Positions 1 to 36,012 of a stretch of 36,012 nt of DNA are shown here, in pieces. The DNA comes from Bacteroidota bacterium (lineage in GTDB: Bacteria; Bacteroidota; Bacteroidia; Bacteroidales; JABHKC01): NCBI GenBank assembly GCA_018692315.1, contig JABHKC010000228.1, positions 1 through 36,012 of the forward strand, read 5' to 3'. A program made the translations under genes and the position numbers. The notes under the pieces were generated by a model. That model was not told the DNA's origin and made no database searches. It was given only the letters and a program-made list of their open reading frames with translations. Every line of letters begins with the position of its first letter. The stretch's first letter is position 1.

Positions 1-132
1 CGAAAAACTTTCTTAAAGAAGCGAAAGAAACTTGTTTTAGAATTTAATATTTTCTATCATAAAGAAATGTATGATGGAAGTATAGTTATTGATTATTTTA
101 TTAAGAAAATTAAAAAATTTAGACCATTTTAG
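1..132 (+). CDS. 3' end of an unidentified protein (partial, cut by window edge)
   Basis: Frame 1 is open from the window edge through 43 codons to a TAG at 130-132. The translated tail is rich in Lys, Ile and Phe and ends KKIKKFRPF. I see no family motif in so short a piece and do not assign a function. The gene converges on the receiver gene that ends at 153, leaving about 20 bp between the stop codons and no obvious hairpin terminator. The open frame is longer than chance would usually allow in DNA this AT-rich, but it could still be spurious. Confidence 0.5.
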   Translation, partial: RKTFLKKRKKLVLEFNIFYHKEMYDGSIVIDYFIKKIKKFRPF

Positions 133-152
133 ATTTATAAGAATAAATTTTC

Positions 153-677
153 TTACCATAAAGGAAAAAATCGCATTATTAAAGCAAATATAGAAATCAG
201 TAATAAAATAACTCCAAAAACTATTCTTGTTAAAAGGCTTTGCTTTTTCTTTTTCAAGAGTTCCTTATTGCTGATAATCAATTGAACACCGTTTTGCAAG
301 CGAAAGAACGAATTTTCATTTTTTACAATAAAATTGGATGCCCCATTTCTCATTGCCTTTTCTTCAATTTCATCATCTACATTTGATGAGTGTAGAATTA
401 CTTCGGCATTTCTATTAACTTCTTTGATTATTTTGAGGATTTCAATGCCATTTTTTGCATTTTCGTTTATCGAATTCAAATAGTAGTCGAGAACAATAAT
501 TGCTATTCCTTTGTTTTTTTTAGAAGAAGAAATGTATTCTCTCAAAAAGATCTCTCCTGAAGTATAAATATGAATCTCATGCGTAGTTGAGGATATGAAT
601 TTATCTTCTAAATACTTGAGATACATTTCATTATCATCAACTATATGAACGGTGGTTTTTTTAAATTTTTTAAGCAT
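153..677 (-). CDS. Response-regulator receiver domain with C-terminal membrane anchor
   Basis: This is a 174-residue CheY-like receiver. The acidic pair is D14/D15, the phosphoacceptor is D64 in IIVLDYYL, the switch residue is S97 in ILHSSN, and the conserved Lys is K119 in FIVKN. A Lys-rich stretch at 141-146 is followed by a hydrophobic helix at about 151-172 that ends the protein. There is no DNA-binding or enzymatic output domain, so the protein is predicted to hold a receiver on the cytoplasmic face of the membrane. It lies 36 bp downstream of the secreted-protein gene 714-1616 on the same strand, so the two may be co-transcribed. Receiver assignment is firm; its kinase partner and output are unknown. 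The hybrid kinase at the other end of the window is not obviously linked. Confidence 0.85.
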   Translation of the reverse strand: MLKKFKKTTVHIVDDNEMYLKYLEDKFISSTTHEIHIYTSGEIFLREYISSSKKNKGIAIIVLDYYLNSINENAKNGIEILKIIKEVNRNAEVILHSSNVDDEIEEKAMRNGASNFIVKNENSFFRLQNGVQLIISNKELLKKKKQSLLTRIVFGVILLLISIFALIMRFFPLW

Positions 678-713
678 AATATTTTTTCGATGATACTTAA
701 TTTAGCCTCATTT

Positions 714-1616
714 CTAATAAAAATTTTCTGAAGGATCGTATTTCCACTTTGGTTTATTGTTCTTTTTCCTTCTAATATCTAAATCTTCTTTTAAAATCCA
801 TTTCCCTTTTTTGAAAAATAAACCATCTATCGAAAAATCCGGTCCATAATATTGATAATTGCCCTTAAACTTTTCCTGAGATGGAGATAAATGATCAAAA
901 ACTATCATTTCTTTCGACTTATCGTAATTTAATTGCATATATACTTTGTCAGAATATTCAAAGAAAAGTCTTTTTTTTCGTTTTTTATTTATTTTGAACA
1001 TGCTAATCCCAAAATGTGGTTTGCCGCTTGGAGAAAATCTAAGAGTTTCAATTATTTTTTTGTTAGTGAAATTATTGTTTCCGTCCCAAGCGAGAAGGGT
1101 GTAATATTTGTTTCTTTTGTGTTTGTTCGCAATAATTTCGTAGTATAAAGCACCATACCAATTCGTATTTTTTAGATATTTTTTTTCTGGATCTAAAATT
1201 TCATCAGACTTGTCGAACAAAGGATAAATTAGATAAATCTTTTTTTTCTTATGATAATATTGTAAAAATCCGAAATACTTGTGAGTCCCATCAGTAAAAA
1301 CCAAATTCCAGTTATAAATCCTAAAAACTCCATCGGGAGAGCGGAGTTTCCCCATCCACTTTAAAGAATCGAACTTTTCGGTAAAAGATTGTTCATCGTA
1401 CAATATTTCTTCAAAAATTTCGAGTACTTGTTCGTTGTATTTAATCTTATCAGAATCATTTTTACTGACATATATATTCTCGAACAATACTTGTAGGCTA
1501 TCTTCTTCGTAGGCAAAATATCTGTTTTCAATTTCTTGAGATTCAGATATTTTGCATACAAAAAGGGAACATAAAACTAATAAGGGAAAAGGCCATTTAT
1601 TTATAAATTCAATCAT
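714..1616 (-). CDS. Secreted protein of unknown function
   Basis: A 300-residue protein with an N-terminal hydrophobic segment (about residues 8-22, PFPLLVLCSLFVCK) followed by SESQE, which fits a signal peptide. The mature part is rich in aromatic and Lys residues, with repeated short beta-like stretches such as YFGFLQYYHKKKKIYLIYPL and WYGALYYEI. I do not recognise a named domain; many Bacteroidota carry uncharacterised periplasmic proteins with this look. It is transcribed toward the membrane-anchored receiver gene (36 bp gap) and divergently from the DUF2851 gene, with a 182 bp region between them holding an inverted repeat and a promoter. Function is not assigned. Confidence 0.7.
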   Translation of the reverse strand: MIEFINKWPFPLLVLCSLFVCKISESQEIENRYFAYEEDSLQVLFENIYVSKNDSDKIKYNEQVLEIFEEILYDEQSFTEKFDSLKWMGKLRSPDGVFRIYNWNLVFTDGTHKYFGFLQYYHKKKKIYLIYPLFDKSDEILDPEKKYLKNTNWYGALYYEIIANKHKRNKYYTLLAWDGNNNFTNKKIIETLRFSPSGKPHFGISMFKINKKRKKRLFFEYSDKVYMQLNYDKSKEMIVFDHLSPSQEKFKGNYQYYGPDFSIDGLFFKKGKWILKEDLDIRRKKNNKPKWKYDPSENFY

Positions 1617-1690
1617 AATTTTTTAGTTTTTATTAAAAACTTAAAATTTCAAAATTTAATATAATTTAATTGCAATAATACATAAATCTA

Positions 1691-1706
1691 TTTCAATAAA
1701 TTGAAA
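1691..1706. promoter_or_regulatory. Inverted repeat in divergent promoter region
   Basis: TTTCAAT-AA-ATTGAAA is a perfect 7 bp inverted repeat with a 2 bp centre. It lies between the divergent genes starting at 1616 (-) and 1799 (+). Size and placement fit a dimeric repressor operator, but AT-rich DNA produces such repeats by chance and no regulator is encoded next door. Confidence 0.3.
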
Positions 1707-1764
1707 CATAAAATTTTATAAATTGCCAAAAAAACATGAAAATGTATCTTTAATTATTAGAAAT

Positions 1765-1793
1765 TTGCATAATAAATTTAATTCTTACTTTTG
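1765..1793 (+). promoter_or_regulatory. Bacteroidota-type promoter of the DUF2851 gene
   Basis: TTG at 1765-1767 and TACTTTTG at 1786-1793 match the -33 and -7 consensus (TTG, about 19 bp, TAnnTTTG) with an 18 bp spacer. The -7 box ends 5 bp before the ATG at 1799, so the predicted transcription start falls at or within a few bases of the start codon. That implies a leaderless or nearly leaderless mRNA. Confidence 0.6.
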
Positions 1794-1798
1794 ACAAA

Positions 1799-3082
1799 AT
1801 GGGAGAAAACTTTTTGCAATTTATTTGGAAAAATTGTTTGGTTAAATCAAAAAATATAAAATCTACCGAAGACAGAAATATCGAAATTATTGATGTAGGA
1901 ACTCAAAATTTCGATGCAGGACCAGATTTCATGAATTCCAAAATAAAAATAGAAGGTACTTTGTGGGCAGGAAGTGTCGAAATTCATCTTAAATCTTCGG
2001 ATTGGAAAAAACACAACCATCATAAAAACAAAGCCTACGATAATGTTATTCTACACCTTGTGCGTTTTCACGATGAAAAGATTTGCAGAACCAATGGTGA
2101 ACTTATTGAAACGGCAATTTTAGATTTTGATGAGAAAATTTGGTTGAATTACGATAAACTAATACTTAGCGAGTTGAAGATTCCGTGCCAGAACAAAATA
2201 AATATGATTGAGAATTTTGTTCTTGATTATTGGCTAAATACGCTTGTTTTCGAGAGGTTGGAACAAAAATCCGGTATCATCAGAGATTCGTTAGACCGGA
2301 ATGAAAATAATTGGGAAGAGACCTTTTATCAAAAAGTTGCGAAGAATTTCGGATTGAAGATAAACACTTTACCATTTGAAATGTTGGCAAAATCGCTACC
2401 AATGAAATATCTTGGCAAACACAAAAATAACCTTAGCCAGCTTGAAGCAATGTTATTCGGTCAAGCCGGATTTTTGGAAGAAGAAATTCCCGACAATAAA
2501 TATTATACAGGCTTGAAAAAAGAATATGGATTTCTGGCAAAAAAATTCGGACTCAAACCAATGAAAAAGCATCTATGGAAATTTCTGCGATTACGACCAC
2601 AGAATTTTCCAACCATTCGTATTGCTCAATTTGCCATGCTAATATATAAGTCGAGTTCGCTCTTTTCAAAGGTTATTGAATCTACAACAATTGATGAACT
2701 TAAAACATTATTTGAAGTGGAAACTTCAGAGTTTTGGAAAACTCATTATGTTTTTGAAAAAGATGCAAATAAAAAAAACAAAAAATTTGGAAATATGGCA
2801 ATCTCAGTATTAATCATAAATACTGTAATTCCATTTTTATTTGTTTACGGAAAATCGAAAAATGAAGAGAGCTTTCAAAATAGAGCTATTGATTTTCTTG
2901 AAAATATGAATCCCGAGAAAAATTCAATTATTTCGATGTGGAAAAGTTTAGGATTTAGCATCCAGAATGCTTTTGATAGTCAGGCACTTCTGCAACTGCA
3001 AAACGAATATTGCAGCAAAAAACGATGTATTGAATGTCAAATTGGAAACAAACTGATTGTTTCTAAGGATGAATATTATTAG
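1799..3082 (+). CDS. DUF2851 family protein
   Basis: A 427-residue protein matching the Bacteroidota DUF2851 family, which is usually about this length. Visible hallmarks are TQNFDAGPDF at 35-44, GSVEIHLKSSDW at 58-69, H72/H74/H75, and YDNVILHLV at 80-88. A cysteine set near the C-terminus (C405, C410, C413, in CSKKRCIEC) is also typical. The D43...E61-x-H pattern faintly resembles a PD-(D/E)XK-like core, but that is speculation; the biochemical role is unknown. No signal peptide or membrane segment is seen, so it is probably cytosolic. The start is fixed by the ATG immediately after the -7 box, and no ribosome-binding site is present. It is followed by the antiporter gene after about 100 bp. 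Confidence 0.85.
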   Translation: MGENFLQFIWKNCLVKSKNIKSTEDRNIEIIDVGTQNFDAGPDFMNSKIKIEGTLWAGSVEIHLKSSDWKKHNHHKNKAYDNVILHLVRFHDEKICRTNGELIETAILDFDEKIWLNYDKLILSELKIPCQNKINMIENFVLDYWLNTLVFERLEQKSGIIRDSLDRNENNWEETFYQKVAKNFGLKINTLPFEMLAKSLPMKYLGKHKNNLSQLEAMLFGQAGFLEEEIPDNKYYTGLKKEYGFLAKKFGLKPMKKHLWKFLRLRPQNFPTIRIAQFAMLIYKSSSLFSKVIESTTIDELKTLFEVETSEFWKTHYVFEKDANKKNKKFGNMAISVLIINTVIPFLFVYGKSKNEESFQNRAIDFLENMNPEKNSIISMWKSLGFSIQNAFDSQALLQLQNEYCSKKRCIECQIGNKLIVSKDEYY

Positions 3083-3178
3083 CTTTGTAAGCGTTCTAAG
3101 CTAATTAATTCATGAATTATTCAGGCTAAAAACTTGATAATTAGAATCCATTATTACAAAAAAAGTGTTTTTATAATT

Positions 3179-5104
3179 ATGCAAAATTACTTAACAATAT
3201 TGTTTTTTTTTATAGGATTTATTTGGGTAGTAATAGCCAGTAACAAAATTTCTCAATTATTTCTAAAAATAAAATTACCCTTAATTACAGGATTTTTATT
3301 GTCAGGTGTTATAGTTGGGCCCTTTCTTTTAAATTTAATTCCGCAAGAAGCAATTGACAATTTGAATTTTGTTAATGATTTTTCACTGGCTTTTATTGCA
3401 TTTGCTGCTGGTGCCGAATTATATTTAAAAGAGCTGAGAGGCAGTCTTAAAAGTATAGCATGGAATACTTTCGGCCAATTCGTGATTACTTTTATTATTG
3501 GTTTTATATCTATATTTTTTCTATCTCAGAATATCTCATTTATGCAAGATATGACAACGACAAGCAAAATTGCAGTTTCGCTTATAATAGCTACAATTTT
3601 TATTGCTCGCTCACCTTCATCTGCCATTGCAGTTATTAACGAAATGCGAGCAAAAGGTCCTTTTACAAAAACCGCAATTAGTGTAACAGTAGTAATAGAT
3701 ATATTAGTTATTGTGTTATTTGCACTAATTTTTTCTATTTCTAATACATTGATAACAGGAATTTCTTTTCGCTTTAGTTTCATTTTTATTATTATATTTG
3801 AATTAATTCTGTCTTTAAGTATAGGATTTATTCTAGGAAAGATTCTTATTATAATACTTTCCTTGCGTATTCTAGCTTATTTAAAATCAATATTAATATT
3901 ATTAGCAGGTTACGGAATTTACGTATTTTCAAGTTACGTACATTATTTAAGCGATGTTTATTTGCCTTTTGAAATTCATATCGAACCATTACTTGCTTGT
4001 CTGACAGGTAGTTTTCTAATAATAAATTATAGTAAACACCGAACTGAATTTCATAAATTATTACATGATATTGGTCCGATGATTTATGCTGTTTTTTTTA
4101 CTTTGGCCGGTGCAATGATATCATTGGATATCCTAATTAAGGTTTGGACAATTGCATTATTATTATTTGCAATACGCATTTTTGCATTGATTATAGGAAC
4201 ATACATTGGTACAACTTTGGCTGGTAATCCCAAATTATTTAAACGAATTGGTTGGGCTCCATATGTTACTCAGGCAGGCATAGCATTTGCAATTGTAACA
4301 GAAGTGGCTACAGAATTTTCAACATGGGGAAACCAATTTGCAACAATAGTAATTGCTGTAATTGTATTGAACCAAATAGTAGGACCACCATTATTCAAAT
4401 GGGCTATCAAAAAAGTTGGAGAAAGTCGTTTACATGCAAAATCATTAGAGCTTGATATTATTCATAAAGCGATAATATTTGGATTTGACGACCAGTCTTT
4501 AGCTTTAGCCAGAGAGCTGAAAAAACATAATTGGATTGTGAAAATAGCTTGTTTGAAAAAAAGAATTGAAATTTATGATGTTCCAGATATTGAAATTTGT
4601 TTTATTGATGATCTTTCAATTGAGACTTTTGATAAATTTAAAATAAAGAAATCTGAAGCAATAGTTTTAATGCTTTCCGATGAAGAAAATTATACAATTT
4701 GTGAATCAGTTTATGAAAACATTGGAACAAAAGAAATTATTGTAAGATTACATAATCGTGATTATTTTAATCGTTTCCATGAACTTGGAGCCATAGTTAT
4801 TGATCCTTCTACTGCTATGATAAATTTGTTGGATCATTTTGTTCGTTCGCCAATGGCAACTTCTTTGCTTCTTGGTATGGAGGATAATAAGGATACTTTA
4901 TCTCAGGAAGTGCTCGATAAGGATCTTCATGGTGTTTCATTACGAAATTTACGTCTTCCTTCAGATGTCTTAATTCTTTCTGTTAAGCGTAAAGGTCAAA
5001 TGATAATTTCTCATGGTTATACCAGGCTTCGTCTTGGAGATATTGTTACAATAGTTGGCTCACCCGAGAGCCTCGAAATTGTCAGACTACGATTTGAAAA
5101 ATAG
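3179..5104 (+). CDS. CPA2/Kef-type cation:proton antiporter with TrkA-like C-terminal domains
   Basis: About 641 residues. The N-terminal two thirds (to about residue 410) is a monovalent cation:proton antiporter-2 type membrane domain with some 11-13 hydrophobic helices; LPLITGFLLSGVIVGP near residue 33 and FAAGAELYLKEL near 90 are characteristic. A TrkA-N-like domain begins at about 430, and a TrkA-C-like domain (LHGVSLRNLRLPSDVLILSV...GDIVTIVGSPE) ends the protein. The usual GxGxxG dinucleotide loop reads GFDDQS at 435-440, so nucleotide binding may be altered or lost. The open frame extends upstream to a TTG at 3134, but the added residues are basic and non-membrane-like, so the ATG at 3179, immediately before the first helix, is preferred. 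Probable role is K+ or Na+ efflux coupled to protons; the transported ion cannot be read from the sequence. Confidence 0.85.
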   Translation: MQNYLTILFFFIGFIWVVIASNKISQLFLKIKLPLITGFLLSGVIVGPFLLNLIPQEAIDNLNFVNDFSLAFIAFAAGAELYLKELRGSLKSIAWNTFGQFVITFIIGFISIFFLSQNISFMQDMTTTSKIAVSLIIATIFIARSPSSAIAVINEMRAKGPFTKTAISVTVVIDILVIVLFALIFSISNTLITGISFRFSFIFIIIFELILSLSIGFILGKILIIILSLRILAYLKSILILLAGYGIYVFSSYVHYLSDVYLPFEIHIEPLLACLTGSFLIINYSKHRTEFHKLLHDIGPMIYAVFFTLAGAMISLDILIKVWTIALLLFAIRIFALIIGTYIGTTLAGNPKLFKRIGWAPYVTQAGIAFAIVTEVATEFSTWGNQFATIVIAVIVLNQIVGPPLFKWAIKKVGESRLHAKSLELDIIHKAIIFGFDDQSLALARELKKHNWIVKIACLKKRIEIYDVPDIEICFIDDLSIETFDKFKIKKSEAIVLMLSDEENYTICESVYENIGTKEIIVRLHNRDYFNRFHELGAIVIDPSTAMINLLDHFVRSPMATSLLLGMEDNKDTLSQEVLDKDLHGVSLRNLRLPSDVLILSVKRKGQMIISHGYTRLRLGDIVTIVGSPESLEIVRLRFEK

Positions 5105-5472
5105 TATTGTTATACTGCTATTAGGTATAAATTGCGCTTTTCTATTTATCATTATTTTACACATCATTTGCTTCACTGTCATTATGTTATTTTAATAAAT
5201 AAATGACTTAATGAAAATGAATGACTCAGTTTTTATTATAAATAAACTCAATTTAATGCCATGTGAAGTAAACCAACAGGCTTTCACTATGAAATGATAT
5301 ATGATGTTTCATGGAAATTATTAACTTTGATGAATTTTTTATTAAAGTAATAATTTAATATGAGCAATGTAAATGCCTGTTACAATGTTATATATGTAAA
5401 ATATTTATTGAATGATTTAGAAATAATGAAGTTATACATCAAAATGCATAATTTTCAAAGTATTACAATTAA
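5105..5472. other. Intergenic region, 368 bp, no gene seen
   Basis: Very AT-rich spacer between the antiporter and K+ channel genes. A TAACTTTG at 5322-5329 matches the Bacteroidota -7 box but has no good TTG about 19 bp upstream. I see no convincing ORF, RNA gene or terminator hairpin. Confidence 0.5.
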
Positions 5473-6516
5473 ATGAAAAACAGAACAAATCGTACAATAT
5501 ACTTATCAATAGGTTTATTATTATTAACGATATTAATAGGAATATTGGGTTTTTATTTTATAGAGGATTACACAATATTTGAAGCATTGTTCATGACAAT
5601 TATCACAATGTCCACTGTTGGGTACAGCGAAGTTCATCAACTCTCTAATGCAGGGATGGTTTTCACATCTATAATTATTGTTTTTAGTTTTGGATTGTTT
5701 GCATATGTTGCCACATCACTTACGCAATCTATATTTGACGGCGGATTATTATATTACTTTAAAAATTATAGAACTACTAAAAGAATTAGAAAAATGAAAA
5801 ACCATACTATAATTTGTGGATTTGGAAGAAATGGAAAGCAAGCTGCTATTGAGCTTGATGATCATAATGAACAATTTGTAATTATTGAAAAAAATCCTGA
5901 GGTCGTCGAGAAAATTCGTGATTTCAAAAATTTTGCATATATTCAAGGAGATGCTACCAACGATGTGGTGCTTGAGGAAGCAAAAATATTTGAAGCAAAA
6001 GCCCTCGTAACAACCATGCCGGCAGATGCCGACAATTTGTTTGTTGTATTGAGTGCACGAGAAATGGAGAGTCATCCTGAAAACAATAAAACTGGAAATA
6101 GAATCACAATAATCAGCAGAGCTTCGCAAGACCATTCCGATAAAAAACTCAAACTTGCCGGTGCAGATAATGTTATCATGCCTGACAAAATAGGAGGGAA
6201 GAGAATGGCAAAATTGGTGGTGCAACCCGATGTAGTAGAATTTATCGATTACCTTATGCTTCAATCAGATAAGGATGTTACAATTGCAGAAATTACATGT
6301 CATAACCTTGCCAATTGCTTTGTTGATAAAAGTATTAGAGAACTTAATTTTAAAAGTATTTCAGGAGCCTATATTATTGGTATAAAAACTTCAAATAATG
6401 ATTATATTGTAAATCCGCCCGCTGCATTTATTTTGTCAAAATCAGATAAATTATTTGTTCTTGGAACTTTGTCGCAAATAATTGAACTTAAAGAAGCTCT
6501 CTTCAAAGGGAAATAA
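5473..6516 (+). CDS. Two-TM potassium channel with RCK (TrkA-N/TrkA-C) domain
   Basis: A 347-residue Ion_trans_2/MthK-like channel subunit. TM1 is at about 8-30, the pore loop at about 34-53 and TM2 at about 62-85. The selectivity filter is T48-V49-G50-Y51-S52, where most K+ channels have TVGYG; the last Gly is replaced by Ser. A cytosolic RCK domain follows, with an intact dinucleotide motif GFGRNG at 116-121, IIEKNPE near 137 and QGDATND near 155, then a TrkA-C-like domain ending at the C-terminus. It probably assembles as a tetramer with ligand-gated K+ conductance. It sits downstream of the antiporter gene, suggesting a K+/pH homeostasis pair, though the 368 bp gap suggests separate transcription. 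The identity as a channel is firm; ion selectivity with a Ser in the filter is an inference. Confidence 0.88.
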   Translation: MKNRTNRTIYLSIGLLLLTILIGILGFYFIEDYTIFEALFMTIITMSTVGYSEVHQLSNAGMVFTSIIIVFSFGLFAYVATSLTQSIFDGGLLYYFKNYRTTKRIRKMKNHTIICGFGRNGKQAAIELDDHNEQFVIIEKNPEVVEKIRDFKNFAYIQGDATNDVVLEEAKIFEAKALVTTMPADADNLFVVLSAREMESHPENNKTGNRITIISRASQDHSDKKLKLAGADNVIMPDKIGGKRMAKLVVQPDVVEFIDYLMLQSDKDVTIAEITCHNLANCFVDKSIRELNFKSISGAYIIGIKTSNNDYIVNPPAAFILSKSDKLFVLGTLSQIIELKEALFKGK

Positions 6517-6598
6517 TGTAAATAAGAATTTCCAGTTTTAATGATAATTATTTGAAATATAGTTTAATAAATCATCTTTCAAAAATTCAGAAATTTTC

Positions 6599-7498
6599 AT
6601 GAAAAAGGTTCTCATTACCGGAAGTAATGGTATGATTGGACAAAAATTGGTTGAATATATTTCGAAAAATCAAGATTTTCAATTAATTGCGAGTTCTCAA
6701 AGTAGCAATAAAATTAGATATGAAAACAATTACCAATTTGTTCAGCTCGATATCACCAATTATCGGAAGCTCAAAAGCGTTTTATTTCAACATAAACCAA
6801 ATATTGTAATAAATTGTGCAGCAATAGCTCAACCAGATGCTTGCGAAAAAAATAAATCTGATTGTTGGAAAATTAATGTTGAAGCTGTAGAAGATTTAGT
6901 CGGTTTTTGCAATGAAATTGATGCTCATTTCATTCATCTTTCGTCTGATTTTGTATTCGATGGTGAAAATAAAAACCGTATTGAAACTGACAAAACAAAT
7001 CCAAAAAGTTATTACGGATTGTCGAAACTCGAAGCTGAAAAAATTGTTATAAAGAAATCTAAAAAATGGTCAATAGTTAGAACTATATTGGTTTTTGGAT
7101 TTCTTCCCGATTTACATCGTTCCAATATTGTGCTTCTTGTGAAAGAAATGCTTGAAACTAAAAAAATATTTCGACCTATTGATAATCAGTTCAGGACACC
7201 AACATTAGTGGACGATTTAGCTCTGGCTATTAATGAAATTGCAATACGTTCGGCTACAGGGATGTACCATATTGCAGGTAACGATTTTATGAGCATAATT
7301 GAACTTTCAGAGAAAGTTGCTGATTTTTTTGGGCTCGATAAATCATTGATAATTCCCATTTCTGCCAAGAAACTAAACGAGCCTGCAATGCGACCGCTAA
7401 TCTCAAGTTTTGATATGAAAAAGGCTAATACAGATTTGGATTATAAACCTCATTCATTTCTGGAGGGCCTTGAAATTCTTAAAAATCAAATGAAGTGA
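6599..7498 (+). CDS. RmlD-like extended SDR (dTDP-4-dehydrorhamnose reductase family)
   Basis: A 299-residue extended short-chain dehydrogenase/reductase. The cofactor loop is GSNGMIG at 8-14, NCAAIAQPD follows at 72-80, SSDFVFDG at 115-122, and the catalytic pair is in YGLSK (Y139, K143). These match the RmlD_sub_bind family, which reduces dTDP-4-dehydro-L-rhamnose or related NDP-sugars with NAD(P)H. No other nucleotide-sugar or rhamnose genes are adjacent, so the substrate is uncertain; RmlD-like proteins in Bacteroidota are often of unknown specificity. The start ATG lies 82 bp after the channel gene. It converges on the FKBP gene at 7562 with a 63 bp gap and no clear terminator. Confidence 0.82.
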   Translation: MKKVLITGSNGMIGQKLVEYISKNQDFQLIASSQSSNKIRYENNYQFVQLDITNYRKLKSVLFQHKPNIVINCAAIAQPDACEKNKSDCWKINVEAVEDLVGFCNEIDAHFIHLSSDFVFDGENKNRIETDKTNPKSYYGLSKLEAEKIVIKKSKKWSIVRTILVFGFLPDLHRSNIVLLVKEMLETKKIFRPIDNQFRTPTLVDDLALAINEIAIRSATGMYHIAGNDFMSIIELSEKVADFFGLDKSLIIPISAKKLNEPAMRPLISSFDMKKANTDLDYKPHSFLEGLEILKNQMK

Positions 7499-7561
7499 GC
7501 TTTGCTTTATAGCTAATAAATAAAATATTTGAAAAAGTGAGTAAGTTTAATTTGAATAAAA

Positions 7562-8353
7562 CTAAAAACTAACTTCTATCAACTCAGCATCTATTATTAG
7601 CTCTGAATTTGGAGGAATAATTCCCTGTTGTTTTTTTCCGTATGCGAGCTGTGGCGAAATCAAAAAACGAAATTTACTTCCAGCAGTCATCAACATTATT
7701 CCTTCTTCTAAACCTTTAATAATATCTGTTTCCCCAAGGATAATTTCCATTGGTTCGCCTTTTTCTACCGATGAAAAAAATGTTGTGCCATTCAACAAAT
7801 ATCCAGTATAGTGAATTTTAATTTTATGTCCTTTTTTTGCATAAATTCCATCTCCTTTTTCTACAATAAAATATTTTAAGCCGGTAGAAGTTTTCAAAGT
7901 GTCTAAACCACAAACATTTAATAGCCTAATTATTCTTTCGATAGGAACAATTTTTATTAATTCTAAATAATAGATAAGAGTTGAATTTGGTGGAATATTT
8001 GCTTGCGGAACATTCCCATAAGCTAGTTCAGGTGGTACAATTACTGTTGCTTTGCCCCATTGATTCATATATAAAACAGCTTCATCAATTCCTTTAATAG
8101 TTTGGTTTTTACCGATTTCAAAATTTATTGCGCCATATCTTCTATTACTTTCAAAAATAGAATCATCGTCTAATAATCTTATATCTGAATAGATTGAGAC
8201 TCTATCGCCAATTTTGGGTTTTTCGCCACTACCGCTTTGTGTAATTTTATACTTTAAGCCCGATTTGGTTGTTATGAAATCTTGCCCAAAATCTGATTGA
8301 GATTTTATTGATAATACACTTAAAAATGATATTATTATAAGGATATATTTCAT
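7562..8353 (-). CDS. Secreted tandem FKBP-type peptidyl-prolyl isomerase
   Basis: A 263-residue protein with a signal peptide (MKYILIIISFLSVLSIKSQS) and two FKBP folds. The first, at about 30-135, carries GDRVSIYSDIRLLDDDSIFES and VIVPPELAYGNVPQANIPPN. The second, at about 155-262, carries KIHYTGYLLNGTTFFSS, ETDIIKGLEEGIMLM and ISPQLAYGKKQQGIIPPNS. The second domain keeps more of the canonical FKBP pattern (HYTGYL, VIKGLEEG-like, AYG, IPPN) than the first, which may be a binding rather than catalytic domain. It likely assists folding of exported proteins in the periplasm. It lies 57 bp downstream of a second FKBP gene on the same strand, so the two probably arose by duplication and are co-transcribed. 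Confidence 0.88.
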   Translation of the reverse strand: MKYILIIISFLSVLSIKSQSDFGQDFITTKSGLKYKITQSGSGEKPKIGDRVSIYSDIRLLDDDSIFESNRRYGAINFEIGKNQTIKGIDEAVLYMNQWGKATVIVPPELAYGNVPQANIPPNSTLIYYLELIKIVPIERIIRLLNVCGLDTLKTSTGLKYFIVEKGDGIYAKKGHKIKIHYTGYLLNGTTFFSSVEKGEPMEIILGETDIIKGLEEGIMLMTAGSKFRFLISPQLAYGKKQQGIIPPNSELIIDAELIEVSF

Positions 8354-8410
8354 ATAAAATTTTTGAATTTTATAAATCTATTAACTTGTTAGAATAATAA
8401 AGTTGGTCAT

Positions 8411-9286
8411 TTAATCCTCCATTTTCAAAAACTCAAGTTCGAAAATGAGTGTTGAAAAGGGTGGGATAGAGCCTGTTTGTCTTTTTCCGTAGGCAATATG
8501 CGATGGAACAATCAGTCGGGCTTTTCCGCCTTCTTTCATTTTCGAAATTCCCTCATCCATACCTTTAATTACTTCGCCTCTACCCAGTTTAAATTTCAAA
8601 GGTTTGTTTCTTTTATAAGAACTATCAAATATTTTCCCATCTATAAATTTTCCAGTATAATGCACCGAAACTGTTTTGCCGGCTTGTGCTTTTCTGCCTT
8701 TTCCTTCTTCTAACTTTATATAATACAGACCGCTCATGCTGGCTTCAATCTTGATATTAGCTCTTTTTAAATAATTTTCTAAAAGCTTCATTTCATCTTT
8801 TTCATCCGATTGATGTTTTGCTTGCCGTTCGCGAGAAAAACTGTCCATAGATTGAATTCCTGATAGTTTAATATAGAAATTTATAAAGTTCTCAGGTTTT
8901 ATTCCTTTTGGAATTTTTCTTTTTCTGGTTTTTGTATAAAAATCGTAGGCATTGATTTTACAAACAAGGCTATCTCCAATATTCATTAGCGAAAAAGCAT
9001 CCTCAATGCTTCCACCAAAATGACTTGCTTCATTTAGTTGCATTCTGAATGCTCCTTTATAATCTCTAGAATCGAACAATATAGAATCTTTTTCGCTTTT
9101 ATAAATCATTTTTAAAAGGAGAATATCGCCTAATTGTGGTTTATTCGCATTTTCATTATGTACAACAAGACGATATTCTAATCCCGATAGATGTTTGGAA
9201 AATTCAATAGGATTAGAACAATTTGGCATTAAAAGTATCAAAACAAAAATGAACAGAAAACTTATTAAAATATTTTTATTTAGCAT
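8411..9286 (-). CDS. FKBP-type peptidyl-prolyl isomerase lipoprotein
   Basis: A 291-residue protein with a lipoprotein signal: a hydrophobic segment at 6-20 and C23 in LLMPNCSN, so it should be lipidated and membrane-attached. The N-terminal half (about 35-150) looks like a divergent FKBP-like domain (LGDILLLKMIYKSEKDSILF). The C-terminal half (about 185-290) is a good FKBP: SVHYTGKFIDGKIFDSSYKR, GEVIKGMDEGISKMKEGGKA, IVPSHIAYGKRQTGSIPPFS. It is predicted to be a periplasmic or outer-membrane-associated folding catalyst. It stands upstream of the second FKBP gene (57 bp gap) and downstream of the acyltransferase (115 bp). Confidence 0.88.
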   Translation of the reverse strand: MLNKNILISFLFIFVLILLMPNCSNPIEFSKHLSGLEYRLVVHNENANKPQLGDILLLKMIYKSEKDSILFDSRDYKGAFRMQLNEASHFGGSIEDAFSLMNIGDSLVCKINAYDFYTKTRKRKIPKGIKPENFINFYIKLSGIQSMDSFSRERQAKHQSDEKDEMKLLENYLKRANIKIEASMSGLYYIKLEEGKGRKAQAGKTVSVHYTGKFIDGKIFDSSYKRNKPLKFKLGRGEVIKGMDEGISKMKEGGKARLIVPSHIAYGKRQTGSIPPFSTLIFELEFLKMED

Positions 9287-9401
9287 AATACGAAGTTTTT
9301 AATTTTAAGTGGAGATTCAAATTTTATAGTTTTATTGAGAAAATATAGAACATTCAGATTTTGTTGAATTAATGAGCATCTATCAAATACAAAGTATGAT
9401 T

Positions 9402-10271
9402 CTACTCTTTAGACAATTTCCATCTTTTATGGCTCCATAACCATAAATCAGGCGATTTTATTATAGCATTTTCTAAGAGTTCGGCATATTTATCAATAAT
9501 TCTATTAGTATTTTCCTTTTCGTGTTCTTCTTCAATTATTTGAAATTCAATTTCGTAATGTCCTCGTTTGGTTTTTTTGAAAGATGGAAAAATAACTACC
9601 TGATTACTTTTTTTAGCAATCCTATCAGCGCCAATCAGAAATGCAGTATCTTGATTCAAAAATTTAACCCAATGTTTAGAACTGCTTTTTCTGGGTCTTT
9701 GATCGCCGGCAATAATATTTATGGTTAGAATATTTTTTCGTTTATAACTTATAATTGTTTTGTATCCAACTTTTGAAGGAATACAATTTAGTCCATTTCT
9801 ACTACGGCTGACTTGTGTTATTTCTTCAAAATAATTATTCGATAGAGGCTGATATAATGAATTTACATGATAAGGCACGAAATGAGGCAAAAAAGACAAC
9901 CACTCCCAATTGCCAAAATGAGCAGAATATAAAACTATATCCCTTTTTTGATCGAAATATTTCTGAATCATTTCAGGATTTTTAATACTTAATCTACTTG
10001 TAATCTCATTTTTACTGATAGTTATGGTTTTAATAGTTTCAAATATTATATCGCAAAAATGTTGATAAAATTCTTTTTCTATTTTTTTTCGTTCTTGAAA
10101 ACTTTTATCTTTAAATGAGTTTTTAAGATTTTCAAAAACAACTTTTCTTCTGTATTTTATTAAATAGTATAAAATCACAAATATTATGTCGGATAAAATG
10201 TGCAAAACAAACATTGGTACAATTGAAAGGACATAAAAAGGAATGAATTTTATTTTGGGAATGAATTTCAT
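9402..10271 (-). CDS. LpxL/HtrB-like lipid A biosynthesis acyltransferase
   Basis: A 289-residue protein of the LpxL/LpxM (HtrB/MsbB) family. It has an N-terminal membrane segment at about 10-38 and the catalytic HxxxxE motif as H118-E123 in SAHFGNWEW. Other family landmarks are RKVVFENLKNSF at about 42-53, SLYQPLSNNYF after the active site, and AGDQRPRKSS further on. The family transfers an acyl chain from acyl-ACP to a lipid A precursor at the inner face of the cytoplasmic membrane. Length is typical for Bacteroidota members. It lies 31 bp downstream of the DUF6398 gene and may be read through from it, although the functions appear unrelated. Whether the acceptor is lipid A or another lipid cannot be read from sequence. 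Confidence 0.85.
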   Translation of the reverse strand: MKFIPKIKFIPFYVLSIVPMFVLHILSDIIFVILYYLIKYRRKVVFENLKNSFKDKSFQERKKIEKEFYQHFCDIIFETIKTITISKNEITSRLSIKNPEMIQKYFDQKRDIVLYSAHFGNWEWLSFLPHFVPYHVNSLYQPLSNNYFEEITQVSRSRNGLNCIPSKVGYKTIISYKRKNILTINIIAGDQRPRKSSSKHWVKFLNQDTAFLIGADRIAKKSNQVVIFPSFKKTKRGHYEIEFQIIEEEHEKENTNRIIDKYAELLENAIIKSPDLWLWSHKRWKLSKE

Positions 10272-10302
10272 TTATGTTTCTAAATTTTTTGTTAACTTCT
10301 AC

Positions 10303-10749
10303 CTAATCTTGTAAATCATCCGGTATTGATGATAATGGAACTATAAGTCCATCTACCATTACCATATCTTTCAAAGGATTACTTTTTTCCATTCGCTGTG
10401 TTGAAAATTCAGGACTAAAATATCCCATATTAAACATTTCCTTAATTTGTCGAGCTTTATTTGATACTGTTGAATTTTTAGCACCAAAATACTCACTTAT
10501 TTGGTTTGCTGTCATATAAGGTTCAAATGATTTGTCAAATAAAAAATTTATCGAACCAATTGCATAAATAACTGCAGCAGCCCAAATTTCAATTTTTCCT
10601 CTTTGGAATGGAACATCTCTTTTTCGTCCTAATTTCAAAATTAATTTTTCACAAAGTTGATAATAATCATCATCAAGTTTTTGAGAACAAAAAATACTTG
10701 TCTGTTCTAATAATTGCTTTTCTTTTTTTTTGATTTCTTTTTTAGTCAT
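10303..10749 (-). CDS. DUF6398-like protein
   Basis: A 148-residue cytosolic protein. A Lys/Glu-rich start leads into LCEKLILKLGRKRDVPFQRGKIEIWAAAVIYAIGSINFLFDK, then a helix-turn-helix-like segment MTANQISEYFGAKNSTVSNKARQIKEMF at about 78-105. This pattern matches my memory of the DUF6398 family, whose function is unknown; the segment could be a winged-helix or cyclin-like DNA- or protein-binding module. It ends the run of closely packed genes that starts with the Gabija pair: the small ORF 10754-10894 stops 4 bp before its ATG. It could be an accessory to the DUF1016 nuclease or merely a neighbour. DUF number is from recall and should be checked. Confidence 0.6.
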   Translation of the reverse strand: MTKKEIKKKEKQLLEQTSIFCSQKLDDDYYQLCEKLILKLGRKRDVPFQRGKIEIWAAAVIYAIGSINFLFDKSFEPYMTANQISEYFGAKNSTVSNKARQIKEMFNMGYFSPEFSTQRMEKSNPLKDMVMVDGLIVPLSSIPDDLQD

Positions 10750-10753
10750 AATT

Positions 10754-10894
10754 TCATTTTTTGGTGTTGGTAGCGAATACGGCTATTGAGGCAGCAACCT
10801 GGGTGGCTTGTGTAGTGTAGGCGGCTTTGTCACCAGAACGGAACATGCCATCCAAGATACTGACTTCAAGGCCGTTGTTAAAGCAACTATTCAT
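10754..10894 (-). CDS. Putative 46-residue small protein or gene remnant, GC-rich
   Basis: An ATG at 10894-10892 opens a 46-codon frame to TGA at 10756-10754. The ATG overlaps the last codons and stop of the DUF1016 gene by 8 bp, and the stop lies 4 bp before the DUF6398 start, so the frame exactly fills the gap between two co-directional genes. By my count 66 of 141 bases are G or C (about 47%), far above the surrounding DNA, and it contains none of the A/T runs seen elsewhere. The product starts MNSCFNNGLEVSILDGMFRS and is Ala/Thr-rich with no Lys until its second half. I do not recognise it. It may be a real translationally coupled peptide or the end of a recently acquired, truncated gene. 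Confidence 0.4.
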   Translation of the reverse strand: MNSCFNNGLEVSILDGMFRSGDKAAYTTQATQVAASIAVFATNTKK

Positions 10895-12023
10895 TATTTA
10901 ATTCATCATTACTAAATTCTTTTTCAATATCCTCGATGCTTGGTAGTTCGGATTTCAGCTGATTTGGGATTGCCTTGCTAAATTCGTATTTGGCTATTCC
11001 TATTGGCTGTTTTAGTACGTCCAGTAAATATTCTGCTTCTATTTTGTCGTGTTTTTTGCATAATATCAGCCCAATTGTTGGGTTGTCATTTTCTGTTCTT
11101 AATGTTTTATCTATTGCAGAAATATATAACGCTAATTTTCCTGTATGTTCTGCCTCAAATTCTCTTGCTTTTAGTTCAATTACTACATAACATCTTAACT
11201 TTAAGTGATAGAAAAGCAAGTCAATATACCTGTCTTTTTCGGACAATTGTACTTTGTACTGTCTGCCGACAAAAGCAAATCCTGCCCCCAGTTCTAAGAG
11301 GAATTTGGTTATGTGCTTTGTCAATTGGTTTTCAATGTCTCTTTCGTCTGCTTCTTTTTTAACCGTTAAAATATCGAAAATATATGGGTCTTTTAATGTT
11401 TGATTTGCTAAATTCGACTGTGGTTTTGGTAATGTATTATTGAAATTTGAGATCGCTTTTCCTTGTCTTGAATACAAATTCGTTTCAATTTGTATTTCTA
11501 AAACTGACCTCGACCAACCGTTTATTATGGTTTCATTTATATAAAACAGTGCTTCTGAAATGTCTTTTATTTTTGTTATAATCAATATATTATGACCCCA
11601 CGGAATTTGTGCAACAACTTGTTGCACAAATTCAATTGAGTTAACTTTTTCTGGGAGTTTCTTTTGTGCAACAGATTGTTGCACTTTTTCAAATCGTTCA
11701 TTATAAAACAAATACCACTTTTTCATATAGAACAGGTTTCTACGTGAAAATCCTTTCATTTCAGGAAACTCAGATTGTAAGTCTTTTCCTAATTGTTCAA
11801 CAACAGCATCCCCCCAATTCTTAGTGGATTGTTTTTCGATAATATCTTTTCCTAAGTTCCAATAGAACTCTAACATTTCCGAATTGACAGACAAAGCTGC
11901 CTTAATTTGCAGCTTGTAAACTTTCTCCTTAATGGCTTTAAACCAAATTTTATAATCTTGATTTGAAGACAATTCTATTGACATTAAATATTTTTTATTG
12001 TTTAAAATTAATTGTTGTTTCAT
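10887..12023 (-). CDS. DUF1016 (YhcG-type) PD-(D/E)XK nuclease family protein
   Basis: About 378 residues from the ATG at 12023; a TTG at 12044 and an internal ATG at 11984 are alternative starts. The N-terminal DUF1016_N domain includes IKAALSVNSEMLEFYWNLGK, FPEMKGFSRRNLFYMKKWY and the IPWGHN motif. The C-terminal domain is a PD-(D/E)XK nuclease: FVGRQYKVQLSEKDRYIDLL (with the catalytic Asp) followed by CYVVIELKAREFE (the E-x-K). The family is widespread on mobile and defence islands, and some members have been linked to DNA repair or phage defence; its activity is poorly known. A TAATTTTG (-7-like) lies on the minus strand at 12049-12042, just upstream of the ATG, but lacks a matching TTG, so it may instead be read from the Gabija transcript. 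Family call is firm; role in the island is inference. Confidence 0.87.
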   Translation of the reverse strand: MKQQLILNNKKYLMSIELSSNQDYKIWFKAIKEKVYKLQIKAALSVNSEMLEFYWNLGKDIIEKQSTKNWGDAVVEQLGKDLQSEFPEMKGFSRRNLFYMKKWYLFYNERFEKVQQSVAQKKLPEKVNSIEFVQQVVAQIPWGHNILIITKIKDISEALFYINETIINGWSRSVLEIQIETNLYSRQGKAISNFNNTLPKPQSNLANQTLKDPYIFDILTVKKEADERDIENQLTKHITKFLLELGAGFAFVGRQYKVQLSEKDRYIDLLFYHLKLRCYVVIELKAREFEAEHTGKLALYISAIDKTLRTENDNPTIGLILCKKHDKIEAEYLLDVLKQPIGIAKYEFSKAIPNQLKSELPSIEDIEKEFSNDELNNE

Positions 12024-12055
12024 ATCAGATGTACTATTGAACAAAATTAAATCTA

Positions 12056-12151
12056 TTAGTAATAATAGTCTATTTTTCTACCAAATAATAGAACTTCATC
12101 TGGTTCAATAGTTGGCTTCAATTCATTATTTTTTTGTTCATCAATAATCAT
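12056..12151 (-). CDS. Possible 31-residue small ORF between gajB and the DUF1016 gene
   Basis: An ATG at 12151-12149, 25 bp after the gajB stop, opens 31 codons to TAA at 12058-12056, followed at once by an in-frame TAG. The product begins MIIDEQKNNELKPTIEPDEV and ends with three Tyr residues. No family is recognised. It may be a genuine small protein of the defence operon, the tail of a lost gene, or chance. Confidence 0.25.
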   Translation of the reverse strand: MIIDEQKNNELKPTIEPDEVLLFGRKIDYYY

Positions 12152-12176
12152 TTCGTTGGTTGTAGTTTGTCTTATT

Positions 12177-13883
12177 TTAATTAATTATATCTATAAACAT
12201 ACTTGGATAATAATTGTGTAATATTATCAGGTACTTTTTAGCTCTACTTACCGCAACATAAAACAACTTTCTTCCTTCTTCAATTCCTTCTTCTGTCAAA
12301 TCCTCATATACATAATCATTTCCATCTTTACCCAGATATTTCTGATGTGGTATTTTATGTTCATTCATTTCATTCAATATAACAATATCATATTCCAAGC
12401 CCTTTACCTTGTGTATTGTATTGTTTGTAATTCCGTTTAACCCTGATAATGTTTGCATATACTGACCAATGTTCCAGATGCTTTTCTCTCCATCTTTTAT
12501 CAATTCAATTATTTCTGTAAACGTAGAATGCCGTATTCCAAATAGCTTATCGAAAAGGCGACTAAAATCTTCAAGCCCTTGCGTTATTGGTTTTTCAATA
12601 TCGTTTTCAAGCGTGTAACTTATCAATTCATTTGTTTTATAGTAGCTTGCTTTGTCGGAAAATGATAAATCATTTTCAAGGTAGTGAAGTTCAATATTTC
12701 GCTTTACTTTTCTTAATGCTCGGCTATTTTGGTCATGATAATAGCCTGCCAATGATTTCAAAAGACTGAATGTAGAGTTGTTTGAAATGTATTTATGTGG
12801 TAAAGCTCCTAAACCAACAATATTATATTCATTTCTTAAAATTGTACTTACATTAAATGCGGAATACCAACTTGTTGATAATATTGATATTTCTTTAAGT
12901 TCTACTTTACATTTATCAACTAAATGCTCCATTACTTCTTTTACAATTTCTTCATAATTTGCCTTTTTTGTTTGTATAAATTTGACAGGCAAATCAAGTT
13001 CGTTATTTTCAGAAGAACTGTTATCTATTACAGGATGCTCGTCAAATAGTTTTGTGTAAGTACTTACAATCTTTGCAGAAGAACGATACGCTTTGTCTAA
13101 CTCAACAGGTTCTGCACTAAAATCGACCTTTGCTTTTCCAAAAGAATTTTCAATAGCTCCTGCGAAGGAAAATATCTGTTGTCGCTTATCGCCAACCATA
13201 AAAAAGGTACATGTTCCATTGTTATGTGTCTTTTTTAGAATTTCATATTGAAAAAGGTTTGTATCTTGAAATTCATCTACCAAAATTTCATAGAAGGTAC
13301 TTGCTAATGATTTTAAAATAAACTCATTTTCTGAAATGATTTTGTGTGAGCGAAATAGTATTTCGTTGAAATCAATTACTTTAATACTTTCTTGATATTC
13401 TGAATATCTTCTCGCTACTTCAATTATACTAATTTCATGATTCCAATCTACTGACATGTCAAGATTTCCTTCTATATCTTTCTTGATTTTGTCAATTTCA
13501 TCAAATTTATTTTGTCCAAAGTTTTTCTCTAACTCTATATCTAGGTTGTTCTCAAAAAAGACTTCCTTTTCTTCATAGCTAATAATACGAGGTTTATACC
13601 ACTTATAAATCCAACCATAAGGGCGCAAAATAAACTCTAAACAAAAGCGATGAATTGTACCTATGAAGACATTGTTTTGATTTATTAATCGTGATGATAT
13701 TTCATCGGCTGCTGCATTGGTGTATGTTATCAATGCAATAGTTTTAAATTTTGGCAAATCTTCAAGTTTATACATTGCTCTTGCAACAAGGGTTCTTGTT
13801 TTACCGGAACCTGGTGATGCTGTAACAAGAGTATTGCCCTTAATTTCAAATACTGCTTTTTCTTGTAATTTATTTAAAATCAT
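12177..13883 (-). CDS. gajB: Gabija system helicase GajB (UvrD-like SF1A)
   Basis: A 568-residue UvrD/PcrA-like helicase. Motif I is ASPGSGKT at 22-29, Ia includes TYTNAAADEI at 53-62, motif II is VDEFQDT at 202-208, and motif III is GDKRQQIFSFAGA at 231-243. Then come AYRSS near 265, motif V HKVKGLEYDIVIL at 491-503 and motif VI FYVAVSRAKK at 541-550. All helicase/ATPase motifs are intact. Its start lies 2 bp after the gajA stop, the arrangement of Gabija anti-phage systems, where GajB acts with the GajA nuclease to degrade or nick DNA when nucleotide pools fall during infection. It is somewhat longer than the Bacillus GajB that I recall (about 494 residues). The operon context makes a housekeeping UvrD assignment unlikely. 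Confidence 0.9.
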   Translation of the reverse strand: MILNKLQEKAVFEIKGNTLVTASPGSGKTRTLVARAMYKLEDLPKFKTIALITYTNAAADEISSRLINQNNVFIGTIHRFCLEFILRPYGWIYKWYKPRIISYEEKEVFFENNLDIELEKNFGQNKFDEIDKIKKDIEGNLDMSVDWNHEISIIEVARRYSEYQESIKVIDFNEILFRSHKIISENEFILKSLASTFYEILVDEFQDTNLFQYEILKKTHNNGTCTFFMVGDKRQQIFSFAGAIENSFGKAKVDFSAEPVELDKAYRSSAKIVSTYTKLFDEHPVIDNSSSENNELDLPVKFIQTKKANYEEIVKEVMEHLVDKCKVELKEISILSTSWYSAFNVSTILRNEYNIVGLGALPHKYISNNSTFSLLKSLAGYYHDQNSRALRKVKRNIELHYLENDLSFSDKASYYKTNELISYTLENDIEKPITQGLEDFSRLFDKLFGIRHSTFTEIIELIKDGEKSIWNIGQYMQTLSGLNGITNNTIHKVKGLEYDIVILNEMNEHKIPHQKYLGKDGNDYVYEDLTEEGIEEGRKLFYVAVSRAKKYLIILHNYYPSMFIDIIN

Positions 13884-13885
13884 TA

Positions 13886-15652
13886 TTATACTGTTATATT
13901 GTTATGCTTGAAAATAAATTCAATTGCATCTTGCAAATAACTTGGTATCTCAAAATCTTTATCAATTTGTAATGATAATTCTTGTGCAAAGCGACCTTTT
14001 TTTATTGTTCCATCAATTCGTGAAATAAGTTCTTCTGCCCAATTGTCTGGTTTTGTTGTAACTGTTTCAACTAAATTTTCATAAGATTGTGTATGATTTA
14101 AATTCTCAAAACAAGTTTTCAGGGTTGCAGTATTTTTCTCATAATCTGGAAATAAATCAATTTCTAACGTCTCATTGCCACTAAAAACTTCTATTCTATT
14201 ATCTATTTCATAGCTTTTGGCATTTTCAACCGCTGTTGTATATTCTTCCGTTTCTTTTATTTCTTTTTTATCTCCGTCAATTATAGCACAAACTATTATT
14301 TCAAGTTTGTCTTTTTGAAATAGTTCAAGAAAAGGATCAAAGTAACGACTATGGATTGGTATTACAGATATATTATATTCAGTTAAATCAATTCCGAATT
14401 TTTGTTTTGCTATTGCAGGAATTATAAATTGCTCTGCAACACCTTCAACTAAAATTACTGACGATGCAAAGAAAAGCTCTGAACGAGTTGCATCTAAATA
14501 TCGTTTTAATAACAATTGGTCTCTATTGACTTTTTTATCTTCGCTTTTTTCAACAAATGGGGAAAATGATTTCACCTTTTTTTCAGGAGTGTTAAAAATA
14601 ATATTTAAGTTCTTAAAATTACAATCACTTGCTATGTGAGTAGAATGAGAACTCATAAAAACTTGTGTATTTGATGTATTACTTAGATTTGAAAAAAGTA
14701 ATTTTTGTAATTGAGGATGTAAATGAGCTTCGGGTTCTTCAATGAGCAAAATATTTATTTCATTATCGTCTTGCTCATTAACAAGTCTTGAAAGAAATAA
14801 ACTCAAATATAATAAGTTTTTCTGCCCTAAACCTAACAAATACATTGGTAAGGTTTGTCCTTCTCGTGGATTATAAAACAATTTCAATTGGTCCCATATT
14901 TCTGTATCATAATCCGTTAAAACACCAATTGAAATTGGGAATGAGAAATGCTTACCTGCAATTTCTTTATTTTTTGATTTTATTGTTTCTGCAATTTTGG
15001 GTATAAACTCTAAATCATTTATTTTCTTTGAGGATTTAGTTAAAATTGATTTTACTTTGTCTAATTCACTTTCAGTATCTTCCCTTGATTGACAATATAA
15101 ACTCAACATTGATTTAGAATTCCCAAAAAGTTCCGTATTTATATTTCTAAAATCGGAAATAAAAAATAGATTTATCCCTTCGAGTTCTTTTATTGAAATT
15201 TCATTATTTTGTTTAATAATAGTGTTGAAGTCCGTAGAATTTCCGCTTCCAAAGAGTTTCCATTGAAAATCCTTTACTTCTGCTTTTTCGTATGTTTTTG
15301 TGGTTGACGCAAATTTTGTTCTATGTGCGTAAACATATGTTACCCTGACTGTTTTATCTGAACTTTTTATTGTATGAAGATTAGGAAAGCTTGATAAATT
15401 TTCACCTTTTAGTTCAATACTAATCAGAATATTAGTATTAAAATCTATTTTTTTAAATCCGTGAATATCTTTTTCTTGTAATCTTCTTGAATTATAGGAC
15501 AAATTTTTATCAAAAACTAACCTAATTGCCCAAAATAAATTACTTTTTCCGATATTGTTTTCACCAATAATCGTTTGAAATTCCTTTGTGAAATTAATTG
15601 TAAAATCTTCGAAATTTCTGAAATTCTTTATTGTTATTTTATCAAGATGCAT
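13886..15652 (-). CDS. gajA: Gabija system ATPase-nuclease GajA (OLD family, TOPRIM)
   Basis: About 588 residues from the ATG at 15652 (MHLDKITIKNFRNF, the usual opening of the family). An in-frame ATG at 15688 would add 12 basic residues; the inner start is preferred and has a purine-rich AGAGAAG upstream. The ABC-type ATPase has Walker A GENNIGKSN at 30-38, a signature-like LGLGQKN at 273-279, Walker B ILLIEEPEAHLHP at 301-313 and the H-loop H336 in MSSHSTH. The C-terminal TOPRIM nuclease has E403 in LVEG and D459/D461 in IIDGD. Length and domain order match GajA (about 578 residues in Bacillus). Known GajA is a sequence-specific DNA-nicking endonuclease inhibited by nucleotides and forms a large complex with GajB. 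All visible catalytic residues are present, so the system is probably functional. Confidence 0.9.
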   Translation of the reverse strand: MHLDKITIKNFRNFEDFTINFTKEFQTIIGENNIGKSNLFWAIRLVFDKNLSYNSRRLQEKDIHGFKKIDFNTNILISIELKGENLSSFPNLHTIKSSDKTVRVTYVYAHRTKFASTTKTYEKAEVKDFQWKLFGSGNSTDFNTIIKQNNEISIKELEGINLFFISDFRNINTELFGNSKSMLSLYCQSREDTESELDKVKSILTKSSKKINDLEFIPKIAETIKSKNKEIAGKHFSFPISIGVLTDYDTEIWDQLKLFYNPREGQTLPMYLLGLGQKNLLYLSLFLSRLVNEQDDNEINILLIEEPEAHLHPQLQKLLFSNLSNTSNTQVFMSSHSTHIASDCNFKNLNIIFNTPEKKVKSFSPFVEKSEDKKVNRDQLLLKRYLDATRSELFFASSVILVEGVAEQFIIPAIAKQKFGIDLTEYNISVIPIHSRYFDPFLELFQKDKLEIIVCAIIDGDKKEIKETEEYTTAVENAKSYEIDNRIEVFSGNETLEIDLFPDYEKNTATLKTCFENLNHTQSYENLVETVTTKPDNWAEELISRIDGTIKKGRFAQELSLQIDKDFEIPSYLQDAIEFIFKHNNITV

Positions 15653-15710
15653 AGTTCTTCTCTTTTTCTTAAATTGGGCACAACTCATTTATATATCTAC
15701 CTTTTTCTGA

Positions 15711-15718
15711 CAAAAATA
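15711..15718 (-). promoter_or_regulatory. Candidate -7 box upstream of gajA
   Basis: Read on the minus strand this is TATTTTTG, a match to the Bacteroidota -7 consensus TAnnTTTG, 59 bp upstream of the preferred gajA start at 15652. No good TTG is found about 19 bp further upstream, so the call is tentative. Confidence 0.35.
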
Positions 15719-15777
15719 ACCAATATTTCCAAAACCGGAACACTAAAATTGCTTTCAAAATAGAGTCGTGTAAATAT

Positions 15778-15810
15778 AACTTTGCCAAAGTTTTAAACTT
15801 TGGCAAAGTT
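15778..15810. terminator. 33 bp perfect palindrome; probable terminator or dispersed palindromic element
   Basis: AACTTTGCCAAAGTTT, a single T, then AAACTTTGGCAAAGTT: two perfect 16 bp arms. It lies downstream of the last gene of the leucine-type cluster (stop at 15923, - strand) and upstream of gajA, so it could end transcription before the defence genes. No long U-run follows on the minus strand, which makes a simple intrinsic terminator less certain. The shape also resembles short palindromes dispersed in Bacteroidota genomes; I saw only one copy here. Confidence 0.55.
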
Positions 15811-15922
15811 CAAAGTATTACCATCAAAAGTGCAAGTTGCAGATTTTGAACGACTTGCAAATCGAAATATGTAACAATTTGTTATAATTATTATTTTACT
15901 GTTTTATTTGAAATAATGACAA

Positions 15923-16930
15923 CTACCTTCCAGTCAAATTTTTTGGAATTCTACCATTATTAATTGTTTCTGACCTAAGTTTGCGTCCAACAATTCTTTC
16001 AACCATTGTTCCAATTTCTAATACTTTGTCAATGTCAAGTCCTGTATCGATTCCCATCTCGTCCATCATTACAACCATATCTTCAGTATTAACTAATCCA
16101 ACAGCAGCAGGATCTTTATAATAATATTTCCCTGTTCCTGACACAGGTGTATTATCGACAAAATTTGCAGGCTGACCACCAAGTCCACCAAAACAACTTT
16201 CGAAGTTTGTTACTCCTGCTTGAAGAGCCGCAAGAACATTAGCATTTCCCCAGCCACGTGTTACATGAAAATGAGCAATCTGTTTATGTGGATTGCTTAC
16301 TTCATTTAATAACATATCGAAATATTTATAAACTCTGTCGGGCGAGGCTGAACCATCATGGTCGGCATGTTCTACATCATTTGCTCCAATATCAAACCAA
16401 CGTTTAGTAAATTCAATGGCTTTTTCCAATTTAGTTGGTCCTTCAATCGGGCATCCCCAAATTGTGCTTACAGTTCCGTTTACTGTAATGCCGGCATCGT
16501 GGCATTTTGGAATATATTTTTCACACATTTTCCAATAATCTTCAAGCGAAAGACCAGAATTTGTTTTGTGATGCGACTCACTGGTTGAAACCATAACTAA
16601 GATTCTATCTGGTCCGTAGCCATCAAGTTTTGCTTGAATAGCTCTTTCGATAGCTCTTTCTCGAATCGTTATAGCTGTAAGTTTTACATCATCAATTAGA
16701 TGTTTCACTTTTTTACTTTTTCTAATTTTCTTAAACAGATCATCAGCGTCTTTAAATTGTGGCATTCCTTTAGGATTACCAAAATTTGTTACTTCAAGAT
16801 GTTTGAATCCGGCTAATATGGATTGTTCTAAAACCCATAATTTTGCCTCAGTTGAAATATAACTTTCTTCGTGTTGAAAACCGTCTCTGACAGTTATATC
16901 GCCTAAGGTAACTTTTTTTGGATAGTTCAT
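15923..16930 (-). CDS. HMG-CoA lyase-like DRE-TIM aldolase with altered active-site loop
   Basis: A 335-residue HMGL-like TIM barrel. Retained landmarks are VRDGFQHE (R15, D16) for metal and substrate, VSTIWGCPIEG at 154-164 and the metal pair H220-x-H222 in AHFHVTRGWGNA. In HMG-CoA lyase the mobile loop reads GLGGCP, with the catalytic Cys (Cys266 in the human enzyme). Here it is GLGGQP with Q253 at that position, and about 18 extra residues (257-275) precede VGLVNTEDM, where the metal-binding Asn appears to be Leu. The nearest Cys is C246, seven residues upstream. It ends the cluster containing the MCC-beta and methylglutaconyl-CoA hydratase genes, which predicts HMG-CoA cleavage to acetoacetate and acetyl-CoA. 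The changed loop may instead mean another acyl-CoA substrate. Family is firm, exact reaction is not. Confidence 0.75.
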   Translation of the reverse strand: MNYPKKVTLGDITVRDGFQHEESYISTEAKLWVLEQSILAGFKHLEVTNFGNPKGMPQFKDADDLFKKIRKSKKVKHLIDDVKLTAITIRERAIERAIQAKLDGYGPDRILVMVSTSESHHKTNSGLSLEDYWKMCEKYIPKCHDAGITVNGTVSTIWGCPIEGPTKLEKAIEFTKRWFDIGANDVEHADHDGSASPDRVYKYFDMLLNEVSNPHKQIAHFHVTRGWGNANVLAALQAGVTNFESCFGGLGGQPANFVDNTPVSGTGKYYYKDPAAVGLVNTEDMVVMMDEMGIDTGLDIDKVLEIGTMVERIVGRKLRSETINNGRIPKNLTGR

Positions 16931-16968
16931 AACTTTCTATTTTTTAGTTTATAATGTTGTAGTTTAAT

Positions 16969-17625
16969 TTATATTTTCATTTCAGGAATTTCTCCTTCGA
17001 CTATTAATTTCCCATCAGTTTTTTCAATAATTTCTTCAACAGAAACTCCGGGAGCTCTTTCAATTAATTTGAAACCTTCTGGTGTTACATCTAAGACTGC
17101 TATGTCTGTAACTATTTTTTTTACACAATTTACTCCTGTTAAAGGTAAAGTGCATTTTTTCAGTAGTTTCGAATTTCCTTTTCTATCGGTATGTGTTGTA
17201 GCTACAATAATATTTTTTGCAGAAGCCACTAAATCCATTGCACCTCCCATTCCTTTAATTAGTTTTCCAGGAATCTTCCAACTTGCAATGTCGCCATTTT
17301 CGGCAACTTCGAAAGCTCCGAGAACTGTAAGATCTATATGTCCGCCGCGAATCATTCCGAAACTTAGCGATGAGTCGAAAAACGACGCTCCGGGCATTGT
17401 CGTAACTGTTTGTTTACCTGCATTTATCAGGTCTGCATCTATTTCGTCTTTGCTTGGAAACGGACCAATTCCAAGCAATCCGTTTTCCGATTGCAATATT
17501 ACTTCCATCCCCTCAGGAATAAAATTTGCAACTAAAGTTGGTATTCCTATTCCAAGATTTACGTAATATCCGTCTTCTAATTCCATTGCAATTCTTTTTG
17601 CAATTCCATTTTTATCTAAAGCCAT
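16969..17625 (-). CDS. 3-oxoacid CoA-transferase subunit B
   Basis: A 218-residue beta subunit of a family I CoA-transferase. GIGIPTLVANFIPEGM at 25-40 is followed by the catalytic Glu, E47, in LQSENGLLGIGP; then GASFFDSSLSFGMIRGGHID and KGMGGAMDLVASAK, both diagnostic. With the A subunit encoded upstream it would move CoA between acetoacetyl-CoA and succinate, acetate or another acid, linking acetoacetate from the neighbouring lyase to central metabolism. A 228 bp non-coding spacer separates it from subunit A, unusual because these two genes normally abut. A TAGTTTTG on the minus strand at 17677-17670 could be an internal -7 box, but has no clear TTG partner. Acid specificity is not determined. 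Confidence 0.9.
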   Translation of the reverse strand: MALDKNGIAKRIAMELEDGYYVNLGIGIPTLVANFIPEGMEVILQSENGLLGIGPFPSKDEIDADLINAGKQTVTTMPGASFFDSSLSFGMIRGGHIDLTVLGAFEVAENGDIASWKIPGKLIKGMGGAMDLVASAKNIIVATTHTDRKGNSKLLKKCTLPLTGVNCVKKIVTDIAVLDVTPEGFKLIERAPGVSVEEIIEKTDGKLIVEGEIPEMKI

Positions 17626-17853
17626 ATTTATATATTTTTTATTTAAATATTTTGTATTGATTATTTTTTCAAAACTAATTCGTAATTTACTTAGGATTTG
17701 TAAATGAATAAACTATCCATCTGTACTTGTTCTTTTGTTCATTTTCTTCGTTGTAAAAGTATTAAATAATCTGTGGCTATTTGCAACTTTAACGCCTTGA
17801 AAATAAACAAAATATCTTCGTACATTTTGAATACTTTATTCATTTATAAACCC

Positions 17854-18546
17854 TTAGTCTCTTGTAGTGGCAAATTCGATTCTTTTTTCATAATCAATGC
17901 CTTTAAAAATTCGTTGAACAAATACACCGGGGGTATGAATATAATTTGGATCCAATTCGCCGAAGGGTACTAATTCTTCTACTTCGGCAATTGTAATTTT
18001 CCCTGCCATAGCCATCATATTATTGAAATTGTTGGCTGTTGCCCTATAAATCAAATTTCCATGTGTATCTCCTTTCCAAGCCTTGACGATTGCAAAATCG
18101 GCTGTGAGTGCTGATTCTAATAGGTGCATTTTACCATTAAATTCTTTAACTTCTTTTCCTTCGGCTACTTCGGTTCCATAGCCTGCCGGAACATAAAATG
18201 CCGGAATTCCTACTCCTCCTGCTCGCACTCTTTCGGCCAGAGAACCTTGCGGTATGAGATCTACTTCTAATTCGCCGCTTAATAGCTGCCGCTCAAATTC
18301 TTTGTTTTCTCCTACATATGAAGCAATCATCTTTTTTATTTGATGCTTTCTCAATAATTTCCCTAAACCACAATCATCTATACCTGCATTATTTGATATA
18401 CAGGTTAAACCTGAAACACCATTTCCTACAAGGGCATTTATTGAGTTTTCGGGAATACCACACAAACCAAAGCCGCCGAGCATAATTGTCATATTATCAA
18501 CTATGCCTGAAATTGCCTGCTGTGCATTTTTTACTACTTTTTTCAT
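17854..18546 (-). CDS. 3-oxoacid CoA-transferase subunit A
   Basis: A 230-residue alpha subunit of a family I CoA-transferase. Hallmarks are [18 protein letters not shown] at 22-39, [32 protein letters not shown] with [14 protein letters not shown], and the C-terminal [19 protein letters not shown]. These are closest to succinyl-CoA:3-ketoacid (ScoA/SCOT-type) transferases rather than glutaconate or propionate types. It would partner the B subunit at 16969-17625. It follows the BKACE-like gene by 51 bp in the same direction. Its place in the cluster suits activation of acetoacetate or disposal of acetoacetate made by HMG-CoA or beta-keto acid cleavage. Confidence 0.9.
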
Positions 18547-18597
18547 ATTCTATCATTTAATTTAAAAAGTGATTCTAATTTTTAATTTAATATTCTT

Positions 18598-19509
18598 TCA
18601 TTTTAAATATCCTAACAAGTGTTTTGCTTGAAATGGACTCGCAATTGGTCGTCCGTTTTCTATTGCTCTATCTACACAAAAATTTACAAATTCTACATTT
18701 GAAATTTTCTCATCGCTATCGTGCAAACCTACTCTAACATGGAAGCCATTTCTTATCGCAATCTCGGCAGTATTTCTCCAATCAACACCATCGCAAACTA
18801 TAATAACTTCCTTAACAGCTTCAGGCATAAGTTGTCTGTATTTTACGAAATTGTCATAATTTGCTTCAATTCCTTCACCTCCTGTAAAATGAAAAATAGC
18901 AACAAGCGGATCGGCAACAAAGGCTTTTGATAAGATCAATTGTAAATTGTAAACATTGTCGTGAGAATTTATCAATGGAAACAAGCGTACTCCACGTTTA
19001 TAGGCTATGTTAAATCGTTCGATTTCTACTTCTATTGATCGTGAGTTTATTTTAGTTTCTTCAAATTGAACATCTCCTACAATTTCTAACATTGAGCCAA
19101 AATATGGATTAAACAATGATTTTTTGAATAATTCTAAAGAATCTTCAGCAAATTCTATGCACCAGTCAAAGCAAATATCCGGATTCGATTCACGAATTAC
19201 TTTAGCTATTTCAGTAAAATTTTTTGTTGAATAGTCCATATAAACAGATTTGTGGGCAGGGTATTTCGAGATAGGATGAATATGAATTACTGAAGCTCCA
19301 TACCGAATTAGCTTTTTCGACTCCATTATTAATTCTTCCCTGCTTGTCGGGACAAAGTTCCCTCTATTGTTTTTATCCCAACCATCGTTTCCTACTTGGG
19401 CTACCATAATAATGAGTGGTTTATTTTTGTTTTGTAAAACATTCTGTGCTTTTGTGGCAGGCAAATGAATCAGTGAAAACAATAGTACAATAAATAAAAC
19501 CTTATACAT
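18598..19509 (-). CDS. BKACE/DUF849-like beta-keto acid cleavage protein with signal peptide
   Basis: A 303-residue divergent member of the beta-keto acid cleavage (BKACE, DUF849) family. The barrel starts at about 31 (PLIIMVAQVGNDG). The Zn-binding HxH is H76-I-H78 in ASVIHIHPIS. The C-terminal HVRVGLHDS at 257-265 aligns with HVRVGLED of Kce, whose R226, Zn ligand E230 and D231 would be R259, H263 and D264; the Glu is therefore replaced by His. The first 21 residues (MYKVLFIVLLFSLIHLPATKA) look like a signal peptide with cleavage before QN, unlike cytosolic BKACE enzymes. No alternative start before the first strand removes it. Canonical BKACEs use acetyl-CoA and a beta-keto acid to give acetoacetate and an acyl-CoA, which does not fit an exported location, so the role here is open. 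Confidence 0.7.
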   Translation of the reverse strand: MYKVLFIVLLFSLIHLPATKAQNVLQNKNKPLIIMVAQVGNDGWDKNNRGNFVPTSREELIMESKKLIRYGASVIHIHPISKYPAHKSVYMDYSTKNFTEIAKVIRESNPDICFDWCIEFAEDSLELFKKSLFNPYFGSMLEIVGDVQFEETKINSRSIEVEIERFNIAYKRGVRLFPLINSHDNVYNLQLILSKAFVADPLVAIFHFTGGEGIEANYDNFVKYRQLMPEAVKEVIIVCDGVDWRNTAEIAIRNGFHVRVGLHDSDEKISNVEFVNFCVDRAIENGRPIASPFQAKHLLGYLK

Positions 19510-19553
19510 AATCTATTTTAACATTATTTGATTTGAAAGATAGGCTAAACTGT

Positions 19554-20279
19554 CTATTTATCATCGTTTGGTATTGAAAATTGCCAGGCACAAAACCACT
19601 CTTTGGGGTGCTTATCGGGCGGACAGGCAATACATTCAGTAACTATTCTGCTATCAACTGCTTCTGCAAAAGTTCTATATTCTACCATTCCTCCCGATTT
19701 GCACGGATAATCGTCGAGATTTTTTCTTTTTCGTGCATTCTGAACACGACAATCGTTCATTTGAAAAACGAAACTGTTAGGGGTTTCGTTTACAAATGAT
19801 TGCTTGTTTATAAAAGCATAAAGTCTATATTCTAAAGCTTTTTTAAGTCCGGCAAGTCCAGAATTTTCTCCCAGATTCAAAATGCGTTTTATCGACCATG
19901 CTTCGAATGGCGAGAATGCCGACCAGGCAGAATCGTTGCAGCGTTTTGCATCGAACATATCACGCGAAAATTCAACAGATTGAAACCAAACACCATCGTT
20001 TGCTAACCAATTTATTGCTAAATTTTCTTTTAGTTTTTCTTGCTTTTCAATTGGCAAATCAATCAGAGGTTTTGGTAAATCGTCTTCCATTTCAAAATCT
20101 AAGGTTTTCGCCAATCTTTTCATTTGAATATTAAAGCTTTTAGTATAAGATTCATTCAAAATTTCAAAGGCTTTTTCTCTACCAAACTGATGTTGCACTT
20201 CAGCAAACCAAATTGCATGATGCATCATTGTTCGATGAAAAAAATCGATTATCAATTTTGCATTTTCGTTTTTATTCAT
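19554..20279 (-). CDS. DUF6125 / L-2-amino-thiazoline-4-carboxylate hydrolase-like protein, Cys-rich
   Basis: A 241-residue cytosolic protein. The N-terminal half is helical (MMHHAIWFAEVQHQFGREKA at 18-37). The C-terminal half carries a cysteine set: C177 (NDCRVQNARKRK), C193 (YPCKSGG), C216 and C219 (ECIACPPD), and C230 (WFCAWQF). The ending pattern CxxCPPD...HP..WFC matches my memory of proteins labelled DUF6125 and related to the ATC hydrolase family (PF14196); neither gives a secure reaction. The Cys pattern could bind a metal or iron-sulfur cluster. It sits 14 bp after the transcarboxylase-type gene and 44 bp before the BKACE-like gene, so it is part of the same operon and may act on the same acyl-CoA or thiol chemistry. 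Function is not assigned. Confidence 0.55.
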   Translation of the reverse strand: MNKNENAKLIIDFFHRTMMHHAIWFAEVQHQFGREKAFEILNESYTKSFNIQMKRLAKTLDFEMEDDLPKPLIDLPIEKQEKLKENLAINWLANDGVWFQSVEFSRDMFDAKRCNDSAWSAFSPFEAWSIKRILNLGENSGLAGLKKALEYRLYAFINKQSFVNETPNSFVFQMNDCRVQNARKRKNLDDYPCKSGGMVEYRTFAEAVDSRIVTECIACPPDKHPKEWFCAWQFSIPNDDK

Positions 20280-20293
20280 CCAATTTCGATTTT

Positions 20294-22450
20294 TTATTCT
20301 AATTCAACTAATACCTCACCGGCTTCAACCATTTCGCCAATTTCGAAAAATACTTTTTTAACTTTTCCGTCTTTAGGCGACTCTATGTTATTTTCCATTT
20401 TCATAGATTCAAGAATCATTACAACATCGCCGGCTTTAACTTCATTGCCTTCTTCTGCAAGAATTTTAAAAACTTTTCCTGGCATAGGAGTAGAAATATT
20501 ATTATCAGCACTTTCCGATGAATCTTTTTTCTGAGTAATTTTTATTTCTGTGTTTAGAATATCTTTTCGTTTTACATAATAAGTGTTATCGTTGATTATT
20601 ACAGTTGGTTCGCCACTTTCGTCTATTGAAATTGTAGCGATAAATGATTCATTATCAACAATAAATTCAACTTCATTTCCATCGAAATTTTCTAAGGAAC
20701 TTTTATAAGTTTTATCCAAATATTGAACTTCAAATAAGTTGTCCTTAATTTTAAGAATCTTTAGATTTATATTTTTATTATTGATAAGCATATTAATGTT
20801 CATCAAATCTCGCCAATAACCAATAGAATTCCACACACTTTCAGGATTTACGGAAAACTGCTCTTTCGCCAGATTTTTAGATGTAAATAAGAAAAAAGCA
20901 ATGAGTGGTACATGTTCTGCAACTTTTGCCTGATTGTTTGCTTTTGGTTTCGATTGAGCTGATGAACCTACAGCAGTTGTATTTGCTTTTGCATTTTTCA
21001 TTTTTTCAACTTCTTTCTCGAAATTTTTCTTTGCTGCTCCCGATTTATAGTCTCTATATTGGTTTTCGTGCATTGCAAATTCGAATAATTCTTCATCGTC
21101 TTCGCCCGTGTCCCAATTGTTGTCGTGCATTTCTTTTCTAAACTTGTCAAGTTGGTTAGGGTAAGCATCTTGCGGAACACCGGTATAAAATTCTTTGTTT
21201 TGTTTTTTTGCTAATTCTATGATTTCCGGAGCTAGAGGTCCAGGCAATTTTCCTGATTTCCCAAGAATCATACTCCACGAATTTTCGTCAATCATGGAAT
21301 ATCGCTCTTTTCCTTGAACCATAAGCATTACATTCATTAAGGCAATATTTTTTACATACTGACTGAATGGAGTAACAAGTGGGGGATAGCCCAATTTTGG
21401 CCAAATATATGCAACCTCGTCGAACAGACGGACTAACAAATCGTCCTGACTGAGTTCTGCTTCGCCTTTCGATTTTAATGTAAGGTTTATTCCATCGTGA
21501 ACTCCTTTAAGGTCAGCCATTAAACTTCCCATCATTCCGCCAGGCAAACCAGATGAAACCATCAAAGACGACATGTAGCGATTTTGTTGATTAATAAACA
21601 ATCCAAGAAAATCGTCCATAAAACTTTGAGTTAAAGCACGTGCTTCCATGTAGGCATTCATATTTATTTCTGGGACATCAAATCCTGCATCTTTCAGCAT
21701 TGCTTGAATAGTAATAACATCAGGATGAACCATTCCCCACGAAAGTGGTTCCATTGCCACATCAACATAATCTACTCCGGCTTTTGCAACTTCAAGCATC
21801 GATGCTATTGAAAATCCGGGACCTGTGTGCCCATGATATTGAATAATTATGTTTGGATATTTGTCTTTAATAGCTTTTGTAAGCCGACCTAACATAACCG
21901 GACGACCTATTCCTGCCATATCTTTCAAACAAATTTCGTCGGCTCCATATTCAACAACTTTATCGACTAATTCCATGTAATACTCTACCGTATGAATTTC
22001 AGAGTATGTGATACAAAGTGTTGCCTGAGAAATCATTCCGGCTTCTTTGGCATATTTTATTGAAAGTTCCAGATTCCTGTGATCGTTTAGTCCGCAGAAC
22101 GAGCGAGCAATATTTGTTCCTTGAGCATTTTTTACTTTATACATTAATTGCCTTACATCGGCAGGTACAGGAAACATTCTGATTCCGTTCAGTGCTCTTT
22201 CGAGCATATGTGTTTTAATTCCAACCTCGTTGAAAGGTCTTGTCCACTCTCTCACTGCGGTATTTGGATTTTCTCCATATAACAGATTTACTTGTTCGAA
22301 TGCACCTCCATTTGTTTCGACACGATCAAAGCATCCCATATCGATTATTACCGGAGCTATTTTTTTCAATTGATCAATTCTTGGCACATATTTCCCCGAC
22401 GATTGCCACATATCTCTGTAAACAAGGCTAAATTTTATTTGCTTTTTCAT
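20294..22450 (-). CDS. Carboxyltransferase (5S/OadA-like) - BT - biotin carrier fusion; putative transcarboxylase subunit
   Basis: A 718-residue biotin protein. Residues 1-490 are a pyruvate/oxaloacetate carboxyltransferase domain (PycB, OadA, transcarboxylase 5S type): R12-D13 in YRDMWQSS, the probable carbamylated Lys K176 in LKDMAG, metal ligands H206-x-H208 in YHGHTG, and YPPLVTPFSQ at 355-364. A linker leads to residues 510-640 (from EHVPLIAFFLF, through VWNSIGYWRDLMN to YYVKRKD), which resemble the BT region that precedes the carrier in MCC alpha and PCC alpha and docks the beta subunit. Residues 650-718 are a biotinyl domain with K684 in ESMKMEN. The biotin carboxylase domain of MCC alpha is absent. 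With the MCC-beta-like protein encoded at 23905 this could move CO2 between oxaloacetate and an enoyl-CoA without ATP. Domains are seen; the reaction is inferred. Confidence 0.8.
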   Translation of the reverse strand: MKKQIKFSLVYRDMWQSSGKYVPRIDQLKKIAPVIIDMGCFDRVETNGGAFEQVNLLYGENPNTAVREWTRPFNEVGIKTHMLERALNGIRMFPVPADVRQLMYKVKNAQGTNIARSFCGLNDHRNLELSIKYAKEAGMISQATLCITYSEIHTVEYYMELVDKVVEYGADEICLKDMAGIGRPVMLGRLTKAIKDKYPNIIIQYHGHTGPGFSIASMLEVAKAGVDYVDVAMEPLSWGMVHPDVITIQAMLKDAGFDVPEINMNAYMEARALTQSFMDDFLGLFINQQNRYMSSLMVSSGLPGGMMGSLMADLKGVHDGINLTLKSKGEAELSQDDLLVRLFDEVAYIWPKLGYPPLVTPFSQYVKNIALMNVMLMVQGKERYSMIDENSWSMILGKSGKLPGPLAPEIIELAKKQNKEFYTGVPQDAYPNQLDKFRKEMHDNNWDTGEDDEELFEFAMHENQYRDYKSGAAKKNFEKEVEKMKNAKANTTAVGSSAQSKPKANNQAKVAEHVPLIAFFLFTSKNLAKEQFSVNPESVWNSIGYWRDLMNINMLINNKNINLKILKIKDNLFEVQYLDKTYKSSLENFDGNEVEFIVDNESFIATISIDESGEPTVIINDNTYYVKRKDILNTEIKITQKKDSSESADNNISTPMPGKVFKILAEEGNEVKAGDVVMILESMKMENNIESPKDGKVKKVFFEIGEMVEAGEVLVELE

Positions 22451-22478
22451 ATTATTTTGTAATTTTATTTTGATTTAA

Positions 22479-23267
22479 TTATTTTACCCAATTTGGCTTT
22501 CTTTTTTCAAGAAATGATGACATCCCTTCTTGTCCCTCTTTTGAGGCTCTCAAATCTGCAATCAATCTTGCACTATAATCTATGGAATCGTCAAAAGATA
22601 ATATATTAGAAATATCATAAATAAGTTCTTTACAAGAAGCCATTGCTTCAGGCCCGCTTGTAAACAAAAGTTTGATAGTTTTGTTTACTTCTTCTTCTAA
22701 TTCGTCAACTGACAAAGATTTGTTCACTAATCTATTTTTTTCTGCTTCTTTCCCAAGAAAAACTTTCCCTGTGAGCATAAGTTCACGTGATCCATATTCT
22801 CCAATTCTTTTATATATGTATGGCGAAATTGTTGCCGGAGCGATACCGAGTTTTACTTCGCTAAATGCAAATTTGGTTTCATTGTTACAGAAAGTAAAAT
22901 CGCAAGCGGCAAGTAGCCCGTTTGCACCTCCAATTGCTGCACCTTGCACTACTGCAATAGTTGGTTTTTTACATGTATAAATAATATTAAAACATTTAGC
23001 TAAATGCAATCCGTCCTGATAGTTTTCTTCGTAGCCGAATTCTGCTATTCCTTTCATATAGTTCAAATCGGCTCCGGCACAAAATGATTTTCCTTTTCCA
23101 CGTAGAACAACCACTCTTACATCTTCCATATTGTTTACTTTCTGATAGCAGTCGATAATTTCAGAAATCATTTCTGCATTCATTGCATTTCTTTTTTCGG
23201 GACGGTTGAGCCAAATAGTTCCGATATTTTCATTTAATTGAAATTCAATATTTTCGTAATTATTCAT
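22479..23267 (-). CDS. Enoyl-CoA hydratase family, methylglutaconyl-CoA hydratase type
   Basis: A 262-residue crotonase-fold protein. The CoA-binding and oxyanion segments are GKSFCAGADLNYM and VVQGAAIGGANGLLAACDF; the active-site Glu is in FSEVKLGIAPATISPYI. The position of the first crotonase catalytic Glu is Gly (GGANGLL), as I recall for bacterial LiuC-type methylglutaconyl-CoA hydratases, and the IAPATISPY segment is typical of that group. The expected reaction is hydration of 3-methylglutaconyl-CoA to HMG-CoA in leucine breakdown, or the reverse. It lies 28 bp before the biotin fusion gene, which it would follow in the pathway. The MCC-beta gene in the same cluster strengthens the specificity call. 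Other short enoyl-CoA substrates cannot be excluded. Confidence 0.82.
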   Translation of the reverse strand: MNNYENIEFQLNENIGTIWLNRPEKRNAMNAEMISEIIDCYQKVNNMEDVRVVVLRGKGKSFCAGADLNYMKGIAEFGYEENYQDGLHLAKCFNIIYTCKKPTIAVVQGAAIGGANGLLAACDFTFCNNETKFAFSEVKLGIAPATISPYIYKRIGEYGSRELMLTGKVFLGKEAEKNRLVNKSLSVDELEEEVNKTIKLLFTSGPEAMASCKELIYDISNILSFDDSIDYSARLIADLRASKEGQEGMSSFLEKRKPNWVK

Positions 23268-23333
23268 TTTCGATGGTTTAATTAGTTTTAGTAATATTTC
23301 AACAATTTCATTGGCATGAGAAAAGTATAAATT

Positions 23334-23885
23334 TTAGTCTATTTTGAACACTCCTAATTTATACAATTCATAAATAATTTTTGCTTCATGCAATGCGTCA
23401 TCTAATGCTCTGTGGGCTTCTACGTAAGGCTCTCCAATTAGAAATTTCCAGGCTTCTTCTACAGAGGGCCATTTTGCACCATATTTCCCAGGTAGGTTTA
23501 AAATTGGGGTTGCAACAATCATTGGGCAAGGCAGCTCTTTAACTGTGATGCCACGAGAATTTAAAAAACCGAAATCGAATTTTTTATTATATGCTGTAAC
23601 TCCCAATTCAAATTCTTGCAAAATGGTTTTGATTTTTTCCTTTTCGGATTCAAAAGTGGGAGCACTTAACAGCTCCTGATAATTCAAATCTGAATTTTTG
23701 AAAATCCAACCAAATGGATATCGAGTATGTCTATCATCTAATCCTTTTTCGCATATTAAAGAGTTATATTTTTCCTCTGCTTTTCCTGATTCTAAATCTA
23801 AACTTACAATTCCAATTTCAACGATTAAACCTCCTTGATTTAAAAATCCGGTGGTTTCAATATCAATTATCCCTATTTCTTTCAT
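23334..23885 (-). CDS. DEDDh 3'-5' exonuclease
   Basis: A 183-residue exonuclease of the DnaQ/RNase T fold. Exo I is IDIETTG with D8 and E10, Exo II is AYNKKFDFGFL with D104, and Exo III is HRALDDALHEA with H158 and D163. All four acidic residues and the His are present, so it should be an active DNA or RNA 3'-5' exonuclease. It is small and stand-alone, without polymerase or other domains, and is probably cytosolic. It is placed 19 bp after the MCC-beta-type gene and 67 bp before the hydratase gene, inside an otherwise metabolic operon, with which it has no evident functional link. The nucleic-acid substrate is unknown. Confidence 0.85.
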   Translation of the reverse strand: MKEIGIIDIETTGFLNQGGLIVEIGIVSLDLESGKAEEKYNSLICEKGLDDRHTRYPFGWIFKNSDLNYQELLSAPTFESEKEKIKTILQEFELGVTAYNKKFDFGFLNSRGITVKELPCPMIVATPILNLPGKYGAKWPSVEEAWKFLIGEPYVEAHRALDDALHEAKIIYELYKLGVFKID

Positions 23886-23904
23886 CTAATTGCAAAATTC
23901 AAAT

Positions 23905-25512
23905 TTACATTCTAAAAACGCCATTTTTCTGGTCGGGATACTTTTTGTTTAGCGACAAAGCAATTCCCATTGCCAGAACTTTTCTTGTATCAAGCGGGTC
24001 AAGAATTCCATCGTCCCACAAGCGCGATGTGCTGTAATATGCCGAGCCTTCTTTATCGTATTTGGCAATTATGCTATTTCGCAGATTATCAATTTCTTCT
24101 TGTGGCATTTCTTTTCCTTTTAGTTTGTACTGGTCTTGTTTTACAGTAATCAGTACATTGGCAGCCTGAGCTCCTCCCATTACAGATATTTTTGCATTTG
24201 GCCACATGAAAAGTAAACGAGGATCGTAAGCTCTACCAGCCATACCATAATTTCCTGCACCGAAAGAACCTCCGAACAAAACAGTGAATTTTGGTACATT
24301 GGCATTTGCTACAGCATGTACTAATTTTGCCCCATCTTTTGCAATTCCTCTTCTTTCAAAATCTTTTCCAACAATAAATCCGGTAATATTTTGCAGAAAT
24401 ACAAGTGGAATTTTTCTTGATGTACATATTTCAATAAAATGAGCGCCTTTTAGTGCTGATTCGGGAAACAAAACACCATTGTTTGCAATTATTCCAACAG
24501 GATAGCCCATAATTCTTGCAAATCCTGTAACTATGGTAGGTGCATATTTTTCTTTAAATTCATGAAAAAGGCTACCGTCAACAATCCGCATTATTATTTC
24601 CTTCGAATCGACTGCTTTTTTAAAATCGACCGGTGCAATTCCATAAAGTTCTTCGGGATCGTAAAGTGGTGGTACTGAAGGATAAATATCGAATGGCTGC
24701 TTTTCTCGACTTTCAATATTTTCGAAAATGTTTCTGCAAATTTGTAGGGCGTGAGTGTCGTTTTCAGCAAAATGGTCGGCTACACCCGAAATAGATGTAT
24801 GAACCTCAGCACCTCCAAGTTCTTCGGCAGTAACTTCCTCGCCGGTTGCAGCTTTTACTAATGGAGGCCCTCCAAGAAAAATTGTTCCTTGTTGTTTTAC
24901 AATAATTGTTTCGTCGCTCATAGCTGGAACGTATGCTCCGCCAGCTGTACATGAACCGAGAACTACAGCAATTTGTGGAATTCCTTCTGCCGAAAGGCGA
25001 GCTTGATTATAGAAAAATCTGCCGAAATGGTTTTTATCAGGAAAAACTAAATCTTGTTCGGGCAGAAAGGCTCCTCCAGAATCTACAAGATAAACGCAAG
25101 GCAAGTTATTTTCCATTGCAATTTCTTGAGCCCGCAAGTGTTTTCTAATGGTATATTGCATATATGTTCCACCTTTTACGGTGGCATCGTTAGCAATAAT
25201 TACTGTTTCTTTTCCATGAATTACGCCAATGCCGGTTACGATTCCTGCCGAAGGAAAACCGTTGTCATATTGTCCGTATGAAGCTAATGCAGATAATTCT
25301 AAGAATGGGGTGTTTGCATCAATTAGTAGATCAATTCTTTCTCTGGCCAAAAGTTTTCCACGCTCTTTGTGCTTTTTTACAAATTTTTCAGGTCCACCTT
25401 TTTTAACGTCAGACAAAATTTCTTTATACTTGCTTAACAATTCTAAAAATTTGTCTCTGTTTTTGGTAAACTCAACCGATTTGGTATTGATTTTTGATTC
25501 TAATCTATACAT
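23905..25512 (-). CDS. Acyl-CoA carboxylase beta subunit, 3-methylcrotonyl-CoA type
   Basis: A 535-residue carboxyltransferase (12S/MCC-beta). The first crotonase-like half carries [14 protein letters not shown], then [36 protein letters not shown] and [12 protein letters not shown]. The second half carries [34 protein letters not shown] and [13 protein letters not shown]. The [20 protein letters not shown] and [12 protein letters not shown] segments are those of MCC beta rather than PCC or acetyl-CoA carboxylase. It would transfer carboxylate from carboxybiotin to 3-methylcrotonyl-CoA. The normal partner MCC alpha is not in the cluster; the only biotin protein is the 5S-BT-carrier fusion. 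It is the first gene of the run of nine on the minus strand, preceded by a 531 bp divergent region. The start ATG at 25512 is unambiguous. Confidence 0.9.
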
Positions 25513-26043
25513 AATTTTGCTTTATTTATTTTTATATGAATATTAATAAATTAAAATTTCATTACAAACTTTCCATTCAAAACAATGAAAATCAAGAACG
25601 ATTATAAACCCTCCAAATATATAAAAATATATATTCTTAATACTTGAAAAATGTCAATATTAGCTTTTGTCGAAAGTCTTAAAAGTCAGTCATTTATTTT
25701 TTGATAAATGATTTTTGATTTCTCATATTGTAAAATCTTGTTCAAATTTTAGATTTTAGTATTGAAAAATGCTTAATCAATAATATTAGATTTTATAAAT
25801 TTCTATTTTTTTCTACTTTTGAGTTTTGATTTTGAAGAGGAATATTAATGAAAATATAGATATTTAGATCGTTTGAGAAATTGAATATTGTGAAACTATC
25901 TACACATCTATTCATGGAAAGAAAATAATTTTGATATTCAAATAGTAAGTTTAAGTAAAAGTTTAAATGTTTCTTTATAATTGATTAATAACTAATAAAA
26001 TAATGAGTTTAGTTTTTCGGTTTCAAAATAATATATTCTTATT
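25513..26043. other. Intergenic region, 531 bp, divergent promoter area
   Basis: No convincing gene. On the minus strand TATATTTG at 25621-25614 could be the -7 box of the metabolic cluster (about 100 bp upstream of the MCC-beta start), and on the plus strand TACTTTTG at 25814-25821 could be that of the ABC gene; neither has a good TTG at the usual spacing. A small inverted repeat lies at 25690-25711. Confidence 0.5.
25690..25711. promoter_or_regulatory. Inverted repeat, possible operator
   Basis: TCATTTAT and ATAAATGA, perfect 8 bp arms with a 6 bp T-rich centre, between the divergent MCC-beta and ABC genes. It could be an operator or a small hairpin; AT-rich DNA gives such repeats often. 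Confidence 0.25.
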
Positions 26044-29000
26044 ATGAACGAATCTATAATAAATTCTCTAATTCATCTTTTTGCTATAATTACTTACGTT
26101 GATATAGAAGATTTTTCGTCGAATTCTCGAGATATTGTAAAATCGTATTTAAACAAACATCTGAGCAAAACACTTGCAGATGAGTATATTGTATTATTCG
26201 ACAATTATTTTGACTTTCATCATAAAGATATTTTTATTTCGAAGAACGAATTGCAGCAAGACAAATATCTTTATTTAGAAAATGTATGTAAGCAAATAAA
26301 CATGGAGCTAAATCGTAAAGAGCGAATGTACGTTTTTCTCCAACTGTGCGAGTTTGTGAACGAAGATTTTGTGAGTTCAGAAAAGGATACCAAAATTCTG
26401 ATTACAGTTGCTAAAAATTTCAATCTGACAGACGAAGAGTATAATGATATTACAAATTTTATTTTCGATAAGGAAGCTAAAAGCCTAAATCCTGAAAAGA
26501 CTCTAATAATCGAAAATAGAAAATCTAGCGAAGATTCAGAAGGGGCATGGTTCGGTTGGAATAAGCCAAACGAAACGGTTAAATCAAAAAATATTTTCAA
26601 CAAAAATATTAAAGGGAAAATTGTTGTTTTACATATCAACAGCATAAATATGTATATTTTTAGGTATTTCGGAAACGAAAGCCTTAATATAGATGGAATT
26701 GCAATTATTGAAAATGTTTTTTTTGTTTTGAATCCAAATTCTGCTATTAGCGGCAAATTATTGGAACCGATTTATTATTCTGAAATTAACAGCAATTTTT
26801 CTCGTTTTGATGAAAAGCATAAAGTTGTTTTTCATGCAAAAAAAATTAAATATAGATCGCTCCAATCGGCGAATGATGTTGCAGCAAACAATATCTGTGG
26901 GCAGTCGGGGCACTTTGTAGGCATTTTCAGTACTGATGATAGCTCAAATGGTAAACTTCTTGATATTATATCCGGACAAGTAAAAGCAGATTCGTCCGAT
27001 ATATTGATTAATAATATTGATTTTCTTAAAAACAGACAAAAATTTGATGGAATTGTTGGGTATATTCAGAAAGATAGTATTCTTATCAATAATTTGAGTG
27101 TCTATCAGAATTTACATTACAATGCAAAACTTTATTTTAATGACTATTCAGATTCCCAAATAAAAGAGCTTGTAGAAAAAATCATTGCTAAAAATAACTT
27201 ACAAGATGTTAGGAATACTATTATTCAAAGCCAGGATTCTGAGCAAATCAGCAAAATTCAAATAAAGAAAATAAACATTGCAATCGAACTGTTGAGGAAA
27301 GCAACTATACTGTTTTTTGAAAATCCTACTTGTGGCCTATCATCAGCGGATTCGGATCAAATAATGCATAGTTTGAAAGAGCAGGCAAATAAAAATACAT
27401 TGATTTTTGCGTCGGTGGAAAGGTGCTCGTCCGATGTTTTCAAATTGTTCGATAAAATTTGCATATTAGATCAAGGTTATCAGATATTTTACGGCACACC
27501 ATCAGAGGCAATCATTTATTTCAAGAAGGCACATACTCACTTGAAAATTACTGAAAGTATTTGCCCTTTTTGTGGGAATATTAATCACAATCAAATTCTT
27601 CAAATTATTGAAGCTAAAATAGTTGATGAGTTTGGAAGATATACTAACCAAAGAAAAATTACAGCAAAAGAATGGCATCAGGCTTACGAAGAAAAGACCA
27701 GAGAAACCAAAAGCCTGAATGTTACGAATGGTTGTAATGACAAGGATTTGGTATTTCCGATTAGGTTTTTTAATACTGTAAATTCATTCAAACAATTTAG
27801 CATATTTTTGAAAAGCAAACTACAAGTATTATTCGCTAACAAAAAATATTTGTTTTTTACATTACTACTATCCCCACTTTTTACATTATTTTTCGCATTT
27901 CTGTCAAAATCGTATGTAGGAGAAAAGTATATCTTAGTCGATAATGCAAGTCTTCCTAATTATTTGCTATTCAGCGTTTTTGTTGCTTTGTTTTTAGGCT
28001 TCTCCATTAGTATTAATGAAATTGTTAAAGATAAATATCTATTGAAGCATTTCGATTTTATCAATCTAAATAAGTTCAGTTATTACAACTCAAAAATTTT
28101 TGTTTTGATACTAATTTCTGCTATTCAGATTCTAATTTATGTATTGTTCGGAAACTTTATTCTTGGAATTGAAGGGATGACTTTGAAGTACTTTATTATT
28201 TTGTTTGCTATATCAGTTTTTGCTGTGATGCTTGGACTTTTATTTTCTCAAATATTTTCATCGAAAAGCGTTTTATTTGTAATTATTCCGGTTTTTTTGG
28301 TGTTTCAATATCTTTTTAGTGGTGTTCCCATAAAATTCGATAATTTCCCTAAATCTCTAAAACATGAAGAATATGTACCATTGATAGCAGATTTTTCTGT
28401 TGCGAGATGGGGATTTGAAGCCTTGGCTGTTGAACAATTTTCTTGGAATAATTATGAGAAGCATTTTTTTGCTGTTGAAAAAGAGATTATTAGTGCCAAT
28501 AATAAATATAAACTCCTTATTCCTAAACTAATTTCATTGTTGGAAGATTGCGAGAAGTATTTTAGGCCGCAATATGATGTGAAAAAGATTGAGAATAATT
28601 TGAATATTCTCCAAAATGAAATTCCATTGCTTTGGACTGATGAAAATAGAAAACCATTTGAATATATTAATCAGCTGAATCTCAAGGATTTTAGCCCGGA
28701 AGTGTCAAATTCGTGCAACAATTATCTGGAGTTTTTGAAATGGCAAAATAAAAGTTTGAAAAAAGCAAAAACGAAAGAATATAACGAAATAAGCTCAAGT
28801 CTGATTAACTCCATAGGGATGTACGAAGTAAATAGGTTAAAATCAAGAAATTACAATCAGGAGCTTGCAAAAATTGTAAGCAATGAGGAAGCAACAGTTT
28901 CGATGATAAATAGCAAAAATCGACTTATTTTAAAAAAGGATCCAATATATTTTGATGCAAGGTCGAAATTTGGAAGGACACATTTCTTTTCACCAAACAA

Positions 29001-29172
29001 AAAAATCTTAGAAAATTATTACAATACATTTCTATTTAATATTTTAATCATTTGTCTTTTTTCATTTCTGGTATATTTGATTTTGCTTTCTGAAATTGTT
29101 CCGAAAACAATTGAGAGGATTTCGAGATTTTATTATTTAGGGAGAGGCTTAGGTTTATCCAATTTTTCATAA
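26044..29172 (+). CDS. TerB-like/ABC-2 exporter fusion with degenerate ATPase motifs
   Basis: A 1042-residue protein. Residues 1-145 are a helical TerB-like domain; about 265-495 is an ABCG/White-type nucleotide-binding domain; a CPFC motif at 507-510 follows; about 600 to the end is an ABC-2 membrane domain with two helix groups (about 610-810 and 1005-1025) flanking a long soluble loop. The ATPase is recognisable but damaged. Walker A, normally GPSGSGKST, reads STDDSSNGK (K304 kept); the signature LSGGQ reads ISKIQ at 402-406; Walker B LDEPT reads FENPT at 425-429; the H-loop His is E459 (ASVER). The Q-loop (GYIQKDS) and the GLSS D-loop region survive. The frame is intact over 3.1 kb, so this looks like a maintained pseudo-ATPase rather than decay. 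Possible role: partner or regulator of an active paralogue. Substrate unknown. Confidence 0.8.
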   Translation: MNESIINSLIHLFAIITYVDIEDFSSNSRDIVKSYLNKHLSKTLADEYIVLFDNYFDFHHKDIFISKNELQQDKYLYLENVCKQINMELNRKERMYVFLQLCEFVNEDFVSSEKDTKILITVAKNFNLTDEEYNDITNFIFDKEAKSLNPEKTLIIENRKSSEDSEGAWFGWNKPNETVKSKNIFNKNIKGKIVVLHINSINMYIFRYFGNESLNIDGIAIIENVFFVLNPNSAISGKLLEPIYYSEINSNFSRFDEKHKVVFHAKKIKYRSLQSANDVAANNICGQSGHFVGIFSTDDSSNGKLLDIISGQVKADSSDILINNIDFLKNRQKFDGIVGYIQKDSILINNLSVYQNLHYNAKLYFNDYSDSQIKELVEKIIAKNNLQDVRNTIIQSQDSEQISKIQIKKINIAIELLRKATILFFENPTCGLSSADSDQIMHSLKEQANKNTLIFASVERCSSDVFKLFDKICILDQGYQIFYGTPSEAIIYFKKAHTHLKITESICPFCGNINHNQILQIIEAKIVDEFGRYTNQRKITAKEWHQAYEEKTRETKSLNVTNGCNDKDLVFPIRFFNTVNSFKQFSIFLKSKLQVLFANKKYLFFTLLLSPLFTLFFAFLSKSYVGEKYILVDNASLPNYLLFSVFVALFLGFSISINEIVKDKYLLKHFDFINLNKFSYYNSKIFVLILISAIQILIYVLFGNFILGIEGMTLKYFIILFAISVFAVMLGLLFSQIFSSKSVLFVIIPVFLVFQYLFSGVPIKFDNFPKSLKHEEYVPLIADFSVARWGFEALAVEQFSWNNYEKHFFAVEKEIISANNKYKLLIPKLISLLEDCEKYFRPQYDVKKIENNLNILQNEIPLLWTDENRKPFEYINQLNLKDFSPEVSNSCNNYLEFLKWQNKSLKKAKTKEYNEISSSLINSIGMYEVNRLKSRNYNQELAKIVSNEEATVSMINSKNRLILKKDPIYFDARSKFGRTHFFSPNKKILENYYNTFLFNILIICLFSFLVYLILLSEIVPKTIERISRFYYLGRGLGLSNFS

Positions 29173-29188
29173 TGAATATTGAGCACGA

Positions 29189-29199
29189 CTCAGTAGTTT
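29189..29199. repeat. Direct repeat copy 1 (CTCAGTAGTTT)
   Basis: The 11 bp CTCAGTAGTTT recurs at 30106-30116, and loosely similar bases follow both copies (ATGCT and T-rich stretches). The two copies bracket the PIN toxin-antitoxin pair. They may be traces of an insertion or of a dispersed element. Confidence 0.3.
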
Positions 29200-29239
29200 T
29201 ATGCTGTTTTTATGTTCTTTGATGTTTGGCTATTTGACC

Positions 29240-29656
29240 TTATATAAATGTTTCTATAAACTGTCTCGCCGTCATTACAGGCAATTTCGATGCTTTAAAG
29301 TCTTTAAGGTTTCTTGTTATTATAATGTCTTGCTTATTTTCTATTGCAGTAAAATATTGAAGTCCATCCTCAAAGTCTGTGAATGAATTGTCATTTAGGG
29401 CTACTCCTATAATCTTGTCATCAAGAGGTAAAATATTGACTATTAGCCTAAGCTTCCTCAATATTTCTTTTGTTTTTTCTGAATTAGTTTGACGCAACAA
29501 TATGTAACTTGTATTAGCGATAGTTAGTGACGAAATATTAAGTTCGATAATTTTTTGGTCTGCCAATGAAAAAAGGTCTGCTGATTCCTCATAAAACAGG
29601 TCTCGTCTTGATAATAAGTATATGACGATATTTGTGTCAATAAAAAGTTTTTTCAT
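29240..29656 (-). CDS. PIN-domain toxin of a VapBC-type pair
   Basis: A 138-residue PIN-domain protein, the usual size for VapC-like toxins. The first acidic residue is D7 in FIDTNIVIYLLS; the central acidic cluster is E96/D97 in FEDGLQYFTA; the C-terminal IITRNLKDF at 112-120 supplies the conserved Asn and Asp. The family cleaves RNA, often tRNA or rRNA, in a Mg2+-dependent way and is held inactive by the cognate antitoxin. Its ATG overlaps the antitoxin stop as ATGA, the standard translationally coupled arrangement. It converges on the ABC gene with a 67 bp gap. Confidence 0.88.
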   Translation of the reverse strand: MKKLFIDTNIVIYLLSRRDLFYEESADLFSLADQKIIELNISSLTIANTSYILLRQTNSEKTKEILRKLRLIVNILPLDDKIIGVALNDNSFTDFEDGLQYFTAIENKQDIIITRNLKDFKASKLPVMTARQFIETFI

Positions 29657-29904
29657 TTGTATTTCTCAATTAAATAGTCGGAATACTCTTTTTTGTAGTC
29701 AAAGTCAGGCGATAGTTTAATAACACCACTCAAACTTTCAACAAGAGGTGTAATTGGATTTTTTTTATCGCTTTCTTTTTCTCTTGTCAAACTGTCCAAA
29801 TAAGATTCAATCATTTTTGATAAACTAATTCTTTGACTTTTAGCATAGATTTTTGCTCTTTCAATTACGCTGTCATTTAGTCTTAATGTCAATTTTGTTT
29901 CCAT
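29653..29904 (-). CDS. Ribbon-helix-helix-like antitoxin (DUF6364 type)
   Basis: About 83 residues from the ATG at 29904. The frame extends to a TTG at 29925, but that codon lies within the promoter -7 box, so the ATG is preferred. The N-terminal half, METKLTLRLNDSVIERAKIY followed by AKSQRISLSKMIESYLDSL, is a ribbon-helix-helix DNA-binding pattern: a beta strand and two helices, the second starting at ISLSKMIE. The C-terminal tail, ending with DYKKEYSDYLIEKYK, is typical of the toxin-binding segment of antitoxins paired with PIN toxins. It overlaps the toxin gene by 4 bp. It is expected to repress its own promoter with the toxin as co-repressor. Confidence 0.85.
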   Translation of the reverse strand: METKLTLRLNDSVIERAKIYAKSQRISLSKMIESYLDSLTREKESDKKNPITPLVESLSGVIKLSPDFDYKKEYSDYLIEKYK

Positions 29905-29922
29905 GTCAATAATATTTACGTG

Positions 29923-29952
29923 CAAATATACAAATAATATACGTCATGACAA
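29923..29952 (-). promoter_or_regulatory. Promoter and candidate operator of the toxin-antitoxin pair
   Basis: Read on the minus strand: TTG at 29952-29950, a 19 bp spacer, then TATATTTG at 29930-29923, the clearest match in this window to the Bacteroidota -33/-7 consensus. The ATG follows 18 bp downstream. The spacer contains the perfect palindrome GTCATGAC (29943-29950), and ATATTT...AAATAT arms (29912-29917, 29924-29929) overlap the -7 box; both are plausible binding sites for the RHH antitoxin. Confidence 0.65.
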
Positions 29953-30105
29953 AAGATGCAGATGATTTTTCGATTTTTTTGGTTTATTGTCAAAGTTCCT
30001 CTGCTATGAATGAAGCGGATTTCCTTGTTTTTAGTCTTGTTGTAATAATAATTCCAATTTCTTTTATCGTTAAATCTTCCGATTTTTCATTAGGACAGAG
30101 ACTGG

Positions 30106-30116
30106 CTCAGTAGTTT
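30106..30116. repeat. Direct repeat copy 2 (CTCAGTAGTTT)
   Basis: Second copy of the 11 bp repeat at 29189-29199, on the other side of the toxin-antitoxin genes. See that entry. Confidence 0.3.
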
Positions 30117-30152
30117 CTCGATGCTTTCATATTTTTAAGGAGTTGTGACAAG

Positions 30153-30758
30153 CTATTTTATTTTGTCTTTAATTCTTTCAAATAAATCCTCATATAATTT
30201 CAATTCTAATGTGCCTACTCCAGAATGCATTACATCATTCTCCTCAATTACTCTTTTTATTTTTCCTTTTAATAGTAAGTCAAATTGTTTTTTAGACCTA
30301 TCAATCAATTCCTCTCTGTTTTTCATTGGTTTTCTGGTTTGAGGCAATTGACTTTCTTTTATTGGAATTGGATATCTGCCAGCCCATACGGCACATTTTT
30401 CCAATATCCTCAAATAGAATTTCTCATCATCTGATAATGTAATTTTTGCTTTACTTGCCAATAAGAGCAAATTATGGCTTTTAATCTCTGATAAAGGAAC
30501 TTCTTTAATGATCATACTATTTTTTAAATCACATATTATTTTTGCTTTGAATAAATTTTCAAAAGAGTAGCCCCACAACATCCTTTCAATTCTAAATGTC
30601 CAGAATGTTGGATATTTATTATTAAAATTCCACGAATAATCATTGATTACTTTAGCTGAATACATCAGGTTCACAGCTTCATGAATCCATACTTCATGCT
30701 TTTCAGTACAGAATTCATTCTCAAATTGCCATCTATCAGACTTACTTTCGTATTCCAT
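30153..30758 (-). CDS. Hypothetical protein, 201 residues
   Basis: No family recognised. The protein is soluble, with no signal peptide or membrane segment. The N-terminal part (EVWIHEAVNLMYSAKVINDY at 22-41) and the middle (FWTFRIERMLWGYSFENLFKA) look helical; a segment CAVWAGRYPIPIKESQLP lies at about 129-146; the C-terminus is charged. The helical layout recalls HEPN-like proteins, but I do not see the Rx4-6H motif clearly, so this is only a suggestion. The start ATG at 30758 has a purine-rich AAAGAAAAAG upstream, which supports translation. It stands alone between the toxin-antitoxin pair and a long non-coding region, an accessory-like setting. Confidence 0.6.
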   Translation of the reverse strand: MEYESKSDRWQFENEFCTEKHEVWIHEAVNLMYSAKVINDYSWNFNNKYPTFWTFRIERMLWGYSFENLFKAKIICDLKNSMIIKEVPLSEIKSHNLLLLASKAKITLSDDEKFYLRILEKCAVWAGRYPIPIKESQLPQTRKPMKNREELIDRSKKQFDLLLKGKIKRVIEENDVMHSGVGTLELKLYEDLFERIKDKIK

Positions 30759-31291
30759 CTTTTTCTTTAATTAGCCAAAACATTAGTATATCCAGAAAAT
30801 TCTGTTTATTACTTTTAAATTCTTAAATATCAATATCATCGAAAGGATTAAGAATTTAATTGAACTTTGTGCTTGATACAGGTGTATATATTTCTTTTGT
30901 TTTGCACAATTCATAGCAAAATTTTGATCGACTTCGTAATAAATTAATATAGGCTTAAAAATACTTTTGCGAAAATAAAATAATTCAGTTAGTTGGCAAA
31001 CTATTTTTGCCTTAAATTATTTCTTTAATAAGCAAATTCTGTATTTTTCTTATATTTGGAGATAAACAGATTTTCATTAATAGCCAAAATTAATTAATTT
31101 TGAGCTATGATGAGAAAAATTATAAACGTAGAAACAGGGGAGCTTAAAATTGGAGGAGTTAGCCAAATACTTGTATCTAAATCTATTGATAAAATGCAGT
31201 AACTTCTTCAACAAAAAGCTACTGTTGTATCAGACATTCGTTTTTGTCTTGTAGGATCATGTAATGTATTGAAAAAAAAATATTTATAATT
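30759..31291. other. Upstream region of the hybrid kinase, 533 bp, with a possible broken gene
   Basis: Divergent spacer between 30758 (-) and 31292 (+). It holds TACTTTTG at 30962-30969 and TATATTTG at 31051-31058, both -7-like on the plus strand but without well-placed TTG boxes, a small hairpin GGCAAA-CTATT-TTTGCC at 30995-31011, and the short interrupted frame described separately at 31107-31289. Confidence 0.5.
31107..31289 (+). pseudogene. Short reading frame interrupted by one TAA, directly upstream of the hybrid kinase
   Basis: An ATG-ATG at 31107 opens 31 codons (starting MMRKIINVETGELKIGGVSQ) to a TAA at 31200-31202. The same frame then continues open for 28 more codons (LLQQKATVVSDIRFCLVGSC...) to TAA at 31287-31289, two bases before the kinase ATG. 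Both halves read like coding sequence and together would be a 60-residue protein immediately upstream of the kinase. No family is recognised. It may be a small gene broken by a nonsense mutation, an active 31-residue gene, or chance. Confidence 0.3.
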
Positions 31292-34200
31292 ATGAATTAC
31301 AAATTTGATGAAATATTCGACATTGAAGAATTGAGAAATATTTGCGAAAGTTTCACTGAATTAACAGGAACTACTACTTCTATACTCGATTTAGATAACA
31401 ATGTGCTTATTGCAACGGGCTGGCAACCAATATGCACTCAGTTTCACAGGATAAATAATCATTCAAGTAAACGTTGTACTGAAAGCAATGCCGAACTTAC
31501 CAAGCAATTAAAAGAAGGTAAGAAGTATAGTTTGTATAAATGTAAAAACGGGTTGATGGATGTTGCCATGACAATTATGGTAAGGAACACGCATGTTGGC
31601 AATTTCTTAACCGGTCAATTTCTAACTGAGAAGCCAGATGTTGATTTTTTCAGAAAACAGGCTGAAAACTTTGGTTTCAACGAACATAAATATCTGGCTG
31701 CACTTGAAAATGTTCCTGTTTACAATGAAGAAAAAATAAAAAAAACCATTCAGTTTCTGGTTGCACTTACTGAAACCATTGGAAACATTGGTGCCAGGAA
31801 TTTAGAAAATATTGAAATTAACAAGCAGCTTGAAACTGATAAGAAAAATATAAGCGAAGCCAATAAGGAATTGCAAATAGCTCAAAAAACACTAAAAGAA
31901 AACGAAGAGAAGTTCCGCAATATCACTGAACAAGTTACAGAAATGATCTTCCTGACCGACGACAAAAGCACGATAAAATACATTTCCCCTTCTTCAAATT
32001 CTATTTTTGGTTATACTCCCCAGGAAATGGAAGGCAAGTTATTTATGAAATTCTTAAAGAAAACAGAAATTCCAAAAGCGATGAAGGAATTCATAAAAAC
32101 TTTTATGAAAGGGACTCCTACTATAAATCTTGAATTATTAATGAAACATAAAAATGGAAACTATTTTGTAGGAGAACTTACAGTCAGGAAGTATAATTCG
32201 GATAAACTCAAAGGAACAATAGGGCTTATTCGTAACATAAGCGAAAAAAAGAAAACTGAAGAGGAATTGCTTTTCAAAGAGAGGGAATTTAGGACTCTCA
32301 CAGAAAATATGCCTGGAATTATTTTTAGGGTATTTTGTAAAGAAGACAACAAAATGGTTTTCTATAATGATATGCTACTGGAATTCACAGGATATAAGTC
32401 TGAAGAGTTGATGAGAGGAAATGTATGTTCACTATTTCCTAGAATCCATCCAGAAGATCAAGCTTACATTGAAAAAGATGTAGCTAAGGCAATAAGCAAA
32501 AAAGCATCATTCAATCTTGAATATAGGTTCAAGCATAAAAACGGTGAAATTCGTCATTTTTCTGAAATTGGAAACCCAATTTTCGATACGGACGATACGC
32601 TGCTGTATCTCGAGGGAATGATCTTTGACATAACTGAAAGGAAGAAAGCAGAGGAAGCTCATAGAAATGAGAAGAGATTTATAGAGAAGGCTATTGATAG
32701 TTTACCAGGGATTTTCTACCTCTTTAATTCTAAAGGGAAATTTCTACGATGGAATCAAAACTTCGAAATAATCTCTGAATATTCTGCAGAAGAGATAGTC
32801 AAGATGCATCCACTTGACTTTTTCTCAACCGAAGATAAGGAACTTGTTTCGGAAAGGATCAAGGAAACTTTTGAAAAAGGGGAATCATCTGTAGAAGCTC
32901 ACTGGCTTTCGAAGAATGGTAATAAAATTCTTTACTATTTAACTGGCACGCTGATAGAGTTTGATGGGATGTATTGTCTGGTGGGAATGGGTATTGATAT
33001 CAGCGAGCGTAATCAAGCCGAGGAGAAAATAAAGGACAAAAATGAGCAATTCGAAACTATCATCAAAGGAGCTAATCTTGGTTGGTGGGATTGGAATATT
33101 CCTTCGGGAGATAAAATTTATAATGATATACTTGTCGAAAATCTCGGATATAAATTAAGTGAAATAAAACCCCACATAAAATGGTGGGAAGATAAAATAC
33201 ATCCCGATGATGCAGAACAAGTTTCTATTGATTTACAAGAACACTTTAAAGGTAAGACCGAATTTTATGAGAATAAACACCGTCTAAGAACCAAAACCGG
33301 ACAATGGAAATGGTTTCTTGATTACGGAAAAGTTGTAGAAAGAGATAGTAAAGGCAATTCAATTAGAATGATAGGTACGCTCAGGGATATTGATTTTGAA
33401 GAAAGAGCCAAAGAAAAAATAAATACCAGTTTGCAACAAATTAAAGTAATTAATGCAAACACTCCGAATATAATTTGGAAATCGGATATAGATAAAGATG
33501 GGAATTTTAAAGATACGTATATTTCAGAGGCCGTGGATCAATTTCTTGCATTACCAAAAGGAAGTGTTGGTAATTCCTGGGGTAAGTATTATTCTTACAT
33601 TTTACCTAAATATTTACCTTTAATAAATGACATATTTAAATATGGTATCGAGAATCCCAACAAGTCGATTTCGTTCGATTATGAAGTAAAAAAAGCAGAT
33701 GGTAAACTGGCATTTTTCTCATCAACAGGCAGGGCAGTTTTTGAAAATAAGAAATTAACTGTTTACGGATCTACTATTGATATTACGGAGAAGAAACAAA
33801 ATGAACTCGAATTATTAAAAGCCAAAGAAAAAGCCGAAGAAAGCGAAGAACAATTAAAACGAATTGCTAATAATTTTGTTGACGGTATGATATATCAGGT
33901 AGCAATGCTTGATGAAAATAAACGGAAATTTAATTATGTAAGTGATGCTGTAAGCAAACTATATGGCTGCACTGCTGAGCAAGCACAAGAAAATCCTGAT
34001 TTGATTTATGGAAAATTGCATCCGGAAGATGTAGCTGATCTTATTAAGGCTGAAAAAGATGCATTAAAAAATATGTCCATTTTCAAAACAACATGCCGAA
34101 TTATAAATCCTGATGGGAGTATTAGATGGTCTTACCTTGTATCTCAACCTAGAATTATTGATGGCATTATTTGTTGGGATGGAATAGAAGTGGATATCAC

Positions 34201-35767
34201 AAAGCAAAAGCAGGCGGAGAATGAATTGAAGGAAGCTAAAGAAAAGACAGAAAAAAATGAACAAAAACTAAAGGACGCACAATCAGTAGCAAAAGTAGGA
34301 AGCTGGGAAACCAATTTACTTACTATGGAAGTAGAATGGTCTGACGAAACTTACAAAATTTTTGAACTAGACAAAGATCAATTCCAAGACACCCATGTTT
34401 CGTTTTTAGACTATGTGCACCCCAATGATATTGAAAGAATAGAAGAGGTGTTTGTAAAATCTTTTTCGTCAAAAGATTACAACAGTGTGCAGCATCGCAT
34501 TATTACCCCATCGGGTAGATTTAAACATGTGGAAGAGCGTTGGATTACCATACACGATAGCAATAATAAACCTTTAACTTCATTTGGCACTTGTCGTGAT
34601 ATTACAAAACAAAAGCAGATTGAAAATGAATTGAATGAAGCCAAAGAAAAAGCAGAAGAAAGTGATCGTCTAAAATCAGCATTCCTGGCTAATATGAGCC
34701 ACGAGATACGTACACCTATGAATGGTATTCTGGGCTTTACAGATTTATTAAAAGAACCTGATTTAAGTGGCGAAGAACGGGATAAGTTTTTAGAAATAAT
34801 AGGGAAAAGTGGGAATCGTATGCTGAATACGGTTAATGACATCATTGACATTTCAAAAATTGATGCCGGCCAGGTAGAAATATCAAATACCGATCTTAAC
34901 ATTAATGAAGAAATAGAAAACCAATTTGAATTTTTTGATAAGGAGGCTACTGCCAAAGGAATAGAATTAAGGCTTATAAATAAGCTGCCACGGCAGAGCA
35001 TTATTATTTCAGATAAAGTGAAAATAAACTCAATTATTTCTAATCTGATTAAAAATGCTATTAAGTACACTGATAAGGGGAGTATAGAAATTCTATGCAA
35101 TAAAAAAGGATTGAAACTTGAATTTAAAATCACAGATACCGGAATAGGAATCCCCGAAGATCGAATTAATTCCATTTTTAATCGTTTTGAACAGGCAGAT
35201 ATTGATGACACAAGAGCTTTTGAAGGTTCGGGTCTTGGACTTGCTATTTCAAAAGCCTATATTGAGATATTGGGTGGTAAGATTGGTGTTGAATCAAAAC
35301 ATGGAAAAGGCTCAACATTCTATTTTACTCTACCCTGGATCGAAAAACAAGTAAAGCCCGAACTCATAAAGGAGAATGAAGTATTAAACAAAGCTGGTGA
35401 TAATCAAATTAACATCTTAATAGCCGAAGATGACGATATTAGTTTTAAACATCTCGAAATTATCCTTAATAATATTGCAAAAAGCATAACAAGAACAGTA
35501 AGTGGAAAAGAAGCCATTGAGTATATGAAGAACAATAAAAATATTGATTTGGTGCTTATGGATGTTAAAATGCCGGTAATGGATGGTTATGAGGCTACGA
35601 AAGAAATCCGTAAATTCAATAAAGATATAATTATTATTGCACAAACAGCTTACGCACTTTTTGGCGACAATGAAAAAGCAATCGCAGCTGGTTGCAATGA
35701 TTATATTTCTAAACCGATAAACAGGAAACTACTGCTTGAATTGATAAATAGACATCAGAAAAAATAA
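31292..35767 (+). CDS. Hybrid sensor histidine kinase: PocR - 7 x PAS - HisKA - HATPase - receiver
   Basis: A 1491-residue soluble sensor kinase with no membrane segment. Residues 5-175 are a PocR-type ligand-binding domain (TSILDLDNNVLIATGWQPIC, RCTESN with C62, YKCKNGLMD with C84, GNFLTGQF). A coiled coil at about 172-205 leads to seven PAS domains at about 205-320, 330-450, 460-573, 585-702, 710-835, 850-972 and 995-1105, several ending in the PAC pattern DITERKKAE. HisKA is at about 1126-1190 with H1137 in NMSHEIRTPMNG; the ATPase has the N-box NLIKNAIKYT at 1251-1260 and DTGIGIP at 1282-1288; the receiver is at about 1374-1488 with D1424 in LMDVKMP. All phosphorelay residues are present. 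No output regulator is encoded beside it. The signal is unknown; PocR domains bind small carbon compounds in known cases. Confidence 0.93.
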   Translation: MNYKFDEIFDIEELRNICESFTELTGTTTSILDLDNNVLIATGWQPICTQFHRINNHSSKRCTESNAELTKQLKEGKKYSLYKCKNGLMDVAMTIMVRNTHVGNFLTGQFLTEKPDVDFFRKQAENFGFNEHKYLAALENVPVYNEEKIKKTIQFLVALTETIGNIGARNLENIEINKQLETDKKNISEANKELQIAQKTLKENEEKFRNITEQVTEMIFLTDDKSTIKYISPSSNSIFGYTPQEMEGKLFMKFLKKTEIPKAMKEFIKTFMKGTPTINLELLMKHKNGNYFVGELTVRKYNSDKLKGTIGLIRNISEKKKTEEELLFKEREFRTLTENMPGIIFRVFCKEDNKMVFYNDMLLEFTGYKSEELMRGNVCSLFPRIHPEDQAYIEKDVAKAISKKASFNLEYRFKHKNGEIRHFSEIGNPIFDTDDTLLYLEGMIFDITERKKAEEAHRNEKRFIEKAIDSLPGIFYLFNSKGKFLRWNQNFEIISEYSAEEIVKMHPLDFFSTEDKELVSERIKETFEKGESSVEAHWLSKNGNKILYYLTGTLIEFDGMYCLVGMGIDISERNQAEEKIKDKNEQFETIIKGANLGWWDWNIPSGDKIYNDILVENLGYKLSEIKPHIKWWEDKIHPDDAEQVSIDLQEHFKGKTEFYENKHRLRTKTGQWKWFLDYGKVVERDSKGNSIRMIGTLRDIDFEERAKEKINTSLQQIKVINANTPNIIWKSDIDKDGNFKDTYISEAVDQFLALPKGSVGNSWGKYYSYILPKYLPLINDIFKYGIENPNKSISFDYEVKKADGKLAFFSSTGRAVFENKKLTVYGSTIDITEKKQNELELLKAKEKAEESEEQLKRIANNFVDGMIYQVAMLDENKRKFNYVSDAVSKLYGCTAEQAQENPDLIYGKLHPEDVADLIKAEKDALKNMSIFKTTCRIINPDGSIRWSYLVSQPRIIDGIICWDGIEVDITKQKQAENELKEAKEKTEKNEQKLKDAQSVAKVGSWETNLLTMEVEWSDETYKIFELDKDQFQDTHVSFLDYVHPNDIERIEEVFVKSFSSKDYNSVQHRIITPSGRFKHVEERWITIHDSNNKPLTSFGTCRDITKQKQIENELNEAKEKAEESDRLKSAFLANMSHEIRTPMNGILGFTDLLKEPDLSGEERDKFLEIIGKSGNRMLNTVNDIIDISKIDAGQVEISNTDLNINEEIENQFEFFDKEATAKGIELRLINKLPRQSIIISDKVKINSIISNLIKNAIKYTDKGSIEILCNKKGLKLEFKITDTGIGIPEDRINSIFNRFEQADIDDTRAFEGSGLGLAISKAYIEILGGKIGVESKHGKGSTFYFTLPWIEKQVKPELIKENEVLNKAGDNQINILIAEDDDISFKHLEIILNNIAKSITRTVSGKEAIEYMKNNKNIDLVLMDVKMPVMDGYEATKEIRKFNKDIIIIAQTAYALFGDNEKAIAAGCNDYISKPINRKLLLELINRHQKK

Positions 35768-36012
35768 AAATACATTTAGCAATGAATATAGTGCATACCG
35801 CAATTGGTTATATATATTTTATAATCAAACTCTATATATCTCCAAATATAAGAAATACGGAACAATCATAAACTTAACCCAAGTTGAGAACAATATTTTA
35901 TATCTGCCTACATATGAGCATATTACGTTCATAGGATTCGTTTTTCGGGTACTACGGATTTTGTAATTTCAATATTTTCAACGAACTAAATTTCAAGTTG
36001 CAAAGTTAACAA
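35768..36012. other. Right-edge non-coding sequence
   Basis: After the kinase stop I see no ORF of note, no clear terminator hairpin and no promoter that I would defend. Confidence 0.4.

Follow-up and report, generated by a model that had tools for sequence, protein, structure and literature searches.

A divergent BKACE-fold protein with a predicted signal peptide and a histidine at the third metal-ligand position, encoded in a putative leucine cluster

The closest described systems to the protein analyzed here are proteins of the DUF849 (BKACE) fold. The metal ligands of Kce are numbered H46, H48 and E230, and roles are assigned to its residues E230, E14, S82 and T106. BsfD, an enzyme of flavophos synthesis, keeps His48, His50 and Glu247 and uses acetyl-CoA through Tyr251 and Lys254; these two residues and Arg226 guide and hold CoA (PMC12871164). 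The BsfD structure is probably PDB 9zsc. The cis-epoxysuccinate hydrolase CESH[D] (PDB 5zmu/5zmy) carries out a one-step epoxide hydrolysis and retains only two of the three Kce ligands (PMC6429283), and two further DUF849 groups, G6 and G7 (Bastard et al., 2014), are called 'not BKACE', with decarboxylation reported for G6 (PMC4922564). Loss of CoA use and loss of the third ligand are therefore already known in this fold. In the limited set of literature searched, parts of it in excerpt, neither a DUF849 member with His at the third-ligand position nor an exported member was found.

We analyzed a window of 36,012 nucleotides from a Bacteroidota bacterium, meaning the whole stretch of DNA under study, which contains the following gene:

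18598–19509, minus strand: BKACE/DUF849-fold protein of 303 aa (profile, alignments, structure comparison)

The reading frame is open along its whole length on the minus strand; on the plus strand, the interval is interrupted by many stops. Its coding score is 0.29 bits per codon in frame and falls to –0.44 and –0.38 when the frame is shifted, and this coding-like usage speaks against advanced decay of the gene. Scans for promoters and terminators gave no excess over shuffled sequences. The single Pfam match of the protein is PF05853 BKACE (66.1 bits, cut-off 24.8), running from residue 31 to 300 and covering profile positions 1–273 of 274, that is, the whole barrel. The Kce equivalog model NF052387 gave 46.6 bits and its curated cut-off of 382 was not reached. 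PF05853 matches occurred in 63 of 393 same-order genomes; the best match scored 65.5 bits here and 200–364 bits in 60 others, and was a fragment in the two that remain besides these and the protein's own genome, in which there was no second PF05853 match.

An AlphaFold2 model built from 17 rows (mean pLDDT 70.4, pTM 0.76; confidence below 50 in residues 86–92, 138–144, 146–156 and 178–186) was compared with known structures. The best 28 Foldseek rows and the best 15 VIA rows were all DUF849-fold proteins, with VIA Z scores of 22.3–24.5 over 253–266 residues among these best rows; ObcA came next at 20.4–20.8, and other TIM barrels reached at most 16.3. Kce matched across the whole barrel (Z 24.1, 254 residues, rmsd 3.0) at a sequence identity of 21–24%, and CESH[D] gave a Z of 22.4–22.7 over 254 residues. 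The 303-aa protein is thus a true but very divergent member of the DUF849/BKACE fold.

The residues around the putative metal site were placed as follows:

19276–19284, minus strand: H76-I77-H78, the first two putative metal ligands, at Kce H46 and H48 (alignments)
19270–19272, minus strand: I80, replacing the Arg of Kce R50 (alignment; Arg in 78 of 78 relatives)
19153–19167, minus strand: D115 to E119 in strand 3, replacing Kce Q80 to G84 (alignments)
18718–18735, minus strand: R259 to D264, with H263 at the third-ligand position, Kce E230 (alignments)

Residues were counted in a panel of relatives in which 87 ORFs matched, 85 loci held one of sufficient length and 78 rows were distinct. The HxH motif is conserved (in the relatives, the H48 equivalent in all 78 and the H46 equivalent in 75), and the earlier note's placing of these two zinc-ligand positions at H76 and H78 was borne out by the alignments. 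So was its proposal that the third ligand, Glu, has been exchanged for His. H263 lies opposite Kce E230 in four alignments (phmmer against 2y7d, MAFFT, the set from viral contigs, and an HMM built without the protein), none of which places a Glu at this position of the 303-aa protein; the relatives have Glu there in 78 of 78 rows of the MAFFT panel and in 16 of 16 viral-contig sequences. Two residues past the HxH motif, Ile80 occupies a position that is Arg in every one of the 78 relatives. R259 (Kce R226) and D264 (Kce D231) are retained, as in Kce. In strand 3, two new acidic residues, D115 and E119, flank C117, which stands at Kce S82; Ser265 stands at Kce Asn232, and D42 lies opposite Kce Glu14. 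Equivalents of Kce T106, E141, E143 and Y145 vary with the alignment chosen: the MAFFT panel sets E162, E164 and F166 on E141, E143 and Y145, and other alignments differ. Alignment of strands 4–5 is uncertain, so some BKACE residues may remain. Separately, in three DUF849 proteins encoded by two Pandoraea genomes, the first metal His is replaced by Ala and the Glu is retained.

A further departure from the family lies in the segment that follows D264:

18700–18717, minus strand: shortened loop S265–S270, where BsfD contacts CoA (alignment)

This loop has 6 residues, compared with 11–13 in all 78 relatives and 12 in Kce. BsfD Tyr251 and Lys254 were assigned to it by motif alignment from BsfD Glu247. 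Judged by these alignments, the loss from the active site goes beyond what the earlier note had described, since it takes in the Arg now replaced by Ile80 and the cut CoA-contact loop. A three-His site that binds Zn is plausible, and the residue and loop losses, like the leader described below, point away from acetyl-CoA chemistry. The proposal that the protein acts without CoA hence gained support from the six-residue loop; the idea that such an activity would be new for the family did not stand, CESH[D] being a precedent. CESH[D] has likewise given up the ligand at the E230 position, and it catalyzes a plain hydrolysis. Its signature differs: CESH[D] has Gly at that position and Glu14 as a ligand, where the 303-aa protein has His263 and Asp42, and this signature is absent here. 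BsfD offers a precedent for chemistry diverging from BKACE within the DUF849 fold; its CoA loop and third-ligand Glu are lacking here. G6 and G7 are alike in being DUF849 members described as lying outside BKACE. Kce, finally, differs from the protein in E230, R50, the loop and the leader.

The leader occupies the start of the gene:

19447–19509, minus strand: predicted Sec signal peptide, residues 1–21 (hydropathy and start-codon layout; cleavage by eye)

It consists of MYK, a hydrophobic core and PATKA followed by QN, that is, n-, h- and c-regions with a type I cleavage site, and putative cleavage, judged by eye, falls after A21 (PATKA/QN). Its best 10-residue hydropathy mean is 3.32; six proteins of the window with a membrane-type N terminus range from 2.26 to 3.68, and the maxima of the eight other cluster genes, from –0.46 to 2.10, make these look cytosolic. 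An in-frame TAG lies two codons 5' of the ATG, codons 10 and 16, both TTG, are the only alternative starts 5' of the barrel, no GTG occurs between codon 1 and the barrel, and the next ATG is codon 35, within strand 1. The initial 30 codons score 0.18 in frame versus –0.43 and –0.17 in the shifted frames. The signal peptide that the earlier note had read in the first 21 residues is thus supported, for this one protein, by hydropathy, start-codon layout and a coding-like leader, and Sec-dependent export of the 303-aa protein to the periplasm is predicted.

None of the 78 relatives has a comparable leader. Where a panel sequence has a Met, it lies, with one exception, no more than 15 residues from the start of the domain, and the five sequences that may extend by at least 15 residues lack a similar hydrophobic core (one reaches 2.12, which is its first barrel strand). 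Homologues that begin at the barrel with no signal, which the earlier note had named as evidence against its reading, are therefore just what the relatives are, and export is not a family trait. The layout of start codons argues that the leader is nonetheless genuine here.

We also searched for closer relatives. With the whole protein, matches were found in 18 of 393 genomes of the order, in 3 of 395 of the class and in 1 of 395 of the phylum, its own genome counted each time and all other matches being 23–33% identical; these sets are partly overlapping draws and not the entire phylum. Two families, each searched in its single genome, gave no match (0/1 each). Patterns of eight residues run over genome contigs and viral contigs yielded no confirmed relative. 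A search for the His motif returned 42 and 7 stretches, and HMMs recognized no BKACE among them (lowest E value 0.073, for a single ORF). The pattern fixes Gly, His and Arg near the site, such that relatives varying there would escape it. The plasmid search gave one match, from Acetoanaerobium, at 25.5% identity. Across the genome, viral-contig and plasmid searches, the nearest relative is at most ~33% identical. In a tree for which 58 of 95 rows were retained after thinning, the protein joins no group and sits on its own branch of 3.7–3.8 changes per column, a length that makes its placement unsure. The same tree gives good support (100/100) to a same-order DUF849 group outside Kce.

The earlier note had suggested checking whether homologues share both the signal peptide and the His; none does. 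A subfamily with a common leader and His was accordingly rejected, since no relative found in the sets searched has either. As leader and His are absent from all relatives found, no conservation backs a function, and together with the lack of a BKACE in related leucine loci this makes the protein an orphan and not a subfamily.

The gene lies among these neighbors:

15923–25512, minus strand: putative leucine-catabolic cluster around the gene (gene families)
19554–20279, minus strand: DUF6125 gene, upstream neighbor across a 44-base gap (profile)
16969–18546, minus strand: 3-oxoacid CoA-transferase subunits A (17854–18546) and B (16969–17625), downstream neighbors (profiles)

Besides these and the 303-aa BKACE-fold gene, the cluster comprises a methylcrotonyl-CoA carboxylase-type carboxyltransferase, an RNase T-like gene, a methylglutaconyl-CoA hydratase-type gene, a 5S-biotin fusion and an HMG-CoA lyase-like gene; taken together, these families suggest leucine catabolism. 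Orthologous loci were taken as stretches around the 5S-biotin fusion from 18 genomes, several of which end at contig ends, and a match to the 303-aa protein (E 1e-4) was found in none of the 18. The conserved cluster therefore seems to have received the gene as a private addition. Clusters of relatives hold a second HMG-CoA lyase homologue, at times adjoining DUF6125, and the window has one only. That the gene has replaced this second homologue was rejected, the genome carrying it on another contig (48% identity). DUF6125 itself recurs near the leucine cluster at 69–74% identity in 4 of the 18 loci, often with a second HMG-CoA lyase-like gene.

The reading that we favor, tentatively and with slightly less than even confidence, is an exported (beta/alpha)8 metalloprotein of the DUF849 fold that has left BKACE chemistry and works as a CoA-independent enzyme on a small acid. 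The leader would direct the protein through Sec into the periplasm, where a divalent metal would be bound by H76, H78 and probably H263, with D42, D115 or E119 possibly near. CoA is not expected in the periplasm; with the CoA loop cut and the Arg lost as well, no acetyl-CoA-dependent retro-Claisen reaction would be expected. More likely, the metal would activate water, or a carbonyl in a small organic acid, and the reaction would be a hydrolysis or carbon–carbon cleavage that needs no CoA. D264, D115 or E119 would serve as acid/base, and the protein would act like a cis-epoxysuccinate hydrolase without being one. The position of the gene may hint at a substrate linked to the use of branched-chain keto acids. 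That this is the first DUF849 metalloenzyme that is exported, works without CoA and has a three-His metal site, derived from a cytosolic CoA-dependent fold and set in a leucine cluster, is rather doubtful. If it does bind metal and is active outside the cytosol, the fold would have lost both cofactor and compartment, which would make a testable case of a CoA-dependent retro-Claisen enzyme changing into something else; the weight of this is limited while it is known from one protein in one genome.

The main rival to an exported metal enzyme is a decaying or non-catalytic copy, either a once canonical BKACE that is degenerating or what is now a periplasmic binder of a ligand or metal. Its orphan status, very long branch and loss of residues present in 78 of 78 relatives fit this account, which we nevertheless consider unlikely: the 303-codon frame is intact with coding-like usage, the HxH motif persists along with the equivalents of R226 and D231, and the change from Glu to His supplies another possible metal ligand. 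It is improbable that the exported protein retains a CoA-free cleavage or decarboxylation of beta-keto acids, such as acetoacetate-like acids connected with the neighboring HMG-CoA lyase and CoA-transferase genes. Although the gene lies directly 5' of the CoA-transferase genes and decarboxylation is reported for group G6 (PMC4922564), acetoacetate should arise and be consumed in the cytosol, and a BKACE occurs in 0 of the 18 orthologous loci, so the leucine pathway needs none.

Two further accounts would keep the protein in the cytosol or in BKACE chemistry. Were the start mis-set, translation would begin at TTG16 and the 'signal' would be an untranslated leader; the cytosolic look of the eight other cluster genes and the lack of such a leader in relatives agree with this, but the coding-like initial 30 codons, the textbook n-, h- and c-regions and codon 1 as the sole ATG 5' of the barrel leave it quite improbable. 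An ordinary acetyl-CoA-dependent BKACE tolerating His as third ligand is the most improbable of all: membership in PF05853 and the retained D231 and R226 equivalents are set against a cut CoA loop, a lost Arg, the leader and a Kce equivalog score far below its cut-off.

Other features of the window concern its carboxylase and defense genes. The leucine-type carboxylase genes (20294–25512, minus strand) comprise the carboxyltransferase and the 5S-biotin fusion and lack a biotin carboxylase, which tblastn detected neither in the window nor in the 18 related loci. The only biotin carboxylase of the genome is on another contig, with an mmdA-like gene and a small gene matching the 5S-biotin fusion at its biotin-carrier end. 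Going by this gene content, the leucine-type carboxylase is possibly a methylcrotonyl-CoA transcarboxylase, with oxaloacetate or a similar compound as donor; no description of such an enzyme was found in the literature searched, some of it in excerpt. An RNase T-like exonuclease gene (23334–23885) lies between carboxyltransferase and hydratase, and in one relative's locus (2738–3301, 60% identity) it has the same place. Lastly, a Gabija-type defense pair (12177–15688, minus strand) consists of an OLD/TOPRIM ATPase (GajA, 336 bits) and a UvrD-like helicase (GajB, 277 bits), and is adjoined by a DUF1016/YhcG nuclease gene (10887–12044; PDC-S02 model, 496 bits).
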